64,000 nt of DNA from positions 62,001-126,000 of the forward strand of contig NZ_SLXQ01000011.1 of NCBI RefSeq assembly GCF_004340875.1, given 5' to 3'. The notes under the pieces were generated by a model. That model was not told the DNA's origin, searched no databases, and saw only the letters and a list, made by a program, of their open reading frames with translations. Source of the DNA: Tamaricihabitans halophyticus. GTDB lineage: Bacteria; Actinomycetota; Actinomycetes; Mycobacteriales; Pseudonocardiaceae. Of the stretch, positions 1 to 64,000 are shown piece after piece (position 1 is the stretch's first letter; every line of letters starts with the position of its first letter). The position numbers were made by a program, and so were the translations under genes.

Positions 1-787
1 ACACCGAACGGGCGCCCGCATGCGTGATGAAGATCGGCTGATCCGAGGCCTTGATGGTGTCCATGCTGGTGCGGTCGCCAGAATGCGAGACATCGATCGC
101 GATGCCCAGCTTGTTCATCCGCTTCACGGCCTTCTCGCCGAAGTAGGTCAGCCCACCGTCGTGCCGCTCGCGCAGGCCGGTACCGAGCGTGTTCGACTCG
201 CTGTAGGCGATGCCTGACTGCCGCACGCCGAACCCATACAACACGTCGATCCGGTCCACTTCGTTCTGGATCGGCGTCGCCGCTTCCAGCGCGGGAACCA
301 GTGCGATCTGGCCGTTGGCGCGGGCCGTGGCGATATCCGCGACACGCTCGGCCCTGATCACGAAGTCCTGCTTGGCGATATCCGAGTACCGCATGCCAAG
401 GTCAACGAGAACGTCTTCCCATTTCCAGCCCATCTGCGAGGTAATGCAGCAGGTGCCGTCCATGAAGTTCTCGAATATCGCGTCGATACCGGAAATGGAC
501 AGGCCCTCGTAGCCGGTGTGATTGCGCCCTGTCCGGTTGTAGGCGAAGGTCTCCTCGATGTTTTCCGGAAACACCGCGGTGTGGTCGTGCAGCGAGATGA
601 CCGTGTTGTCGGCCATCAACTTGTCCACACGGGAGCGCTGCGCGTCGGTGAGCTCCGGACCTCTCGAGTTGACTCGGCCGATTTCCTTCGCGAGGGTGAA
701 CTCGATGTAGTCCTCGCCCGGCTGCAACGCGTCGAACGACCGGTATCCCTGATAGCGGACCGGATCCGCGCCCGATTTCTGGACCAT
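1..787 (-). CDS. membrane dipeptidase (peptidase M19), partial
   Basis: Zinc dipeptidase of the renal dipeptidase family, which hydrolyses dipeptides including some with a D-residue or dehydro-residue at the second position. Translating the minus strand from the ATG at 787 gives about 262 residues that run off the left edge, so the C-terminus is missing. The first metal-binding motif HDH is at residues 67-69. Later segments typical of the family are a DVSHSG stretch and ITHAGARSV near the truncation. It starts 32 bp after the symporter stop and is the last visible gene of the minus-strand operon that begins with the Lrp regulator at 4902. Family call is firm; the substrate is not known. Confidence 0.85.
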   Translation of the reverse strand, partial: MVQKSGADPVRYQGYRSFDALQPGEDYIEFTLAKEIGRVNSRGPELTDAQRSRVDKLMADNTVISLHDHTAVFPENIEETFAYNRTGRNHTGYEGLSISGIDAIFENFMDGTCCITSQMGWKWEDVLVDLGMRYSDIAKQDFVIRAERVADIATARANGQIALVPALEAATPIQNEVDRIDVLYGFGVRQSGIAYSESNTLGTGLRERHDGGLTYFGEKAVKRMNKLGIAIDVSHSGDRTSMDTIKASDQPIFITHAGARSV

Positions 788-819
788 TACTGCGAAACTC
801 CTCTCGTTGACTGCCCGGG

Positions 820-2289
820 TTAGCGGCCGGCGACCGCGCTTGCGGGTGTTCGGGTTGTGCGGTCAGGACCAAAGAAGACCTCGAGCTCAGCCGGCGGTAC
901 CGGTCGGCTGAGCAGTGAGCCAGCAATCATGCCGGTGAAGCTGGCCAGGATTCCGGGAACGACCGGTTCCACCGCTGGGCTACCCAACAGGTACCACAGC
1001 AGACAGACAGCGAAGCCGGCGAGCATGGAACACATCGCACCAACCTTGGTCGCCCGCTTCCAGTACAGGCCAAGCAGTACCGCCGCGGTGATCGTGCTGG
1101 CCAGCAGTGCGGCATAGCTCAGCACCACGAACTGCACGATGTCCAGCTCCTGCAGGGTGAGCAGCAGCGGTAGCACGCCGATCACCACCGTGGCGATCCG
1201 GTTGATCCTAGTCCTGGTGCGCTCCGGGGTGTTCGGGCGCAGCAGCGCCGTGTAAATATCGTGCGAGATCGCGGGACCAGCGACAAGCAGCACCGAGTCC
1301 ACTGTACTCAGTACGGCCATGATCACGGCGGTAAGCAGTAATGCGCCTAGGAAAGGCGGCAACACTTCGGATGCGAGAATCGTCGACGCGGCATCCGAAA
1401 TGGACAGATTCGGATAGAGGAAACGCATCACCATACCCGCGATAGCAATACAGATTCCGGTCAGCAACACGAACAGCAGAGCCACCCCAGAAGCCCGGCG
1501 GCAGGTCTGGTCGTCGGGCATCGAGTAGTACCTGATCAACAGGTACGGTGCGCACAGTGCCGCGAACCCGAAGCCGAGCCAGAATCCGGCGATCTCGGCA
1601 CCGCCGAAACCCCAGCCGATGAAGTCGACGGAGACCTCGGGCAACGACTGGGTGAGCGTGGACATCCCACCGGCATGGCTGATCAGCAATGGCAGGCCAA
1701 CGGCGACTCCCACCGCCATGGTGATCTGCTGGAGAAAGTCGGTTCGCACCACGGCGGACATTCCACCGATCACCGTGTAGCCGACGATCACGACCATCAG
1801 GATCGCCGCGCCCCACACGAACGGGATACCGAAGACCGTCTCCAGAATGATGCCACCGGCCTGGTACTGCGCCGAGATGAATACCAGATACGACAGCACA
1901 AGCAGCACGGATACCACGGCGCGGGGAACCTTGCCACCGAACCGGTCGGCGATGAAATCCGGGAAGGTCAGGGCGTTGCGCTCATGCGCGTACCGCCGCA
2001 GCCGCGGCGCGATGACGTACGCGGAGACAAGGAAAGCCACCCAGATCCCCGCCCAACCCCACATGAACGACGCGCCTGTTACGTAGTGGATGCCCACCGT
2101 GCCAACGAAAGTACCCGCGCTCATCTGTGTCGCGGCGATGCTGGCACCACCGATCCACGGGCCAACCTTGCGGCCCGCGACGAAGAAATCCTGTTCGCTC
2201 TTGTTCGCACGGTAAGACCGCAAACCCTCGTAACAGGTGATCGCCAGGAACACGAACAGAGTCAACAGGAAGACGAGTTCGAAGCTCAT
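820..2289 (-). CDS. sodium:solute symporter (SSS family)
   Basis: Secondary transporter of 489 residues with about 13 hydrophobic segments, the normal size and topology of the SSS/PutP-PanF family, which couples Na+ entry to uptake of amino acids, vitamins or other organic acids. The N-terminus (first helix, then YRANKSEQDFFVAGRKVGPW) matches the family hallmark after helix 1. Its ATG overlaps the stop of the upstream small membrane protein by four bases (ATGA), so the two are translationally coupled. Being between a racemase and a dipeptidase suggests uptake of a dipeptide, amino acid or hydantoin-like compound; this is inference from context. Confidence 0.85.
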   Translation of the reverse strand: MSFELVFLLTLFVFLAITCYEGLRSYRANKSEQDFFVAGRKVGPWIGGASIAATQMSAGTFVGTVGIHYVTGASFMWGWAGIWVAFLVSAYVIAPRLRRYAHERNALTFPDFIADRFGGKVPRAVVSVLLVLSYLVFISAQYQAGGIILETVFGIPFVWGAAILMVVIVGYTVIGGMSAVVRTDFLQQITMAVGVAVGLPLLISHAGGMSTLTQSLPEVSVDFIGWGFGGAEIAGFWLGFGFAALCAPYLLIRYYSMPDDQTCRRASGVALLFVLLTGICIAIAGMVMRFLYPNLSISDAASTILASEVLPPFLGALLLTAVIMAVLSTVDSVLLVAGPAISHDIYTALLRPNTPERTRTRINRIATVVIGVLPLLLTLQELDIVQFVVLSYAALLASTITAAVLLGLYWKRATKVGAMCSMLAGFAVCLLWYLLGSPAVEPVVPGILASFTGMIAGSLLSRPVPPAELEVFFGPDRTTRTPASAVAGR

Positions 2290-2456
2290 CGAGCGTCCTC
2301 CTCGGTTGTCTTGGTCCGCTCTGCCCGCTGGGCGGACCGCCGGTCAACGCGTCCAGCGAGCACGATCGCCAGCAAGGACAACAGCAGGCCCGCGAGCACG
2401 GCGGTGTCGAATGGAATGCCAAACGGGGTTATGAGGGTGCCGTCCGCAAGAATCAT
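2286..2456 (-). CDS. small single-span membrane protein coupled to symporter
   Basis: A 56-residue protein starting MILADGTLITPFG with one hydrophobic helix (about residues 15-34) and a charged basic/acidic C-terminal tail. Its ATG overlaps the stop of the secreted protein upstream and its stop overlaps the start of the symporter, so it is locked into the operon by ATGA junctions on both sides. Small membrane proteins are often encoded immediately before SSS transporters (for example YhdT with PanF), so an accessory or assembly role is plausible. I recognise no named family with confidence. Confidence 0.7.
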   Translation of the reverse strand: MILADGTLITPFGIPFDTAVLAGLLLSLLAIVLAGRVDRRSAQRAERTKTTEEDAR

Positions 2457-3142
2457 TGTTCGGCCCGTTCCTTCCTTCGGATACCGACAGCCCAAAACAC
2501 CACGACGATCGCGAGAAAGAGGCCGCTACCGATCGAAACCACGGTGCCGAGCGAGAGCCGGTCCGTCGAGCCGTAGTCAGCGACCACCGTCGAAGGCAGG
2601 GAGTTGCCTCGATGTTCGACCGTGACCTGGTCCCCGCCGGAATCGGCCTGCCGGAAGCTGGGCATGCTGTCACCCACGAGCCGTTGACCGGCGGGCAGTG
2701 CGACGGAGATGCCTACCCGCGCGGCCCGGTCGGTGGGAATATCCGGAATCACCAGCGGAACCGCCCGCGCCTGCGCGGTGCGATCCAGTTCGTGTTCCAC
2801 CACATATTCCTGGGTTCCGCTCGCCAGTTCGGTCGTGATCCGGTTGGCGGACCGCGCGGCGAGATCGTGCTCGTCGTCCGGGGTGGTCACCGAGACGATT
2901 CGCGCGTCCCGCTGGTGCGGGACCAGTAGCTCGATCGGCGTGGCTTCGGTTGTTGGCCGGGTCAACCGGAACTCGCTGCGTACCACGTCGGCACCAGTGT
3001 CCCGCATGGTGACGGTCACCTCGGCAGCTGCCAGAGTGGGCTCCGCTGGCGCGGCCGTGGCAGGCGCGGCGAACACACAACTCAGGACTGCCGTCGCCGC
3101 GCCAACACCGATCGACCGCACGAGCATCGCGCGGATCCTCAC
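2453..3142 (-). CDS. secreted, C-terminally membrane-anchored protein of unknown function
   Basis: 229 residues from a GTG at 3142 that overlaps the racemase stop (GTGA). I preferred this start over the longer in-frame extension because of the junction and because it puts a signal peptide at the N-terminus (hydrophobic core, then AAPATAAPAEP). The middle is beta-rich, without cysteines or a motif I know. A single transmembrane helix near the C-terminus is followed by a short basic tail (GIRRKERAEQ), so the bulk should face outside. Its place inside a racemase/symporter/dipeptidase operon suggests a substrate-binding or wall-associated role, but there is no direct evidence. Confidence 0.65.
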   Translation of the reverse strand: MRIRAMLVRSIGVGAATAVLSCVFAAPATAAPAEPTLAAAEVTVTMRDTGADVVRSEFRLTRPTTEATPIELLVPHQRDARIVSVTTPDDEHDLAARSANRITTELASGTQEYVVEHELDRTAQARAVPLVIPDIPTDRAARVGISVALPAGQRLVGDSMPSFRQADSGGDQVTVEHRGNSLPSTVVADYGSTDRLSLGTVVSIGSGLFLAIVVVFWAVGIRRKERAEQ

Positions 3143-3921
3143 GCGGTCACCTCCATCGGGCCGTCCGCCTGGTGCGCCAGAACCGCGATCGAGTCGCCAT
3201 CGGCGAGCTTGGGCGGCCGGTGATAGGCACGTCGGCTGTGCGCGAGCCCCATCCGATGCAGGGCTTCGGCTTGGTGCAACGCGGCGCGTACCGGATTCAC
3301 CACCGGAGCACCGAGTTCCTCGGTCAGCCGTTCGGCAGCTCCCAGAAAGCCCATGCTCATACAACCGAGCACGATCGTGTCCGTATCGGTGGTATCCAGC
3401 AGGCGCGCGCATTCGGCGCGCAATGCGCCGTGGGCGGCCTCATGGTCGTTATTGATCTCGAGCACGGACAACTCGACCGCACGTACCTCGCCGAGCGCAC
3501 CGAGTACGCCGGTCTCCCAGGCGAGCCGGCGAAGCAGTGGTCGAACACTCGCGGTCACCGTCACCACGGAGAACTGGTGTCCAAGCGTGGCCGCCAGAGC
3601 CATCCCTGCCGAAGCCGGGCCCACGACCGGACGGGTAGCGATCTCGCGCAGCCCGTCCAGCCCAGGGTCTCCGAAACAACCGACCACCGTGGCGTCCGCG
3701 CCGTTGTTCTCGGCTGAGCGCAGCCGCGCGCCCATCGCGGGAATCGCCAGGTACTCCTCGAATGCCGACTCCACGGACGCTGGCCCACTGTCTACTGCGG
3801 ATACGGTCACCGTCGTGCCGGCGCTCGCCCATTCCGCGAGCAATCCGGCTCGCCGCCGCATCTCCGCGACGCCGAGCTCCGTCGCATGCATGGGCGCGGG
3901 TAGTAAATAGGTTAGCTGCAT
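3139..3921 (-). CDS. Asp/Glu/hydantoin racemase family protein
   Basis: 260-residue cofactor-independent racemase. The two catalytic cysteines of the family are visible as C82 (VVGCFGDPG) and C187 (IVLGCMSMGF), one in each half of the pseudo-symmetric fold. Hydantoin racemases of this family interconvert D- and L-5-substituted hydantoins; relatives act on aspartate, glutamate or allantoin. A Shine-Dalgarno GGAG lies 5 bp before the ATG. It is the first gene after the Lrp-type regulator (15-bp gap). The hydantoinase-like enzyme at 6714 makes a hydantoin substrate attractive, but no carbamoylase is in view. Confidence 0.8.
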   Translation of the reverse strand: MQLTYLLPAPMHATELGVAEMRRRAGLLAEWASAGTTVTVSAVDSGPASVESAFEEYLAIPAMGARLRSAENNGADATVVGCFGDPGLDGLREIATRPVVGPASAGMALAATLGHQFSVVTVTASVRPLLRRLAWETGVLGALGEVRAVELSVLEINNDHEAAHGALRAECARLLDTTDTDTIVLGCMSMGFLGAAERLTEELGAPVVNPVRAALHQAEALHRMGLAHSRRAYHRPPKLADGDSIAVLAHQADGPMEVTA

Positions 3922-3936
3922 GTGTACTCCATGCGG

Positions 3937-4902
3937 TCAGATTTCGAAGGGCCGGTAAGCACGCTTGTGGTTTTCCAGTTCGAGTCCGATCTCGACGGAT
4001 CGAACGCCGGGCAAACCGCCGAGTACTCCGGTGGTGAAGGAATAGATATCGGCCGGCCGAGCGAGAATGACCTCGCACACCAGATCCGCCGCCCCCGCGG
4101 TCGCCGAGACATAGCGAACCTCCGTCCGCTCCGCGAGCAACCGCGCTACCTCGTCCAGCTGGGCGAGATCAACTTTGAGCGAGGCGAACAGTTCGACCTG
4201 AAAACCAAGCGCCGCAGGGGAAACCAAGGTGCTGAACACCAGTGCCCTGCTGGCGACGAGGCGCTCGATCCTTCGCCGTACCCCGGTCTCGCCGACCGTC
4301 AGACCCTTCGCCAGGTCCCGAAACTGCCGTCGGCCATCGTCGGCGAGCGCGGCGAGCAAGTTGCGGTCGACATCATCGAGCACACACGGCTCGACCGGGT
4401 CGGCGAGGGCGTCGGCCGAGCTGGGCACTGCCGTTGGAGCCGCGTCAAGCAGGTCGCGGCTCCAGTCGTGTCGCATCGCGAAGTTCCGGGTAACCAGTGC
4501 GGACGAGGTCCGGTGTACACCGGCGAGGCCGCCCACCTCGTCCACCAGCGCTTGGACAAGGACCTGCCGAGAGGGCACGATGATCTCGGTGATGATGTCC
4601 CAGTTTCCCGTGCTCAGCGCGAGAAAACGGGTATCCGAGCGGGCGGCGAGTACATCGACCACGCTGCGTACCGCACCAGGCGCGCAGTTGAGCTGAACCA
4701 GCACGGGTTGCCCGAGTCCGCAGACCAGAGGGTCCGCTACCCCGACAACCCGTACGGTGCCGTCCTCGAGCAGTTTGCCACCTCGGCGCGCCGCGGTGCT
4801 CTCCGTCGTGCCGGCCAGCCTGGCCACCTCTGCCCATGAGCAGCGTCCGTCGAGCTGTAGCGCGGCGACGATCCGCCGGTCCAGCTCGGTGAGTTCTTCC
4901 AT
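3937..4902 (-). CDS. Lrp/AsnC family transcriptional regulator, tandem-domain
   Basis: 321 residues, about twice the usual AsnC length. Two winged-helix segments are seen: residues about 5-60 (LDRRIVAALQLDGRCSWAEV) and about 170-225 (LDDVDRNLLAALADDGRRQF), each followed by a RAM-like ligand-binding part. Tandem AsnC proteins are common in actinomycetes and often control amino-acid or peptide uptake next door. It starts the minus-strand operon containing the racemase, symporter and dipeptidase, so autoregulation plus operon control by an amino acid is the natural inference. A GAGGTAGG ribosome-binding site precedes the ATG. Confidence 0.85.
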   Translation of the reverse strand: MEELTELDRRIVAALQLDGRCSWAEVARLAGTTESTAARRGGKLLEDGTVRVVGVADPLVCGLGQPVLVQLNCAPGAVRSVVDVLAARSDTRFLALSTGNWDIITEIIVPSRQVLVQALVDEVGGLAGVHRTSSALVTRNFAMRHDWSRDLLDAAPTAVPSSADALADPVEPCVLDDVDRNLLAALADDGRRQFRDLAKGLTVGETGVRRRIERLVASRALVFSTLVSPAALGFQVELFASLKVDLAQLDEVARLLAERTEVRYVSATAGAADLVCEVILARPADIYSFTTGVLGGLPGVRSVEIGLELENHKRAYRPFEI

Positions 4903-4970
4903 CGCCTACCTCACAATTACGGATCTCAGCCCAATGACAGGCCAATGTACGTGAAACAGGCTCATAAGCA

Positions 4971-4999
4971 TATATAGATGCGTGAAATTGAAGTAACAA
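4971..4999 (-). promoter_or_regulatory. candidate promoter of the Lrp-racemase operon
   Basis: On the minus strand a -35 box TTGTTA (4999-4994) is separated by exactly 17 bp from a -10 box TATATA (4976-4971), about 70 bp upstream of the regulator ATG at 4902. The surrounding 60 bp is distinctly AT-rich in an otherwise GC-rich window. Confidence 0.5.
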
Positions 5000-5101
5000 A
5001 CTCGCAGTGTGGGCGAAGTCGGCCGATCACAGAACGTGTACGTATCGATCAAGGCCGCGTCGGAGCAGGATGGCGCCCCGTGCGGGCGCCACCACCAACG
5101 G

Positions 5102-6544
5102 TTAGTGGAGGATCGCGATCTCGATGGTGTACACCGCTAGCGACACCAGCAGCAGTACCCACGAGCTGTACAGGACCCGCTTCAACGCGGTGGACCTGGC
5201 CAGCCCCACCGGCGCGATCATGTTCACTCCGGGGAACGGCCCGTACGTATCGGCCTGCGCCGAGGCAAGCAGCACGACCGACCACGCGGCGATCGGCACG
5301 CCGAGCGCGTCCGCGGTCGGTCCGAATATCTGGTCCACCAGGAGCACCTGCGCCGCCGAAGCGCCCTGAATACCGATCCAACCGATCAGTCCAACCAGGA
5401 CAAGGAAGGTGAAGGTGCCGAGGGCAACAAGATTGCTGCCCCACAGATCGAGCAGGATCTCGTAGGGATTGAGCTCCTCGATGACCGCGAAGAGCGCGGC
5501 GAGTAGCCAGAACAGCAGGAAGAAGTTGAACAGCCGCCCGCAACCGTCGTACAGCGCGCGCAGCAGTGCCGTCGGGGAGAGCCGCCCGGCCGCGCCGGCG
5601 ACGACGGCCATGCCGATCAGGGCAAGTACCGCGAAGGACGTACCGGCACCGGTCAGCACCGCGTAGACGACCATCAGCACGAAGGATCCGAGGAAGGCCA
5701 CGGTGCTCTGCCTCGCGTAGCGCGGCACTTCGAGTGCTTCGTCGACCTGATCGTCCGCGCCATAGAAATCCTCGGGACTGGTCGGCCTGCGCAGGTTCCA
5801 CCGCACCAGGAAGAACCCGACGACGAAGCAGGCGATCGCCAGTGGGCCGCCCGCGACCAGAACGAACTCTGGATAGGAGATCCCGGATGAACTGCGGATC
5901 GCCACCATGCTGCCAACAAATGGCGCCACGAACATCCCGCAGGTGCCGCCGATGAACATCATCAGGGCGGTGCCGGATCTGGTGAATCCCAGCCGCGCGG
6001 CGATCGGAATAACCAGCGGTGCAGCCAACGCGAACGCGCCGATGAGCGTACCGAGCGCGATCACCAGTACCCCGGTGGCCAACATGATGCCGAGTTGCGC
6101 ACGCAGCGCCGAGTCGATGCCCATGCGCTGCACGATCAGCCGGACCAGATCCGTGGCCGCGCCGGTTTTCATCAGCACCTCGCCGAGGCCGGATCCAAGC
6201 ACGATCACCAGACCGATCACCACCACGTCGGAGGCGAGCGAGTCGGCGAGATAGTCGGCCGCGTCAATCGGTCCAGCGCCGAGCACGAGCAGCCCGGAGA
6301 GCAAGCCCACCGTGGTGGCCAGCACGATGTCCAGGTCCGCAAGCAGCAGCACGGCGTAGAGCGCCAACGGCAGAAATCCCCATAACGTCGGTGAGGAAGT
6401 CAACGGACCGAGGACGGCGCTCAGTACCAGCCCGGCGACCGCGATCGCCGTCTGCACTCCACGACGCAGTGGCGTCACGGTGCCGGCGACCTCGCCAACC
6501 GGCTGCTCCTTATCGGATGACGGGGCAGGTTGGTTGGTACTCAT
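5102..6544 (-). CDS. ion transporter superfamily permease (NhaC/YfcC-like)
   Basis: 480-residue polytopic membrane protein with 11-13 hydrophobic stretches, a duplicated architecture and a glycine-rich segment (FIGGTCGMFVAPFVGSM) in the first half. The overall look is that of the ion-transporter superfamily, which includes Na+/H+ antiporters and carboxylate or peptide carriers. The ATG at 6544 was chosen because GGAG sits 6 bp upstream; a GTG at 6556 is the alternative. It lies between the Lrp-led operon and the divergent amidohydrolase, so it may import the amidohydrolase substrate. The exact subfamily and substrate are uncertain. Confidence 0.65.
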   Translation of the reverse strand: MSTNQPAPSSDKEQPVGEVAGTVTPLRRGVQTAIAVAGLVLSAVLGPLTSSPTLWGFLPLALYAVLLLADLDIVLATTVGLLSGLLVLGAGPIDAADYLADSLASDVVVIGLVIVLGSGLGEVLMKTGAATDLVRLIVQRMGIDSALRAQLGIMLATGVLVIALGTLIGAFALAAPLVIPIAARLGFTRSGTALMMFIGGTCGMFVAPFVGSMVAIRSSSGISYPEFVLVAGGPLAIACFVVGFFLVRWNLRRPTSPEDFYGADDQVDEALEVPRYARQSTVAFLGSFVLMVVYAVLTGAGTSFAVLALIGMAVVAGAAGRLSPTALLRALYDGCGRLFNFFLLFWLLAALFAVIEELNPYEILLDLWGSNLVALGTFTFLVLVGLIGWIGIQGASAAQVLLVDQIFGPTADALGVPIAAWSVVLLASAQADTYGPFPGVNMIAPVGLARSTALKRVLYSSWVLLLVSLAVYTIEIAILH

Positions 6545-6587
6545 AGGATTCTCCACCTCGATGGCTGCGCGGATCCGAGAACTATAG

Positions 6588-6626
6588 ACAACTTTTCATG
6601 CATAATCACCACTTGACGCAAGTTGT
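6588..6626. promoter_or_regulatory. inverted repeat in divergent promoter region
   Basis: The 157-bp gap between the divergent permease and amidohydrolase contains ACAACTT (6588-6594) and its exact complement AAGTTGT (6620-6626), 25 bp apart. A TTGACG hexamer (6613-6618) lies inside the repeat. This looks like a binding region for a dimeric regulator such as the neighbouring Lrp protein, but the arms are short and the assignment is weak. Confidence 0.3.
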
Positions 6627-6713
6627 GTTGCACCGACATGCTGATCAATCAACGGTTGGCGCGCCTTGCGGTGATCGTTGCCCGGTTTGGCGAGCAGAAG
6701 GGCGATAGCGGAG

Positions 6714-8225
6714 ATGACGGCTGAGACGATAGGTCGACTGTTGATCCGCGGCGGCCATGTCGTGGACCCGAGCGCCAATATCGACCACGTCTGCGATATC
6801 GCGGTAGTCGATGGCCGCATCGCGGAGATCGGCACGAGCTTGTCGACCAGCGCCGGGACCCAGGTTATCGACGCCGAAGGCGCGTACGTCCTTCCCGGCG
6901 TGGTGGACAGTCATGTGCACCTGACTGACCTGTCCCATGAGTCCACCGCGACCAGTACCAACGCGTACGAGCGACTCGCCATGGCCGGGGTCACCACCGC
7001 CGTCGAGTTCTTCGATTTCGGCCGAGCGCTCGACCAGTGGCACACGTCGACGACCGGACTGACGATGCTCGGCCTCCAGGGCATCCGCTCCTACTCCGGC
7101 ACGGCCGCACGGCCCACCCTTCGCGACGCGGTCGCCGACAGTCTGACCGCCGGCGCGATTGGCGTGAAGCTACTCGGCGGGCACTTTCCCAACACGCCGG
7201 AAACCTCAGCCAGGGTCATCGAGCAAGCGGCCGAGCTCGGGGCGTACTGCGCGTTTCATGCTGGCACCACCGAGCACGGCAGCAACCTCGACGGGATGCG
7301 CGAGGCGATCCAACTCGCGCAGGGAAACCCACTGCACATCGCGCATACCAACGCTTACCTGCGCGGAGCGACCGACGCGGTGGAACACGAGAACCGGGTA
7401 GCCACCGAACTGCTCTGGAACGCGACACGGGTAGTCAGCGAGGCGCACCTGGCTGAGCTCAATCTGTGCCTCGGCGCGGTCGCCGACGGCGCGCTCGAGG
7501 ACCAGATCGTGTTGAACTGCCTGCGCCAAGGCGGATTCAGCCCTGACGTCGCGGGGCTGGAGCGCGCCTTTGTCGCGGGCTACGCCCATGTACTCGAGGA
7601 AACAGCGGAGGGGCCGCGCCACGTGACCGGCGAAGCCGGGCGAGAACTATGGCGCGCCGATCCAGCGAACTCGGCACTCAACTTTCCCGTCAACAACCGA
7701 CTCTCCGCGCTCGGTCAGGCATGCGTCCGGGTCGACGCGGCGGGCAACCAGCGCTGGGACGGCGCGGGCGAGTTCATTGTGGACGCGATTTCCTCGGACG
7801 GCGGAAGCTGGCGAAACGTCATCCTGCGGTACGGGTTGGCGCTCGTCCGGTTCGGCGCGCTGACCATGCGGCAACTCGTGCACAAGGCATGCCGGCAGCC
7901 CGCGCTGATGTATGGCCTGACCGCCAAAGGCCATCTCATGCCAGGTGCGGACGGCGATATCGTGTTGGTCGAGCCCAACTCGGGCAGCGTACGGAGCACC
8001 ATCGCGGGCGGGCGAGTGATCTACGACGGACAACACGTCCGGCACGGTGGCGGAAAGATCCTGACTACCTCGGCGGGGTTGGCCGCTATCCGGTCACGAG
8101 GTATTCACGGCGAGGAAATTGACCTGGCCGGGAGCCTCTTCCGCACCCGCGTTTCCCGCGCCCCGAAGCCGGCTACGGATCAGCAACGTGGTGGCCCCGT
8201 CGAATCGCGCGCTACCAGTACATGA
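6714..8225 (+). CDS. amidohydrolase, dihydropyrimidinase/hydantoinase-like
   Basis: 503-residue cyclic-amidohydrolase. The HxH metal motif is HVH at residues 67-69, in the classic PGVVDSHVHL context after a small N-terminal beta domain. K152 (IGVKLLGGH) is a candidate for the carboxylated lysine bridging the two metals. Further histidines lie in YCAFHAGT and LHIAHTNAY, and a candidate catalytic Asp in VDAISSDGG. Such enzymes open cyclic amides (hydantoin, dihydropyrimidine, dihydroorotate, allantoin). I start at the ATG at 6714 because the family N-terminus begins there. The 3' end overlaps the convergent LacI gene by 46 bp. Substrate unknown; the nearby racemase favours a hydantoin-like ring. 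Confidence 0.75.
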   Translation: MTAETIGRLLIRGGHVVDPSANIDHVCDIAVVDGRIAEIGTSLSTSAGTQVIDAEGAYVLPGVVDSHVHLTDLSHESTATSTNAYERLAMAGVTTAVEFFDFGRALDQWHTSTTGLTMLGLQGIRSYSGTAARPTLRDAVADSLTAGAIGVKLLGGHFPNTPETSARVIEQAAELGAYCAFHAGTTEHGSNLDGMREAIQLAQGNPLHIAHTNAYLRGATDAVEHENRVATELLWNATRVVSEAHLAELNLCLGAVADGALEDQIVLNCLRQGGFSPDVAGLERAFVAGYAHVLEETAEGPRHVTGEAGRELWRADPANSALNFPVNNRLSALGQACVRVDAAGNQRWDGAGEFIVDAISSDGGSWRNVILRYGLALVRFGALTMRQLVHKACRQPALMYGLTAKGHLMPGADGDIVLVEPNSGSVRSTIAGGRVIYDGQHVRHGGGKILTTSAGLAAIRSRGIHGEEIDLAGSLFRTRVSRAPKPATDQQRGGPVESRATST

Positions 8226-9211
8226 CCGGTCGCTCTCCGGCGCGGCCGCGCCGATGGCGGTTTCAGCGCCAAGGACAGCGCCCGCTCCCCCAGCTCCGCC
8301 ATCGGTAGCCGAACCGTCGTCAGGCTCGGCGACAGATCCTCCGCGACCGCGACATCGTCGAAGCCCGCCACCGAAATCTCCTCGGGCACCGCGATCCCTT
8401 GGGCTCGCAACACCGACAGCGCCCCGATCGCCATGTCATCGTTGAGCGCGAGGATGGCCGTCACGTCGGGAAACTCGTGAAGAATCCGTTCCGTCGCGAC
8501 CTTGCCGCCCTCGCGGGTGAACGCCACGTCCACAACTGGTAGCTCGGCTATCGACAGGCCGGCCGCCCCCAACGCTTCCGCGGCACCGGACAGCCGGTCA
8601 GCCACGGTGGTCAGGGCGAGCGACCCGGCGGCGAAGGCGATCCTGCGGTGGCCCAGCGCGAGCAGGTGTTCCGTCACCGACCGCCCACCGGCCACGTTAT
8701 CCGGCAGCACGGCGTCCGCCCCGAGATGATGGCGACCGATGACGGTCACCCTGCCGCCCGAGGCTTCGAACGCCCGCAGCTCCTCTTTCGCCGCCACTTG
8801 CATGCCCGCGTCCACGAAGCCGGAACCGGCGATAATGATTGCCCGTACGCGATTGGCGATCAGCGCGCGAATCTGTGTCAGCTCGTTGTCCGGGTCCCTC
8901 CCGGTATGACAGATCTGCACGGTCAACCCCTGTTGGGCGCCGAGCCGGAGGACCCCGCTGGCGATCTCCGCGAAGTACGGGTCGCCGATCTCATGCACCA
9001 GCAGACCGACGCTGGAACTCGCACCGCCGGCCAGACTACGAGCGTGCACATTGGCGACGTAGCCCAGCTTCCCGGCTACCGCACGAACCCGCTGCGTGAT
9101 GTCCTCGCTCACCCCTGCGGCACCGGAAAGCGCGCGGGACGCCGTCGCGATCGACACGCCAGCTTCCTTGGCGACGTCGATCAGCCGCAGCCTCGAACGC
9201 TGGTGGTCCAT
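8180..9211 (-). CDS. LacI family transcriptional regulator
   Basis: 343 residues with an N-terminal LacI helix-turn-helix (LRLIDVAKEAGVSIATASRAL, about residues 8-28) and hinge helix, followed by a periplasmic-binding-protein-type sensor domain (VGLLVHEIGDPYFAEIASGV onward). It is divergent from the Liv-type transporter operon, whose promoter carries two abutting perfect palindromes of the LacI-operator type. It is therefore the likely repressor of that operon, probably released by a sugar or sugar derivative. Its last codons overlap the end of the convergent amidohydrolase gene. Confidence 0.9.
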   Translation of the reverse strand: MDHQRSRLRLIDVAKEAGVSIATASRALSGAAGVSEDITQRVRAVAGKLGYVANVHARSLAGGASSSVGLLVHEIGDPYFAEIASGVLRLGAQQGLTVQICHTGRDPDNELTQIRALIANRVRAIIIAGSGFVDAGMQVAAKEELRAFEASGGRVTVIGRHHLGADAVLPDNVAGGRSVTEHLLALGHRRIAFAAGSLALTTVADRLSGAAEALGAAGLSIAELPVVDVAFTREGGKVATERILHEFPDVTAILALNDDMAIGALSVLRAQGIAVPEEISVAGFDDVAVAEDLSPSLTTVRLPMAELGERALSLALKPPSARPRRRATGHVLVARDSTGPPRC

Positions 9212-9309
9212 GCCGTGCCCCCTTCGTCTTCCTAGCCATCCCGCACGCCCGTAGTTACCACTCGGGCAACGTCAGCACGCCGTGACTACACATGATCTCG
9301 CGGAGCCAC

Positions 9310-9338
9310 TTGCCAGCACGGGCGGTACTCCATATTCT
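9310..9338 (+). promoter_or_regulatory. promoter of the Liv-type transporter operon
   Basis: -35 TTGCCA (9310-9315) and -10 TATTCT (9333-9338) are separated by exactly 17 bp, and the predicted start of transcription falls inside the first LacI-type operator at 9342. Confidence 0.5.
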
Positions 9339-9341
9339 ACC

Positions 9342-9365
9342 GTAAGCGCTTACGTAAGCGCTTAC
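9342..9365. promoter_or_regulatory. tandem LacI-family operators
   Basis: The 12-bp perfect palindrome GTAAGCGCTTAC occurs twice with no gap (9342-9353 and 9354-9365). The central CGCG-type half-site arrangement (AAGCGCTT) is the classic LacI/GalR-family operator. The pair sits just downstream of the -10 box and 26 bp before the binding-protein ATG at 9392, an ideal place for repression by the divergent LacI protein. Confidence 0.8.
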
Positions 9366-9391
9366 GCCATGACCCCAACGACGGGTGAATC

Positions 9392-10618
9392 ATGACTACT
9401 TCCAAGAACTTTCGAATCGGCGCGCTCGTGGCCGCTGCCGCTCTGACCCTGTCCGGCTGTCTCAGCGGGAGCACTGGTGCGAGCGGGGACGACGGCGAGG
9501 GGCCGATCCAGATCGGCATTTCCTTACCATTGACCGGCGATTTCTCCGAACCGGGTAAGGGTGTCCAGCGGGGCTACGAAGCGTGGGCTGCCCACGTCAA
9601 CCAGAACGGCGGACTCCTTGGCCGGCAAGTAGAGTTGAACATTCTGGACGACCAATCGAATGCCGACCGAGTTGCCACCGACTACGAGAAGCTGATCAAC
9701 CAGGACGGTGTCGACCTCGTCTTCGGGCCGTTCTCGACCCGACTCGTGGTACCCGCGGCGCAGGTCGCGCAAGACTACGGTTTCCTGTTCGTCGAACCGG
9801 CGGGAGCCGCGGAAGAGGTCTTCGAGCAGGGCTTCGACAATCTCTTCTACGCGGCACCAGCCATCGCCGAAGACCATTACAACCACCTCGCCGACGAGAT
9901 CACCGCGCTGCCGCCGAACCAGCGACCGAAAACCGCCGCCTACGCCGCGATGGACGACCCGTTCGCACAAGGCACCGCCTACGGGCTGAAGAACAAGCTG
10001 CAAGACGCTGGTATCCGCACCGTGGTCGACGAGGTATACCCACCCAACACCACGGACTTCGGCTCGATAGCGGCGAAGATCGCGGACTCTCGAGCGGATA
10101 TCGTGGTCGGTGGTACGCAATACCAGGACGCGGTGAACCTGATCGTCGCACTACGTCAGCTCGGCTACCAGCCGGATATGGCTGCTTTCTCCACCGCACC
10201 AACGAATCCGGAGTTCCCCAGGGCAATCGGGCGACAGACCGAAGGCATCCTGTCCCCGACCGGCTACACGCCGGAGGCGAAGTTCCCCACTAACAGGGAA
10301 TTTGTCGAGTTCTACACGGAACGACACGGTAACGAGCCCAATGAGGATGAAGCCAATGCCTGGACCACCGGACAGGTCGTCGCGGCCGCCGTCGAAGCCG
10401 TTGGTTGCGCGAATCCCGATCCGGAATGCCAACAGAAGCTGGTCGATTGGCTGCACAACAACGAAGTCGACACCGTGGTCGGCCCGTTGAGCTGGGACAA
10501 GACCGGCAAGCCGCAAGGTGCGCACCTCATCCAGCAGTACGTCGACGGCGAGATCAAGATCGTGCTTCCAGACGAGACGAAGGAAGCCGATTTCATCCAC
10601 CCGAAACCGAACTGGTGA
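9392..10618 (+). CDS. ABC transporter substrate-binding lipoprotein (branched-chain amino acid type)
   Basis: 408-residue extracellular binding protein of the Leu/Ile/Val-binding (Peripla_BP_6) class. The N-terminus is a lipoprotein signal with lipobox LSGC and lipidated Cys at residue 23. The mature protein begins PIQIGISLPLTGDFSEPGKG, the usual first strand of this family, and later has GGLLGRQVELNILDDQSNAD. It feeds the permeases and ATPases encoded directly downstream. Family members bind amino acids but also amides, urea and aromatic acids; the LacI control and sugar-type enzymes of this operon make a classical amino-acid substrate doubtful. Confidence 0.9.
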   Translation: MTTSKNFRIGALVAAAALTLSGCLSGSTGASGDDGEGPIQIGISLPLTGDFSEPGKGVQRGYEAWAAHVNQNGGLLGRQVELNILDDQSNADRVATDYEKLINQDGVDLVFGPFSTRLVVPAAQVAQDYGFLFVEPAGAAEEVFEQGFDNLFYAAPAIAEDHYNHLADEITALPPNQRPKTAAYAAMDDPFAQGTAYGLKNKLQDAGIRTVVDEVYPPNTTDFGSIAAKIADSRADIVVGGTQYQDAVNLIVALRQLGYQPDMAAFSTAPTNPEFPRAIGRQTEGILSPTGYTPEAKFPTNREFVEFYTERHGNEPNEDEANAWTTGQVVAAAVEAVGCANPDPECQQKLVDWLHNNEVDTVVGPLSWDKTGKPQGAHLIQQYVDGEIKIVLPDETKEADFIHPKPNW

Positions 10619-10625
10619 TGCTGGC

Positions 10626-11510
10626 GTGACCGGATCACTTCTGCTGCAAAGCCTCGTGCTTGGCGTGCTGCTTGGCGGTCTCTACGCCCTGCTCGCCGCC
10701 GGGTTGACGCTGTACTTCGGAGTGATGCGCGTGGTCATGATCGCGCATTCCGCGTTCCTGATCCTCGCGGCATACCTCGCGTGGTACTTCAGTCAGCAAA
10801 CCGGGCTGGATCCCTTGCTCTCACTCGTGTTCACCGTGCCGCTCTTCTTCGGTGTCGGCGTAGTGATGCAACGCCTGCTGATCTCCCGACTGCGCCCGGC
10901 AACGCTCACCATGATGTCGGTGCTGCTCACGTTTTCCGTCGCGTTGGTAATCGAAGGGACCCTTGGTTTTCTGTTCGGCGGTACCCATCGCCGGATCCAA
11001 CTACCGTATGCTGGCACCAGCTTCGAGATCTTTGGGGCGAACATCGCACTGGTCAAGCTGATCGCCTTTGGGCTTGCCGCGATCGCCCTGGCCGGTTTGT
11101 ACGTACTGCTCAAGTTCACCCCACTCGGGCAGGCGCTCCGTGCCACGATCCAACATCCGGAAGCTGCTCAGCTCGTCGGGATCAACACCGACCGCGTGGC
11201 CGGCTACGGTTTCGGTCTCGGTCTCGCCACGGCCGCGATCGGCGGTACGGCTTTGGCGCTGGATTCCACGATCTACCCGTCGTTGCACTGGCACTGGATC
11301 GGCCCGCTGATGGCGATCATCGTGGTCGGCGGACTTGGCAGCATCCCCGGCGCCGCGATTGCCGCGATGGCACTCGGCCTCGGACAGAGCCTGCTGCAAA
11401 TCCCGCTAGGTACCACCTGGGCGCAGACCTTCTTCTACCTTGCGCTGTTCGCCACCCTGATGCTGCATCCCCAGGGATTCTTCGGAGACCGTCTTGCGCA
11501 ACGATTCTAG
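10626..11510 (+). CDS. branched-chain amino acid-type ABC permease (LivH-like)
   Basis: 294-residue inner-membrane permease with about eight helices. The N-terminus LLLQSLVLGVLLGGLYALLA is the standard LivH start. The GTG at 10626 was chosen because it follows the binding-protein stop by 7 bp and gives the family N-terminus; the upstream in-frame extension overlaps the previous gene. Forms the channel heterodimer with the next gene product. Confidence 0.88.
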   Translation: MTGSLLLQSLVLGVLLGGLYALLAAGLTLYFGVMRVVMIAHSAFLILAAYLAWYFSQQTGLDPLLSLVFTVPLFFGVGVVMQRLLISRLRPATLTMMSVLLTFSVALVIEGTLGFLFGGTHRRIQLPYAGTSFEIFGANIALVKLIAFGLAAIALAGLYVLLKFTPLGQALRATIQHPEAAQLVGINTDRVAGYGFGLGLATAAIGGTALALDSTIYPSLHWHWIGPLMAIIVVGGLGSIPGAAIAAMALGLGQSLLQIPLGTTWAQTFFYLALFATLMLHPQGFFGDRLAQRF

Positions 11511-12615
11511 CCGCACCGTGGTCGCCAGCAGTGCCGCCGGCTGGCCGAGAGCACGCGTCGCGAAGCTGACCGGGCTGCTCGCGCTCGTCGTCTTCGTCGT
11601 CGCCTTCCCCCGTATGGCGGCCGATCCATTCATCCTGTCCGTCGGCGTGATCATCATGAGCTACGCCGTACTGGCTACATCGTGGAACTTCGTCGGCGGG
11701 TTCACTGGATACATCTCGCTCGGCCACGCCTCGTACTCCGGCCTCGGCGGCTACGCCACGGTACTGCTGATCCTGCACACCGGCGTCAACCCCTGGCTGG
11801 CCATGTTCCTCGGCGGCGTCATCGTCGCGTTGCTGGCCATCCCGATCGGCATAGCCAGTTTGCGCGTTCGGGGCGCCTCATTCGTCATCGTGTCCATCGC
11901 GCTGGTACTGATCCTGCTGCTCGTCTTCCAGAGCTGGGGATCATTCACCGGTGGCTCCAACGGACTACGGGTGCCGCGCCCCTTCGGCGACGAGGTACTG
12001 CGTCCCGAACAACACGAACGGTTCTTCTACTTACACGCCGTACTGCTCGCGATCGCGGTACTCTGCTGGTGGCTGATCGACCGATCCCGTTTCGGCACTG
12101 GCCTCAAAGCGATCCGCGAAGACGAGGACAAAGCGCAGTCCCTGGGCGTACCGACGTTCGCCTACAAGTTGGTGGTCTTTGTCATCTCGGCGTTCTTTAC
12201 CGCACTCGGCGGCGGTATGTACGCCTTGTGGTTCGGATTCCTCGATCCGATCTTCCAGTTCTCCATCCTCACTGGTTCCTACATGGTGCTGATGAGCCTG
12301 CTCGGCGGTATCCGGAATGTGTTCGGTCCGATCCTTGGCGCGGTGATCGTCGGCTACGCGATGGAGTTTTTCAAGGCGCAGTACGGCGACACGCAGATTC
12401 ATCTGGTCGCGCTCGGAGTATTACTCGGCATCGTGGTGCTCTTCATGCCAGACGGCATCCTTCCCGCATTACGCGGGCTGGTGATCCGCTTCCGTCCACA
12501 AGCGACTTCTATCCGTGAGGTAACGCAAGAGGAGCTCACCAGAGACGCCACCGGATCGCGCGAAGAGTCCGCTACGGATCGCGGTACCGGGACAAAGGAG
12601 GAGGTCAGCGGATGA
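11494..12615 (+). CDS. branched-chain amino acid-type ABC permease (LivM-like)
   Basis: Permease partner of 373 residues with the LivM hallmark NFVGGFTGYISLGHASYSGLGGYA in its second helix region. The TTG at 11494 overlaps the LivH-like stop and is the likeliest coupled start; a GTG at 11518 is the alternative. A charged, Thr/Glu-rich tail of about 40 residues after the last helix is longer than in most LivM proteins and is probably disordered. Confidence 0.87.
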   Translation: MRNDSSRTVVASSAAGWPRARVAKLTGLLALVVFVVAFPRMAADPFILSVGVIIMSYAVLATSWNFVGGFTGYISLGHASYSGLGGYATVLLILHTGVNPWLAMFLGGVIVALLAIPIGIASLRVRGASFVIVSIALVLILLLVFQSWGSFTGGSNGLRVPRPFGDEVLRPEQHERFFYLHAVLLAIAVLCWWLIDRSRFGTGLKAIREDEDKAQSLGVPTFAYKLVVFVISAFFTALGGGMYALWFGFLDPIFQFSILTGSYMVLMSLLGGIRNVFGPILGAVIVGYAMEFFKAQYGDTQIHLVALGVLLGIVVLFMPDGILPALRGLVIRFRPQATSIREVTQEELTRDATGSREESATDRGTGTKEEVSG

Positions 12616-13382
12616 GCGACACCGAGATGCAACCGCGAGCCGAACCTCTGGCCGGCAGCCTCGCCACCGTGGGGTTGAGCAAGTCCTTTGGCGGTGTCCG
12701 CGCCGTCGATGACGCGACCGTCACGTTCCTGCCAGGCAAGATCAATGCGGTGATCGGACCGAACGGATCCGGCAAAACAACCTACTTCAACTGTGTCACC
12801 GGCATGATCAAACCGGATTCCGGGTCGGTGAGCTACCGCGGCAACGACATCACCGGTCGACCGCCGCACCGGATCGCCCAGGCCGGTATCGGACGCAGTT
12901 TTCAGCTGTGTCGAATCTTCCCGAGAATGACAGTGCTGGAGAACATGCTGGTATCCGTCCGGTCCGGCACGGTACTGGGCAAGCTGGTTTCCGCCCGCCA
13001 GCGCACCGATATCGATCGGGCCCGCGAACTGCTCACCAGGGTTGGCATCGATCATCTCGAGCACGCGGAGGCACGTGACCTGTCCTACGGCCAGCAAAAG
13101 CTGCTTGAACTTGCCGGTGTACTGATGGCCGACCCGGAAACGATCATGCTGGATGAACCAGCGGGCGGGGTGAACCCGGCGTTGATCGACCGGATCGGGG
13201 GCCTGGTGCGCACCCTCAACTCGGAAGGCAAAACCTTCCTCATCGTCGAGCACAACATGGACATGATCATGAGTTTGTCTGACCACATCGTCGTCTTCGA
13301 CCGGGGCAGCCCCATCGCTGCCGGGGCGCCCGAGGTCGTCCAGGATGACCCACGCGTGCTGGAGGCCTACCTTGGCGTCTGA
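12612..13382 (+). CDS. ABC transporter ATP-binding protein (LivG-like)
   Basis: 256-residue ATPase. Walker A is GPNGSGKTT, the signature is LSYGQQKLLEL, and Walker B with the catalytic Glu is TIMLDEPAGG; the switch His is in FLIVEHNMD. The LSYGQ rather than LSGGQ signature is normal for LivG. The ATG overlaps the LivM-like stop by four bases. Works as a heterodimer with the LivF-like ATPase that follows. Confidence 0.9.
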   Translation: MSDTEMQPRAEPLAGSLATVGLSKSFGGVRAVDDATVTFLPGKINAVIGPNGSGKTTYFNCVTGMIKPDSGSVSYRGNDITGRPPHRIAQAGIGRSFQLCRIFPRMTVLENMLVSVRSGTVLGKLVSARQRTDIDRARELLTRVGIDHLEHAEARDLSYGQQKLLELAGVLMADPETIMLDEPAGGVNPALIDRIGGLVRTLNSEGKTFLIVEHNMDMIMSLSDHIVVFDRGSPIAAGAPEVVQDDPRVLEAYLGV

Positions 13383-14148
13383 ACAACAGCCAAGCGGAAA
13401 CCATCTCCTCGAACTTGTGGACATCGAGGCTGGCTACGGCAGGGCCGCGCTCGTACTCCGTGGCCTGACGGTGCGCGTGCCGCCGGCGCGCGTGGTGTGT
13501 CTGGTGGGCCCGAACGGCGCGGGTAAATCAACCGTGCTCAAGGTCGCCAGCGGCATGCTCACACCGCGTTCCGGACGCATTCTGGTGGGTGGACAGGAAG
13601 CCACGCGATATACGCCCCGCCGAATGCTGAGCGCTGGCCTGTCGCACGTCCTGCAGGGGCACAGCGTCTTCAAGGAATTGTCCGTCGCGGAGAACGTGCG
13701 GCTCGGCGCCTACACGGTCACGAGCAAGGCCGACATCGCCGAGCGCGTCGACTTCGTGAAGAACCTGTTTCCCGTCGTCGCGGAACGGTGGAACTCGCTT
13801 GCCGGCGCGCTATCCGGAGGGCAGCAGAAACAGGTCGAGTTCGCCCGCTCGCTCATGGTCAGTCCCCGGGTGGTGCTGCTGGACGAGCCATCGATGGGCC
13901 TCGACCCACGGGCGACCGAAACGGTATTCGAGCAGATCGCGAGGATGCGCTCGGCAGGTACGGCGGTATTGCTGGTCGAACAGAACGCGCGCCGCGCCCT
14001 GGAGACCGCCGATCTCGGCTGCGTGCTAGATCTCGGCCGGGTGCATATATCCGGGCCAGCCACCGAACTGCTCGCCGACCCCCGGCTGGGCGAGCTGTAC
14101 CTGGGCAACCGGCGCGCCGCACCACACGCGCCAACCGTCACCGACTGA
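13372..14148 (+). CDS. ABC transporter ATP-binding protein (LivF-like)
   Basis: 258-residue ATPase with Walker A GPNGAGKST, signature LSGGQQKQVEF and Walker B VVLLDEPSMGLDP. I chose the TTG at 13372 because GGAGG (13361-13365) sits 6 bp before it and it overlaps the LivG-like stop; an ATG at 13345 would add nine residues without a matching ribosome-binding site. Completes a full five-gene transporter. Confidence 0.87.
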   Translation: MASEQQPSGNHLLELVDIEAGYGRAALVLRGLTVRVPPARVVCLVGPNGAGKSTVLKVASGMLTPRSGRILVGGQEATRYTPRRMLSAGLSHVLQGHSVFKELSVAENVRLGAYTVTSKADIAERVDFVKNLFPVVAERWNSLAGALSGGQQKQVEFARSLMVSPRVVLLDEPSMGLDPRATETVFEQIARMRSAGTAVLLVEQNARRALETADLGCVLDLGRVHISGPATELLADPRLGELYLGNRRAAPHAPTVTD

Positions 14149-14218
14149 CGCCCTACTCCATCGACACCGTGGCCCGCAACGGTGACCACGCCCGCATCGA
14201 ACTGGGAGCCAGCCAACG

Positions 14219-15373
14219 ATGACAGAGCACACTTACCGGATCCTGATGAACGGCGTCACCGGCAGGATGGGCTATTACCAGCACCTGCTGCGCTCACTAC
14301 TCGCTATCCGAAACGAGGGTGGTATCGCGCTCGACGATGGAGATCGCGTCCTTGTCGAACCCGTCCTCGTCGGCCGGAACGCGGCCAAGCTCGACCGCAT
14401 CGCACAGGAGCTCGACATCCCCGACTGGACGACGGATCTGGATGCCGCGCTAGCCGAGGACCGAGCGCGAATCTACTTCGATACCCAGGCGACCAGCGAA
14501 CGGAAGAAGGCCATCCTCAAGGCTATCCAGGCCGGCAAACACATCTACACGGAGAAGCCCGTCGCGCGCACCGTCCCGGAAGGGCTCGAGCTCGTCCGCG
14601 CCGCGAAGGCCGCCGGTGTGATCAACGGAGTCGTGCACGACAAGATCTACCTGCCAGGCTTGCGCAAGCTCAAAAGGCTGATTGATGCCGGGTTCTTCGG
14701 CCGAATCCTGTCGGTACGTGGGGAGTTCGGTTACTGGGTGTTCGAAGGAGATCTGACTCCCGCGCAACGCCCGAGCTGGAACTACCGTGCCGAGGACGGC
14801 GGGGGCGTCGTGCTGGATATGTTCTGCCATTGGAACTACGTCCTGGAGAACCTCTTCGGCAGAGTGTGCGCGGTGACGGCCAAGGCCGTCACGCATATTC
14901 CGGAACGCTGGGACGAACAAGGCAACAGGTATGACGCCACCGCGGACGATGCCGCATATGCCATCTTCGAGCTGGCCGGTGGCGTGATCGCACAGATCAA
15001 TTCCTCATGGGCGGTGCGGGTCGAGCGTAAGGAACTTGTCGAGTTCCAGGTGGACGGAACCCACGGTTCCGCGGTAGCCGGCCTGTTTGGCTGTCGAATT
15101 CAGCCTCGGGTGCGTACCCCGAAGCCGGTATGGAACCCGGACTTGCCCACCACCGAGAACTTCCGCGAGCAATGGGACGAGGTGCCGGACAATCAGGAGT
15201 TTGGCAACGGGTTTCGGGCGCAGTGGGAACGATTCCTGCTCGACGTTCATCACGGCCGCCCCCATCCCTACGATCTCGCCGCAGGGGTCCGCGGCCTACG
15301 CCTAGCCGATGCCGGGCTGGCCTCCTCCACGGCGGGACGCCGCGTCGAACTGCCAGCTCAGGACGAAGCATGA
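14219..15373 (+). CDS. Gfo/Idh/MocA family oxidoreductase
   Basis: 384-residue NAD(P)-dependent dehydrogenase. N-terminal Rossmann segment (MNGVTGRMGYYQ) and the diagnostic EKPVAR motif in IYTEKPVARTVPEG, followed by the alpha/beta C-terminal domain. Members oxidise or reduce sugars, inositols and related polyols. It begins 70 bp after the transporter genes on the same strand with no terminator in between. It is coupled to the DUF993 gene by an ATGA overlap, and that trio is a recurrent actinobacterial neighbourhood. Confidence 0.9.
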   Translation: MTEHTYRILMNGVTGRMGYYQHLLRSLLAIRNEGGIALDDGDRVLVEPVLVGRNAAKLDRIAQELDIPDWTTDLDAALAEDRARIYFDTQATSERKKAILKAIQAGKHIYTEKPVARTVPEGLELVRAAKAAGVINGVVHDKIYLPGLRKLKRLIDAGFFGRILSVRGEFGYWVFEGDLTPAQRPSWNYRAEDGGGVVLDMFCHWNYVLENLFGRVCAVTAKAVTHIPERWDEQGNRYDATADDAAYAIFELAGGVIAQINSSWAVRVERKELVEFQVDGTHGSAVAGLFGCRIQPRVRTPKPVWNPDLPTTENFREQWDEVPDNQEFGNGFRAQWERFLLDVHHGRPHPYDLAAGVRGLRLADAGLASSTAGRRVELPAQDEA

Positions 15374-16524
15374 AGATCAGCCTACCGACGGCCGATGGCG
15401 TCTGGAGCGACGTCGAACTGCGGGCGCCGCGTGGCTGGCGAGAACATCCGCAGCCGTATCGCTCACGAATCGCTTTCGCCGCGGCACACGTCGTCGCCAA
15501 CCCGCTTGGCGACAACACGCCCGGCGCGCCATCCTCGGTTGACTGGGATTCCACATTGGCGTTCCGGCAGCACCTGTTTCGCTATGGCCTGGGTGTCGCG
15601 GAGGCGATGGACACCGCGCAGCGAAACATGGGGCTCGACTGGCCGGCGATCCAGGAACTGGTGCGGCGTAGTGCGGCGCAGGCGCGATCCTGCGGCGCGC
15701 GTATCGCATCCGGCGCCGGTACCGACCATCGCGCGGAACTGACCGATCTGGACGCGGTGACCAGTGCCTACGAGGAACAGATTGAGTTCGTGGCTTCCAC
15801 CGGATCACAGGTCATCATCATGGCATCGCGGCAGCTGGCCGCCCTTGGTCGGTCCGCCGAGGATTACCTGGGCGTATACGACAAGATCCTCAGTCAGGTG
15901 AGCGAGCCGGTGATACTGCACTGGCTCGGTGCCGCCTTCGACCCAAACCTCGCCGGCTACTGGGGTTCCTCCGACGAAGCAACCGCAACGGCTACCTTTC
16001 TGGATCTGGTGTACCGGCACGCGAGTCGGATCGACGGGGTCAAGGTCTCGCTGCTGTCCGCGACACACGAACGCGCACTCCGCGCCCGCCTACCGTCTGG
16101 AGTACGGCTGTATACCGGCGACGATTTCCATTACCCAGAACTGATTCGTGGCGATGGTCAGTATCATTCGGACGCGCTCCTTGGCGCGTTCTCGGCCATC
16201 GCGCCTGCCGCGTCGGCCGCACTGCATGCGCTCGACGAGAACGACGTCAGTACCTTCGACGCCGAGTTCGCACCGACGTTGGAGCTATCCCGGCACATCT
16301 TCGCTACTCCCACGTTCTACTACAAGACCGGGATCGCGTTCCTCGCCTGGCTGAGCGGACACCAGCCTGGTTTCAGCATGCTCGCTGGCCTGCAGTCGGC
16401 GCGTAGCGTCCCTCACCTGGCTCGCGTATTCGACCTGGCAAACGCCGCGCGGCTACTGCCCGACCCGGAACTGGCCGCGTACCGGATGCGGAGTTATCTC
16501 GACACGATGGGAGCGCGACGATGA
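15370..16524 (+). CDS. DUF993 / dihydrodipicolinate-synthase-like protein
   Basis: 384 residues matching what I know of the DUF993 family: conserved blocks SRIAFAAAHVVANPL, WDSTLAFRQHLF, GLGVAEAMDTAQRNMGLDW, CGARIASGAGTDH and VKVSLLSATHE. The predicted fold is a TIM-barrel aldolase of the DapA superfamily, but no characterised activity is known to me. It starts at the ATG at 15370 inside the stop of the oxidoreductase and its own stop overlaps the next start, so all three genes are translationally coupled and should act in one sugar-type pathway. Confidence 0.8.
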   Translation: MKISLPTADGVWSDVELRAPRGWREHPQPYRSRIAFAAAHVVANPLGDNTPGAPSSVDWDSTLAFRQHLFRYGLGVAEAMDTAQRNMGLDWPAIQELVRRSAAQARSCGARIASGAGTDHRAELTDLDAVTSAYEEQIEFVASTGSQVIIMASRQLAALGRSAEDYLGVYDKILSQVSEPVILHWLGAAFDPNLAGYWGSSDEATATATFLDLVYRHASRIDGVKVSLLSATHERALRARLPSGVRLYTGDDFHYPELIRGDGQYHSDALLGAFSAIAPAASAALHALDENDVSTFDAEFAPTLELSRHIFATPTFYYKTGIAFLAWLSGHQPGFSMLAGLQSARSVPHLARVFDLANAARLLPDPELAAYRMRSYLDTMGARR

Positions 16525-17447
16525 CCGGCGGTGTCGACGGTGCCCGCGATGTTCCCACCGGCGCGCCCGCCCGGATCGACACGCCGAGCCCAGGCGACCG
16601 CCGCCTCACCCGCCTATCCCTGAACCAACGAACTGTCGCGCACTGGTCCTTGCGGGAGGCGGTTACCGGTTGCGTGGACGCGGGAATCAACGCGATCGGC
16701 GTCTGGCGGGAACCCGTGGCCGAAGCCGGGTTACCTACTGCGGCGCGGATGCTCAACGACGCCGGCCTACGGGTGTCCAGTCTCTGCCGGGGTGGTTTTT
16801 TCACCGCGGCGGATCCAACCGCCCTGCACAAGGCGCGGCGCGACAATCTGATGGCTCTCGACGAGGCCGCCGAGCTCGGCTGCGACACCCTGGTTCTGGT
16901 TCCCGGCGGCCTTCCCGATCGAGATCGCGATCTGACCGGCGCGCGAGAACGGGTGGCCGAGGCTGTTGGCGGGCTCGTCCCGGCCGCACGGGAGCGCGGT
17001 GTGCGGCTCGGCCTTGAACCGATGCATCCGATCTTTGCCGCTGACCGTGGAGTCATCTCCACACTCCGTCAAGCGCTCGACATCGCCGAGTGCTTTCCGG
17101 CAGCGGAGGTCGGGGTGGTCGTCGACACCTTCCATGTGTGGTGGGATCCCGACGTCATCGCGCAGATCGCCAGGGCGGGTGACCGAGTGGTCAGCTACCA
17201 GGTAAGCGAATGGATTACTCCGCTCCCGCCGGATGCGCTACTCAACCGGGGCATGCCTGGAGACGGGCATATCGACTTTGGTGTGTTGACCGAGGCGGTT
17301 GCCGCCACTGGATATCAGGGTGACATCGAGGTGGAGATCTTCAACGAGGCCGTCTGGGCCGCGCCCGGTGCTGACGTGCTGGCGACCATCACCCGACGGT
17401 ACGCGGAGCTCGTCGCGCCACACCTGTGCACGGCGGACCCTGACTGA
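16521..17447 (+). CDS. sugar phosphate isomerase/epimerase (xylose isomerase-like TIM barrel)
   Basis: 308-residue AP_endonuc_2/xylose-isomerase-like barrel. Metal-ligand segments are visible: GLEPMHPIF, VVDTFHVWWDPD, and IEVEIFNEAVW near the end. Family members isomerise or epimerise keto-sugars or inosose derivatives. ATGA-coupled to DUF993. Together with the Gfo/Idh/MocA oxidoreductase it forms an oxidation-isomerisation-cleavage set for an unusual sugar or cyclitol; this pathway role is inference. Confidence 0.85.
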   Translation: MTGGVDGARDVPTGAPARIDTPSPGDRRLTRLSLNQRTVAHWSLREAVTGCVDAGINAIGVWREPVAEAGLPTAARMLNDAGLRVSSLCRGGFFTAADPTALHKARRDNLMALDEAAELGCDTLVLVPGGLPDRDRDLTGARERVAEAVGGLVPAARERGVRLGLEPMHPIFAADRGVISTLRQALDIAECFPAAEVGVVVDTFHVWWDPDVIAQIARAGDRVVSYQVSEWITPLPPDALLNRGMPGDGHIDFGVLTEAVAATGYQGDIEVEIFNEAVWAAPGADVLATITRRYAELVAPHLCTADPD

Positions 17448-17514
17448 TTTCCGTACCGCGTTTCGTGGCGCTCGACCAAGTACCCAACCCGTCGATGACG
17501 AGGAGTGGAGTTCG

Positions 17515-19842
17515 ATGAGGCAGAAACGCACCTGGTGGCTTTCCGCGGTCACCGCGATCGCACTGACCGGAGCACTCGCGGCACCACCAGTGTTGGCCGT
17601 GCCCACGACGGCAGAAGGCGCGGCGGAACCGATCACTGATCCGATACCCGAGGACCCGGAACGCGCCAGTCTGGGCCTCGTACTGGAAGAGTACGCCCAG
17701 CTCCCGGCTACTGACCCGATTCCGGACCCCACCGACGAACGTCTGATGCGGCACAACCGGATCAACTACATCGGCGAGGTCCCAGATGAATCCGGCCGGC
17801 GCTACGTCCCAGACCTGAATGGTCCGCTGTATCTGCTCGACGGCAAGGATCAGCACGTGTACCTGGACTTCGCTTCCCGTTTCGACCGTTTCTTCTCCGG
17901 CCGAGGACTCGGCAGCGGGTTCGGGTTCGTTACCTTCCATCCTGAGTTCGCCAAGAACGGCAAGTTCTACACCGTCCACACCGAAGACGAGAAGGCGATC
18001 GAAACCGAGGAACCAACGTACCCCAACCAGCCGGACGCCACCGTGCAGAGCGTGGTAACCGAGTGGACGGCCAGTGACCCAGGCGCGAACGAGTTCCACG
18101 GAACACACCGGGAGATCTTCCGGTTCGGGTTCACTACCCAGATCCACGCGATACAGCAGATCGATTTCAATCCGACCGCCCGTCCCGCGGACCCGGATTA
18201 CGGGTTGCTGTACCTCGCGGTCGGCGACGGCGGTATCGGCGTCGGCACTGACGTTCCACAGGACCTGACCAACCCGGCAGGCAAGATCCTGCGAATCGAC
18301 CCGTCCGGTGACAATGGACCCAACGGTGCCTATGGAATACCGCCGGACAATCCCTTTGTGGGCCAGCAGTCGACGCTCGGCGAGATCTACGCCTACGGGA
18401 TGCGCGACCCGCATCGTTTCACCTGGGATCCAGCCGGTAGGAACGCGATGTATCTCGGCCACATCGGACAGCACGCGATCGAAGCGGTGTATGAGGTACG
18501 TGCCGGTGACAATCTCGGCTGGAGCGAACGCGAAGGCAGGTTCAGGTTCGACCCTGAGCACCAGTGCTACCTCTATCCACTGCCCGACGACGACGCTGAA
18601 CTTGGCTATACCTATCCAGTCGCGGCCTACGATCACGATCCGCCACTCAACTGGCCATGCAATTCGGACAGCGGGCATGCGATCTCCGGCGGTCAGGTGT
18701 ATCGCGGTGCCGAGCTGCCGCAGCTACGCGGCAAGTACATTTTCGGAGATCTCGTTGATGGTCAGGTGTTCTACACCGACGTCGCGCGAATGAAGCGCGG
18801 AGCGCCACGCGCGCCCATTCATGAGCTGCAACTTTTCGACACTTCCGGAACCCAGCTCAGGATGAGCGATTTCGTCGCGGACGGCCGAGTTGATCTGCGC
18901 TTCGGCATGGACACCTCGGACAATCTGTACCTGCTGGCCAAGGCGAACGGAAAGATCTGGCGGGTCGCCGATACTCGGCCAGCGGTACCGTCCGAGGTGA
19001 CCAAGCAGGTGGCAGGCAATCTGGTCGCACATTACGACTTCGAACGGCCGTTCGCCGCGGACGACACCCAGGAACTCGACCGTGGCGACTCGAACACGCT
19101 ACTCGAGCTCCTCAATGGCGGTACCGATATGCGAGTGCCCGATGGCGCTTTTCCAGGCAGCAACAACGCCCTGCAACTGCGTCAGGTCGCCCCGGAACAG
19201 CCCGGCAACGACGATTGGAAAGCCGGCGTGTGGAGTGACGACGGCGACGGCGTGGAGTCGTTGCGTGCCTTCAACGGTGCCGACGGGATGACGATCATGG
19301 GTTGGTTCAAGATGACCGGGGAGAATCCCAGTCCGAACCCCACTGCTCCGGACCCGCGCGACCGGTTCAACGCGGTCGGGTTGGCCGGCGTACTCAGCGG
19401 CGATTCGGACGGACACGATGTGCGGGCCCTGCTCGAGTTGATCGAGGTCGACGGTGAGCTCAAACTTGTGGCGCTCGGTCGACGACTCGACGGCGGCGCA
19501 TCGCAAACCTTCGCAGCGCACAACGACTGGCAGCAGGTTCTGCCGCCTGGCCAATGGGTCCATCTCGCCGCTACCTTCGACTTCACCACTGGAACCATGG
19601 CGTTGTACGCCAACGGCAAGCCACTTCCCGGTTCCTATACGGTCGACGGCGATCCCTGGCAGGTCGACGGGACCGGCACAACGGCATCGAACCCGCGTGG
19701 AATCAAGATCGGCGGTAGCTTCCCGCAGAACGACAGGGAACGCAATCCGTGCAACTGTCGGGCGGACTCGCTGATGTTCCTCGATACGGCCGCCGACGCC
19801 AGTGTGATCAAGCGCCAGTATCAGCGCTTCTTCACTCGGTAG
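17515..19842 (+). CDS. secreted GSDH-type sugar dehydrogenase with C-terminal LamG-like domain
   Basis: 775 residues from the ATG at 17515, preceded by AGGAG and followed by a Sec signal (basic MRQKR, hydrophobic core, cleavage near VLAVPTT). Residues about 60-500 form the glucose/sorbosone dehydrogenase beta-propeller: GSGFGFVTFHPEFAKNGKFY, NPAGKILRIDPSG, EIYAYGMRDPHRFTWDP, AGDNLGWSEREG and SGGQVYRGAELPQLRGKY. Members with activity use PQQ to oxidise aldoses outside the cell. Residues about 530-775 are a concanavalin/LamG-like beta sandwich (VAHYDFERPF, WVHLAATFDFTTGTMALYANGKPL) likely to bind carbohydrate. It lies 67 bp after the sugar-enzyme operon and could generate its substrate. Confidence 0.8.
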   Translation: MRQKRTWWLSAVTAIALTGALAAPPVLAVPTTAEGAAEPITDPIPEDPERASLGLVLEEYAQLPATDPIPDPTDERLMRHNRINYIGEVPDESGRRYVPDLNGPLYLLDGKDQHVYLDFASRFDRFFSGRGLGSGFGFVTFHPEFAKNGKFYTVHTEDEKAIETEEPTYPNQPDATVQSVVTEWTASDPGANEFHGTHREIFRFGFTTQIHAIQQIDFNPTARPADPDYGLLYLAVGDGGIGVGTDVPQDLTNPAGKILRIDPSGDNGPNGAYGIPPDNPFVGQQSTLGEIYAYGMRDPHRFTWDPAGRNAMYLGHIGQHAIEAVYEVRAGDNLGWSEREGRFRFDPEHQCYLYPLPDDDAELGYTYPVAAYDHDPPLNWPCNSDSGHAISGGQVYRGAELPQLRGKYIFGDLVDGQVFYTDVARMKRGAPRAPIHELQLFDTSGTQLRMSDFVADGRVDLRFGMDTSDNLYLLAKANGKIWRVADTRPAVPSEVTKQVAGNLVAHYDFERPFAADDTQELDRGDSNTLLELLNGGTDMRVPDGAFPGSNNALQLRQVAPEQPGNDDWKAGVWSDDGDGVESLRAFNGADGMTIMGWFKMTGENPSPNPTAPDPRDRFNAVGLAGVLSGDSDGHDVRALLELIEVDGELKLVALGRRLDGGASQTFAAHNDWQQVLPPGQWVHLAATFDFTTGTMALYANGKPLPGSYTVDGDPWQVDGTGTTASNPRGIKIGGSFPQNDRERNPCNCRADSLMFLDTAADASVIKRQYQRFFTR

Positions 19843-19871
19843 CTGGTCACGGCCGACCGCGAGGCAGGCCG

Positions 19872-19925
19872 CGGCGCCGGTGCTGGGCACGCCAACGCCA
19901 CACCACGTGCCCAGCACCGGTGCCG
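19872..19925. terminator. strong hairpin between convergent genes
   Basis: A 14-bp perfect stem (19877-19890 with 19907-19920) extends to 19 bp with one G-U pair (19872-19890 with 19907-19925) around a 16-nt loop. It lies between the dehydrogenase stop (19842) and the convergent RibD-like stop (19962) and can serve both strands. No U tract is present, as is usual for actinomycete terminators. Confidence 0.75.
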
Positions 19926-19961
19926 GCGCGGCATGGACGGTGCGCCCAGTTCGGGACGACG

Positions 19962-20630
19962 CTAGGCACCACGAACTCGATAGCGCAGCAGTACCAGATC
20001 TCCGATCGGGAGCGCTTCCAGTAGCCGCATTGGACGGTGCTGGCTTTGCGGGAAGGCCGCCGCCCGCACGAAGCTGGGCGCGTTCGGGTCACCGATGAAA
20101 AACGGCGCGTAGACGAGATGCAGCTCGTCGACCAGATCCGCGGTGAGAAACGCCGTGTGCATCTCGCCACCTCCTTCGACGAGTAGGCGCTGAATCCCCC
20201 TGCGGGCGAGATCGGCGAGCACCTGATGCACCTCGACCGGATCCCCCGCATCGACCACGGTAGCCGCAGCACCCAACCGGTCCGCGGTGGCGTGTGCGGC
20301 CGCGGTACCGACATACACGAGCTTCGCGCATTCGCCAGTGGTGAAGAACCGAGCATCAGGATTCAGCTCACCGCCGTTGGTCACGGTGACCTTGGTCGGC
20401 GAAGAGCCACGCCCGGCGGCTTCCCGTTCCCGCCGGTACTGCTCAGATCGGACCAACAGCCGGGGATCGTCCGCCCGAATCGTGTTCGCGCCAACCAGGA
20501 TCGCATCGGCGTCGGCTCGTATGCGGTCAACCCTGGCGAAGTCTTCCGCGTTGGAGAGCAATAACCGCTCATCGCTCGCATCGTCGATGTAGCCGTCCAA
20601 CGACGCGGCGACCGAGAGCACGACATACAT
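19962..20630 (-). CDS. RibD C-terminal domain / dihydrofolate reductase-like protein
   Basis: 222-residue reductase of the RibD_C family, NADPH-dependent and DHFR-folded. Visible are MYVVLSVAASLDGYIDD at the N-terminus, the ILVGANTIRADDP segment and the LLVEGGGEMHTAFL nucleotide-binding loop. The deaminase half of RibD is absent. Stand-alone members reduce the riboflavin pathway intermediate or other pyrimidines, but many actinobacterial copies are uncharacterised. Single gene, no operon partners. Confidence 0.85.
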   Translation of the reverse strand: MYVVLSVAASLDGYIDDASDERLLLSNAEDFARVDRIRADADAILVGANTIRADDPRLLVRSEQYRREREAAGRGSSPTKVTVTNGGELNPDARFFTTGECAKLVYVGTAAAHATADRLGAAATVVDAGDPVEVHQVLADLARRGIQRLLVEGGGEMHTAFLTADLVDELHLVYAPFFIGDPNAPSFVRAAAFPQSQHRPMRLLEALPIGDLVLLRYRVRGA

Positions 20631-20695
20631 GGCTCCGCATCCTACGCCGGCCTTGGCGCATCGCCCGCGAACCCGCTGTCCGATGGGCGCGGTGG

Positions 20696-22087
20696 CTACT
20701 GGCTAGCTCGGGCGCCACCCTGGTCAGCGTATTCCTCGGTGAAGTTCACGTCCTTGGTCTCCGGACCGGCAAGCGCCGCCCCGACGATAAAGAGCGCGCC
20801 TACCGCGAGCAACACCATGCCCGTGTAGTTGAACGGCATGATCGCGCTCAGCCCAGCCTGGTAGAACGCGTAGAAGGATGGCGCCACCACGGCAAGGCTG
20901 TACGCAAGGCCGTATCCGGAGGCACGAATCGAGGTCGGGAACCGCTCGTTGATATAGGCGGTCAGCATACCCCACGGGCCGACCACGAGCTGTACGAGCA
21001 GAATGGTGGCGCAGATCGACCACAATGTACTCGTGTGCCCGAAATACACGAGAAGGAAATACAGTGGTACCGCTCCGCATGCCATCATCATGCTTGCCCA
21101 CAGCAGAAAACGGCGCCGACCGAACCGCTGACTGAGCACGGCGGCAGCGACCTGGGATCCGGCGAGCAACACATAGGAAACGACCAGAAGCAGCGTGGCC
21201 AGTTCACTGGAGAGACCAACGCCGTCATCGCCAAGCAAGATCGGCAGGTTCGCGGCTACCGGTTGCAACGACAACCAGAAACCCGTCATCAGGGCAAAGA
21301 CCTGGAAGAACTTGCCGAGGTTCGCACCGGAGAACAGCTGTTTGAGCGGTGACTCGGTCCGCTCGGTCTTGGTGAACACTTCGGACTCTTCGACGGACCG
21401 GTGGAAGTACCACACCAGCACGAATGACAGCACGGCGCCGATGATGAACGGAACTCGCCATCCCCACTGCGCATAGGCCGAGTCCACGCCGCTCGAGGGC
21501 AGTACAAGCAGCAGTAGCAAGGTGATCAGCGATACGGACGCATACGCCAGCGGAAACCCGGTATTGATAATTCCACTGTAGAGCCCGCGCTTGTGTCGTG
21601 GCGCCGCCTCCATCGCGAGCGGATTGGCCCCGGTGTACTCGCCACCGAGAAAGACGCCGGCAAGCAACCGGAGCAGGATGAACAGAATCACGCTGCCGAT
21701 GCCGATCTGTTGGTAACCGGGCAATAGCGCGATCAACAGGGTGACCACACCAGCACCGGTGATCGCCACGATCGTCACGCGCTTTCGCCCAACGGTGTCC
21801 GCGAGCTTGCCAAAGATCGCGGCGCCGACCGGGCGGCCGATCAATGTAGACGCGAAGATCGCGCCACTGACCACGGCAACGCCCGTGGTGCCAAGATCTG
21901 GCGATACGAAGTAGGCGATCGCCGGGGCCAGGGCCACGATCGGCAAGTAGATATCGAACAGATCGACGTAGAAACCAAACCAGGCACCGAGCATCGCCTT
22001 GCGGGCACGTCTATTGGTTCCAACGGTGTCCTGAGACGGCGTGGGTACCCCGGCGGCCTCCGGGGACGGAATGTCGTGTGTCGCCAT
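20696..22087 (-). CDS. MFS transporter, metabolite:H+ symporter (MHS) type
   Basis: 463-residue twelve-helix transporter. The N-terminal GFYVDLFDIYLPIVALAPA and the GRPVGAAIFGKLADTVGRKR loop between helices 2 and 3 are typical of the metabolite:H+ symporter group (shikimate, benzoate, alpha-ketoglutarate carriers). The ATG at 22087 is preceded by GAGGTG. Its promoter carries the same element as the promoter of the CoA-ligase operon at 23091, so it very likely imports that pathway's acid substrate. Confidence 0.85.
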   Translation of the reverse strand: MATHDIPSPEAAGVPTPSQDTVGTNRRARKAMLGAWFGFYVDLFDIYLPIVALAPAIAYFVSPDLGTTGVAVVSGAIFASTLIGRPVGAAIFGKLADTVGRKRVTIVAITGAGVVTLLIALLPGYQQIGIGSVILFILLRLLAGVFLGGEYTGANPLAMEAAPRHKRGLYSGIINTGFPLAYASVSLITLLLLLVLPSSGVDSAYAQWGWRVPFIIGAVLSFVLVWYFHRSVEESEVFTKTERTESPLKQLFSGANLGKFFQVFALMTGFWLSLQPVAANLPILLGDDGVGLSSELATLLLVVSYVLLAGSQVAAAVLSQRFGRRRFLLWASMMMACGAVPLYFLLVYFGHTSTLWSICATILLVQLVVGPWGMLTAYINERFPTSIRASGYGLAYSLAVVAPSFYAFYQAGLSAIMPFNYTGMVLLAVGALFIVGAALAGPETKDVNFTEEYADQGGARASQ

Positions 22088-22195
22088 GGACAGCACCTCA
22101 CGATCGGCGGGGAGGTGAATGAGCACCGGCTCGAGGGCCCGGCCTGCACCCGTGCCCTCGAGCAACGAGGACGGTCACGGGGACTCGATCTGACC

Positions 22196-22246
22196 ATGCT
22201 GCGACGTCTTCCCGTTCCGGTCAAGAGGGTGACATCGCTTTTTCAC
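22196..22246 (-). promoter_or_regulatory. promoter with shared regulatory element (MFS side)
   Basis: Minus strand: -35 TTGACC (22224-22219), 17-bp spacer, -10 CAGCAT (22201-22196). Directly upstream, 22246-22229 reads GTGAAAAAGCGATGTCAC, with inverted GTGA/TCAC ends. The block from AAAAAGCGA to TTGAC is repeated, in the same orientation and with the same distance to the -35 box, ahead of the CoA-ligase operon (22991-23015). A weaker related tract lies about 20 bp farther upstream. Confidence 0.55.
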
Positions 22247-22274
22247 GAAAACGGCTTCGCTTTTGGCGACAACA

Positions 22275-22907
22275 CTATGCCGAGCCGCGCTCCCCAGGAA
22301 AGAACAGGCCGTGCCAGGCACGTGTCACGATCATCGCGGCGTCGGAGACAGGCACGGTTTCGCTCGCGTCCCGCAGATCCTCGTGCGCGTACCAGACATA
22401 GGCGGACTGTTCCACCATGCACGCGGCGGCTTCCGCCACGTGCCGAGCGGGCAGACCACCGCTTCGACTGATGCCATGCAGCGCCTGGAGCGAGCTAACG
22501 AACCGGTCGATGTGCCGATTGCGCATCTTGAACCAGAAATCCCGAAACCGCGCGTCCACATTGGCCGCTTCGATCAGCGCGCGCATCACGTCCCGGTTCG
22601 CGTAGTAGTGTTCGAGGTAGCCAAGATTCGCGTCGAACAAGGCGTCGAAAGGCGCGCTGCCGAAGTCGTGCTCGGTGGTACCACTGACACGGTAGAGCTC
22701 ATCGTGGATATCCCCGATGAGCGACTCGAAGACGTCTTCCTTGTTCGTGAAGTATCGATACAACCCGCCGAGCGAGACCCCCGTCTCCTCGGCGATGGCA
22801 CTCATCGTCGCGCCAACATAGCCGTCCCTGGCGAAGACTCGCCGCGCCGCACCAAGGATCTGACTCCTCGTACGCTTGCCCTTCGGAGTCGTCGGAACCG
22901 CCGTCAC
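22275..22907 (-). CDS. TetR/AcrR family transcriptional regulator
   Basis: 210 residues from a GTG start with GAGGG upstream. The TetR helix-turn-helix occupies about residues 12-58 (RSQILGAARRVFARDGYVGATMS, then TGVSLGGLYRYFTNKEDVFES). The C-terminal ligand domain resembles regulators of fatty or aromatic acid-CoA pathways. It is divergent from the CoA-ligase operon and next to the MFS gene; both flanking promoters carry one conserved element, so this protein is the prime candidate to bind it, possibly responding to the CoA thioester. Confidence 0.88.
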   Translation of the reverse strand: MTAVPTTPKGKRTRSQILGAARRVFARDGYVGATMSAIAEETGVSLGGLYRYFTNKEDVFESLIGDIHDELYRVSGTTEHDFGSAPFDALFDANLGYLEHYYANRDVMRALIEAANVDARFRDFWFKMRNRHIDRFVSSLQALHGISRSGGLPARHVAEAAACMVEQSAYVWYAHEDLRDASETVPVSDAAMIVTRAWHGLFFPGERGSA

Positions 22908-22990
22908 CTGGTGCCCTCCCTCGCCCTCTCGAGTTCCCGTCGGGATTCATCGTACGGGCCAGATGAGGCAGAAGCGACTCGCGTATCGAA

Positions 22991-23038
22991 AAAAAGCGAC
23001 GTCACTATCTTGACTTGACGGAAGACTAAGCCGACGAT
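22991..23038 (+). promoter_or_regulatory. promoter with shared regulatory element (CoA-ligase operon side)
   Basis: Positions 22991-23015 repeat the element seen upstream of the MFS gene, ending in -35 TTGACT (23010-23015); a 17-bp spacer leads to GACGAT (23033-23038) as -10. Only three positions differ between the two copies from AAAAAGCGA through TTGAC. The ligase ATG is at 23091. Confidence 0.5.
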
Positions 23039-23090
23039 GGGAGCACGCCGGACGAGGCTTCGGCGCCCTCCCCCATGGCGAGGAGTCGAG

Positions 23091-24689
23091 ATGTCCCAGA
23101 TACCGCAAGGCACCGCGACGGACTACTACCGACAACAGGGCTGGTGGCCCAACGAACCCGTTACCGCCAGGTTCGCCCGGCTGGTCTCCGCCGAACCCAG
23201 CGTCACCGCCGTGCGCGACGATCAGGGTCAGCGGCTGAATCGCGCCGAGCTGTGGCGATCGGCCGAACACGCAGCGGCCACCCTGGCTAGATACGGCGTC
23301 GAGGCCGGCGCCGTCGTGTTGATCTGCCTGCCGAACACCGTGTTCTGGCAAACCGCCTACCTCGGCTGCCTTCGCCTCGGCGCGATTCCCGCGACGATCC
23401 CGGTCACCACGGACCCCGAGACGCTCGGCTACGTTGCCGACTTGATCGGTGCCGCGGCCTTGATCGCGGCACCCGACTACCACGGGAACAGCGCCGGAGC
23501 CGCCGCGTACGGTGCCGCGGAACGCAGCGGCCGATCACTCGTCCTGTGGCTGTCCAATGCAGATACACCAGTGCGCACGGGTGGGCAGCGCGCCGAGGCA
23601 ACGCCCCGCGCCGGCCTACCGGATATCGCCCAGTTGATGTTCACCTCGAGCACCACTGGTCCGCCAAAGGCGGTGGCACACACCGAGAACACCTTGTCCG
23701 CGGTCAATCTCGGATTCGCGCGACGATTCGACCTCACCGCGAGCGACACCATCTTCATGCCGTCCCCACTGGGGCACAGCGTCGGTTCCTGGCACGGTGC
23801 GCGACTGTCCTTGTTCACCGGCGCCGAACTCGTACTCCAGCAGCGATGGGAACCCCGCCACGCTAGGGAGCTCATCAATGCGCACGGCGCTACGTTCACC
23901 GCGGCCGCGACACCCTTCCTGAAGGACCTGGTGGACACCGCCGCGGACGGCGACCGTGCCGCGCTCGGCAGTTTGCGTACTTTCCTCTGCGGTGGCGCGC
24001 CAGTACCGCCAGCCCTGCTCGAGCAGACCGCGGTATGCGCACCGAACACCTTCGTTTCCGTGCTGTGGGGCATGACCGAGGGCGGCGTGACAACCTGTCT
24101 ACCAACCGATCCGGCCTCGCTGGTCGCGGCAAGCGCGGGCACCGGCCTACCCGGACTGGAGCTTTGCACGGTGGACGAGCGGGGCCAGCCGGTCGAGCCA
24201 GGCACCGAAGGCGAGTTGGCGATGCGCGGTCCTGGCGTCTTCGTCGGCTACATTGGACAACCGGAGCTCTATCACGAACAGCTCACCGAGCACGGTTTCT
24301 TCCGTACCGGCGACCTCGCCAGGCTCGACGAGGTCGACGGCGTCGAGTACCTCAAACTCACCGGTCGGTTGAAGGATCTGATCGTGCGAGGAGGGGTCAA
24401 CATCTCCCCCGTGCCACTGGAAAACGCCCTCGCGGCGCATCCTGCCGTGCGGCGCGTAGCGGTGATCGGCGTGCCCGACGAGCGACTCGGCGAACGCATT
24501 TGCGCCGTGGTGGAGCCGAGCAGCACGCTGCCCGAACTGACCACCCTGACCCAATGGCTCGGTCAACGTGGACTTCCTCAGCGTCACTGGCCGGAAAAGC
24601 TCTGGGTCATCGATGGCATGCCACAGAACGCGACCGGCAAGATCCGCAAGGTTGACCTGCGCGAGCGCGCGGCGAAGGAGCTGGGATGA
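23091..24689 (+). CDS. acyl-CoA synthetase (AMP-forming ligase)
   Basis: 532-residue adenylate-forming enzyme that activates a carboxylic acid as its CoA thioester. The phosphate-binding motif is TSSTTGPPK at residues 185-193 (Ser in place of the usual Gly at position 187). Further motifs are WGMTEGG, the hinge region TGRLKDLIVRGGVNISP, and the catalytic lysine K517 in NATGKIRKV. The N-terminus (DYYRQQGWWPNEP) is like cyclohexanecarboxylate- or dihydroxybenzoate-type ligases. AGGAG precedes the ATG. First gene of a seven-gene operon. Confidence 0.87.
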   Translation: MSQIPQGTATDYYRQQGWWPNEPVTARFARLVSAEPSVTAVRDDQGQRLNRAELWRSAEHAAATLARYGVEAGAVVLICLPNTVFWQTAYLGCLRLGAIPATIPVTTDPETLGYVADLIGAAALIAAPDYHGNSAGAAAYGAAERSGRSLVLWLSNADTPVRTGGQRAEATPRAGLPDIAQLMFTSSTTGPPKAVAHTENTLSAVNLGFARRFDLTASDTIFMPSPLGHSVGSWHGARLSLFTGAELVLQQRWEPRHARELINAHGATFTAAATPFLKDLVDTAADGDRAALGSLRTFLCGGAPVPPALLEQTAVCAPNTFVSVLWGMTEGGVTTCLPTDPASLVAASAGTGLPGLELCTVDERGQPVEPGTEGELAMRGPGVFVGYIGQPELYHEQLTEHGFFRTGDLARLDEVDGVEYLKLTGRLKDLIVRGGVNISPVPLENALAAHPAVRRVAVIGVPDERLGERICAVVEPSSTLPELTTLTQWLGQRGLPQRHWPEKLWVIDGMPQNATGKIRKVDLRERAAKELG

Positions 24690-25492
24690 ACGCCGTACCC
24701 ACCGCGACCATCACGCTGCGCGATATCGACGTACGGTATCGGGAAGCCGGTTCGGGCCCCGCCGTGGTGCTGGTGCACGGCCTGGCCGAGGATCACCTGA
24801 GCTGGCACGTCCAGCAAGAGACGCTTGCCGGATTCCGGACCTACGCCTATGACCTCCGTGGACACGGCGGCACCACGCAGGGCGTTGGCCAAGGCACCCT
24901 TGCTCAGCTGCGCGACGACCTCGGCGCTTTTCTACGGGAAGTCAGCGGGCCGGCCTACTGCGTAGGTTTCTCGCTTGGTGGAACAGTGGTGCTCGCCGCG
25001 GCGGCCGCGGAGCCGGATCTCGTCACGGGCGCCGTGCTGATCGGCACCTCCACAGTGGTGGGTCGCGCCGCCGCCGAGTTCTACGCCGAACGGATTGGCA
25101 GGGTGACCGATCAGGACAGTTCCGCACTGGCCGAAGCTCTGCACGCCGACACCGCCGCCGCCCTGGTCAATCCGGCGAGTGATGTCGACGCGATCACCCA
25201 ACGCCGGATCGTCGCGGTTGGCGACGGCGGCGGGTACGCGAACGCGGCACGCGCGATGGCGGGGCTACGGTCGGCGCCACTGACCCCGGAACTGGGTTCG
25301 GTGCGCTGCCCGGTGTCGGTGATCGGCGCGGAACACGACACGTTCTGCCCACGCAAGGCCGCCGACATCATCCGCGAGGCGCTGCCGCATGCGACATACA
25401 CCGAGATTGCCGATGCCGGCCACCTGATGAACGTCGAACAACCCGAAGCCGTCACCGCGAGTATCACGACCGCACTGGAAGGGATGAGCTGA
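24686..25492 (+). CDS. alpha/beta hydrolase
   Basis: 268-residue alpha/beta-hydrolase. The oxyanion motif is VLVHGLAEDH, the nucleophile S96 sits in GFSLGG, the acid is probably Asp in GAEHDTFCP, and the catalytic His is in ADAGHLMNVEQP. Size and motifs resemble enol-lactone or ring-fission-product hydrolases as well as esterases. ATGA overlap with the CoA ligase. In this operon it could hydrolyse a lactone, ester or thioester intermediate; which one cannot be read from sequence. Confidence 0.85.
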   Translation: MNAVPTATITLRDIDVRYREAGSGPAVVLVHGLAEDHLSWHVQQETLAGFRTYAYDLRGHGGTTQGVGQGTLAQLRDDLGAFLREVSGPAYCVGFSLGGTVVLAAAAAEPDLVTGAVLIGTSTVVGRAAAEFYAERIGRVTDQDSSALAEALHADTAAALVNPASDVDAITQRRIVAVGDGGGYANAARAMAGLRSAPLTPELGSVRCPVSVIGAEHDTFCPRKAADIIREALPHATYTEIADAGHLMNVEQPEAVTASITTALEGMS

Positions 25493-25495
25493 CAG

Positions 25496-26497
25496 ATGGA
25501 TCGTTGGGGCCTGTCCATGGGAGTGAGCCCGCGCGAACCGCTGAGTCGAATCAGCGAGCTCGCCACCGCAGCGGAGAACTACGGCTTCGATGCCATGTGG
25601 TTCATTGACTTCCAACTCGGTATGAAAGACGTGTACGCGGCGATGAATCTCGCCGCCCTGGCCACCGACCGCATGCACGTCGGCGCGGCCGTCACGAACC
25701 TCGTGACTCGTCATCCCACCGTCACCGCGAATGCCACCGCCGCGCTCGACGAACTGTCCGGTGGGCACGCCATGCTCGGGCTGGGCGCCGGCTGGTCCTC
25801 GGTATACGGCGCGGGTGGTCAACCGTCCAAACTGGGCGATCTCAGGGCAGGGATCGATGAGTTCCGCGCATTGTTCAGTGGCGCCGAGGTGGACCTGTAC
25901 GGCAGCCAGATCCAGCTCGCCACGGCAACACGGCAGATTCCGATCTATCTCGCGGTTTCCCAGCCAGGAATGCTCCGGCTTGCCGGGGAGAAGTGCGACG
26001 GCGCGATCCTGATGGGCGCCGCCGACCCGGAGTTCTGCCGCTGGCAACTCGACTATCTCAACGAGGGCTTGGCCAATGCCGGTAGGGATCGCGCCGAGGT
26101 ACTTGTCGATCTGGTCGTGACCATGAGTGTCGCCGACGACACCGAAACCGCACTTGGCGAGGTGCGCGCCTGGGCGACGAGCCAAGCGGCGACCTTTGAT
26201 GTGTGGCGGCAGATGCCACCGGCATGGGAACGCTTCCGACCCGAGTTCGCCGCCGCGCGACAGGGCTACCACCTTGTAGACCACCTGTCCCTGCGTGCCG
26301 ACCACAAACAACTCGTCAGTGACGAGTTCGTCCGTTCGGTGGCGCTCGTCGGCAACGAGCGGGAATGCGTCGAACGGTTGCGCGAACTCGCCGCACTGGA
26401 CATCGACCGGATCACTGTCGCATTGCTCTCCGGTGGACGGATGCGACGCATGGCCCAGCTTGCGGAGCAGATCATTCCCGCGGTCGGCGGCAACTGA
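25496..26497 (+). CDS. LLM-class F420-dependent oxidoreductase
   Basis: 333-residue luciferase-like TIM barrel of the methylene-tetrahydromethanopterin-reductase-like group. Recognisable pieces are ENYGFDAMWFIDFQLG, AALATDRMHVGAAVTNL, LSGGHAMLGLGAG and IPIYLAVSQPGML. Actinobacterial members use F420H2 or FMNH2 for hydride transfer or monooxygenation; an F420H2:NADP oxidoreductase is encoded at 58273. Lies 3 bp after the hydrolase stop within the operon. Confidence 0.85.
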   Translation: MDRWGLSMGVSPREPLSRISELATAAENYGFDAMWFIDFQLGMKDVYAAMNLAALATDRMHVGAAVTNLVTRHPTVTANATAALDELSGGHAMLGLGAGWSSVYGAGGQPSKLGDLRAGIDEFRALFSGAEVDLYGSQIQLATATRQIPIYLAVSQPGMLRLAGEKCDGAILMGAADPEFCRWQLDYLNEGLANAGRDRAEVLVDLVVTMSVADDTETALGEVRAWATSQAATFDVWRQMPPAWERFRPEFAAARQGYHLVDHLSLRADHKQLVSDEFVRSVALVGNERECVERLRELAALDIDRITVALLSGGRMRRMAQLAEQIIPAVGGN

Positions 26498-26511
26498 AGG
26501 AGACCGGAACC

Positions 26512-27270
26512 ATGGACAGTCGTCAGGTAGCCCTCGTCACAGCCGCGGCCGGTGCCGGGATCGGTTCCGCGACGGCACGCAGGCTCGCCACGGACGGTTT
26601 CGACGTAGTCATCACGGACGCGCACGAACGCAGGGCGACCGAGCTGGCCGACGCACTAGAGACCGAGCACGGCAGGCCTTTTCTCACCTACCCGCTCGAT
26701 GTCACCGACCAGTCGGCGGTCGAGCAGGTGGTGGACTCGGTGGTTGCCGCGCGCGGTCGGCTGGATGTGCTTGTCAACAACGCTGGCTGGAGCAAGATCG
26801 AGCCGGTCGCGCAGATGTCCGTCGAGACCTGGCAACGGTGTCTCGATGTTGATCTCAATGGGACGTTCTACGCCATGCGGTTCGCCTTACCACGGATGAT
26901 CGCGCAGGGCCACGGATCGGTCGTGAACATCAGCTCGATCGCGGCATGGGAAACCAGCACCGAACACGGCGCCGCCTATTCCGCCGCCAAGGCGGGTGTG
27001 CAGGCATTGACTAGGGTCGCCGCCGCAGAAAACGGCCCGCATGGTATCCGGGTCAACGCGATCGCGCCGGGACTGATCTACAACGAGTTCCTTCGCAAGA
27101 TCTATCCGGACAGTTTCTTCGAGGGGTATGCGCAGCACCGCTCCATGGTGGGCCGCGTGGGACAGCCGGCGGATGTCGCCGGGCTGGTGTCGTTTCTGGT
27201 CGGTCCGGACGCCGGTTACATCACCGGCGAGGTATACGGGATCAGTGGCGGGGTATATCCCCATGGTTGA
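26512..27270 (+). CDS. short-chain dehydrogenase/reductase
   Basis: 252-residue SDR. The cofactor loop is TAAAGAGIG (variant of TGxxxGIG), VLVNNAGW is conserved, and the catalytic Y156 and K160 are in YSAAK. GGAG precedes the ATG at 26512. Probably acts as the hydroxyacyl-CoA or alcohol dehydrogenase of the pathway, after the hydration step performed by the crotonase or MaoC protein downstream; this order is inferred. Confidence 0.87.
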   Translation: MDSRQVALVTAAAGAGIGSATARRLATDGFDVVITDAHERRATELADALETEHGRPFLTYPLDVTDQSAVEQVVDSVVAARGRLDVLVNNAGWSKIEPVAQMSVETWQRCLDVDLNGTFYAMRFALPRMIAQGHGSVVNISSIAAWETSTEHGAAYSAAKAGVQALTRVAAAENGPHGIRVNAIAPGLIYNEFLRKIYPDSFFEGYAQHRSMVGRVGQPADVAGLVSFLVGPDAGYITGEVYGISGGVYPHG

Positions 27271-28630
27271 TCCGCTGCTGCTACCCATCCGCGAGCTCAC
27301 CGCGAGCTTCGCGGCCGGCGAACTGTCCCCAGCGGAGCTGACCGCCGATGTGCTCCGACGGATCGACGAGCTGGACGACCAGCTGCACGCCTACTTGACG
27401 GTGACCCCGTCGCTTGCCAGCAGCCAGGCCGAGGCGGCAACTATCGCGTACCGTGCGGACGACCGGCGACCACTGCTCGGAGTGCCGGTCTCCGTCAAGG
27501 ATGCCTTCGAGGTGCGAGGTACGCGCACCACCTATGGCTCCCTTGTGCACCGTGGCAACACCGCGAGCGCCGATTCCGGCACGGTTCGCCGGCTGCGCGC
27601 GGCCGGTGCCGTTTTCGTTGGCAAGACCAATACGGCCGAGTTCGGCCAGTCCGCCACGACCGACAATCTGCTAGGCCCGGACACCCGGAACCCCTGGGAT
27701 ACCGACCGGACCCCAGGCGGTTCGAGCGGTGGTGCCGCCGCGTCCGTGGCCGCCGGGCTTGCCCATACGGCCTTGGGTTCAGACGGTGGTGGCTCGGTGC
27801 GGATCCCCGCCGCGTTCTGTGGGCTTGTCGGCGTCAAGCCCACGGTCGGTCTGTGCCCCAACGAGAACGGCCTGCAGGCCATGACGGAGTTCGTCAGCCC
27901 TGGGCCGCTCGTGTCCTGTGTGGACGACGCGCGGATCGTACTCGGTGTGCTCGCCGGCCGCGACTATCCCCGGCGCCCCACCGGCGGCTCGCTCCGGATT
28001 GCCTGGTGCCCCCGACCCGAAGGTCGCCCCGTACAGCCCGACCTCGCCGACTCGGTAGCCGACGTGGCGAAGCTACTCGCCGAGTCAGGACACCGGGTCA
28101 CCGAATGCGATCTGCCAGTGCGTGGCTGGCAGGAGATCTTCGGACCGCTGGTACTCGACGACGAGCGGCGCCACCGGGGGGACTTGCTGGACACCGAGGT
28201 CGAGCTGACCGACTACCAACAAGCGACGTTGCGGGGTGCGAGGGAACTCGAGCCAGGGACGGTGACCGCGGCGCGCAGGGCGCTGATCACCTACCGAGCG
28301 GCCATCGCGGAGTTCTTCGAATCCGTCGACATCGTGCTCACTCCCACCACGGCCGTGCCCGCATTCCCCCTTGGTGAGCGTCCTCAGTCGATCGACGGCC
28401 ATCCGGTCGGTGCGTTGTGGGGGGCCTTCCCGTTCGCCGCGCCGTTCAACGTGGCCGGTACACCTGCCCTCTCGCTACCCTGCGGCACCGTGGGTGGCCT
28501 GCCGGTGGGGGCCCAGCTCGTAGCCGCGCGGCATCGTGAACAGCTCCTGCTCGATCTTGCCGAGGAACTCGAGGTGGCGATCGGCTTCGACCGGACCCCG
28601 CTTCATCAAGCCACGGGGCGCGCCTCGTGA
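27263..28630 (+). CDS. amidase (amidase signature family)
   Basis: 455-residue amidase. The full Ser-cisSer-Lys triad is visible at exactly the family spacing: K79 (VSVKDAF), S154 (GGSSGG) and S178 (GGGSVRIP). These enzymes hydrolyse amides such as aryl or alkyl carboxamides; the GatA role is unlikely because no GatB/C is nearby. The ATG at 27263 lies inside the SDR gene end (8-bp overlap). Its presence suggests the pathway starts from, or passes through, an amide. Confidence 0.88.
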   Translation: MVDPLLLPIRELTASFAAGELSPAELTADVLRRIDELDDQLHAYLTVTPSLASSQAEAATIAYRADDRRPLLGVPVSVKDAFEVRGTRTTYGSLVHRGNTASADSGTVRRLRAAGAVFVGKTNTAEFGQSATTDNLLGPDTRNPWDTDRTPGGSSGGAAASVAAGLAHTALGSDGGGSVRIPAAFCGLVGVKPTVGLCPNENGLQAMTEFVSPGPLVSCVDDARIVLGVLAGRDYPRRPTGGSLRIAWCPRPEGRPVQPDLADSVADVAKLLAESGHRVTECDLPVRGWQEIFGPLVLDDERRHRGDLLDTEVELTDYQQATLRGARELEPGTVTAARRALITYRAAIAEFFESVDIVLTPTTAVPAFPLGERPQSIDGHPVGALWGAFPFAAPFNVAGTPALSLPCGTVGGLPVGAQLVAARHREQLLLDLAEELEVAIGFDRTPLHQATGRAS

Positions 28631-29376
28631 CCGCCGGGCTCAAGATCACCCAGACCAACGATGTGTTGCGGATCGGCATCTCGGTACCGGACCGACGCAA
28701 CGCTCTTTCCCGCGCCATGCTGCGGGAGATCCGATCGACTGTCGACCAGTCGCGAGACGCCCACGCTGTGCTGCTCACCGGAAACCACGAGACGTTCAGC
28801 GCCGGCGCCGATCTCCATGAGCTCACCGGCACCGCGGCCGATGCCACCTTCGACGACACCCTGACGGCGGCGTGCGAGGCGATCCGCGCCACACCGGTTC
28901 CAGTGATCGCCGCGATCGAAGGTGCCTGCATCGGTGCCGCCGTCGAACTCGCACTCAGCTGTGACATGACCATCGGTGGCGAATCGGCATGGCTGCGGGT
29001 CCCGGCGATTCGGTTGGGCCTGCTGTACAACCCGCGCGGTATCGAGCGGTTCCACCGGCGCCTCGACCGGGCGACCATCAGTCGGTTGCTGTTGTTCGGC
29101 CTACGCTGTACCGCGTCGGAGGCGGTGCGGGCCGGCCTGCTGGCCGAAGTGGTCAGCACCGGTACCGCACTGGCCAGGGCGGAACAGCTGGCCGCTGAGC
29201 TCCCACCTGCCCCGCGGCCAGCACTAGCGCACACCAAGGAGCTACTTGCCGCCCTGGATGAAGGGCGATTCGACGAATCGCACTGGCAGGCGATCCGGAC
29301 CGGGTTACTCGAATCCCCCGAACGAACGAGCGCACTGGCGCAAGCGAGGCAACCATCGGAGGCAGCTGGGCAATGA
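28627..29376 (+). CDS. enoyl-CoA hydratase/isomerase family protein
   Basis: 249-residue crotonase starting at a GTG that overlaps the amidase stop. Oxyanion-hole segments are ETFSAGADLHEL and IEGACIGAAVELALSCDM. The second contains AAVE where many hydratases have a catalytic Glu region, so hydratase, isomerase or ring-opening hydrolase activity are all possible. Partner of the MaoC-type hydratase that follows. Confidence 0.83.
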   Translation: MTAGLKITQTNDVLRIGISVPDRRNALSRAMLREIRSTVDQSRDAHAVLLTGNHETFSAGADLHELTGTAADATFDDTLTAACEAIRATPVPVIAAIEGACIGAAVELALSCDMTIGGESAWLRVPAIRLGLLYNPRGIERFHRRLDRATISRLLLFGLRCTASEAVRAGLLAEVVSTGTALARAEQLAAELPPAPRPALAHTKELLAALDEGRFDESHWQAIRTGLLESPERTSALAQARQPSEAAGQ

Positions 29377-30197
29377 ACGCGACGACGAAGGCGGCTGATC
29401 AGCCACCGCGACTGCCCGACCTGGTTGGGCACGACCTGGGCACCCGCACCGCGCGGTACACCGAACGGGACGCGATGCTGTATGCGCTCGCGGTCGGAGC
29501 ACCAGCCGAGCGACTGGGCCTGGTCTACGAGCGAGACCTTCGGGTGTTGCCCACGTACGGGCTCACGCTTGGTCTCTGGGCCGTCGAGGCGGCTGGTGAG
29601 ATCGGCAGCTATGACCCGCTTCGTTCACTGCACGCCGCCCAGCGGTTGCGCATGTACCGGGAACTGCCGGCAGCCGGGACGGTCGAGTTGACTGGCCGAA
29701 TCGCCGCGGTCTGGGACAAGGGCAAGGCGGCCATGGTCGATATCGATGTTGACAGCAGCTATTTCACCGCGACCTACTCGATTTTCCTGCCGGGTATGGG
29801 CGGCTGGGGTGGAGATCGCGGCCCCGCGAGTTCTCGTGGCGAACCAGCAACTGGCTGGCGCGCCACGTATCGCCTACCGGACAACCTGGCCGCGCTGTAC
29901 CGGCTGACCGGCGACCGGCATCCGGTGCATATCGACCCCGAAGTGGCCACCGGATACGGATTCGACCGGCCCATCCTGCATGGGCTGTGCACCCTCGGGA
30001 TCGCCGCACGCGCGATCGCGGACGCCGCTGACCGGCATCCGTGCGAGCTCACCGAATTGCGCGCCAGGTTTGCCGCGCCGGTTTGTCCCGGCGAAACGTT
30101 GGAGATCACGGCGGCGCCCGGCGAAGCCGGCACCGAATTCGCCGTACACGCGGGAGCGACCAGCGTTCTGGACGGCGGCTCGGCACGCTTCGCGTGA
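29373..30197 (+). CDS. MaoC-like double hot-dog hydratase
   Basis: 274-residue protein with two hot-dog folds, as in hydratase 2 of peroxisomal MFE-2. The second carries the hydratase-2 motif in DRHPVHIDPEVATGYGFDRPILHGLCTLG, with catalytic Asp/His pair; the first is degenerate. It should hydrate a trans-2-enoyl-CoA to the (R)-3-hydroxy form. ATGA overlap with the crotonase; last gene of the operon. No acyl-CoA dehydrogenase or thiolase accompanies it here. Confidence 0.83.
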   Translation: MNATTKAADQPPRLPDLVGHDLGTRTARYTERDAMLYALAVGAPAERLGLVYERDLRVLPTYGLTLGLWAVEAAGEIGSYDPLRSLHAAQRLRMYRELPAAGTVELTGRIAAVWDKGKAAMVDIDVDSSYFTATYSIFLPGMGGWGGDRGPASSRGEPATGWRATYRLPDNLAALYRLTGDRHPVHIDPEVATGYGFDRPILHGLCTLGIAARAIADAADRHPCELTELRARFAAPVCPGETLEITAAPGEAGTEFAVHAGATSVLDGGSARFA

Positions 30198-30255
30198 CGC
30201 GAGCTGGCGAGGTCCGCCCAACCGCATTTCTCGAGGATATTGCGGTAAGTAACCG

Positions 30256-31632
30256 CTATGCGGAGCCGCTGCCGGAAAACAGCGGCTCCGAGCCAGCGGC
30301 ATCCGGTTCATCGAACAGCCGGTTCGCCGGTCTCGGCAGGCCATAGAGCCCACGCAGGGTGCTCGCCGAATAATCGGTACGGAACAGGCCCTTCTGTTGC
30401 AGCAGCGGAACCACCTCCGCCACGAAGTCGGTCAATCCACTTGGCAGCACCGGGGGCATGATATTGAACCCGTCGGCCGCTCCCACGTGGAACCAGTCGG
30501 CAATGACATCGGCGATCTGCTCCGGTGTACCGGCGGTGATGTGGTGTCCCCTTGCTCCTGCGAGTGTATGCAACAGACTACGCAAGGTCGGGCGTTCCCT
30601 GCGCACCAGCCGAAGGATCAGTTCCGCCCGACTTTGTGCCGCTTGGACGGTACGGGGATCCGGCAGGTCGTCCGCGGACAGTCGCTCGTCAAGGTCCAGA
30701 TGAGACAGATCGACACCACCGAATCGCGCGGACAGATGCGCTAGCCCGACCTCCGGAACGGTGAGCTCGTTGAGCTCCTGCCACAGCCGTTGAGCCTCGT
30801 GCTCCGTGCCACCGATGGCTGGACTTAGTCCCGGCAACACCCGGATACTCTCCGGCGAGCGCCCAGCCTCGACGGCCCGAGCCCGGAGGTCTCGAGCGAA
30901 CTCAACCGCCGTTGCCTTTTCCAGATGTGCGGTAAACACCGCCTCGGCATGCGTTGCCGCGAACCGCCTACCTTCCGGTGACGAACCAGCCTGTACAAGC
31001 AGCGGATATCCCTGCGGTGGTCTTGGGATGTTCAGCGGCCCAGCAACCCGATAATGTTCCCCGGCGTGCGCGACTGCACGTACCCGAGCCGGATCTGCAT
31101 ATATCCCGTACGCGGCGTCATCGATCCGCGCATCATCCGCCCAGCTGTCCCACAGCTTGGTGACCACGTCGAGATACTCGAATGCCCGTGCGTAACGTTC
31201 GTCGTGCCCGAGCAATTGCTGGTCACCGTAGTTCGCCGCCGCACTCTGCAGCCAGCTCGTGACGATGTTCCAACCGGCTCGGCCACCGCTGATGTGGTCC
31301 ACGGACGCGAACTGACGGGCCAGATTATAGGGCTCGGTATAGCTTGTGGAGGCGGTGGCAATCAGTCCGATGTGCTCAGTTGCGACCGCGAGCGCGGCCA
31401 GCGTGGTCAACGGTTCGAGGCCGCCGCGCGCGGCATGCGCAATCTCGCTGCCGACGGCGAGATGGTCAGCGAAGAACACCGAGTCGAACTTGCCACTTTC
31501 CGCGATCAGCGCGAGGTCAACGTAGTACGCGATATCCGTCAGCGGCGCAGTGCTCGCGCGCGAATGTCGCCAGGCAGCTTCGTGGTGCCCTCTACCGTGG
31601 ACGAACAGGTTCAGGTGCATTGTCGCTGGCAT
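30256..31632 (-). CDS. LLM-class flavin-dependent monooxygenase (NtaA/SnaA/DszA/DmoA type)
   Basis: 458-residue FMNH2-dependent monooxygenase of the long NtaA/SnaA/DszA group. Recognised by the start MHLNLFVHGRGHHEAAWRH, then FDSVFFADHLAV, ISGGRAGWNIVTSW and the HxxR-type DERYARAFEYLDV helix. Relatives act on nitrilotriacetate, dibenzothiophene sulfone, dimethyl sulfide or sulfones. It lies 19 bp after the SsuB-like ATPase, so the imported compound is probably its substrate. The final codons form a hairpin with the intergenic DNA. Confidence 0.85.
   Translation of the reverse strand: MPATMHLNLFVHGRGHHEAAWRHSRASTAPLTDIAYYVDLALIAESGKFDSVFFADHLAVGSEIAHAARGGLEPLTTLAALAVATEHIGLIATASTSYTEPYNLARQFASVDHISGGRAGWNIVTSWLQSAAANYGDQQLLGHDERYARAFEYLDVVTKLWDSWADDARIDDAAYGIYADPARVRAVAHAGEHYRVAGPLNIPRPPQGYPLLVQAGSSPEGRRFAATHAEAVFTAHLEKATAVEFARDLRARAVEAGRSPESIRVLPGLSPAIGGTEHEAQRLWQELNELTVPEVGLAHLSARFGGVDLSHLDLDERLSADDLPDPRTVQAAQSRAELILRLVRRERPTLRSLLHTLAGARGHHITAGTPEQIADVIADWFHVGAADGFNIMPPVLPSGLTDFVAEVVPLLQQKGLFRTDYSASTLRGLYGLPRPANRLFDEPDAAGSEPLFSGSGSA
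30261..30290. terminator. hairpin at the convergent MaoC/monooxygenase junction
   Basis: An 11-bp perfect stem (CGGAGCCGCTG, 30261-30271, with 30280-30290) around an 8-nt loop. It is built from the last sense codons of the monooxygenase gene and lies 64 bp after the MaoC stop, so it may end transcription from the plus strand. A smaller 5-bp hairpin precedes it at 30242-30256. Confidence 0.5.
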
Positions 31633-31651
31633 ACGGGTTTTACTCCTCAGG

Positions 31652-32416
31652 TCAGGAATCGTCGGTTACGCCAAGTGCTTCAAGCAGGTCGGCGCGCACC
31701 CGCGGCAGTGCGGGGTCTGCGCGGTCTCGCGGCTGTCCGCCTGGTATCGGCTGGTCGTGGAGCAGGACACCGGAGTCGATGACGAGTACCCGGTCGGCCA
31801 GGGCCAGTGCCTCGTCCACGTCGTGGGTGACCAGAAGCACGGCCGGGCGATGCTCGGCCACCAGCCGAAGCAGCAACCTGTGCATCCGCAGCCGGGTGAG
31901 CGCGTCCAGCGCGCCAAATGGTTCATCCGCAAGCAACAGATCGGGTTCACCCACCAGCGCTCGGGCCAGCGCGACACGTTGCTGCTCGCCTCCGGAGAGC
32001 GCGTTGGGCCATGCGCGTTCCCTGCCGGCGAGGCCAACATCGGCTAGTGCAGCCAGCCCACTCGCGCGCGCGTCCGGCCCTCGAAGCCCCAGGGTGACAT
32101 TGGCCAGCACACGCTGCCAGGGCAGCAACCGGGAATCCTGGAACAGTACCGACCTATTCTCCGGTACGCCGACGGTACCTGAACCAGCGACGTCCTCGTC
32201 CAGCCGAGCCATGGATCGCAACAGCGTGCTTTTCCCGGATCCGCTCCGTCCAATCAGAGCAATGAACTCACCGGGACCGATATCGAGATCCACCCGATCC
32301 AGTACAGTCCGTTCACCATAGTGGCGACTCACCGCACGCAGCTGAACCACTGGCGTCACTCGTTCCGAGTCCCTCGACGTCGTGTCCGCGTCGATCATCG
32401 TTCGCCGATCGGTCAT
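31652..32416 (-). CDS. ABC transporter ATP-binding protein (SsuB/TauB-like)
   Basis: 254-residue ATPase with Walker A GRSGSGKST, signature LSGGEQQRVALARAL, Walker B DLLLADEPFGALDALTR and switch region LLVTHDVDEAL, the pattern of nitrate/sulfonate/taurine importers. The ATG overlaps the permease stop. Together with the two genes upstream it makes a complete alkanesulfonate-type importer. Confidence 0.9.
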   Translation of the reverse strand: MTDRRTMIDADTTSRDSERVTPVVQLRAVSRHYGERTVLDRVDLDIGPGEFIALIGRSGSGKSTLLRSMARLDEDVAGSGTVGVPENRSVLFQDSRLLPWQRVLANVTLGLRGPDARASGLAALADVGLAGRERAWPNALSGGEQQRVALARALVGEPDLLLADEPFGALDALTRLRMHRLLLRLVAEHRPAVLLVTHDVDEALALADRVLVIDSGVLLHDQPIPGGQPRDRADPALPRVRADLLEALGVTDDS

Positions 32417-33267
32417 GATCCGACCGTCCTGCGCCAGGACAGGGATTTGCGCTCGGCAAACCGAACCAAGCCATCGGAGAGCAATCCGAGTACCGCATAG
32501 ATCACCAGACCGACGACGATGATGTCGGTCTGGCCATAGTCGCGCGCCCTGGTCATGATGTAGCCGATCCCCTCGGTCGCGTTGATCTGTTCAAGTACCA
32601 CCAACGCGGTCCAGCACATCGTCACCGCGAGCCGCAATCCGGTGAAGAACCCCGGCAGCGCGCCAGGAAGCGCGACCCTGCGGATGAACTCCGCCCTGCT
32701 GAGGCCGGTTGTCCGCGCCAGTTCGACATACCGGATATCGATCCCCCGCAGGCCCGCGTGCGTGTTGATGTACACCGGAACGAACACACTGCTGGCGATC
32801 ACCACGATCTTCATCGTCTCGCCGATACCGAGCCAGAGGATCGCCAACGGAATGAGCGCGAGTGTCGGAATCGCGCGTTTGACCTGAACCAAACCGTCAA
32901 TGGCGGCTTCACCGACACGGCTAAGCCCGGAAAGCAAAGCGAGCACGGTGCCGCCAAGCACACCAAAAGTCAGCGCGAGGTAAGCACGCTGAGCCGAGGC
33001 AGCAAGATGCGGCAACAGTTCACCATCGAGCAACATCTGGTAGCCGGTGCGCAGCGCCACCGAGGGTGCCGCCAACTGCCTCGGCGCCAGCCAGCCCGCT
33101 GTAGCGGCCAGTTCCCAGAGCCCAACCAGCGCGAGTGGCCCGATCAGCAGTCCGACCGGGCCGAGCCTGGCCGGGACCAGCCGGCGAGTACTGATCCGCG
33201 AGCGGGTCGGGGCTGACCCAACGCGCTGCCTCGATCGCACCTCATCGCGTTCGAGCTGAGAGGTCAT
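32413..33267 (-). CDS. ABC transporter permease (SsuC/TauC-like)
   Basis: 284 residues with six membrane segments and the EAA-type loop typical of nitrate/sulfonate/taurine permeases (ELARTTGLSRAEFIRRVALPGALPG). An Arg-rich cytoplasmic N-terminus of about 30 residues precedes the first helix. ATGA junctions on both sides. Confidence 0.88.
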   Translation of the reverse strand: MTSQLERDEVRSRQRVGSAPTRSRISTRRLVPARLGPVGLLIGPLALVGLWELAATAGWLAPRQLAAPSVALRTGYQMLLDGELLPHLAASAQRAYLALTFGVLGGTVLALLSGLSRVGEAAIDGLVQVKRAIPTLALIPLAILWLGIGETMKIVVIASSVFVPVYINTHAGLRGIDIRYVELARTTGLSRAEFIRRVALPGALPGFFTGLRLAVTMCWTALVVLEQINATEGIGYIMTRARDYGQTDIIVVGLVIYAVLGLLSDGLVRFAERKSLSWRRTVGS

Positions 33268-34379
33268 CCGGCCGCCACCCGCCGCGCGCCGGCCGCCTCG
33301 ACCGCTTCGTCGAGCACCTCATCGAACCGGGTGTCGAACTCGTCCTCGGCCGTCAGCCGTTCTGGGATATCGCCGGCATCGTGAATAATGTCAATACTGT
33401 CCTGCTGAATCTCGACGAGCTCACCGCGCAAGGGCGGGAACGTGAACGCGCCCTCCGATTCGACGACTGTCCGGCCATCCGCTCGGCTCAGCCGCTGATT
33501 GTCCACATGATAGGCGTCAATCCAAGTATCTGGATACTCCCGCGACCAAGTCACGGCGGCAACCCACTTGTACACGAAGTCCCTGATGGCCGCCGCCTTC
33601 GCCGGATCGCGGAGCGCCTCGCCGCGCGCGTAGAGATACTGCAGCCCGCTGGCCACGCCGTCGAGTTCCGCCTCGGGCACGGCGCTGGCACCTGCGTCCC
33701 GGTAATCCCGCAGATACCGGGTGAAATGCGGTTCGTTGAGCACCGCCACATCGACCTGGCCGGTGCGAATCGCGTCCGGAAAGTCCGCGGCCTGTAACGG
33801 AATCAGCTCGACGTCGGTGGGCTGCAGGCCGGCCTTTCGGAGTGCCCGCAACACGAACGGCTGCCGACCAGTCCCCTCTCCATAGGAAATCCGTTTTCCC
33901 GCGAGATCAGTGAGCCGGTCGACGGTCACGCCCGGGGCCACGGCAAAGCGATAGTCAGGTTTGGACTGTTTTCTGGCGGCCACGATCGGCACCGATTCAC
34001 CGGCCGCATGCGCTTGGATCGGCGGAGTATCACCGACCGCCGCGAGATCGACCGAACCTGCGCGAATCGCTTCCAGAATGGCCGGGCCGCCAAGGAAGTT
34101 CGCGTACTCGGTGGCTGCGGCGAGTTCGTCGTGCGCCCCAGAAGCGCGCATCAAGGTCTGCACGGCCTCGTTCTGATCGGCTACCACCAGCTTGGTTCCC
34201 TGCGGCACATCGGTCGGCAGTGGTTCGTCCGGAGGCGGCACCAACTCCGACTCGGCCGCGGGTGCGCAGCCGGCCAGTAGCATGCCGACGATCGCCACCA
34301 CGGCCGCCAGCCAGCCAACCGGATTCCCGGTCCGAAGTCGGCATCCAGCTAGCACATGAACCAACCCCTTCGCGGTCAT
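33264..34379 (-). CDS. ABC transporter substrate-binding lipoprotein (aliphatic sulfonate type)
   Basis: 371 residues from the ATG at 34379; the long upstream extension lacks coding features. A lipoprotein signal ends in LLAGC with the lipidated Cys at residue 38, after an unusually long polar stretch. The mature part has the NMT1/SsuA-like fold: TKLVVADQNEAVQTLMRASG, AIRAGSVDLAAVGDTPPIQAHAAG and GTGRQPFVLRALRKAGLQPTDV. It should deliver a sulfonate, sulfone or related organosulfur compound to the SsuCB-type pair and the downstream monooxygenase. Confidence 0.85.
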   Translation of the reverse strand: MTAKGLVHVLAGCRLRTGNPVGWLAAVVAIVGMLLAGCAPAAESELVPPPDEPLPTDVPQGTKLVVADQNEAVQTLMRASGAHDELAAATEYANFLGGPAILEAIRAGSVDLAAVGDTPPIQAHAAGESVPIVAARKQSKPDYRFAVAPGVTVDRLTDLAGKRISYGEGTGRQPFVLRALRKAGLQPTDVELIPLQAADFPDAIRTGQVDVAVLNEPHFTRYLRDYRDAGASAVPEAELDGVASGLQYLYARGEALRDPAKAAAIRDFVYKWVAAVTWSREYPDTWIDAYHVDNQRLSRADGRTVVESEGAFTFPPLRGELVEIQQDSIDIIHDAGDIPERLTAEDEFDTRFDEVLDEAVEAAGARRVAAG

Positions 34380-34835
34380 GGACGTTCGCGCCGCACCAAC
34401 AGGTACGGGCGGCGAGAGATTCGGAAAACACCGGGGGACGTCGATGGCACCTGCATCGACGCGATTCATCGGCGACACTAGGCGGTTTCCCAGTGCTTTG
34501 TCATCAGGTCCACGACGCAAACCCAGCAATTACCACACCTCGTGGTCAGCTCCGGCGACGTATCGTCACCACGTGGCGCGTCTTCGATAATTTCACACTG
34601 GAATTCTGCCTACCGCGATGCTGGTGCAGCCGGTCTACCGAGATCCAGATTTGTTTCGTGCGAAGTAAAACTCACCACGTAACCTCGGCGACGAAACCCG
34701 GGAACACGTCGAAAGCACCCAGAACGGCCTTCCACATCCTGAGACGCAAGGTGGTGCACATTTTGGGATGGCTGGGAAACGGCATGGCGGACGATTAGTC
34801 TCGCTTGGTCGAGTTCACAGCCATTGGGAGAGACC
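34380..34835. other. 456-bp divergent intergenic region between sulfur transporters
   Basis: Holds the promoters of the SsuA-like operon (minus) and the YeeE/YedE gene (plus). An inverted repeat CGTGGT (34541-34546) / ACCACG (34568-34573) is present. I see no open reading frame with coding character, no Cys-rich leader peptide and no riboswitch that I can match. Its length is unusual for this compact window. Confidence 0.4.
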
Positions 34836-36107
34836 GTGTCGGCAATCCGACGTGATGAGCGCGTATCGAAATCCTTCCTGCGGCCCGCGCCGACCTCGGG
34901 CAGCACCACCGCGGCCGCCGCGGAGCCGGTACGTCCGGCACCGCTGGCGATCGCCGCTATCCTCGCGATCGGGCTGAGCTGGTATGTCTGGCATACCTAC
35001 GGCGCGGTGTCCGGCGCACTGCTGATCGTCGGGCTACTGCTTGGCGCGGCGCTGTTTCACTCCCGGTTCGGCTTCACCTCGGCCTGGCGCCAGCTGATCT
35101 CGGTGGGAAATGGCGCTGGGCTGCGCGCACATGCGCTACTGCTCGGCACCGCGGCGACACTGATCGCCTTGATCGTGGTCAGTGGCGCTGGCCTGTTCGG
35201 ATCCACACCACAGGTTTCCGCGGGACCCATCGGTATCGCGCTGTTCGCCGGAGCCGCCCTGTTCGCGATCGGCATGCAGCTGGGCGGCGCATGTGCTTCC
35301 GGAACGCTGTTCGCGGTCGGCTCGGGGCAGTCCACGATCGTGCTCACGCTGGGCGGGTTCATTGCCGGGTCGGTGCTCTACACCTGGGCGTTCCCGGTTT
35401 TCGATGGTTGGCCGGAAGTACCTGGTTTCCTGCTGTCCGAACATATCGGCTGGTTCGGCTCATGGGCCAGCACGATCGCGGCCCTGCTGCTCATCGTGCT
35501 GCTGACGCGGATCGTGCAGGCACGCCGCACACCCCCACCCACCGGATCGGCTCCCACCGCCACCGGACTCGCGCGGATCTGGCGCGGATCCTGGCCCCTG
35601 CTGGTCGGCGCGCTAGTGCTCGGGGTACTGGCCGCGGCGGTGGTGCTGGTATCCGGCGGCACCTGGGGCGTCACCTTCGCGTTCGCGCTCTGGGGCAGCA
35701 AGCTACTGCAGCTGGTCGGGCTACACCCGGAAGCGTGGAGCTTCTGGCAAGACCCGGACAACGCCCAGGCGCTCGCGAATCCCATCTGGGTAGACAAGAC
35801 CAGCCTGACCAACATCGGCATCATCCTGGGCGCAGCCATCGCCGCAGCTGCCGCGGGCGCCTGGAAGATCCACACCGAGATCCCGTGGCGAACCGCGGTG
35901 GCCGCGATACTTGGCGGCATCCTGATGGGCATCGGCGCCCGGCTCGCCGGCGGCTGCAATATCGGCGCGTACCTCGGCGGCATCTCCACCGGTAGCCTGC
36001 ACGGCTGGCTCTGGGGCGCGTTCGCGCTCGGCGGGACCTGGCTCGGACTCAAACTTCGGCCCCTGTTCGGTCTCGGTGTGCCGAAACCCACCGACAGCGC
36101 GTGCTGA
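34836..36107 (+). CDS. YeeE/YedE family sulfur (thiosulfate) transporter
   Basis: 423-residue membrane protein with about 10-12 helices made of two homologous halves. Each half ends in a conserved cysteine loop: C153 in QLGGACASGTLFAVG and C374 in LAGGCNIGAYLGGI. In the characterised YeeE/TsuA thiosulfate transporter such cysteines relay the thiosulfate across the membrane. The GTG at 36 bp into the open frame (34836) was chosen because GGGAG lies 5 bp upstream. No TusA-like YeeD partner is next to it. Uptake of thiosulfate or a related reduced sulfur species is the inferred role. Confidence 0.87.
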   Translation: MSAIRRDERVSKSFLRPAPTSGSTTAAAAEPVRPAPLAIAAILAIGLSWYVWHTYGAVSGALLIVGLLLGAALFHSRFGFTSAWRQLISVGNGAGLRAHALLLGTAATLIALIVVSGAGLFGSTPQVSAGPIGIALFAGAALFAIGMQLGGACASGTLFAVGSGQSTIVLTLGGFIAGSVLYTWAFPVFDGWPEVPGFLLSEHIGWFGSWASTIAALLLIVLLTRIVQARRTPPPTGSAPTATGLARIWRGSWPLLVGALVLGVLAAAVVLVSGGTWGVTFAFALWGSKLLQLVGLHPEAWSFWQDPDNAQALANPIWVDKTSLTNIGIILGAAIAAAAAGAWKIHTEIPWRTAVAAILGGILMGIGARLAGGCNIGAYLGGISTGSLHGWLWGAFALGGTWLGLKLRPLFGLGVPKPTDSAC

Positions 36108-36255
36108 CCGTCAATCTAATTCCGTGAAATTAATTGCGGGATAGCCGCATAATCTCATTCGATGGAATCGAAATCGCGCCACCTATGACATATGGCATGC
36201 TTATCGCGGGGCCAGGACCACGCCATCAACGATATTTTCAAGGGTGCGTCTTACT

Positions 36256-36504
36256 ATGCGAAATTCCATTGCCAGAGCGGTATCCGCCATCGCCTTGAGT
36301 GGCATCACCACCGTTGTTCTAGCGGCTCCCGCGTTCGCACAGGAAAACCCGACGGTCAACGATCCGGACGAGGTCGCCATCGTCGGTGAACCCGATACCA
36401 GCGATCTGCACAACGCCTACACCTTCGCCCCGCTGGGCGTTCCCGTGTTCGGCCTGCTTCAGTCCGTCAACGCGGTTCCTGGCAACATCCTGCCGGGAAC
36501 GTAG
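36256..36504 (+). CDS. small secreted protein of unknown function
   Basis: 82 residues from the ATG at 36256 (a GTG at 36244 is possible). A clear signal peptide (MRNSIARAVS, hydrophobic core, AAPAFA before QEN) leaves a mature part of about 54 residues that is acidic at first and then hydrophobic (TFAPLGVPVFGLLQSVNAVPGN). No cysteine. It reminds me of short surface-active or cell-wall proteins of actinomycetes, but I cannot assign a family. Followed by a strong bidirectional terminator. Confidence 0.6.
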   Translation: MRNSIARAVSAIALSGITTVVLAAPAFAQENPTVNDPDEVAIVGEPDTSDLHNAYTFAPLGVPVFGLLQSVNAVPGNILPGT

Positions 36505-36540
36505 CGCCGGTAGGACAATCACGGTGTAGCGAAAGGGGGC

Positions 36541-36588
36541 ACGAAAGCCGCCCGGATACTGCTGATCCCAGTACCGGGCGGCTTTCGT
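36541..36588. terminator. bidirectional intrinsic terminator
   Basis: A 15-bp perfect stem (36541-36555 with 36574-36588) is continued after one unpaired base by TACTG/CAGTA (36557-36561 with 36569-36573) and closes a 7-nt loop. T-rich sequence follows on the plus strand (TTTCGTCGTTT). It separates two convergent genes for small secreted proteins. Confidence 0.85.
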
Positions 36589-36613
36589 CGTTTCCGAGCG
36601 TGGCAGACGTCGA

Positions 36614-36829
36614 TCAGCCCGTTGCCGCGGTGATGACGCCGTACACCGGAGCGAGTACCTCGGTCGGCACTGTCGCCAATGGCGCGGCGAGCGGTCCGAT
36701 ATCGACACCGGGCAGCGCCCAGACCGGCGTGCTGCTCTCAACCGCTTCGGCCGAAGCGGCGCCAGCACCGATACCGAACAACGCCGCGGTACTCGCCATA
36801 ACGACCAACACACGCGATGTCTTTCGCAT
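36614..36829 (-). CDS. small secreted protein of unknown function
   Basis: 71 residues from the ATG at 36829, chosen because GAGGAGGT lies 9-10 bp upstream; a GTG at 36841 is less likely. The signal peptide (MRKTSRVLVVMASTAALFG, cleavage near ASAEA) leaves about 42 residues rich in Ala, Pro, Val and Leu (VWALPGVDIGPLAAPLATVP). No cysteine and no family I know. It is 69 bp after the CopD-like gene on the same strand. Confidence 0.6.
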   Translation of the reverse strand: MRKTSRVLVVMASTAALFGIGAGAASAEAVESSTPVWALPGVDIGPLAAPLATVPTEVLAPVYGVITAATG

Positions 36830-36898
36830 CTTTGTATTCACCTCCTCGCTACTGTCGCTGGGCAGACCGCTCGGCGCCGTCGAGGCCGGACCAACGGA

Positions 36899-38665
36899 TT
36901 ACGGCTCGAGCGGTGCCGTGACGGGAACAACGGTGCCCCCGGAAATCCACAACCCAGCGCCGCCACCGCTCATCGGCATGCCTGGCGCATGTGGCTCCCC
37001 TGGATTCATCGGCATCACGTTCACCTGCGCGGTCGAGAAGATCCGCACATCGTCCCGTACATACTGTTGCCTGGCAGCCAACCAACGTTGAAAGCCCGCT
37101 GGCGAAGGACTGCTGGCGAAGGCACTCGCCACCTCGACGGTGTACTGCACCGCCATCGGCTCGCGCGGATCGAAGCTCAGTGGAACTCCGGCACCCACAA
37201 CCTGCTTGACAATCGGCCCATGCAGCAGCCAAGGAGCGAGATACACGCCGTGGGTGTACGCCGGCTCTTCCCGCTGCGCGGCGGAGGCTTCCCGCAAGAC
37301 CTCGAACGCGGATTCCCAGCCGGACACCACCACCAGCGCGGCGTCCGGTTCGACGCGGTCGGTCAGCCGCAGCCCGTGCCGCGCCGCCGCGGCGCGCACC
37401 CGCGCGGCGGCGGCAGCACCACGTGCCGAGTCGTCAGTGTCCAGCCGGATCGCGGTAACATCGCGCGCCGCAAGAAAATCCACGAGCTGGCGCAGGGCGA
37501 CCACATCAGTCTGGGCCAGCCGATCGGCTGGACACTCGTCGAGTTCGAGAGCTCCGTCATCAAGAACCCCACCGAGCGCGGCCATCGCGCACTCCGGCCC
37601 GTCCACACCGGCCGCGGTCGGTAAACCGGCCGCCTGACCGGTATCGACCTCGACGGTGGCATCGGTCGAATCGGTGTGCAACACGAGGCTGCTCCGCCCA
37701 GCCGGCAGATCGACCTCCGCCCACCAACCCTGCGCTCCTGGCCGGCGGGTTACCTCGACACGACCACCCTCCGCGTCTTCCACGGAGACGCTCGTACCCG
37801 ATCCCGTAGGCAGATGCACCAGATTGCGTCCCGGACGGTGCGGGCTGATCAGTACCGGAACCGATCGTTCGTCAAGTTCCGCGTTGGCGAGTACCGGAAC
37901 GCCGGCAACGGGTAGTGGTGCGGGTGGCGGCATTGCCGCGAAGGTCGTCCACGCCAGAAACCCGATGAGCACCGCGGGCACGGCTCGGCGAAACACCAGG
38001 CTGGTGGAATCCGCGGTGTGTCGCGCGTGGACCGCGATCACCGCCAGCGCGAGACCTGGCGCCAACACCACGGTCAGTACGGCCCAACCGGCCACGGTAG
38101 CGAACAGCCGCCGATCGAAGGCGAGTCCGGAAAGGAGCAGCTGGATAACCCCGGCCGCGAGCAACAGCATGCCGAGGGTCAGCGCGATCGGCACCGGGCG
38201 CAGCGTCGCTCGGTGCCCGTCGTCAGCGGGAACCAGCCAGGTCACGATGGTGACACCGAACCAGCAGGCGGCACTAACCACGTACACGGTGTCCGCGGCG
38301 AACTCCACACCGGACCTGCCGAGGGCCGTTTCCACGACGACGAGTACCAGCAGCGCCGCGGACAGCCACCTGGCCAACGACGGCCACCGGGACACGAGCG
38401 GGATCGCTAGCGCCAGCACGGCATGCGCCCCCGCGACAAGTACCTGCGCGTCAACGAGCGGGATGGAAACCAGCGCCAGCACCGCGACCGCCCATGAACC
38501 CACATACAGCGCGCGGCGCGCACCGCCCGACATCGAGCCGACGAGCGGTCGCCACAACCCAAAGCCAGCGAGTAACGCGCTGCCGAGTAGCAGAAATAGC
38601 CGTACCAACAGAACGATACCGTCCACATCGGCGGAACCGGTGGCCGAAGGTGTTTCGTGATGCAT
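36899..38665 (-). CDS. CopD-like membrane protein with large extracytoplasmic domain
   Basis: 588 residues from the ATG at 38665. About eight membrane segments lie in residues 10-260, with patterns close to CopD-type copper proteins (DTVYVVSAACWFGVTIVTWL; TVAGWAVLTVVLAPGLALAV). Residues about 270-588 are soluble, probably outside, and of unknown fold; the extreme C-terminus contains MPMNPGEPHAPGMPMSGGG, a Met/His-rich stretch suitable for copper. It lies 100 bp downstream of a methanethiol-oxidase homologue, an enzyme family reported to need copper, so copper delivery is an attractive inference. Confidence 0.5.
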   Translation of the reverse strand: MHHETPSATGSADVDGIVLLVRLFLLLGSALLAGFGLWRPLVGSMSGGARRALYVGSWAVAVLALVSIPLVDAQVLVAGAHAVLALAIPLVSRWPSLARWLSAALLVLVVVETALGRSGVEFAADTVYVVSAACWFGVTIVTWLVPADDGHRATLRPVPIALTLGMLLLAAGVIQLLLSGLAFDRRLFATVAGWAVLTVVLAPGLALAVIAVHARHTADSTSLVFRRAVPAVLIGFLAWTTFAAMPPPAPLPVAGVPVLANAELDERSVPVLISPHRPGRNLVHLPTGSGTSVSVEDAEGGRVEVTRRPGAQGWWAEVDLPAGRSSLVLHTDSTDATVEVDTGQAAGLPTAAGVDGPECAMAALGGVLDDGALELDECPADRLAQTDVVALRQLVDFLAARDVTAIRLDTDDSARGAAAAARVRAAAARHGLRLTDRVEPDAALVVVSGWESAFEVLREASAAQREEPAYTHGVYLAPWLLHGPIVKQVVGAGVPLSFDPREPMAVQYTVEVASAFASSPSPAGFQRWLAARQQYVRDDVRIFSTAQVNVMPMNPGEPHAPGMPMSGGGAGLWISGGTVVPVTAPLEP

Positions 38666-38765
38666 GAACTTCTCTCTAACGGGGACCATGGGACGCCGGC
38701 CGGGTTGGTCACGACGGCAGAACCGGGTGGGCGCCGGCAAACCGGACGCCTACCCGGTTACCGCA

Positions 38766-40598
38766 CTACTTCACGTCCTCGTCGGCGATGACGAACAGCT
38801 CCGAATGCGGTTTGGCGTTCCCAAAGTCACCGTGCGGCCACGACTTCCGGTTGAAGTTGATGCCTACCTCGCCGGTGACCTCATCCCGAAACGTCTCATC
38901 GAGCGAAGCCGAGCCGTCCTGGCCAAGGTTCACCATGTTGATCTTGTGATCTCCATCCAAACCGGACCGAGCGACGAAGTAATTGGATACCGCGAGCCGC
39001 TTCGGCTGCTCGGTCTCGTGATAGAAACCGTCCGCGGCAAGATCGAAGTTGTCGTAGGCGCCCCAATGTGGTCCAGCGCCAGGAGTTCCAGGGTTGATCG
39101 GCACGGCTCCGGCCACCGTGGGGCAGTCGGCGCCGCCGCCCCGCTCGGCCTGCTCTTTCGTGTCGATCGAGCACTCGACATCCTCGCCAGCGTCAAGCAA
39201 CCGCTGGATGTCCAGCACATAGACACCACCGGTGGTTCCCGGGTCGTTCGGTCCGAGCGTGCCCTGCTGTCTGCCGGTGATCGCCCGGTACAGGAACCGA
39301 TCGTCCGGACTTGTCTGGATCCAGCCGCCGTTCGAGCTCGCGCCGATACTGTCGTTTCCGGCGTGGATCGCCTTGTTCGCGGCCCCGTCGTCGAATACCT
39401 GGCGCCATTGCGGTTCGGCCGCGGTGATATCCGGTGTGTAGAACACCGCGCCACCCTGCATGGTTTGCGCGAACGCGCCCTTGTGCTGCGGCTGGTTGGT
39501 CACCGTCGTTTCCATCACCGCGCGGCTTTCCGCGTACAGCGGATCGTAATCCTCCGCGCGCGGGCCGTCTGGCAGGTACGACACCGACTTCAGCTTCGGC
39601 GCGTTGCGGTCCGAGATATCCCAGGTGCGCACCGTCGGACGGCGTAGGTATGGCGACGGCTGCTTGACCGGATCGAGAATGATATTCCGTGGTTCGGCGT
39701 AGTCGCTGGTTACCAAGGTGTCCAGGTCTTCCCTCGCCTGAATCCCATGTGGATTCGCGCAGGTTGGCTTACCGAGTCGCGGGAGGTTAACGCAGAGTTT
39801 CTCGTTGTCGCCTCCGGGCGTCGCTGCCGAGGTCTCGGAGAGCACCTGCGCGTTCTCGTCAAACCGGATGACGGCCCCCGGGCTACCAGCGAACCCGTTG
39901 CTCACCACCGTCTGGCCGTTGTCATAGGTATACGGCCCTGGGGCGACCGGACCACCCATGTATGTCCCGTAGGCCGTACCGTCCTCGAGTACCCAGTAGG
40001 CGTCCGGCACCGACCCGCCAGGGGTCTGGGTGGGCAGGCTGACCCCCTTCAGCTTCAGTTCGGGGAGCGCGCTGACATCGAACGCGTAGGTTGTCGCCGC
40101 GAACAAGCCGCCGGCGAAGATCGTGTCGCCCTTATGCCACACGTACTGCATATGATGCGGTTCGTTCTCGACGAGCGGGCCAACGGTCGCGGTGTTGACC
40201 ACCTCGCCATAGGTCGCGGAGCCCTCGGTCGCATCGAGCACGGCCAGGAAGTCCGGGCCAGGTAACGCGTCCTTCACTTTGTCCAGCCCGCCACCGAGCG
40301 AACCTGGCAGGTTCTGCACGTCATCGACCGCGGTATCAGCGATGTTCTCATCACCGGCCCAGACCAGTAGCCACTTCTTCCGTCCGGTATCGCTGCCATC
40401 AGCGCGCGCGGACCCCGCGTTGCCGACGAGGTGGTTTTCTACCCAGTACTCTTTTCCGTCCGCGCCTTGCGTGGTGTCGGTCCGCACCTGGACGTCGGCG
40501 TAGGCATACCGCTCCGCCCCCGCAAGGGTGACCGTGCTGACCACCAGCGCGGCCGCAAGCGATCCGACGCCGAACCGCCATGCTGTTCTTTTGTTCAT
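38766..40598 (-). CDS. secreted SBP56 / methanethiol oxidase-like beta-propeller
   Basis: 610 residues from the ATG at 40598 (GGAG upstream), with a Sec signal ending near GAERYAYAD. The body resembles selenium-binding protein 56/methanethiol oxidase: GPDFLAVLDATEGSATYGEV, ENEPHHMQY with H148 and H149, CANPHGIQAREDLDTLVTSD, TVRTWDISD and QTSPDDRFLYRAI. Methanethiol oxidase converts methanethiol to formaldehyde, H2S and H2O2 in the periplasm. At 610 residues it is much longer than the usual 430-470, with insertions, so it may be a distinct subfamily. Context (organosulfur transporter, CopD-like partner) supports a sulfur role. Confidence 0.65.
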   Translation of the reverse strand: MNKRTAWRFGVGSLAAALVVSTVTLAGAERYAYADVQVRTDTTQGADGKEYWVENHLVGNAGSARADGSDTGRKKWLLVWAGDENIADTAVDDVQNLPGSLGGGLDKVKDALPGPDFLAVLDATEGSATYGEVVNTATVGPLVENEPHHMQYVWHKGDTIFAGGLFAATTYAFDVSALPELKLKGVSLPTQTPGGSVPDAYWVLEDGTAYGTYMGGPVAPGPYTYDNGQTVVSNGFAGSPGAVIRFDENAQVLSETSAATPGGDNEKLCVNLPRLGKPTCANPHGIQAREDLDTLVTSDYAEPRNIILDPVKQPSPYLRRPTVRTWDISDRNAPKLKSVSYLPDGPRAEDYDPLYAESRAVMETTVTNQPQHKGAFAQTMQGGAVFYTPDITAAEPQWRQVFDDGAANKAIHAGNDSIGASSNGGWIQTSPDDRFLYRAITGRQQGTLGPNDPGTTGGVYVLDIQRLLDAGEDVECSIDTKEQAERGGGADCPTVAGAVPINPGTPGAGPHWGAYDNFDLAADGFYHETEQPKRLAVSNYFVARSGLDGDHKINMVNLGQDGSASLDETFRDEVTGEVGINFNRKSWPHGDFGNAKPHSELFVIADEDVK

Positions 40599-41047
40599 TA
40601 TGTAATCTCCGGTTCCAGCCGAATACCGAAAGCAACTGGGCGAGTTCCCCGACCAGCGGAAGTTTCTTAGCAACGACCACACGGGAAACTAGCCAAAATA
40701 GGCATGCACGGCATGTTCTTGACATCGATAAAAATTGTCAAACATCGCCCGACACCTGGGATTCGCCCGGTTAGGTACTAGCGCTCACGGCATGCCATCC
40801 GGTCAAATCTGAATTGTGCAACCGGCGAAATAAACACATCGTCGATCGCCGCCTAAAAACCGCCGCGTGTGCATTCCAAGTCAGTACAACCGAGATATTT
40901 CTGAAACGAAGGAAAGAAAGTCCCACGTCCAGCGAATCGGGACGACGTAGGGGACCTGGGGGCGCCAACCGCGTACCGTAATCCCGTGTCCCGCGAGTGG
41001 GTGAGCAGCCACGGTTCGACGTTTGGACCGTCGACGTAGGGAGCACC
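40599..41047. other. 449-bp intergenic region upstream of the methanethiol-oxidase homologue
   Basis: Contains an AT-rich core with TTGACA (40719-40724) and its exact complement TGTCAA (40736-40741). On the minus strand TTGACA is followed after 17 bp by GAACAT, a possible promoter about 110 bp before the oxidase gene. No coding sequence is seen; open frames here lack signals and are shadows. Confidence 0.4.
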
Positions 41048-41776
41048 GTGCGAGCTGGCATTCCGCGGCCGAACCCGTTCTGCTGGATGGACATCAAGAC
41101 ACGGGACGTCACGGGTACCGCCGCGTTCTGTACGGCGGTGTTCGGCTGGGACTTCGCCACGGAACCGGACGCGATCCGGCGGGCCACGACGATATCCGTC
41201 AGAGGGCACCCGATCGGCAGCGTCAGCGACCTGGCCACGGGCCCCTATCCACCCGAAACGCCCGCACATATCGCGTACTACCTGGCCGTTACCGATGTCG
41301 ATCGCCGCGCCGCGATCGCCGAGCGCGAGGGCGCCGAGGTTGTGCTGCCGCCCGTCGATATCGGCGCCGAGGGAAGGCTCGCGACACTCGTGGATCCGCT
41401 CGGCGCCGCGTTCTCGCTGTGGCAGGCCGGCACGTTCACTGGATGGTCGCTACCCGCGCCGGCCGGCGGAGTTCCGCATCGCTTGGTGCTGAACTGCACT
41501 GACCCTGACCTTGCCGAACGTTTCTACCGGAACACGCTGGGTGTGCTTCCGCCGGAAGCCACCTTCCGTGGCGCGACGGCGAGAACAGTCAAGGAACCCC
41601 GCTGGGAACTCGCCGTGCTGCTGGACGAGCCGGGAGGGCTCGCCGGAGTCATGGCCAAGCACGACGCGATGCCGCCACATCGCTCCGCCACGCTGGAGAA
41701 TTCGCTGCGGCTGCATAGCCGGGAAGGATTGGCGTCGTACGTGCTGCCGACCGACTCGACGACGCCGCAACGGTAG
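41048..41776 (+). CDS. VOC (glyoxalase/bleomycin-resistance) family protein, two domains
   Basis: 242 residues from the GTG at 41048, preceded by GGGAG. Two vicinal-oxygen-chelate modules: the first from PNPFCWMDIKTRDVTGTAAFCTAVFGWDF to about residue 115, the second from HRLVLNCTDPDLAERFYRNTLGV. This is the common actinobacterial glyoxalase-like architecture related to hydroxylase or resistance proteins. No conserved metal set can be proven by eye. Stand-alone gene. Confidence 0.8.
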   Translation: MRAGIPRPNPFCWMDIKTRDVTGTAAFCTAVFGWDFATEPDAIRRATTISVRGHPIGSVSDLATGPYPPETPAHIAYYLAVTDVDRRAAIAEREGAEVVLPPVDIGAEGRLATLVDPLGAAFSLWQAGTFTGWSLPAPAGGVPHRLVLNCTDPDLAERFYRNTLGVLPPEATFRGATARTVKEPRWELAVLLDEPGGLAGVMAKHDAMPPHRSATLENSLRLHSREGLASYVLPTDSTTPQR

Positions 41777-41851
41777 GGCACCCGGACGGAAAGACGTGAA
41801 CCATCGCGCATTGGACAATTAGTTAGTTGTGCATGCTATACATTCAGCAGG

Positions 41852-43132
41852 ATGGCCGCGATTCGTACGGATACGGTCGGCGTAGAGACCGCCGACCGGC
41901 CGGCGCGCGGGATGTTCCGGCTGCTCATCGATCCCCTGTTCGGGCTGTTCTTCTGGGGCAAGCTGCTCTCCACTACCGGCGTGTGGATCCATAACATCGT
42001 CGCGGCCCTGATCGCGTTCCAGCTCACCGGATCGGCGTTGGTCGTCGGTATGGTCAGCGCGGCGCAGTTCCTGCCGCAACTACTCCTGACCCCGCTGAGC
42101 GGCACTATGGCCGACCGCGGTCGGCGGGAGCGGCAGATTATCGTCGGCCGGCTCGTCGGCGCCCTCGGTTCCGGCGGTCTCGCCGCCTGGATCTGGTTGG
42201 CTGGCGGGATCGAGGGGTTGCCCGGCGCCGCGCCGATCGTGGCCAGTTCGGCCGTGGTGGGCCTGAGCTTCGTGATCGGCGGCCCCGCGATGCAGTCAAT
42301 CGTGCCGGCGCTGATTCGCAAGGGTGAGCTCGCTCCCGCGATGGCGTTGAACGGCACGCCGATGATCGCCGCGCGGGTCGCCGGTCCCGCGTTGGGCGCG
42401 TTGATCGCGGTGCAGTTGAGCCCGGCGATCGCCTTCGCACTCGCCGCGGCCGGCAACGCGCTGTTCGCGATCTGTGTATCGCTGCTCACCGTGCCGCAAC
42501 GCCCCCGGCCGGCCCGAGGGACTGATTTCTCGGTACGCGCCGCGCTGCGGTACCTGCGTACCGATCGGCCACTGATCCTGCTGTTGGTCATCGTCGGCGC
42601 GGTGGGTATCGGCGCCGAACCATCCGTGACGCTCGGCCCGGCGATCGCGGACAGCCTGGGCGCGGGCAGCGGCTTCGTTGGCTGGCTGACCTCGGCGTTC
42701 GGCATCGGAGCCGCGGTCGGGCTGCTGATATTCACTCCACTTCGCCGTGGCCTGGGGCTGGCTCGGTCGACCAACGTGGGGCTAGCCATCCTTGCCATCG
42801 GACTGTGCGCGGTATCCGTCGGGCACACTCAGACGCTCACCCTGCTGGCCTTCGGCGTAGCCGGGATCGGCATGACGCTCGCGTTCACCGGCAGCAGCAC
42901 TCTGTTGCAGGCTCGACTGCCGGAGTCATTGCGCGGCCGCATCATGGCCTTGTGGCTGGTCGCGTTTACTGGCCTGCGGCCGGTTGCCGCGGGGCTGACC
43001 GGGTTGCTCGCCGACATCGCGTCGATCGCCATCGCGGTACTCGCTACCGCGATCGTGGTCGCCGTCGCCGCCATGGTGTGCCGACCAAAACTACTGACCG
43101 TCCCGGTCCCCCACACGGCGGAACGCGGCTAA
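41852..43132 (+). CDS. MFS transporter (EntS-like, DHA3 type)
   Basis: 426 residues, twelve helices, with the loop LSGTMADRGRRERQIIVGR between helices 2 and 3 and a second-half FGIGAAVGLLIFTPLRRG. This group includes enterobactin and macrolide exporters. A -10-like TATACA (41837-41842) lies only 9 bp before the ATG, so the transcript may be nearly leaderless. The 3' end overlaps the convergent Rv1733c-like gene by four bases. Confidence 0.8.
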   Translation: MAAIRTDTVGVETADRPARGMFRLLIDPLFGLFFWGKLLSTTGVWIHNIVAALIAFQLTGSALVVGMVSAAQFLPQLLLTPLSGTMADRGRRERQIIVGRLVGALGSGGLAAWIWLAGGIEGLPGAAPIVASSAVVGLSFVIGGPAMQSIVPALIRKGELAPAMALNGTPMIAARVAGPALGALIAVQLSPAIAFALAAAGNALFAICVSLLTVPQRPRPARGTDFSVRAALRYLRTDRPLILLLVIVGAVGIGAEPSVTLGPAIADSLGAGSGFVGWLTSAFGIGAAVGLLIFTPLRRGLGLARSTNVGLAILAIGLCAVSVGHTQTLTLLAFGVAGIGMTLAFTGSSTLLQARLPESLRGRIMALWLVAFTGLRPVAAGLTGLLADIASIAIAVLATAIVVAVAAMVCRPKLLTVPVPHTAERG

Positions 43133-43728
43133 CGCGTCTTGCCTCGCCACCTCGGTTCCACGGCTTCCCATTCGGCTGCCCAGACGGCGAGCTGGCGACG
43201 CAGCAACATCCACCTGATGGCCCAGTAGCAGAGGAAACAAGCCAGGAACCAGCCAAGCGCGACGAACATGCCTGCCATGACCGCTTGATCCTTGGCCTGC
43301 CGGGATGTTGGCGGCGGGCTCGTCGGCTGTCCCTGCTGGTCCGTCCACAATGCGACCTTCGCGCCGGCCGGTGTCCCGTACTCGACCGGAATCCGCCCAG
43401 TTCGTTCGCTGCGATCCGAAGCGGTCCAGCGTGCTTCGGCGGTCGGTTCACCGCGGGCATGCACCCCTTCGAGGGCCCGCCGGGCTGGCACCGACTCCAG
43501 TACGGTCGCGACGACCTCGATCCGGTCAGACCGCTGCGCCGACTCCGCGATCTGGTCAACGGCCAGCTGGTTGACCGCGATCGCCAGCGGCGGCACGGCG
43601 AGCGCGGCGACAATGAGTGCGATGAGCAGGCCGGACTCCACCCGGTCGACAGACCGACGAAGCGCGTTGTGACCTATCCCCAGCCGGTGCAACACCATCG
43701 ACAGTCGAATCGCAAAACGCGTATGCAT
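43129..43728 (-). CDS. Rv1733c-like two-span membrane protein
   Basis: 199 residues from the ATG at 43728 (GGAGG upstream). Helix 1 (about residues 32-55) and helix 2 (about 150-172) flank an extracytoplasmic region with the family look: GRIPVEYGTPAGAKVALWTDQQGQ. Rv1733c of M. tuberculosis is a DosR-regulon protein of unknown function. Here it is divergent from a DevS-like kinase, so the dormancy link is conserved in gene order. Function unknown. Confidence 0.75.
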   Translation of the reverse strand: MHTRFAIRLSMVLHRLGIGHNALRRSVDRVESGLLIALIVAALAVPPLAIAVNQLAVDQIAESAQRSDRIEVVATVLESVPARRALEGVHARGEPTAEARWTASDRSERTGRIPVEYGTPAGAKVALWTDQQGQPTSPPPTSRQAKDQAVMAGMFVALGWFLACFLCYWAIRWMLLRRQLAVWAAEWEAVEPRWRGKTR

Positions 43729-43938
43729 CGCGTCCTCCACGGGTGCGTGCCGAGAAACCCCATCGTCGCGCCCGTCCTCAGCTACCCGAGCGAGCCAAAA
43801 GTCACCAAGCAGGGGGCCCTCGGCACCAATCCGGCACCTACGCCAACGCTTCCCGTCCGCCGTGTCCTGCGGAAACACCGCGAACCCGCTAATCTGTCAA
43901 GGTCGTACTCCAGTCTGCGGTGATTGGGTGGACATACT

Positions 43939-45714
43939 GTGGGCAAGGATTCGGTTCCCAGACAAGAAAAACGATCTACTGACGAAGAAAAGGTCATACC
44001 GGACCTCAGTCAGTTGCGCCTGGACACGCTACTGCGGGAATTGGTGGAACGCGCCTCCTACGTCCTTGAATCGCAGCGGCAGGTGCATCAACTGCTGGAC
44101 GCGGTCGTCTCGGTGGCGAGCAACCTGTCCTTGACCGACGTACTTCGTCGAATCGTGCGGTCGTCGTGTCATCTGGTCGGCGCCGAGTACGGCGCGATGG
44201 GCGTACTGAGCACTGACCAGCGGAGCCTGCGCGAGTTCATCTATATCGGGATCGACGACGCACAGCGGGAGCTGATCGGCGATCTGCCGCACGGGAAGGG
44301 CATCCTCGGCCTGCTGATCAACCAACCACGGCCGATCAGACTGCGCGAACTCCAGCAACACCCCCAGTCGTATGGATTCCCGCCGAACCACCCACCAATG
44401 AAATCGTTCCTCGGCGTACCAGTACGGGTACGCGGCGAGGTTTTCGGCAATCTGTATCTGACCGAGAAGCAGGGTGGTGGCGAGTTCACCGCCGAAGACG
44501 AAACGGTTGTTATCGCGCTGGCCGCGGCCGCGGGAATCGCCATTGAGAACGCGCATCTCTACGAGCAGACACGACAGCGCGAATCCTGGCTACGCGGTTC
44601 CAACGATCTCACCGAGCGGTTGCTGGCTGGGCAAAGCGCGGCAACCGCACTCCAACTGGTGGCCAACCGAGCGAGAGAGATCTCCGATGCGCCGCTGGTC
44701 GCGGTCGCATTACCCAACCTGGAGGCGAATGCGCTGGTATTCGATGTCGTCGTCGAAGAATCCAGCTCTGGCCTTTCTGGGTTCCGCGTGGACATGTCAA
44801 ATAACGTATTCGGCGAGGTGTTCACCAACGCTCAGCCGCGTATCCGGCCGGCGCCGTCGGGCGATGTCTCTGGCTCCACACCCGGACAGATCGGCGAATT
44901 GCCGGCGCAGCTCAAAGAACTGGGCTCGACCGCGGTGGTACCCCTTGCCGCCGGGCAACACGTGCTCGGCGTGCTGGTGATCGCGAAACACCAGACGCAG
45001 ATCCCGTTCCACGACACCGATCTGCAAATGGTGCAGAACTTCGCCGCGCATGCCGCGCTGGCCATCGAGTTTGCCCGCGCGCAAGAAGACCGGCAACGCC
45101 TCGCCGTGTACGAGGACCGCGATCGCATCGCCCGCGATCTGCACGACCTGGTTATCCAACGCCTGTTCGCGGTCGGACTCGGGCTACAAGGCATGGCCCG
45201 GATGGTCGAACGTCCGGAACTGGCCGGCAGGGTCAATGGCTATGTCGAGGATCTCGACCAGACTGTCCGGGATATTCGCCGAAGCATCTTTTCCCTGCAG
45301 CAACCACCGGATAGCCGCGTTGGCCTGCGCAGTGAGCTGTTGCGGATCGTGCAGGACGCGGCCACCGCGCTCGGATTCGAACCCACCGTCGGGTTGGACG
45401 GCCCATTGGATTCCCGCGTGCCGGACGAGATCCGGCCCGATGTCCTCGCTACCTTGCGCGAAGCGCTGACCAACGTAAGCCGGCACGCCACCGCGACCGC
45501 GGTCGGCGTCGATGTCACGGTGGACGGCGAGCGCGAGATTCTCCGACTCACGGTGCGCGATGACGGCGTTGGTTTCTCCGGCGAGCCGGACCGCCGCAGC
45601 GGCCTTGCCAATATGACCCAGCGTGCACAGCGTTGGGAAGGCGAGTGCTTGATCGAATCGTCCCCTGGCCAGGGGACGAGCATCCTGTGGTCGATCTCGC
45701 TGCACGCCAGGTGA
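43939..45714 (+). CDS. devS: DevS/DosT-like GAF-GAF histidine kinase
   Basis: 591 residues from the GTG at 43939 (GGGTGGA upstream; TTG at 43924 is possible). GAF-A covers about residues 60-205 and contains H151 (PPNHPPM), matching the proximal haem ligand of DosS/DosT, and Y173 (GNLYLTEK), matching the distal tyrosine. G88 occupies the position that is Glu87 in DosS and Gly85 in DosT, so it looks DosT-like, i.e. a direct gas sensor. GAF-B follows at about 225-375. The HisKA_3 phosphorylation site is H402 in RDLHDLVIQRLFAVG, then an HATPase domain with LREALTNVSRHA and DDGVGF. Partner regulator at 47801. Confidence 0.85.
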   Translation: MGKDSVPRQEKRSTDEEKVIPDLSQLRLDTLLRELVERASYVLESQRQVHQLLDAVVSVASNLSLTDVLRRIVRSSCHLVGAEYGAMGVLSTDQRSLREFIYIGIDDAQRELIGDLPHGKGILGLLINQPRPIRLRELQQHPQSYGFPPNHPPMKSFLGVPVRVRGEVFGNLYLTEKQGGGEFTAEDETVVIALAAAAGIAIENAHLYEQTRQRESWLRGSNDLTERLLAGQSAATALQLVANRAREISDAPLVAVALPNLEANALVFDVVVEESSSGLSGFRVDMSNNVFGEVFTNAQPRIRPAPSGDVSGSTPGQIGELPAQLKELGSTAVVPLAAGQHVLGVLVIAKHQTQIPFHDTDLQMVQNFAAHAALAIEFARAQEDRQRLAVYEDRDRIARDLHDLVIQRLFAVGLGLQGMARMVERPELAGRVNGYVEDLDQTVRDIRRSIFSLQQPPDSRVGLRSELLRIVQDAATALGFEPTVGLDGPLDSRVPDEIRPDVLATLREALTNVSRHATATAVGVDVTVDGEREILRLTVRDDGVGFSGEPDRRSGLANMTQRAQRWEGECLIESSPGQGTSILWSISLHAR

Positions 45715-45800
45715 CGGCACGGCGAACTGGTGACCTATGACCCCTACCTGAGGCCGACCGGCCCTGGTGAAGATCGTCCCGCCAGCGGAAAACTCGGTGC

Positions 45801-45830
45801 TCGTAGCCCCAGCGAAAGCTGGGCTCGCGA
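45801..45830 (+). promoter_or_regulatory. GNRA-capped hairpin in the leader of the first usp gene
   Basis: AGCCCCAGC-GAAA-GCTGGGCT folds into an 8-bp stem with one bulged C and a GAAA tetraloop, about 20-40 bp ahead of the ATG at 45848. It could stabilise the usp transcript or be coincidental. Confidence 0.3.
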
Positions 45831-45847
45831 CGAGAGGACCGATTGAG

Positions 45848-46792
45848 ATGGCGAGCAGCGGGCGGCGACCGATCGTGGTCGGGGTGGACGGCTCTCGTTC
45901 CGCGGTATCCGCCGTGCGGTGGGCCGCGGATGCGGCACGGTTACGGGACGCGCCGTTGGCGATCGTCCATTGCTACACCGTGCCGACCGCCGGCTATCCC
46001 GACTTCGTCACGACCCTGCACGAACTTCGCGAGGGGATCCGCGCCCGCGGCGAGCAATGGCTGGCCGAGGCCACGACCACCGCGCGCGAGGTGGGTCCGA
46101 ACCTGCGGGTACACACCGAGCTGCGGGAGGCGCAGCCGGTCCCCCTGTTACTGGCCATGGCGCACGACGCGCAACTCGTCGTACTCGGCTCACACGGCCT
46201 CGGCGGGTTTACCGGGATGCTGCTCGGTTCGACGGCGCAGGCACTCGCCGCGCATGGGAACACACCAGTCGCGGTGATCCGGCACGAGCTGGTGAGCACG
46301 CCACCGGCCCCCGGCCCGATCGTCGTCGGCCTCGACGGCTCACCGGCCAGCGAAACGGCCCTTGGCCTGGCGTTCGAGGAAGCCCGGCTCCGCGCCACCG
46401 GCCTCACCGCGGTACGTGTCTGGCGCGGCCCGATGCCTGGCGGAAGCGCCGAGTCAGGCTTGCGGGACGCGGAAACCCGCCGAGAACTGGCTCACCAGCT
46501 CGACGGTTGGCGGGACAAGTATCCCGAGGTCGCGATTGACCAGGTGACCGTGCGTGGCCGGCCGGCACCCACGCTGTTGCGCTATGCCGAACATGCCCAG
46601 CTGGTTGTCGTCGGTTCCCGAGGCAGGGGCGGTTTCCGCGGACTGCTGCTCGGGTCGACGAGCAACAGTCTGCTGCACCATGCCCGCTGCCCGGTACTGG
46701 TCGCCAGGGAATCCAGCGCCGGCGCGCCGGCCGCCGAGCACTCCGAGTCGGCGCCGGCCATATCGACCGAGGAGCCGCACGATGTCAAGTGA
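45848..46792 (+). CDS. universal stress protein, tandem Usp domains
   Basis: 314 residues with two Usp domains: first RPIVVGVDGSRSAVSAVRWA to VVLGSHGLGGFTGMLLGSTAQ, second GPIVVGLDGSPASETALGLA to VVVGSRGRGGFRGLLLGSTSN. Both carry the G-x2-G-x9-G-S/T ATP-binding loop. Tandem Usp proteins such as Rv2005c/Rv2623 are DosR-regulon members. A 134-bp gap separates it from the kinase gene, on the same strand; it overlaps the next usp start. Confidence 0.88.
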   Translation: MASSGRRPIVVGVDGSRSAVSAVRWAADAARLRDAPLAIVHCYTVPTAGYPDFVTTLHELREGIRARGEQWLAEATTTAREVGPNLRVHTELREAQPVPLLLAMAHDAQLVVLGSHGLGGFTGMLLGSTAQALAAHGNTPVAVIRHELVSTPPAPGPIVVGLDGSPASETALGLAFEEARLRATGLTAVRVWRGPMPGGSAESGLRDAETRRELAHQLDGWRDKYPEVAIDQVTVRGRPAPTLLRYAEHAQLVVVGSRGRGGFRGLLLGSTSNSLLHHARCPVLVARESSAGAPAAEHSESAPAISTEEPHDVK

Positions 46793-47678
46793 TAAAGCCC
46801 CGATCGTCGTCGGGATAGCCGAATCCAACAACCAGGAACTTGCCGTGGCGTGGGCGGTCGCCGAGGCAGCGCGGTGGAAGGCCCCACTACGCCTGGTCCA
46901 TGCCGTGGTCGCCACCGGGCTCTTCTTTGACAACCCTCCGCCACCTTCCGGTTTGCTCGATGAGCTCATGCGGGCAGGCGAAACCGTGCTGGACGACGCA
47001 CACGCCAGGATTACCCAGCTGGCCCCCGACCTGGTCGTCCAGCGGGAACTGCGTGCTGCCCATCCGAGCAGCCTGCTGCTCACCCAGGACCCCACGCCAC
47101 GCACGGTCGTCCTTGGCGCGCCACATACCCACGTCATGGACAGGTTGTTCGTAGGATCGACGACGACCGCCGTCGCGGCGCACGCGCACTGCCCCGTCGC
47201 CGTGGTGCGCACCGCGCATCCCGACCAGGGCCTACCAACAGCGGGTCCCGTCGTGCTCGGCCTCGACTTCGGAACGAACAGTGAGATGGCTATCGAGCTC
47301 GCATTCCAGCAAGCCGCGCAGCGCGGCACCGAGCTGCTCGTGATGCATGCGACCACCGACAGCGAGACGCAGGTCAGGGTGATCGAATCGTTCGCGGTGA
47401 ACTGGGAGCCGGTACTCGACGTCCAGCGGCGTCAGCTCGACGACCGACTCGCCCGCTGGCGAGACAAGTATCCCCAGGTACCGACTACCGTGCAGCTCGC
47501 GCATGGCCGGCCACGACACGAGCTGATCGAGGCCGGTAAGCGGGCGCAGCTGCTGGTGGTTGGCAGCCGGGGACGCAGTGGTTTCCCTGGGCTGCTGCTC
47601 GGCTCGACCAGCCACGCGCTGCTCCACCACGCCCCATGCCCGGTGATCGTCGCCCGCTCGACCTCCGCGGCGAGTTGA
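46782..47678 (+). CDS. universal stress protein, tandem Usp domains
   Basis: 298 residues, ATG at 46782 inside the end of the previous gene with GAGGAG upstream. The second domain has an intact ATP loop (VVGSRGRSGFPGLLLGSTSH), while the first reads VVLGAPHTHVMDRLFVGSTTT and lacks the first glycines, so only one site may bind nucleotide. Paralogue of its neighbour and probably co-regulated by the DevR-like protein. Confidence 0.87.
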   Translation: MSSDKAPIVVGIAESNNQELAVAWAVAEAARWKAPLRLVHAVVATGLFFDNPPPPSGLLDELMRAGETVLDDAHARITQLAPDLVVQRELRAAHPSSLLLTQDPTPRTVVLGAPHTHVMDRLFVGSTTTAVAAHAHCPVAVVRTAHPDQGLPTAGPVVLGLDFGTNSEMAIELAFQQAAQRGTELLVMHATTDSETQVRVIESFAVNWEPVLDVQRRQLDDRLARWRDKYPQVPTTVQLAHGRPRHELIEAGKRAQLLVVGSRGRSGFPGLLLGSTSHALLHHAPCPVIVARSTSAAS

Positions 47679-47800
47679 GCATGGCCATGGGCGACTCGCT
47701 GGGCGATATGCGGACCCTGTTCCGCCTCGTAGGCTGGACACGGCGACCGAACTCCTGTTTCGTCGAACGCAACGTGGTTGCCGAAGGAAGGTAGTCGCTG

Positions 47801-48457
47801 ATGATCCGAGTCTTTCTCGTTGATGATCACGAGATCGTGCGGCGCGGTGTAGCCGATCTGATCGAGTCAGACCCTGAACTGACGGTCACCGGCGAGGCAA
47901 GCAGCGCCGCGCAGGCGCTGGCCAGGGTGCCGGCGCTACGTCCCGACGTGGTCATCCTGGATGTCCGGTTACCGGATGGCAACGGTATCGAGCTGTGTCG
48001 CGACCTCCGCGCCAAACTGCCCGAACTGGCCGCGCTGATCCTGACTTCCTACACCAACGAGGAAGCCATGCTGGACGCAGTTCTCGCGGGTGCCGGCGGC
48101 TATGTGATCAAGGATATCCAGGGTATGCGGCTGCTCTCGGCGATCCACGAAGTAGCCGAGGGCCGGTCGTTGTTGGATACCCGCGCTGCGGCGACCCTGA
48201 TGGACAAACTTCGGCAGGACAGCGCGCCGTCCGGGCCACTTGCCCAGCTGAGCCAGCGGGAACGGGACCTGCTCGAACTGATCGGCGAAGGGTTGACCAA
48301 CCGGCAGATCTCCGAGCGGATGTTCCTCGCCGAGAAAACGGTGAAGAACTATGTGTCCAGATTGCTCGGCAAACTGGACATGGAACGTCGCACGCAGGCA
48401 GCCGTACTGGCCACCGAATTGCGTAAGGACCGCCAGGACGGCGAGCGCAACTGGTAA
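47801..48457 (+). CDS. devR: DevR/DosR-like NarL-family response regulator
   Basis: 218 residues. Receiver residues match DevR numbering exactly: D8, D9, phospho-acceptor D54 ([10 protein letters not shown]), T82 and K104 (YVIKDI). The LuxR-type helix-turn-helix at about 148-205 reads [21 protein letters not shown] then MERRTQAAV, close to the DevR DNA-recognition helix. GAAGGAAGG precedes the ATG. With the DevS-like kinase it forms the hypoxia/NO-type two-component system of this locus. Confidence 0.88.
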
Positions 48458-48599
48458 CCAGCCGTCCCTGTCGGGTCGACCAGCCCGCCGTCAGCTGTCG
48501 CTGATCGACAAATTGCGCCACAATCGCTAGCGGAGACCTCGCGCGCGGGTCAACGCCTGGGCGAACCGTGGTCGGCGGACGGCGAGCGGAAGGCGACTG

Positions 48600-49817
48600 G
48601 TGCTCATGCGTAGGCAACTGCCGCGTTGGTCAGAGTTCAAGCCACTGCTGCGACCGCGGCGGATCAGCCTCAAGCCAGTGAACCGGCGACTCGCGGCCGC
48701 GCACACCATCGCGGACCTGCGCGCTATCTCGGCACGGCGGATACCGAGAGCGGTGTTCGACTATGTCGACGGCGCGGCTGAGGAGGAAGTCAGCATGCGC
48801 CGCGCCAGGGAAGCGTTCGACCAGGTCGAGTTCCGGCCGAACGTCCTCAGGGATGTCGGCACGGTGGATACCGAGGTATCCGTACTCGGCCGCACCTGGC
48901 CGGTGCCCTTCGCCTTGGCGCCTACCGGGTTCACCAGGATGCTCCAGCACGAAGGCGAGCGCGCGGTGGCGCGTGCGGCGCAGCGGACCGGCGTGACCTT
49001 TGCACTGTCCACAATGGCTAGCACGACGATCGAAACAGCCGCCGCGGAGGCACCAGCGGCGAACCGGTGGTTTCAGCTGTACGTTTGGCGCGATCATGGT
49101 TTCGCCAAGGAGCTCATCGAGCGCGCCCACGCTGCCGGCTACCAGGCGCTGATCCTCACCGTGGACACGCCGGTCGGTGGCGCGCGATTGCGCGATGTAC
49201 GCAACGGGCTGAGCATCCCGCCACAACTGACCGCGCGGACCGTGCTCGATGCGGCGCGGCACCCTAGCTGGTGGTTCAACCTCCTCACCACGGAGCCACC
49301 GACGGTGGCCGCGCTTGGCGACCGGCAGGGCACCGCCGCGCAGTTGGTGGACCAGCTGTTCGACCCCTCGATCACCTTCGCGGATCTCGACTGGATTCGC
49401 GGGGCCTGGCCGGGACCACTGATCGTGAAGGGAATCCAGACCGTCGCCGATGCCCGCGCGGCCGTCGACCATGGCGCGGACGCACTCGTGGTGTCCAACC
49501 ACGGCGGCAGGCAACTTGACCGAGCGCCTACCCCGCTGCGGCTGCTGCCTTCCGTTGTCGACGCGGTCGGCGATCGCGCTGAGGTGCTGATGGATTCCGG
49601 TCTGCGTAGCGGTAGCGACATCGCCGCGGCGATCGCCATGGGCGCGCGGGCCTGCCTGGTCGGCAGGGCGTTCCTGTACGGCTTGATGGCCGCCGGCGAG
49701 TTCGGCGTGCAGCGAGCCATCTCGATCTTGCACACCGAGCTGGCTCGAACCATGCGGCTGCTCGGGGTGTCGGCGGTCAGCGAGCTGAACCGGGAACACG
49801 CGATCCTACGCGATTGA
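48600..49817 (+). CDS. lldD: FMN-dependent alpha-hydroxy acid dehydrogenase (lactate/mandelate type)
   Basis: 405-residue TIM-barrel flavoenzyme oxidising L-2-hydroxy acids. Conserved parts are RIPRAVFDYVDGAAEEEVSM, the FMN segment PVPFALAPTGFTRMLQHEGE, LILTVDTPVGGARLRDVRNG, the catalytic H301 in VSNHGGRQLD and the phosphate loop LMDSGLRSGSDIAAAIAMGA. GTG at 48600 chosen for the GGAAGG 6 bp upstream; ATG at 48606 is an alternative. L-lactate or mandelate are the usual substrates; the acetamidase next door makes a hydroxy-amide route thinkable. Confidence 0.82.
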   Translation: MLMRRQLPRWSEFKPLLRPRRISLKPVNRRLAAAHTIADLRAISARRIPRAVFDYVDGAAEEEVSMRRAREAFDQVEFRPNVLRDVGTVDTEVSVLGRTWPVPFALAPTGFTRMLQHEGERAVARAAQRTGVTFALSTMASTTIETAAAEAPAANRWFQLYVWRDHGFAKELIERAHAAGYQALILTVDTPVGGARLRDVRNGLSIPPQLTARTVLDAARHPSWWFNLLTTEPPTVAALGDRQGTAAQLVDQLFDPSITFADLDWIRGAWPGPLIVKGIQTVADARAAVDHGADALVVSNHGGRQLDRAPTPLRLLPSVVDAVGDRAEVLMDSGLRSGSDIAAAIAMGARACLVGRAFLYGLMAAGEFGVQRAISILHTELARTMRLLGVSAVSELNREHAILRD

Positions 49818-49838
49818 ACACCCGCGAAAGGAGCACCA

Positions 49839-50840
49839 ATGGAGGTCGTCGAGTTCAGCCCAACCCCGGAGCAGTACGCGTGGACTTTCGGTGGCGTGGC
49901 GCCGATCCGGCACGTACGTCCGGGTAGCCTGCTGCGGCTGTGGACCGAGGACGCGTTCTGTGGAAACTTGCGCGATATTACCGATCTGCCAAGCCGCGCG
50001 CTCACGATGCCGTTCGTGAACCCACAGACCGGTCCGTTCTATGTGGACGGATCGGAGCCAGGTGACACCCTTGCGCTGCATTTCGTGGATCTCACTCCAG
50101 CGCGCGATTGGGCCGCATCCGCGACGATCCCGTTCTTCGGCGGGCTGACCGGCACCGACCGAACCGCGATGCTGCAGCCGGCACTCGACGAACGAACCTG
50201 GATCTACCACGTCAACAGTGCCCGGAACTCAGTCGAGTTCGTCGCGCATGCCAGCGATTTTCGCCTCGAGTTGCCGATGTCGCCGATGCTTGGCACGGTT
50301 GGGACGGCGCCGGCAGCTGGCGAGGCACGGTCCTCGCTCGTTCCCGATACCTTCGGCGGCAATATGGACACTCCGGAAATGCGCGCCGGGGCGACCTGTT
50401 TTCTAGCCGTCAACGTACCTGGCGCGCTGTTTTCGGTTGGCGATGGCCATTACCGGCAGGGTGAGGGCGAAGCCTGCGGCACCGCGGTTGAGGGCGCCAT
50501 GCATGTCACGATGCTCGTCGATCTGATCAAAGGCGGCGCTCCAGCGTGGCCACGAATCGAAACGGACGACCACCTGGCCTCGGTGGGTTCGAGCCGACCG
50601 CTCGAGGACGCATGGCGAGCCGGGCAACGCGACATGATCAGCTGGTTCGGCGAGCTCTACGGTCTGGACCCCCTGGACGGCTACCAGCTGCTCACCCAGA
50701 TCAGCGAAGCACCATTGGCCAATGTGGTGGATGCCAACTACAGCTCGGTCACGAAGGTGGCGAAACGCCTGTTGCCCACGGCCACGGCCTATCAGGGAAT
50801 GCACCAGAAGATGCGTCAGCTGGCCGCGACGATCGGCTGA
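49839..50840 (+). CDS. acetamidase/formamidase family protein
   Basis: 333-residue FmdA/AmdA family amidase. Family blocks seen: VRPGSLLRLWTEDAFCG, GPFYVDGSEPGDTLALHFVD, PDTFGGNMDTPEMRAGAT and LFSVGDGHYRQGEGEACGTAVE with the metal-site Asp/His/Glu. It hydrolyses short amides to acid and ammonia. Starts 21 bp after the hydroxyacid dehydrogenase with AAAGGAG, so the two are likely co-transcribed. Confidence 0.87.
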   Translation: MEVVEFSPTPEQYAWTFGGVAPIRHVRPGSLLRLWTEDAFCGNLRDITDLPSRALTMPFVNPQTGPFYVDGSEPGDTLALHFVDLTPARDWAASATIPFFGGLTGTDRTAMLQPALDERTWIYHVNSARNSVEFVAHASDFRLELPMSPMLGTVGTAPAAGEARSSLVPDTFGGNMDTPEMRAGATCFLAVNVPGALFSVGDGHYRQGEGEACGTAVEGAMHVTMLVDLIKGGAPAWPRIETDDHLASVGSSRPLEDAWRAGQRDMISWFGELYGLDPLDGYQLLTQISEAPLANVVDANYSSVTKVAKRLLPTATAYQGMHQKMRQLAATIG

Positions 50841-50882
50841 CCACCAGCAGCACCTCACCCGGAAGAACAGGAGTTCGGATCC

Positions 50883-51644
50883 ATGGACCTGCAACTGAAC
50901 GGGCTGCGCGCCCTGGTGACCGGCGGGACCAAGGGAATCGGCCGAGGGATCGTCGAAGCCCTCGTCGCGGAGGGCGCCAAGGTCGGCTTCTGCGCCCGCA
51001 CCGAGGAGCAGGTCAACGATTTCGCCGCCCAACTAACCGAAGCCGGGCACACCGCTACTGGGTCCGCTGTGGACGTCGCGGACATCGAAGCCGTTCGGTC
51101 CTGGGTGGACAACGCCGCGGCAGCACTCGGCGGGCTCGATATCGTCGTCGCCAACGTCAGCGCGCTGGCGATCCCCAACGAGCCATCGAACTGGCGGATC
51201 AGCTTCGACGTGGACCTGATGGGCACGGTTGGTCTCGTGGATGCCGCCATGCCGCATCTCGAGCGGAGCACCGCCCCGTCGATCGTGACGATCTCCAGCG
51301 TTTCCGGGAGGGAAATCGACTTCGCCGCTGGCCCCTATGGCACCTTCAAAGCCGCCATCATCCATTACACCCAAGGGTTGGCGTATCAGTTGGCGGCACA
51401 GGGAATCCGCGCAAACAGTGTCTCGCCCGGCAACACCTATTTCGCCGACGGCGTCTGGCAGACAATGGAGCAGAACAATCCGGAATTCTTCGCCGAGGCA
51501 CTCGCGCTCAACCCGACGGGCCGGATGGCCACCCCGGCGGAAGTAGCCAGGGGCGTCGCGTTTCTTGCCAGCCCGGCGGCAAGTTTCATCACCGGAACCA
51601 ATTTGCTGATCGACGGGGCGCTGACCCGCGGCGTGCAGTTCTGA
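50883..51644 (+). CDS. short-chain dehydrogenase/reductase
   Basis: 253-residue SDR with cofactor loop TGGTKGIGRGI, a divergent active-site strand VVANVSALA in place of NNAG, and catalytic Y152 and K156 (YGTFK). Looks like an NADP(H)-dependent 3-ketoacyl- or alcohol-type reductase of unknown substrate. Third gene of the small lldD-acetamidase-SDR run (42-bp gap). Confidence 0.83.
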   Translation: MDLQLNGLRALVTGGTKGIGRGIVEALVAEGAKVGFCARTEEQVNDFAAQLTEAGHTATGSAVDVADIEAVRSWVDNAAAALGGLDIVVANVSALAIPNEPSNWRISFDVDLMGTVGLVDAAMPHLERSTAPSIVTISSVSGREIDFAAGPYGTFKAAIIHYTQGLAYQLAAQGIRANSVSPGNTYFADGVWQTMEQNNPEFFAEALALNPTGRMATPAEVARGVAFLASPAASFITGTNLLIDGALTRGVQF

Positions 51645-51958
51645 TCCGATACCCGCAACGACCACTCGCGTGGAGTCACGCTCCGTACAGTTCACCAAAC
51701 GCAATACTCCTCCGGGGTTGCCCCCTGGTTCGATACGTTCGCTTGCCTCGCTGCTGACCGCGACGTTACTCGGCCAAACGACCGAAGATTCGTGCACGGT
51801 CCGCAAGGGTGCTGCTACCTTCGGCTCATGTCCCGTAAACGATCTTGAGCGCCGCACCCGAACCGAGCCACCGCCGCAGACCAGCCACAACGACCGCCCA
51901 GCTAATGCGTTGTCGTGTCATCGCGGAAGCGGTAACCCATTCTCCGGAGGAAGCTCCA
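51645..51958. other. 314-bp region upstream of the diterpene cyclase
   Basis: No convincing gene. The cyclase reading frame is open back to 51845, but the composition there does not look coding and a strong GGAGG (51946-51950) positions initiation at 51959. No promoter consensus stood out. Confidence 0.4.
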
Positions 51959-53602
51959 GTGGATTCAATTACAGCATTTCTGAAAAAGATTGACTCAACC
52001 GCATCGAATCTTGTTTCAGAAATGCTCAGCGATCCGTACGGAAAATACTCCCCATCCATTTATGAAACCGGGCGGGTAACCGCGGTCGCACCGGAGTTCG
52101 CCGGACAACAACTCAGATTGCAATTCCTCCTGCGGACCCAATGCGCGGACGGCAGCTGGACCGGACGACCGGGATACTGGATCCTACCTACCCTGAGCGC
52201 GACGGAAGCGCTGCTGCGCGCGATGCGAAATCCCCGGCAGGCGACGGCCGCGGGGATCCACGCCGAACACCTCGACCGCGCCGTGAGCGCCGCGCTGCGC
52301 GCGCTGCACGACCGGCTCGGCCCGACCGGCGAGGCACTACCCGATACCGTCGCGGTCGAAGCGCTCGTACCGTGGCTGGTGGATGAGGTAAACACGCAGC
52401 TCGGCGACGCGGATGACGGTGCGCTGGCCGGCCGTATCCCGGATGAACTGCGCCGACCACTGCGATACCCACCCGGGTGCATACCCGAACTGCTCGCCGA
52501 GCTTCGCGAGGCGGTGGCCCAGCGACAACCGATTCCCGACAAACTCCGGCATTCCAGCGAGATGCTGGGCACAGGCATCGCCGAGCTACCGGATTTCCAG
52601 CCGGTGACCGGTACTATTGGCTGCTCCCCCGCCGCAACCGCTACCTGGCTTGGCGAACGTCTCGAATACGAATCCGGTCATCCCTCGGCGCGCTACCTGA
52701 CCGAAGTGCAACGCCGCTATGCGGGTCTCGTGCCGGTCGCCGCGCCGCTACCTACCTTCGAACGCGCCTGGGTCAGCGCCACCATTCTGACCGCCGGCTT
52801 CGACGTCACTCCGCCAGCGCGCCTGGTCGCGGACCTTGACCAGGCGCTCGGCCAGGAAGGCGCCCCTGGCGGCGCTGGTCTGCCGCCAGATGTGGACGAC
52901 ACCGCGGCGGTGCTGCACACCCTGGCGCGCCTCGGTAGTCCGCGAGCGCCCACCGCGTTGTGGCATTACCTGGTCGATCCGCATTTCTGCTGCTATCCGA
53001 ACGAACGCACCCCGTCCACCAGCGCGAACGCGCATGTGCTGCTGGCACTCGGCGCCACGCTGCGGGTTGGCCAGGCCGCGGCGCGACGCCAGGTCGAGAT
53101 CATGCGCCGGTTGACCCAGTGGCTGTGCGCCCAGCAGCAGCTCGACGGCGCGTGGACGGACAAATGGCATGCCTCGCCCTACTACGCGACCGCGCGATGC
53201 GCGCTGAGCCTGCACGAGTACGGCGGCGCTACCGCACACCCCGCGCTGGACAAGGCCGTCTCGTGGGTACTCGCGAACCAACGTCCGGACGGCTCGTGGG
53301 GGCACTGGGAAGGCACCTACGAGGAAACGGCCTATGCCATGCAGATCCTGCGGTGTGGTCAGGCACCCAGATCAGCGACCGCCGATGAGGCGCTGGCGCG
53401 CGGCTGTGCGTTCCTGCTCGACTGGGATCCGACCGCCGAACATCCGCCGCTGTGGCACGACAAGGACCTCTATACGCCGATCAGAGTGGTGCGGATCGAA
53501 GGACTGGCCGCGCTGCGCACCGCGCTGAGCGATCCGCGCGTCACCAGGGCGCTGCGGCCACAGAGCGTGGAACGGATCGGCCAACCAATCGGCCAGCCGT
53601 AA
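51959..53602 (+). CDS. class II diterpene cyclase (CPS / halimadienyl diphosphate synthase-like)
   Basis: 547 residues from the GTG at 51959, 8 bp after GGAGG. The protonation motif DxDD of class II terpene cyclases is D311-V-D313-D314 in PPDVDDTAAVLHTLA. Repeats of the squalene/prenyl cyclase alpha-barrel are seen as QCADGSWTGRPGYW, LDGAWTDKWHASPYYATA and NQRPDGSWGHWEGTYEETAYAMQIL; the last two closely resemble Rv3377c, the halimadienyl (tuberculosinyl) diphosphate synthase. The class I DDxxD motif is absent. It should cyclise GGPP to a bicyclic diphosphate; no class I synthase, GGPP synthase or P450 is adjacent. Confidence 0.85.
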   Translation: MDSITAFLKKIDSTASNLVSEMLSDPYGKYSPSIYETGRVTAVAPEFAGQQLRLQFLLRTQCADGSWTGRPGYWILPTLSATEALLRAMRNPRQATAAGIHAEHLDRAVSAALRALHDRLGPTGEALPDTVAVEALVPWLVDEVNTQLGDADDGALAGRIPDELRRPLRYPPGCIPELLAELREAVAQRQPIPDKLRHSSEMLGTGIAELPDFQPVTGTIGCSPAATATWLGERLEYESGHPSARYLTEVQRRYAGLVPVAAPLPTFERAWVSATILTAGFDVTPPARLVADLDQALGQEGAPGGAGLPPDVDDTAAVLHTLARLGSPRAPTALWHYLVDPHFCCYPNERTPSTSANAHVLLALGATLRVGQAAARRQVEIMRRLTQWLCAQQQLDGAWTDKWHASPYYATARCALSLHEYGGATAHPALDKAVSWVLANQRPDGSWGHWEGTYEETAYAMQILRCGQAPRSATADEALARGCAFLLDWDPTAEHPPLWHDKDLYTPIRVVRIEGLAALRTALSDPRVTRALRPQSVERIGQPIGQP

Positions 53603-53611
53603 TCGCATCGG

Positions 53612-54781
53612 TCAGCGGCGTCCCGCCAGCAGCAACGCGACGGCGGTCAGGGCCATCATCCCGAACGCGGACAGCCACGCGGCGGGCACGCCCTGGGTAC
53701 TGGCGAGCACGCCAAAAATGATCGGGCCGAGCGCGCCGCCAATGAACACCCCGGTCTGGGTCACCGCGGTCGCCGTGGCGACCCGGTCCGGGAACCGCGC
53801 GGCGACCGCGAAGTTGAACACGCCCTGCCACGCCCAGCCGAAGCCAAAGCCGAGCACCAAACCAACCAGGAACAGCACCGGCTGCCCGAAGGCGAGCAAC
53901 AGGAAACCGATCGAGCCCACGATCACCATCGTGGTGACCATTCGGAGCAGGTTCGGCTTCCTGCGATCGGCGAGGGCACCGGCACCCAGCCGGCTCGCCA
54001 GGCCGGCCGCGGAACCGAGCGCGAGCATCAGGCCGGCGTTGCCCTCTTCATAACCGACCTCCACGGCGGTCAACGTCACGAACGCGCCCATCGCGTTCGC
54101 CGCGGCTGCCCCGAATCCCGCGGCGATGCTGAGCAGCGTGAGCAACACGCCCGTGGACCCACCGCTGTTCCGAACTCGCGCTTTTGGCCGGGTCCAGCGC
54201 AATCGGGGGACGCAGACGGCGCTGAGCAACGCGAGTAGCCCGGCGATCGCGAACACCCACCGCCAGCCAATCGTCAACGCGATCGCCGGCACCGCCAGTC
54301 CGGCGGAGAGCGTGGCGGCGGGAATGGCCGCCTGTTTGACGGCGAAGGCAAAACCACGCCGATCCGGCTTGACCCGCCGCATGAGCAGCTCGTTACTCGC
54401 GGGTTGGCACAGCGAATTGGTTACCCCGGCGAGGGCGATCACCCCGAGCAGCCAGCCGGCGTTCGGCACCGCGGCCAGTCCGAACAGGCACAGCGCGCTG
54501 CCCAGCGCCGCGGACCGCATCGCGATGGTCGGTCCGACCCGCTCGGTTACGGCCGCGAACGGTCGCGCCGAAACCGCGCCAGCGGCGAAGAAGATGGATG
54601 CGGCCGCGCCAAGTAGAGCCTCGGTGAGGCCGAGTTCGGCACGAAGCTGCACACCGAGGCCGCCGACCAGGAACACCGGCATGACACACACGGTGACCAG
54701 CAGGCCAACGGATAGCAGTACTCCGCCGGTACCTCGCTGGTCCCGACCGGCGTTGATCTGCTCGCTCTCCGCTAACGACAT
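53612..54781 (-). CDS. MFS transporter
   Basis: 389 residues from the ATG at 54781, twelve helices. Motif-A-like loops PFAAVTERVGP and GAGALADRRKPNLLRMV. Resembles the CynX/NimT-type or general small MFS carriers. Convergent with the diterpene cyclase (9-bp gap), so not its operon partner. Substrate unknown. Confidence 0.8.
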   Translation of the reverse strand: MSLAESEQINAGRDQRGTGGVLLSVGLLVTVCVMPVFLVGGLGVQLRAELGLTEALLGAAASIFFAAGAVSARPFAAVTERVGPTIAMRSAALGSALCLFGLAAVPNAGWLLGVIALAGVTNSLCQPASNELLMRRVKPDRRGFAFAVKQAAIPAATLSAGLAVPAIALTIGWRWVFAIAGLLALLSAVCVPRLRWTRPKARVRNSGGSTGVLLTLLSIAAGFGAAAANAMGAFVTLTAVEVGYEEGNAGLMLALGSAAGLASRLGAGALADRRKPNLLRMVTTMVIVGSIGFLLLAFGQPVLFLVGLVLGFGFGWAWQGVFNFAVAARFPDRVATATAVTQTGVFIGGALGPIIFGVLASTQGVPAAWLSAFGMMALTAVALLLAGRR

Positions 54782-54951
54782 GGCCACTTCGCAAAAGCTT
54801 AGCACTGCTATCTAACTAGTTTGGCTTGTCGTTGTGCGGTACTGACCACATGTCGCCGCGCGCCGCGGCGCGCGACTTCGGCCCGTTGGCGCCCGAACCG
54901 GCAGAGGGGTGGCCAATTCGGCCACCGGTGCGGGTGGGTTAGCGTTGCGCG

Positions 54952-57900
54952 GTGTCGTCCCCCGCAACCGGCTCATCTCCTGGGAAAAAGGTGCCTAGCT
55001 CGACAGAAGAAGATCAGGACACTGGCGCGACCAAGGCATCCGGGCCAGCCCCAGCTCGGTGGAGATCGCTCGCCGTCCTGTTGGGCCTGATCGCGGCCAT
55101 CTGCGCGATCGCGGTCCCCTTCCTGCCCGTCACGCAGGACACCGCCAAGATCGCGTGGCCGCACAATGGCGACACATCGCAGGTCAACGCTCCGTTAACG
55201 GCGTACTGGGCGCAGGATATGCAGATATCCGTGCCCTGCTCGTCCATCCAGTCGGTCGATGCGCGCCATCAGGACGGGCGCGCGATGCTGATGTCCACGG
55301 TGCCCCCGGACCGCACCGGTTTCGGGTCCGGGATGCAGCTACGAGTCGACGGTAATCTGCTCACCGTGGTCAACCGCGGCCAGCAGGTCGCGGAGCAACC
55401 ACTGCCGCCGCAGGGTTGCGATGTGCGCTACTCCTCGGACGCGCACTCGACGTCGGTCACCGCGGGCGGCGAAACCATCTTCGAGGAAGAGGGCGATATC
55501 CGCCCGCGGGTCCTCGGCATCTATTCGGATATCCAGGCCGAACGGGATCCGATTGACGGTCTGGGCGTTTCGATCACGCCGGACACCAGGTACGAATCCT
55601 CACCCACCCTCTGGAAGACCGCGATCTCGCTGATCGGTGTGCTCGCGTTGATCGGCTGCCTGATCGCGGTGAGCAAACTGGACGCGACGGGCGCCCGCCG
55701 CGCGCCCCGGCTGGTTCCACTCGGCTGGTGGCGGCTGAACCTGCGCGATGTCCTGGTCATCGGCGCACTCGGGATCTGGGTGATCATCGGCCCGGTCACC
55801 GCCGACGACGGGTACATCCTCTCGATGGCGAAGGTCCGCGAGGACGTTGGCTATCTCACCAACTACTACCGCTGGTTCGGCGTAGCCGAGGCACCGTTCG
55901 GCTGGTTTTACCACGTCTACGAGCTGATGACGCACGTCAGTTCGGCCCCACCCTGGGTTCGACTGCCCTCGTTCCTGCTCGGCGTACTCAGCTGGTTCCT
56001 GATCAGCCGCGAGGTGCTGCCTCGGCTGGGCACGGCGGTGCGCAGCAGCCGTGCCGCCGGCTGGGCCGCCGCCGCGGTGTTCCTGATCTGGTGGATGCCG
56101 TTCAACAACGGCTTGCGTCCCGAGCCGGTGGCCGCGGCTGGTTCCCTGCTCGCGCTGACCGCGGTCGAACGGGCACTGGTCACCCGCCGGCTGCTACCGC
56201 TGTGCCTCGGACTGATCGCGGCCGCATTCACCCTGGCCGCCACGCCAACCGGGATGATCGCGGTCGCACCGTTCCTCGTCTCCGCGCGGCCACTGGCACG
56301 ACTGCTGCGTAGTCGCGCGAGCGAAGGGGGCTGGCTGCAGCTACTGGCGCCGATCCTTGGCTCCGGATCCATCGTGCTGATCGTGGTGTTCGTCGACCAG
56401 ACCTTCGCCAGTGTGCTGGAAGCCACCAGGCTGCGGGGCTTGGTTGGTCCCAGCCTCGGCTGGTACGAGGAGTTCGCGCGCTATCGGCTGCTGTTCGACA
56501 GTAGCGCGGACGGCTCACTGAGCCGGCGGTTCCCGGTGCTGCTGCTGTTGTTGTGCACCGTTACCTGCCTTGCGGTACTGCTACGCCGCGGCCGGATTCC
56601 CGGTGCCGCGCTTGGCCCCACCCGTCGACTACTCGGCACCATCGCGCTGTTCTTCCTGCTGATGGCGCTGACCCCGACCAAGTGGACCCACCACTTCGGC
56701 GCGTTCGCCGCGGTTGGCGCCTCGATCGCGGCACTCACCGCACTGACCACGAGCGCGAACGTCCTGCGGTCCAAACGCAACCGGCGCGCGTTCCTCGCCG
56801 CGTTGCTCGGTATCTCCGCGCTCGCGGTGACCGGGCCCAACGCCTACTGGTTCGTGTCCAAACTGGGCGTTCCGTGGAACGATATTCCACCCGAGATTCT
56901 CGGTATCAGCATCGCGACCCTGCTGGTGCTGGCTGCCTTGGTGATGGCCGCGATCGCGTTCATCGAGAACATCAGGGCCGGTCTGCAGAACACCGACCAG
57001 TTCGTTCGCAAACCGGAACGGCCCCGCAGGGCGCTGCTGCTCGGTTCGGTGTCCCTGGTGGCGATCTGTGGCGCGGTCGCCATCGCGGAATTTGGCAGCA
57101 TGGCCAAGGCGATCCACAAGCAACGAGACAGCTACAGCCTCGGCGCGGCAAACTTCGAGCACCTCTACAAGAGCAGCTGCAACCTCGGCGACTACGTGAC
57201 AGTGGAGCGCGATCCGATCGCCAGCGTGCTCCAGCCACTGCCGCCGGAACAACAGCGCACGGTGAATCCCAATCCGGCACCACCGGACCCAGGCGTTGAG
57301 CTACCACCGCTGGAACGGACCACCGAACGGGTCCAGGTTGGTTTCCACAGCGATCCGGTTGCGCACGATGACCCGATCTCAAAGCCGCCACACGGTTCCA
57401 AGACCGAAAATGCTCCAATGTGGAGCAGTTTCCGCAACGAGCAGAGCCCGATCGGTCAGCTGCGCACCAACTGGTACGCCTTGCCGGCGGAGGCTGACGA
57501 TCAGGAGGTCGCGATCTCCGTCGCCGGTGAGGAAGACAAGGCCGTTGAGATCAGAGCCGAGTTCGGCAAGCACACCCCCAACGGCATCGAGGTGGTTCGG
57601 GAAACCACCGTGGAGATGAAGGAGTCCGAATCCAGCACCTGGGCCGATACCCGGTTCGCCGCCAGGGAGTCCGCCGAGGACGAGGTCATGCGCCTGGTCG
57701 TGGAGGACAACGACGTCACCGAAGACGGCTGGATAGCGCTGACCAGTCCACGGTTGCCGGAACTCACCACGCTCACTGAACTCGTCGGTGACGAACCGAC
57801 CTATATGGACTGGCCGGCTGGCTTCGTGTATCCCTGCGTCCAGCTGCCAACCACCCAGGACGGGATCAGCGAGATTCCGAAGTACCGCATCACGGCTTCG

Positions 57901-58158
57901 CCACTGGCTGGCGACGGGAATGTCTCCTCAGCCAAGGGCGGCGGCCCACTCGGCTGGATCGAAGAGGTCGCCAATCAGCCCGAGGTACCCAGCTACCTGG
58001 CCGGGGACCGCGACCAACCGTGGGGCCAGCTACTCAAGGTGGAGCCGTATGAGGACGGTGTCGAACCACACGTGATTCGCGAACAGGAAGTCCGACCAGG
58101 TTGGTGGTCGCCGGGGCCAGGGCCGAGCCAAGCGGACGGGAGTACTGAGCCTCGCTAA
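54952..58158 (+). CDS. arabinosyltransferase, EmbA/B/C family
   Basis: 1068 residues, the normal length of Emb GT-C glycosyltransferases that build cell-wall arabinan from decaprenylphosphoryl-arabinose. About 13 membrane helices. The catalytic loop has D285-D286 in VTADDGYILSMAKVREDVGYLTNYYRWF, followed by APFGWFYHVYELM. Residues about 700-1068 are the extracytoplasmic carbohydrate-binding C-terminal domain. GTG start at 54952. Only one copy lies here, unlike the embCAB cluster of mycobacteria. Marks an arabinogalactan-containing cell wall. Confidence 0.92.
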   Translation: MSSPATGSSPGKKVPSSTEEDQDTGATKASGPAPARWRSLAVLLGLIAAICAIAVPFLPVTQDTAKIAWPHNGDTSQVNAPLTAYWAQDMQISVPCSSIQSVDARHQDGRAMLMSTVPPDRTGFGSGMQLRVDGNLLTVVNRGQQVAEQPLPPQGCDVRYSSDAHSTSVTAGGETIFEEEGDIRPRVLGIYSDIQAERDPIDGLGVSITPDTRYESSPTLWKTAISLIGVLALIGCLIAVSKLDATGARRAPRLVPLGWWRLNLRDVLVIGALGIWVIIGPVTADDGYILSMAKVREDVGYLTNYYRWFGVAEAPFGWFYHVYELMTHVSSAPPWVRLPSFLLGVLSWFLISREVLPRLGTAVRSSRAAGWAAAAVFLIWWMPFNNGLRPEPVAAAGSLLALTAVERALVTRRLLPLCLGLIAAAFTLAATPTGMIAVAPFLVSARPLARLLRSRASEGGWLQLLAPILGSGSIVLIVVFVDQTFASVLEATRLRGLVGPSLGWYEEFARYRLLFDSSADGSLSRRFPVLLLLLCTVTCLAVLLRRGRIPGAALGPTRRLLGTIALFFLLMALTPTKWTHHFGAFAAVGASIAALTALTTSANVLRSKRNRRAFLAALLGISALAVTGPNAYWFVSKLGVPWNDIPPEILGISIATLLVLAALVMAAIAFIENIRAGLQNTDQFVRKPERPRRALLLGSVSLVAICGAVAIAEFGSMAKAIHKQRDSYSLGAANFEHLYKSSCNLGDYVTVERDPIASVLQPLPPEQQRTVNPNPAPPDPGVELPPLERTTERVQVGFHSDPVAHDDPISKPPHGSKTENAPMWSSFRNEQSPIGQLRTNWYALPAEADDQEVAISVAGEEDKAVEIRAEFGKHTPNGIEVVRETTVEMKESESSTWADTRFAARESAEDEVMRLVVEDNDVTEDGWIALTSPRLPELTTLTELVGDEPTYMDWPAGFVYPCVQLPTTQDGISEIPKYRITASPLAGDGNVSSAKGGGPLGWIEEVANQPEVPSYLAGDRDQPWGQLLKVEPYEDGVEPHVIREQEVRPGWWSPGPGPSQADGSTEPR

Positions 58159-58272
58159 TCAGCTAGGGTCAGCGCGTCAGATGTATTGAGTGGCACTTTC
58201 GGACCCAGGCGGATCCCCGTAGCTGCTTGCCGACGGCGGCACGAGGATCCATCGACGGTAGGGAGCTTTGAC

Positions 58273-58947
58273 GTGACCGATGTACGAGAGATGACCATTG
58301 GGGTGTTCGGCGGCACCGGCCCACAGGGCAAGGGTCTGGCCGTGCGGTGGGCACGAGCTGGCCTACGGGTGGTGATCGGCTCCCGGGACGCCGAGCGGGC
58401 CGGCCAGGCCGCGGCGGAGATCGCCGAATTGGCTGGTTCGGACACCGTGTCCGGCGCGCAGAACGCCGACTGCGCGCGCAGGGCGGATATCGTGCTCGTC
58501 GCGGTGCCATGGGACGGGCACGCCAAGACGCTCGAATCGTTGCGTACCGAACTCGCCGGCAAGATCGTCATTGACTGCGTGAACCCGCTGGGCTTCGACA
58601 AGCGCGGCCCGTACGCGCTTGTCGTCGATGAAGGCAGCGCCGCGCAGCAGGCGGCGGCACTGCTGCCGGAATCCCGGGTGACAGCGGCTTTCCACCACGT
58701 TTCCGCGGTGACCCTCGCGGATGTGTCCATTCCGGAAGTCGATATGGACGTACTCGTGCTCGGGGATGACCGTGCAGCCACCGATGTGGTGCGTGAACTG
58801 GCCGACGTGATCCCGGGAGTGCGGGGAATCTACGGCGGCCGACTGCGCAACGCGCACCAGGTCGAGGCGTTTACCGCGAATCTGATCGCGATCAACCGGC
58901 GCTACAAGGCACACGCCGGCCTGCGGATCACCGATATCGACAGCTGA
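58273..58947 (+). CDS. npdG: F420H2:NADP oxidoreductase (NADPH-dependent F420 reductase)
   Basis: 224 residues from the GTG at 58273 (GGGAG 7 bp upstream). N-terminal NADP-binding loop IGVFGGTGPQGKGLAVRWA with VVIGSRD, and the FNO-type middle VAVPWDGHAKTLESL and VDCVNPLGFDKRGPY. Transfers hydride between NADPH and coenzyme F420, supplying F420H2 to LLM-type enzymes such as that at 25496. Stand-alone gene followed by a perfect terminator. Confidence 0.88.
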   Translation: MTDVREMTIGVFGGTGPQGKGLAVRWARAGLRVVIGSRDAERAGQAAAEIAELAGSDTVSGAQNADCARRADIVLVAVPWDGHAKTLESLRTELAGKIVIDCVNPLGFDKRGPYALVVDEGSAAQQAAALLPESRVTAAFHHVSAVTLADVSIPEVDMDVLVLGDDRAATDVVRELADVIPGVRGIYGGRLRNAHQVEAFTANLIAINRRYKAHAGLRITDIDS

Positions 58948-58968
58948 CCCTCGCGTAGCCAGCATGGC

Positions 58969-59010
58969 AAAGAAGGTGGGGCGGCTTTTCCTGACCGCCC
59001 CACCTTCTTT
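58969..59010. terminator. perfect bidirectional intrinsic terminator
   Basis: 16-bp perfect stem (58969-58984 with 58995-59010), 10-nt loop, with AAA/TTT at the base. Lies between the convergent F420 reductase (stop 58947) and fadB (stop 59018) and suits both strands. Confidence 0.9.
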
Positions 59011-59017
59011 CGTACGG

Positions 59018-61180
59018 CTACTCGAAAATCTCGCCGCGCTCCGCCTTGGCCACCAGCGAAGCTGGCGGCGCGAACCGCTCACCGTAGTGGTCGGCCAACT
59101 CCTTGGCACGGGCGACGAAACCCGCTACCCCGCCGGCGTAGTTGTTGATGTACTGGATCACACCACCGGTCCATGCCGGGAAGCCGATGCCCATAATGGA
59201 CCCGATATTCGCGTCCTGGACCGACCGAAGCACGCCCTCGTCGAAGCACTTCACCGTCTCCAGCGCCTCCGCGAACAGCATCCGCTCCTTCATGTCCTCG
59301 AAGGGCAGCTCGGTACCCCGCGCGAAGTGCTCCGCGAGCCCTTCCCACAGACCGGCACGTTTGCCGTCCGCGTAGTTGTAGAAACCCGCTCCGGCGGATT
59401 TCCCGCCACGTTCGAACTTGTCGACCATCCGGTCGATCACCGAATCCGCCGGATGCGGTGCCCAGGTGCCACCCGCCGCCTCCACCGCGGCCTTGGTCTC
59501 CTCCCGAATCTTGCGCGGCAGGGTCAGGGTCAGCTCATCCATTAGCTGCAGTGGCGGCGCGGGATAACCTGCCTGCGAACCAGCCTGTTCCACAGAGGAC
59601 GGTGCTACGCCCTCGGCGACCATGGCAACGGCTTCGTTGATAAACGTGCCGATCACCCTGCTGGTGAAAAAGCCCCTGCTGTCATTGACCACGATGGGGG
59701 TTTTCTTGATTTGCTGCGCGACGTCGATCGCCTTGGCAAGCGTCGCCTCGCTGGTCTTCTCACCACAGATGATCTCGAGCAGCGGCATCTTGTCCACAGG
59801 GGAAAAGAAGTGCAACCCGATGAAGTCGTCCTGCCGCTTGACACCTTCGGCGAGGCCGGTGATCGGGAGCGTCGAGGTGTTCGAACCGAGTACCGCGTTC
59901 GGTGCGACGATGTCTTCGATCTCCTGGAAGACCTTGTGCTTGAGTTCCTGGCTCTCGAATACCGCTTCGATCACCAGGTCGCAGCCGGCAAGGTCGTTCG
60001 GATCGGCGGTCGGGGTGATCCTGGCAAGCGTCTCGTCGGCTTTGTCCTGGGTGAGCTTGCCGCGCGAGACCTGCTTGTCGAACAGCGCTACCGAATAGCC
60101 CTTGCCCTTGTCCGCGTTCTCCTGAGAGACATCCTTGAGCATGACCTGCATACCGCCCCGCGCGCAGACGTAGGCGATCGCGGCCCCCATCATGCCGGCC
60201 CCCAGCACCGCCACCTTGTTCGCGGTGAACGTCGGATAGCCATCCGGGCGGGAGCCACCCGAGTTGATGTGCTGCAGATCGAAGAAGAAAGCCTTGGTCA
60301 TGTTCTTCGCGACCGGACCGGTTGCCAGCTCGACGAAGTACCGCGACTCGATCACGAACGCGGTGTCCACATCGACCTGTGTTCCCTCGATCGCAGCCGC
60401 CATGATCTTGCGCGGCGCGGGCATGTTCGCGCCCTTGAGCTGCTTACGCAGGTTCGCAGGGAACGCGGGCAGATTGGCCGCAAAGCTCGGATTGCTCGGG
60501 GTGCCGCCGGGGATCTTGTACCCCTTGGTGTCCCACGGCTGGGCCGCTTCGGGGTTTGCCTTGATCCAGGCCTTGGCTGCGGGCACCAGCTCATCCACCG
60601 AGGACGTCAGCTCATTGACCAGTCCCAACTCGGCAGCCTTCGCCGGCTTGTGTCGCTGGCCCTGCAACAACACGTTCAGCAGGGCGTTCTGAATCCCCAG
60701 CAGTCGTACCGTACGCACGATCCCGCCACCGCCCGGCAGCAGACCGAGACTCACCTCGGGCAGGCCGATCTGCGAGCCGCGCACATCGGCCGCGATGCGA
60801 TAGTGACAGGACAGGGCGATCTCCAGGCCGCCACCGAGCGCGGCGCCGTTGATGGCCGCGACCACAGGCTTGCCAAGCTTTTCCAGCCGGCGCAGCTGTG
60901 CCTTGGTTTCGGTGACCTGCTTGAAGACCTCCTCGGCGTGTTCCGGCTGCACCTGGATCAGATCATTGAGGTCGCCACCGGCGAAGAACGTCTTCTTCGC
61001 GGACGTGATAACGACACCGGTGATCGAGTCGCGCTCGGCCTCGAGCCGGTCCACGGTAGCGGCCATCGCGGACCGGTACGTCTCGTTCATCGTGTTGGCC
61101 GACTGATCCGGGTCGTCCATGGTGAGTACGACGATGCCGTCCGCGTCGGACTCCCAGCGAATCATGTTCTGTTCAGTCAT
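59018..61180 (-). CDS. fadB: 3-hydroxyacyl-CoA dehydrogenase / enoyl-CoA hydratase (FadB-type)
   Basis: 720-residue multifunctional beta-oxidation protein. Residues about 1-200 are a crotonase domain (FFAGGDLNDL; INGAALGGGLEIALSCHYRI). The NAD-binding domain starts at about residue 325 with VAVLGAGMMGAAIAYVCARGG and contains FFSPVDKMPLLEII; the C-terminal dehydrogenase domain follows. Catalyses hydration of enoyl-CoA and oxidation of 3-hydroxyacyl-CoA. It starts 34 bp after the fadA stop, forming the standard actinobacterial fadA-fadB operon. Confidence 0.92.
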   Translation of the reverse strand: MTEQNMIRWESDADGIVVLTMDDPDQSANTMNETYRSAMAATVDRLEAERDSITGVVITSAKKTFFAGGDLNDLIQVQPEHAEEVFKQVTETKAQLRRLEKLGKPVVAAINGAALGGGLEIALSCHYRIAADVRGSQIGLPEVSLGLLPGGGGIVRTVRLLGIQNALLNVLLQGQRHKPAKAAELGLVNELTSSVDELVPAAKAWIKANPEAAQPWDTKGYKIPGGTPSNPSFAANLPAFPANLRKQLKGANMPAPRKIMAAAIEGTQVDVDTAFVIESRYFVELATGPVAKNMTKAFFFDLQHINSGGSRPDGYPTFTANKVAVLGAGMMGAAIAYVCARGGMQVMLKDVSQENADKGKGYSVALFDKQVSRGKLTQDKADETLARITPTADPNDLAGCDLVIEAVFESQELKHKVFQEIEDIVAPNAVLGSNTSTLPITGLAEGVKRQDDFIGLHFFSPVDKMPLLEIICGEKTSEATLAKAIDVAQQIKKTPIVVNDSRGFFTSRVIGTFINEAVAMVAEGVAPSSVEQAGSQAGYPAPPLQLMDELTLTLPRKIREETKAAVEAAGGTWAPHPADSVIDRMVDKFERGGKSAGAGFYNYADGKRAGLWEGLAEHFARGTELPFEDMKERMLFAEALETVKCFDEGVLRSVQDANIGSIMGIGFPAWTGGVIQYINNYAGGVAGFVARAKELADHYGERFAPPASLVAKAERGEIFE

Positions 61181-61214
61181 TCGGTGTCTCGATTCCCTTT
61201 CGAAGTCCGGCCGT

Positions 61215-62429
61215 TCAGACGCGCTCGATCAGGGTCGCCAGCCCCATGCCGCCGCCAATGCACAAGGTGATCACGGCGCGGTTGGCCTGCCGCCGTTCCA
61301 ACTCGTCCACCATCGTGCCCGTGATCATCGCGCCAGTAGCGCCGAGCGGATGGCCCATCGCGATGGCACCACCGTTGACGTTGAGCTTCTCGTCCGGGAT
61401 ACCCAGATCCTTCTGGTACTTCAGCACAACGGAAGCGAACGCCTCGTTCAGCTCGAACAGATCGATATCGGCCACCGAAAGCCCGGTCTTGGCGAGCAGC
61501 TTGCGAGTGGCCGGCGTCGGCCCGGTCAGCATGATCGTCGGATCGGCACCGCTGGTGGCGGTCGCCACTACACGGGCCCTCGGGGTCAGGCCGAGTTCGT
61601 TGCCGACCTGCTCGCTGCCGATCAGCAGCAGCGCGGCGCCGTCCACGATGCCCGAGGAGTTCGCGGCGGTGTGTACGTGGTTGATCGCCGCTACGGAGTG
61701 GTACTTCTGCAGGGCGACCGCGTCGAACCCGCCCATCTCGCCAATGCCCTCGAACGATGGCGAGAGCTTGCCCAACCCGGCAACCGTGGACTCCGGCCGC
61801 ATATGTTCATCGTGGTCGAGGATGGTGATGCCGTTCTGGTCCTTCACCGGGATCACGGACTTCGAGAAGTAACCGCCGGACCACGCGGCCGCGGCGCGCT
61901 CCTGCGAGCGCACGGCATAGCTGTCCACGTCCTCGCGGGAGAAGCCCTCGATCGTGGCGATCAGGTCAGCGCCGATTCCCTGCGGTACGAAGTAGGTCTC
62001 GTAGCTCGTCTCCGGGTCCATCGCCATCGCGCCGCCATCAGAGCCCATCGGCACCCTGGACATGGACTCGACGCCACCGGCGAGCAGCAGCTCGTCGAAC
62101 CCGGCACGTACCTTCTGTGCCGCGGTGTTCACCGCTTCCAGCCCCGAAGCGCAGAACCGGTTGAGCTGTACCCCGGCAACGTGGTCGGGCAGTCCGGCGG
62201 CCAGCGCGGCGATACGCGCGATCACCGAACCCTGGTCACTCACCGGCGAGACCACGCCGAGAATGACGTCCTCCAGCCGGTCGGTGTCCAGATTCGGGTG
62301 CCGCTTACGCAGTTCGTCGATCAAGCCGACCACCAGTGAGATCGGCTTCACCCCATGCAACGAGCCGGTCGCCTTGCCGCGACCGCGTGGGGTGCGGATC
62401 GCGTCGTAAATGAATGCTTCGGTACTCAC
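61215..62429 (-). CDS. fadA: acetyl-CoA acyltransferase (thiolase, FadA-type)
   Basis: 404 residues from the GTG at 62429, chosen because the family starts MSxEAFIYxAIRTPRG; an ATG at 62453 would add eight residues. Nucleophile C93 in [11 protein letters not shown], the His segment [15 protein letters not shown], and the second Cys in TLCIGGGMG. Cleaves 3-ketoacyl-CoA to acetyl-CoA in beta-oxidation with FadB. Confidence 0.9.
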
Positions 62430-62563
62430 GCTAGAACCGGTCCTCTCTGACATACCCACGTTCGACGAGACCCATGTTCCGGTTGGGCCCACGCTCGGCT
62501 GGCATCCGTCGCGCCGCGCCCGACCCGGCGGTTAGCCCCGAGTCTACGATGCGAATAAGCATT

Positions 62564-62594
62564 AACTTAGCCGCTACTGTTGTCCACTTGTCAA
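62564..62594 (-). promoter_or_regulatory. candidate fadA promoter
   Basis: Minus strand consensus -35 TTGACA (62594-62589) and TAAGTT (62569-62564) as -10, spaced 19 bp, in a locally AT-rich tract about 135 bp before the fadA start. Confidence 0.35.
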
Positions 62595-62790
62595 TAGTTC
62601 CGCGCGCCACCTAACGTGATGTCGATACGGTGACACGGATGCGCAGCGGAGGCAGCGAGTTGGATGGTTATGACAAGACCCCCCATCCGGCTAACAATGC
62701 GGTCGTGACCAGCGCCGTTACCCTTCGGCACGGCCGAGCAGGACACCGCCGAAGTACACCCGGTCGCGGGCAGCTCGCCCATTTGAACGT

Positions 62791-62804
62791 TGTGACAGGT
62801 CACA
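62791..62804. promoter_or_regulatory. perfect palindrome upstream of the tandem TetR gene
   Basis: TGTGACAGGTCACA is a perfect 6+2+6 palindrome ending 76 bp before the regulator ATG. It resembles a CRP site but with a 4-bp instead of 6-bp core spacer, so an autoregulatory TetR operator is at least as likely. Confidence 0.45.
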
Positions 62805-62880
62805 CATCGATACGGCGCCACGCGGGTGTCGCCCGAGCGAGCTCGGACCGCGCTCGTTCCCGCGCCGTTGGCGAGCCACG

Positions 62881-64000
62881 ATGACGGCCGAGGTGAGTGC
62901 CGCGCCCCGGCCGCGCGGAACCCGCAAACAGCAGCTCGGCGCGGTCGCGGCGAACCTGTTCCTCGAACACGGCTACCTCGGCGTCGGCGTCAACGACATC
63001 GCCACCGCGGCGGGTATCAGCGGGCCCGCGCTGTACCGACACTTCCCTAGCAAACAGGCATTGCTGGCGCATGTACTACTCGAAGGCATCGGACACGTGC
63101 AGCACGCGGCCAGCGGGCAGCTGCATTCGATGCGAGCGCCGAGGACCAGGCTGGACGCCTTCGCGACCGCGCTCGCCGAGGTAGCGGTCACCCACCGCGG
63201 CGCGGCCGCGTTATGGCGCTGGGAAGGCAGGCACCTCGCCGAACACGACAGGGAACAGGTTCTCGGCACGGCGAACGAGGTCATGACGGACTGGGTCGCG
63301 TTGCTGCGCGAAGCCCGGCCCGAACTATCCGCCTCGGCCGCCCAATTGCGCTGCTGGGCCGCGTTGAGCGTGTTCGGCAGTGTCGCCGTACACCGCACAA
63401 GCCTGCCCAAACGCCAGTACGTACCGCTGATCGCGCGGCTGGCGATGGCCGTACTCGATGCCCACCTGCCGTCCTCGGTACCGCCACGCCCCGTCTCAAT
63501 CGAGCCAGACCAACCCTCGACCACCAAACGCGAGGAGCTACTTGCCGCGGCAACCACACTGTTTCGCCGGCACGGTTTCCCCGCGGTCAGCGTCGAGGAG
63601 ATCGGCCAGTCCGTCGGGCTGGCCGCGGCCAGCGTGTACCGGCACTTCCCCAGCAAGGCGGATATGCTGCTGGCCGCCTGCCACCGGATGGCGGCAACGC
63701 TACGAGCCGAAGCCGAGCACGCGGTCATGGCCGCCGACAACCCGGCAGAGGCGCTCGACCGGCTCCTCACCGCCTACGTCGACATCGCCGCGGACAACCG
63801 CGATCTGCTGGCCGTCTACAGCACGGACACGCTGCATCTGCCACGAAGCAGGCGGGCCGAGCTGACCAGTCTGCAGCGGGATTACGTGGCGCACTGGGTG
63901 GAGCTGGATCGTCGGTTGCGGCCGGCCCGTACCGAGCGGGCGAGTCGGATCGCCGTACACGCGACCCTGACCATCGTGAACGATCTGGTCCGTACCGGGA
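62881..64000 (+). CDS. tandem TetR-TetR fusion transcriptional regulator, partial
   Basis: The frame is open from the ATG at 62881 through the right edge (373 codons), so the C-terminus is missing. Two complete TetR units are fused: the first helix-turn-helix spans about residues 15-66 (AVAANLFLEHGYLGVGVNDI, GISGPALYRHFPSKQALL). The second begins at about residue 215 (ELLAAATTLFRRHGF, VGLAAASVYRHFPSKADML). Each is followed by its own helical ligand domain. Divergent from fadA-fadB, hence a likely fatty-acid-responsive regulator of that operon; this is inference. Confidence 0.85.
   Translation, partial: MTAEVSAAPRPRGTRKQQLGAVAANLFLEHGYLGVGVNDIATAAGISGPALYRHFPSKQALLAHVLLEGIGHVQHAASGQLHSMRAPRTRLDAFATALAEVAVTHRGAAALWRWEGRHLAEHDREQVLGTANEVMTDWVALLREARPELSASAAQLRCWAALSVFGSVAVHRTSLPKRQYVPLIARLAMAVLDAHLPSSVPPRPVSIEPDQPSTTKREELLAAATTLFRRHGFPAVSVEEIGQSVGLAAASVYRHFPSKADMLLAACHRMAATLRAEAEHAVMAADNPAEALDRLLTAYVDIAADNRDLLAVYSTDTLHLPRSRRAELTSLQRDYVAHWVELDRRLRPARTERASRIAVHATLTIVNDLVRTG

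Follow-up and report, generated by a model that had tools for sequence, protein, structure and literature searches.

A class II diterpene cyclase gene of Tamaricihabitans halophyticus and a candidate remote half of its cassette

The cyclase gene and its catalytic residues

The window (the whole stretch of DNA that we analysed, 64,000 nucleotides) corresponds to positions 62001-126000 of contig C11 in a 6.39-Mb draft genome of Tamaricihabitans halophyticus (50 contigs, 98.67% complete). It contains a gene for a class II diterpene cyclase (DTC), predicted to be of the labdane/copalyl diphosphate (CPP) type, on the forward strand at 51959-53602. The reading frame is uninterrupted from a GTG start at 51959 to the stop at 53602, encodes 547 amino acids, and is present in one copy in the genome. 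A probable ribosome-binding site, GGAGGA (51946-51951, forward strand), is 7 nucleotides before the GTG, and the DTC of a genus-mate genome (G001, hereafter the sister; 54% identical to the window DTC) has an in-frame methionine level with this codon. There is an alternative in-frame TTG at 51845. The frame of the sister DTC also has an ATG earlier than the methionine. We searched for promoter-like sites of the sigma-70 type before the DTC and found none.

Sequence and fold comparisons agreed with the original prediction of a class II diterpene cyclase. Fifteen distinct PDB sequences matched the DTC at E 0.001 (phmmer), the best being PtmT2 (5bp8; 1.7e-110, 373.6 bits), followed by Tpn2 (7xkx; 255.8 bits) and Rv3377c (6vpt; 91.0 bits). 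Pfam matched only squalene-hopene cyclase domains, with SQHop_cyclase_C at 2.2e-18 and the N-terminal domain at 0.00063, under its cut-off. An AlphaFold2 model built from 13 aligned sequences (pLDDT 83.5, pTM 0.87) had the two-domain (beta-gamma) alpha-barrel fold of class II diterpene cyclases. With Foldseek, the top match of the model was again 5bp8 (E 1.3e-32, TMq 0.81), ahead of 7xkx (TMq 0.75) and 6vpt (TMq 0.69, E 1.1e-17), the same order as in the sequence ranking. Judged by its sequence and modelled fold, the DTC is an intact class II diterpene cyclase, beyond chance.

We numbered the residues of the DTC against Tpn2 (PMC9814783, available in part) and compared 34 relatives. The DVDD motif is D311-V312-D313-D314 (52889-52900, forward strand, as are all codons given here), in line with the numbering D313/D314 that had been proposed, and the central aspartate D313 is the predicted general acid. 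By alignment, H359 (53033-53035) corresponds to Tpn2 H342, the activator of the catalytic aspartate; K402-W403 (53162-53167) are the equivalents of K383, which binds diphosphate, and W384, part of the active-site wall; and Y505 (53471-53473) is the equivalent of Y489 (roles from the available part of PMC9814783). The proposed metal motif D129xxxxE134 (D129-TVAV-E134; 52343-52360) aligned with Tpn2 D114/E119, its two acidic residues are also in PtmT2, and the available part of the same source ascribes metal binding to DxxxxE in bacterial class II diterpene cyclases. Further positions numbered in this way are H198, F267, W271, L308, and W499. The pocket-lining Tpn2 residues T177, T181, and G244 are K195, S199, and A261 in the window DTC, and K195 is the same as in PtmT2.

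The residue at the switch position is the one expected of a labdane-forming enzyme. D501 (53459-53461) aligned with PtmT2 D502, Tpn2 G485, and Rv3377c A475, and all 34 relatives had aspartate there. In the accessible text of PMC9814783, this position is Gly in Tpn2 (clerodane), Asp in PtmT2 (labdane), Ala in Rv3377c, and mostly Gly or Ala in the Rv3377c family; a Gly-to-Asp mutant of Tpn2 made syn-CPP-derived products beside the old product. Because D501 is as in PtmT2 and not Ala as in Rv3377c, the product of the DTC is predicted to be a CPP. By analogy with PtmT2, the nearest relative, the CPP may have ent stereochemistry. Of 124 columns with a conservation of 97% or more among the 34 relatives, the DTC departed at 4; each relative, when left out in turn, departed at 0 to 7 of 120-126 conserved columns.

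The DTC locus and the remote half on contig C1

The region downstream of the DTC is syntenic with the sister genome. The gene for a convergent MFS transporter (53612-54805, reverse strand; 73% identical protein in the sister) comes next, its stop at 53612 lying 9 bp past that of the DTC at 53602. It is followed by syntenic anchors, an EmbC-type arabinosyltransferase (54952-58158, forward strand; 75% identical) and a FadB-type enzyme with a thiolase (59018-62492, reverse strand; 82% and 87% identical). An F420-type oxidoreductase (83%) and the gene at 62973-63770 (51%) are syntenic downstream neighbours as well. On the other side of the DTC, across a 314-bp gap and outside the conserved cassette, is a gene for an SDR oxidoreductase (50883-51644, forward strand), which had no match in the sister stretch compared. 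For the six upstream neighbours of the DTC that we tested, the 40-kb stretch of the sister contained no match.

In the sister, this arabinosyltransferase (emb) locus carries the complete cassette. Its gene order is MTup-DTC-P450-UbiA-MTdn-MFS-EmbC (MT, methyltransferase), with MTup, MTdn, and MFS on the minus strand. The P450, UbiA, and methyltransferase genes between DTC and MFS are absent from that place in the window, where no P450 and UbiA pair directly follows the DTC. References for the cassette P450, UbiA, and methyltransferases had no match in the window at 1e-10 and none at 1e-3 in four C11 stretches outside it, a search that covered C11 apart from 40001-42000 and 146000-196179. PF19086 (class I synthase) and PF00348 (GGPP-synthase type) matched elsewhere in the genome and nowhere on C11, and no Rv3378c-like neighbour was among the 20 window proteins that we scanned with Pfam. 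The claim that no class I synthase, prenyltransferase, GGPP synthase, or P450 is adjacent to the DTC was upheld within the searched C11 stretches.

We found no leftovers of the cassette at the DTC locus. Between 48000 and 58000, P450 and UbiA queries gave nothing at E 1. Of the methyltransferase queries, one gave an antisense match of 73 amino acids at 50553-50765 (E 0.001) and a second gave a match of 63 amino acids (E 0.54). We take the match at 50553-50765 to be due to chance, because 39 of the 40 methyltransferase queries gave nothing at 0.05.

The rest of the cassette is on contig C1 (1.54 Mb). MTup (889660-890697, reverse strand), P450 (890764-892005, forward), UbiA (891995-892933, forward), and MTdn (892947-893774, reverse) are contiguous there in the order and on the strands of the sister, so that of the sister's five genes the DTC alone is missing. 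Thus the cassette is split in the window genome, with the two loci at least about 0.7 Mb apart. The two C1 methyltransferases were 49% and 50% identical to their positional counterparts in the sister, compared with 30% for the cross-match. Pfam assigned the C1 proteins, together with the sister UbiA, to P450, UbiA, and Methyltransf_19. The original prediction had called the DTC an orphan, which is true locally and has an explanation in the cassette P450, UbiA, and methyltransferases at this second locus. Its further guesses, that a distant partner might exist and that a search of the genome might find one of the UbiA type, were apt, in that C1 holds a P450-UbiA module of the cassette family.

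The C1 genes retain their motifs. The C1 UbiA matched Pfam UbiA at 3.1e-17, and its motifs N71xxxD75xxxD79 and D205xxxD209 were invariant across 12 aligned proteins. Its model (pLDDT 90.9) was closest to the folds of the UbiA homologues 4tq4 (E 3.0e-08) and 4tq3, and phmmer against PDB sequences gave no match at E 0.1. The C1 P450 retains its haem motif and ExxR and, in a count made for this protein alone, departed at 4 of 51 conserved columns, all outside these two motifs. Its NCBIfam matches, all below cut-off, were led by a RiPP P450 (ApyO) and a pentalenene oxygenase.

The right flank of the C1 site (TetR and FAD monooxygenase genes) is kept in the sister on its contig C24, without the cassette. 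The left side is not comparable because that sister contig begins 4.5 kb further left; a gene of the left flank had no match in the sister at 1e-60. Queries for a leftover DTC at C1 gave only matches with E values of 0.41 and 0.65. The move may have been a relocation or a duplication with complementary loss, and in a draft genome of 50 contigs a misassembly behind the split is possible.

Recurrence and ancestry of the cassette

The cassette recurs in Pseudonocardiaceae. DTC, P450, and UbiA were together at 14 of 20 loci of the family read at 17-20 kb (tblastn, 1e-10). Among 297 genomes of the family, 83 had a DTC (E 1e-20) and 65 had a UbiA of the cassette subfamily (E 1e-15), with both in 62, UbiA alone in 3, and DTC alone in 21 (Fisher p 1e-41, uncorrected for kinship); these counts may be low because the first look scores few candidates per genome. 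The association was tightest for the closest DTCs: such a UbiA was present in each of the 38 genomes whose DTC reached at least 430 bits (the window's own among them), in 45 of 46 at 400 bits or more, and in 46 of 49 at 350 bits or more. The genomes with a DTC of 356-407 bits and without such a UbiA were G271, G206, and G290. DTC and a UbiA were within 5 kb of each other in 57 of the 62 genomes, one of which (G162) counts only through a second, distant DTC of about 31%; the close DTC of that genome is with a P450 about 252 kb from the UbiA.

We also looked at named loci, taking the best 80 of 400 confirmed ones. P450 and UbiA were beside the DTC at 33 of these 80 and a methyltransferase at 26; by title, 22 of the 33 belong to Amycolatopsis, Prauserella, or Saccharomonospora. 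The other 47 of the best 80 had no UbiA beside the DTC. Four of them (L137, L138, L149, and L165) had a downstream P450 with 42-48% identity and no UbiA within the stretch, and the remaining 43 had just P450 matches of 24-36%, upstream. In 22 stretches compared, no cluster besides DTC, methyltransferase, UbiA, and P450 recurred in more than 6. We conclude that DTC-P450-UbiA-methyltransferase is usually the cassette that this DTC heads in Pseudonocardiaceae.

Several other genomes appeared to have a split cassette. The best DTC and UbiA were 1.28 Mb apart in G015 and 1.97 Mb apart in G091, where the DTC was still with a P450. A simple relocation does not account for either, as their unlinked UbiA proteins belong to a separate branch, together with second copies from G241 and G256. 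The apparent split in G172 is an assembly break: contig C32 ends with the last part of a DTC followed directly by P450-UbiA, and C45 carries the remainder of that DTC. Perhaps G287 is another rearrangement: no DTC precedes its P450, UbiA, and methyltransferase genes, which stay together, and a 38% identical DTC lies on the opposite strand about 13.5 kb away.

A quick tree of 85 DTC proteins, left from 110 after near-identical sequences were removed, together with PtmT2 and Tpn2, placed the window DTC in a group of 31 (SH-aLRT 96), beside Amycolatopsis sequences (88) and not next to the sister. PtmT2 was outside this group. UbiA was linked to the DTC in 29 of the 31, the window genome and G015 having it elsewhere. 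For more careful trees we chose sequences from this group and its neighbours (35 for DTC, 33 for P450, and 35 for UbiA). The window and sister proteins paired in the careful trees of DTC (support 95/96) and P450 (100/97), and both pairings point to one ancestral cassette. The C1 UbiA was inside the cassette family, where it grouped with the protein of another species (86/91), though a test did not reject its pairing with the sister (p-AU 0.31).

The window proteins were on long branches. End branches of window and sister were 0.985 and 0.284 for DTC in the careful tree (0.98 and 0.45 in the quick tree), 0.973 and 0.282 for P450, and 1.05 and 0.64 for UbiA, although the UbiA proteins were not sisters. 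The single control gene, that for FadB, gave 0.123 and 0.119 (quick tree, 28 of 34 matching genomes). The extra change in the window DTC spares its conserved columns.

A candidate two-locus pathway, its alternatives, and known systems

We lean, with modest confidence, towards a reading in which the detached DTC makes a labdane CPP and the UbiA synthase and P450 on C1 complete the pathway, which would then operate from two loci. D313 would protonate GGPP, which one or more of three PF00348 genes (on C5, C10, and C2) could supply, and D501 would help to quench the bicyclic cation, giving labdane-type copalyl diphosphate, probably ent-CPP. The C1 UbiA, acting in the membrane as a class I synthase, would ionise CPP and form the final hydrocarbon, with an ent-atiserane-like skeleton as one precedent. 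The C1 P450 may oxidise this hydrocarbon, and the C1 methyltransferases may methylate the product or regulate the pathway. We infer the substrate, the product and its stereochemistry, the role of UbiA as a cyclase and not a prenyltransferase, and the joint work of the two loci; genes at two loci may not be co-expressed.

Other explanations of the DTC and of its local isolation fared less well. According to the original prediction, the enzyme is close to Rv3377c, and its DVDD motif follows that protein. The superfamily and fold are common to both, as the Foldseek match to 6vpt indicates, but Rv3377c has DCDT where the window has DVDD, its bit score is far below, and its TMq below, those of PtmT2 and Tpn2, and the switch residue is Asp. 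Rv3378c, the partner of Rv3377c, is not known as a UbiA protein, and our search for PF01255 (cis-prenyltransferase) genes yielded just two, which match strongly and lie on contigs other than C11. Bit scores, residues, and fold ranking lead us to reject closeness to Rv3377c, and we consider it extremely unlikely that the DTC is a tuberculosinyl-type (halimadienyl) diphosphate synthase. The DTC could instead be a true orphan, with the diphosphate or its alcohol as the product, or could be served by an unlinked class I synthase on contig C24 of the window genome. That synthase is the genome's single PF19086 protein, its best PDB match is the class I labdane-related synthase 6oh6 (1.7e-24), which we take to be LrdC, and a relative of it is 5.3 kb from a DTC in G088. 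It was, however, found in 3 of the 297 family genomes (E 1e-20; the window genome is one of them and the sister is not) and at none of the best 80 of the 400 named DTC loci (1e-6), and no ATG, GTG, or TTG start precedes its conserved N-terminal part. Unlinked, rare, and without a standard start, it is weak as the main partner, and the UbiA in every genome with the closest DTCs speaks against an orphan. This pair of alternatives seems rather improbable; that the diphosphate itself is the product, as had been suggested, is possible and not our best reading.

A decaying pathway, in which the split relaxed selection and genes are being lost, would account for the long window branches of DTC, P450, and UbiA beside an even FadB. 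Against it are the full-length reading frames, the retained catalytic residues, the departures of the DTC at conserved columns, which are within the range of its relatives, and those of the C1 P450, which avoid the haem and ExxR motifs; we find decay quite improbable. Another reading keeps the same enzyme and the same distant partner but takes the C1 UbiA for a prenyltransferase that joins the bicyclic C20 diphosphate to an acceptor, yielding a meroterpenoid that the P450 and methyltransferases tailor. Both Asp motifs of the C1 UbiA are kept, the solved structures closest to it in fold are UbiA homologues, 4tq4 among them, and its nearest NCBIfam models, matched weakly and far below cut-off, are prenyltransferases or related synthases. 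On the other hand, no acceptor-making gene was a steady neighbour, because only DTC, methyltransferase, UbiA, and P450 recurred in more than 6 of the 22 stretches (functions were not assigned there), and a UbiA-type synthase acting on ent-CPP is a direct precedent (PMC10301674 and PMC10847714, each available in part). We regard the prenyltransferase as unlikely.

The preferred reading, that DTC and C1 module together make a diterpenoid, can be extended to the rates of change. A minimal diterpenoid pathway (class II cyclase, P450, UbiA-type class I synthase, and Methyltransf_19 methyltransferase), shared by many Pseudonocardiaceae, would have come to be split between two loci in the window lineage. 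Retooling of the pathway towards a new skeleton, while it ran from both loci, would then account for a rate of change in cyclase and P450 about 3.5 times that in the sister, with the catalytic cores intact. We offer this extension as a tentative and doubtful possibility.

These results do away with the misleading connection to a tuberculosis lipid and leave a gene pair ready for expression. The available part of PMC9814783 reports 67 clusters that have no second cyclase unless it is a noncanonical one. The C1 module is a candidate remote partner that would explain one such case of a CPP synthase without a second cyclase, and looking for remote P450-UbiA modules would show in how many others a pathway has been split. 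Should the cassette be a working trait of Pseudonocardiaceae, many Amycolatopsis and Prauserella, and some Saccharomonospora, can be expected to make its diterpenoid product. Among the matches listed in the open-access literature we found no description of the cassette product, and the accessible portions of PMC10055836, PMC11476799, and PMC13307353 hold nothing bearing on this cassette.

Among known systems, Tpn2, a terpentedienyl (clerodane) diphosphate synthase, is 33.7% identical to the DTC over 481 residues and has the same fold and acid motif, but differs by its Gly at the switch position and is paired with the type I synthase Tpn3 (PMC9814783, in the part available). Rv3377c, a halimadienyl (tuberculosinyl) diphosphate synthase, is of the same fold family. 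The closest is PtmT2, the ent-CPP synthase of platensimycin and platencin biosynthesis, with 42.7% identity over 501 aligned residues and the same DxDD, DxxxxE, activating His, diphosphate-binding Lys, and Asp switch; among the bacterial enzymes with solved structures, the DTC was nearer to it than to any other characterised one. In its pathway, ent-CPP feeds a UbiA-type synthase (from the literature). PtmT1 is the dedicated ent-atiserene synthase that uses ent-CPP in the platencin branch (PMC10847714, in part), and ent-atiserene is ascribed to a UbiA-type synthase, with PtmT1 unnamed in the passage, in PMC10301674. According to the literature PtmT2 belongs to a large antibiotic cluster, whereas the window DTC stands alone.

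Clusters of DTC and UbiA are already known from bioinformatics: in a neighbourhood network of 342 actinobacterial ent-CPP-synthase clusters, a UbiA cyclase was likely in 14% (PMC9814783, in part). Those clusters have the same cyclase subfamily, judged by the nearest relative, and the same kind of partner, whereas in the window genome the UbiA, P450, and methyltransferase part is at another locus. To this our analysis adds the recurring gene order in Pseudonocardiaceae and a split example together with its located remote half.

Rates of change in the cyclase and its P450

The class II diterpene cyclase (DTC) of the window and the P450 of its cassette have both changed quickly in this lineage. 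In trees of chosen rows from the DTC group and its neighbours (35 rows for DTC, 33 for P450), the end branches of the DTC (window 51959-53602, plus strand) and the P450 (within 8265-10434 of L067, the stretch of contig C1 that holds the P450 and UbiA partner genes) were approximately 3.5 times those of the sister, a genus-mate with the whole cassette together. The two genes are now unlinked, yet both have lengthened end branches. FadB, which is a neighbour of DTC and served as the control gene, had an even rate in the window lineage versus the sister.

Elsewhere in the window, two adjoining long ORFs on the minus strand (36899-38740, 613 aa; 38766-40682, 638 aa) had no Pfam matches at E 0.001.

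A class I terpene synthase on another contig

The window's genome has a single class I terpene synthase, on contig C24 (49656-50570; L003 1309-2223), which, judged by its best PDB match, appears to be of the labdane-related type. There was no ATG, GTG, or TTG start upstream of its conserved N-terminal part. Matches to it were found in only 3 of the 297 family genomes, including the window's own. A relative in genome G088 (C37 62604-63443; L043) has a DTC of a more distant kind (C37 68743-70143; L063) at a distance of 5.3 kb, and these two genes could possibly be a class I-class II pair.

Variant and possibly rearranged cassettes

A separate second branch of the cassette UbiA family is located apart from DTC, with members at G015:C1 2576659, G091:C1 2133465, G241:C55 95020, and G256:C1 258010. 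It is the sole copy found in G015 and in G091, a pattern that would fit takeover by a paralogue.

In 12 genomes of genus g8, the DTC alignment begins only at residue 187 or 188 (e.g., G229:C13 271476-272375), many have open frames of approximately 450 aa, and UbiA is approximately 1.1 kb from the DTC match in all 12. The N-terminus of this cyclase may be shortened or strongly diverged.

Two database records have DTC loci resembling those of other genera: JOAA01000064.1 (L122), titled Rhodococcus rhodnii, resembles Kibdelosporangium (L125), and NZ_LGDY01000092.1 (L149), titled Nocardia sp. NRRL S-836, resembles Lentzea (L137). Both species titles may be wrong.

In G287 (L108, C96 90000-109900), P450, UbiA, and methyltransferase genes are together with no DTC preceding them, and a 38% DTC match is approximately 13.5 kb away on the opposite strand; this locus is perhaps another rearranged cassette.
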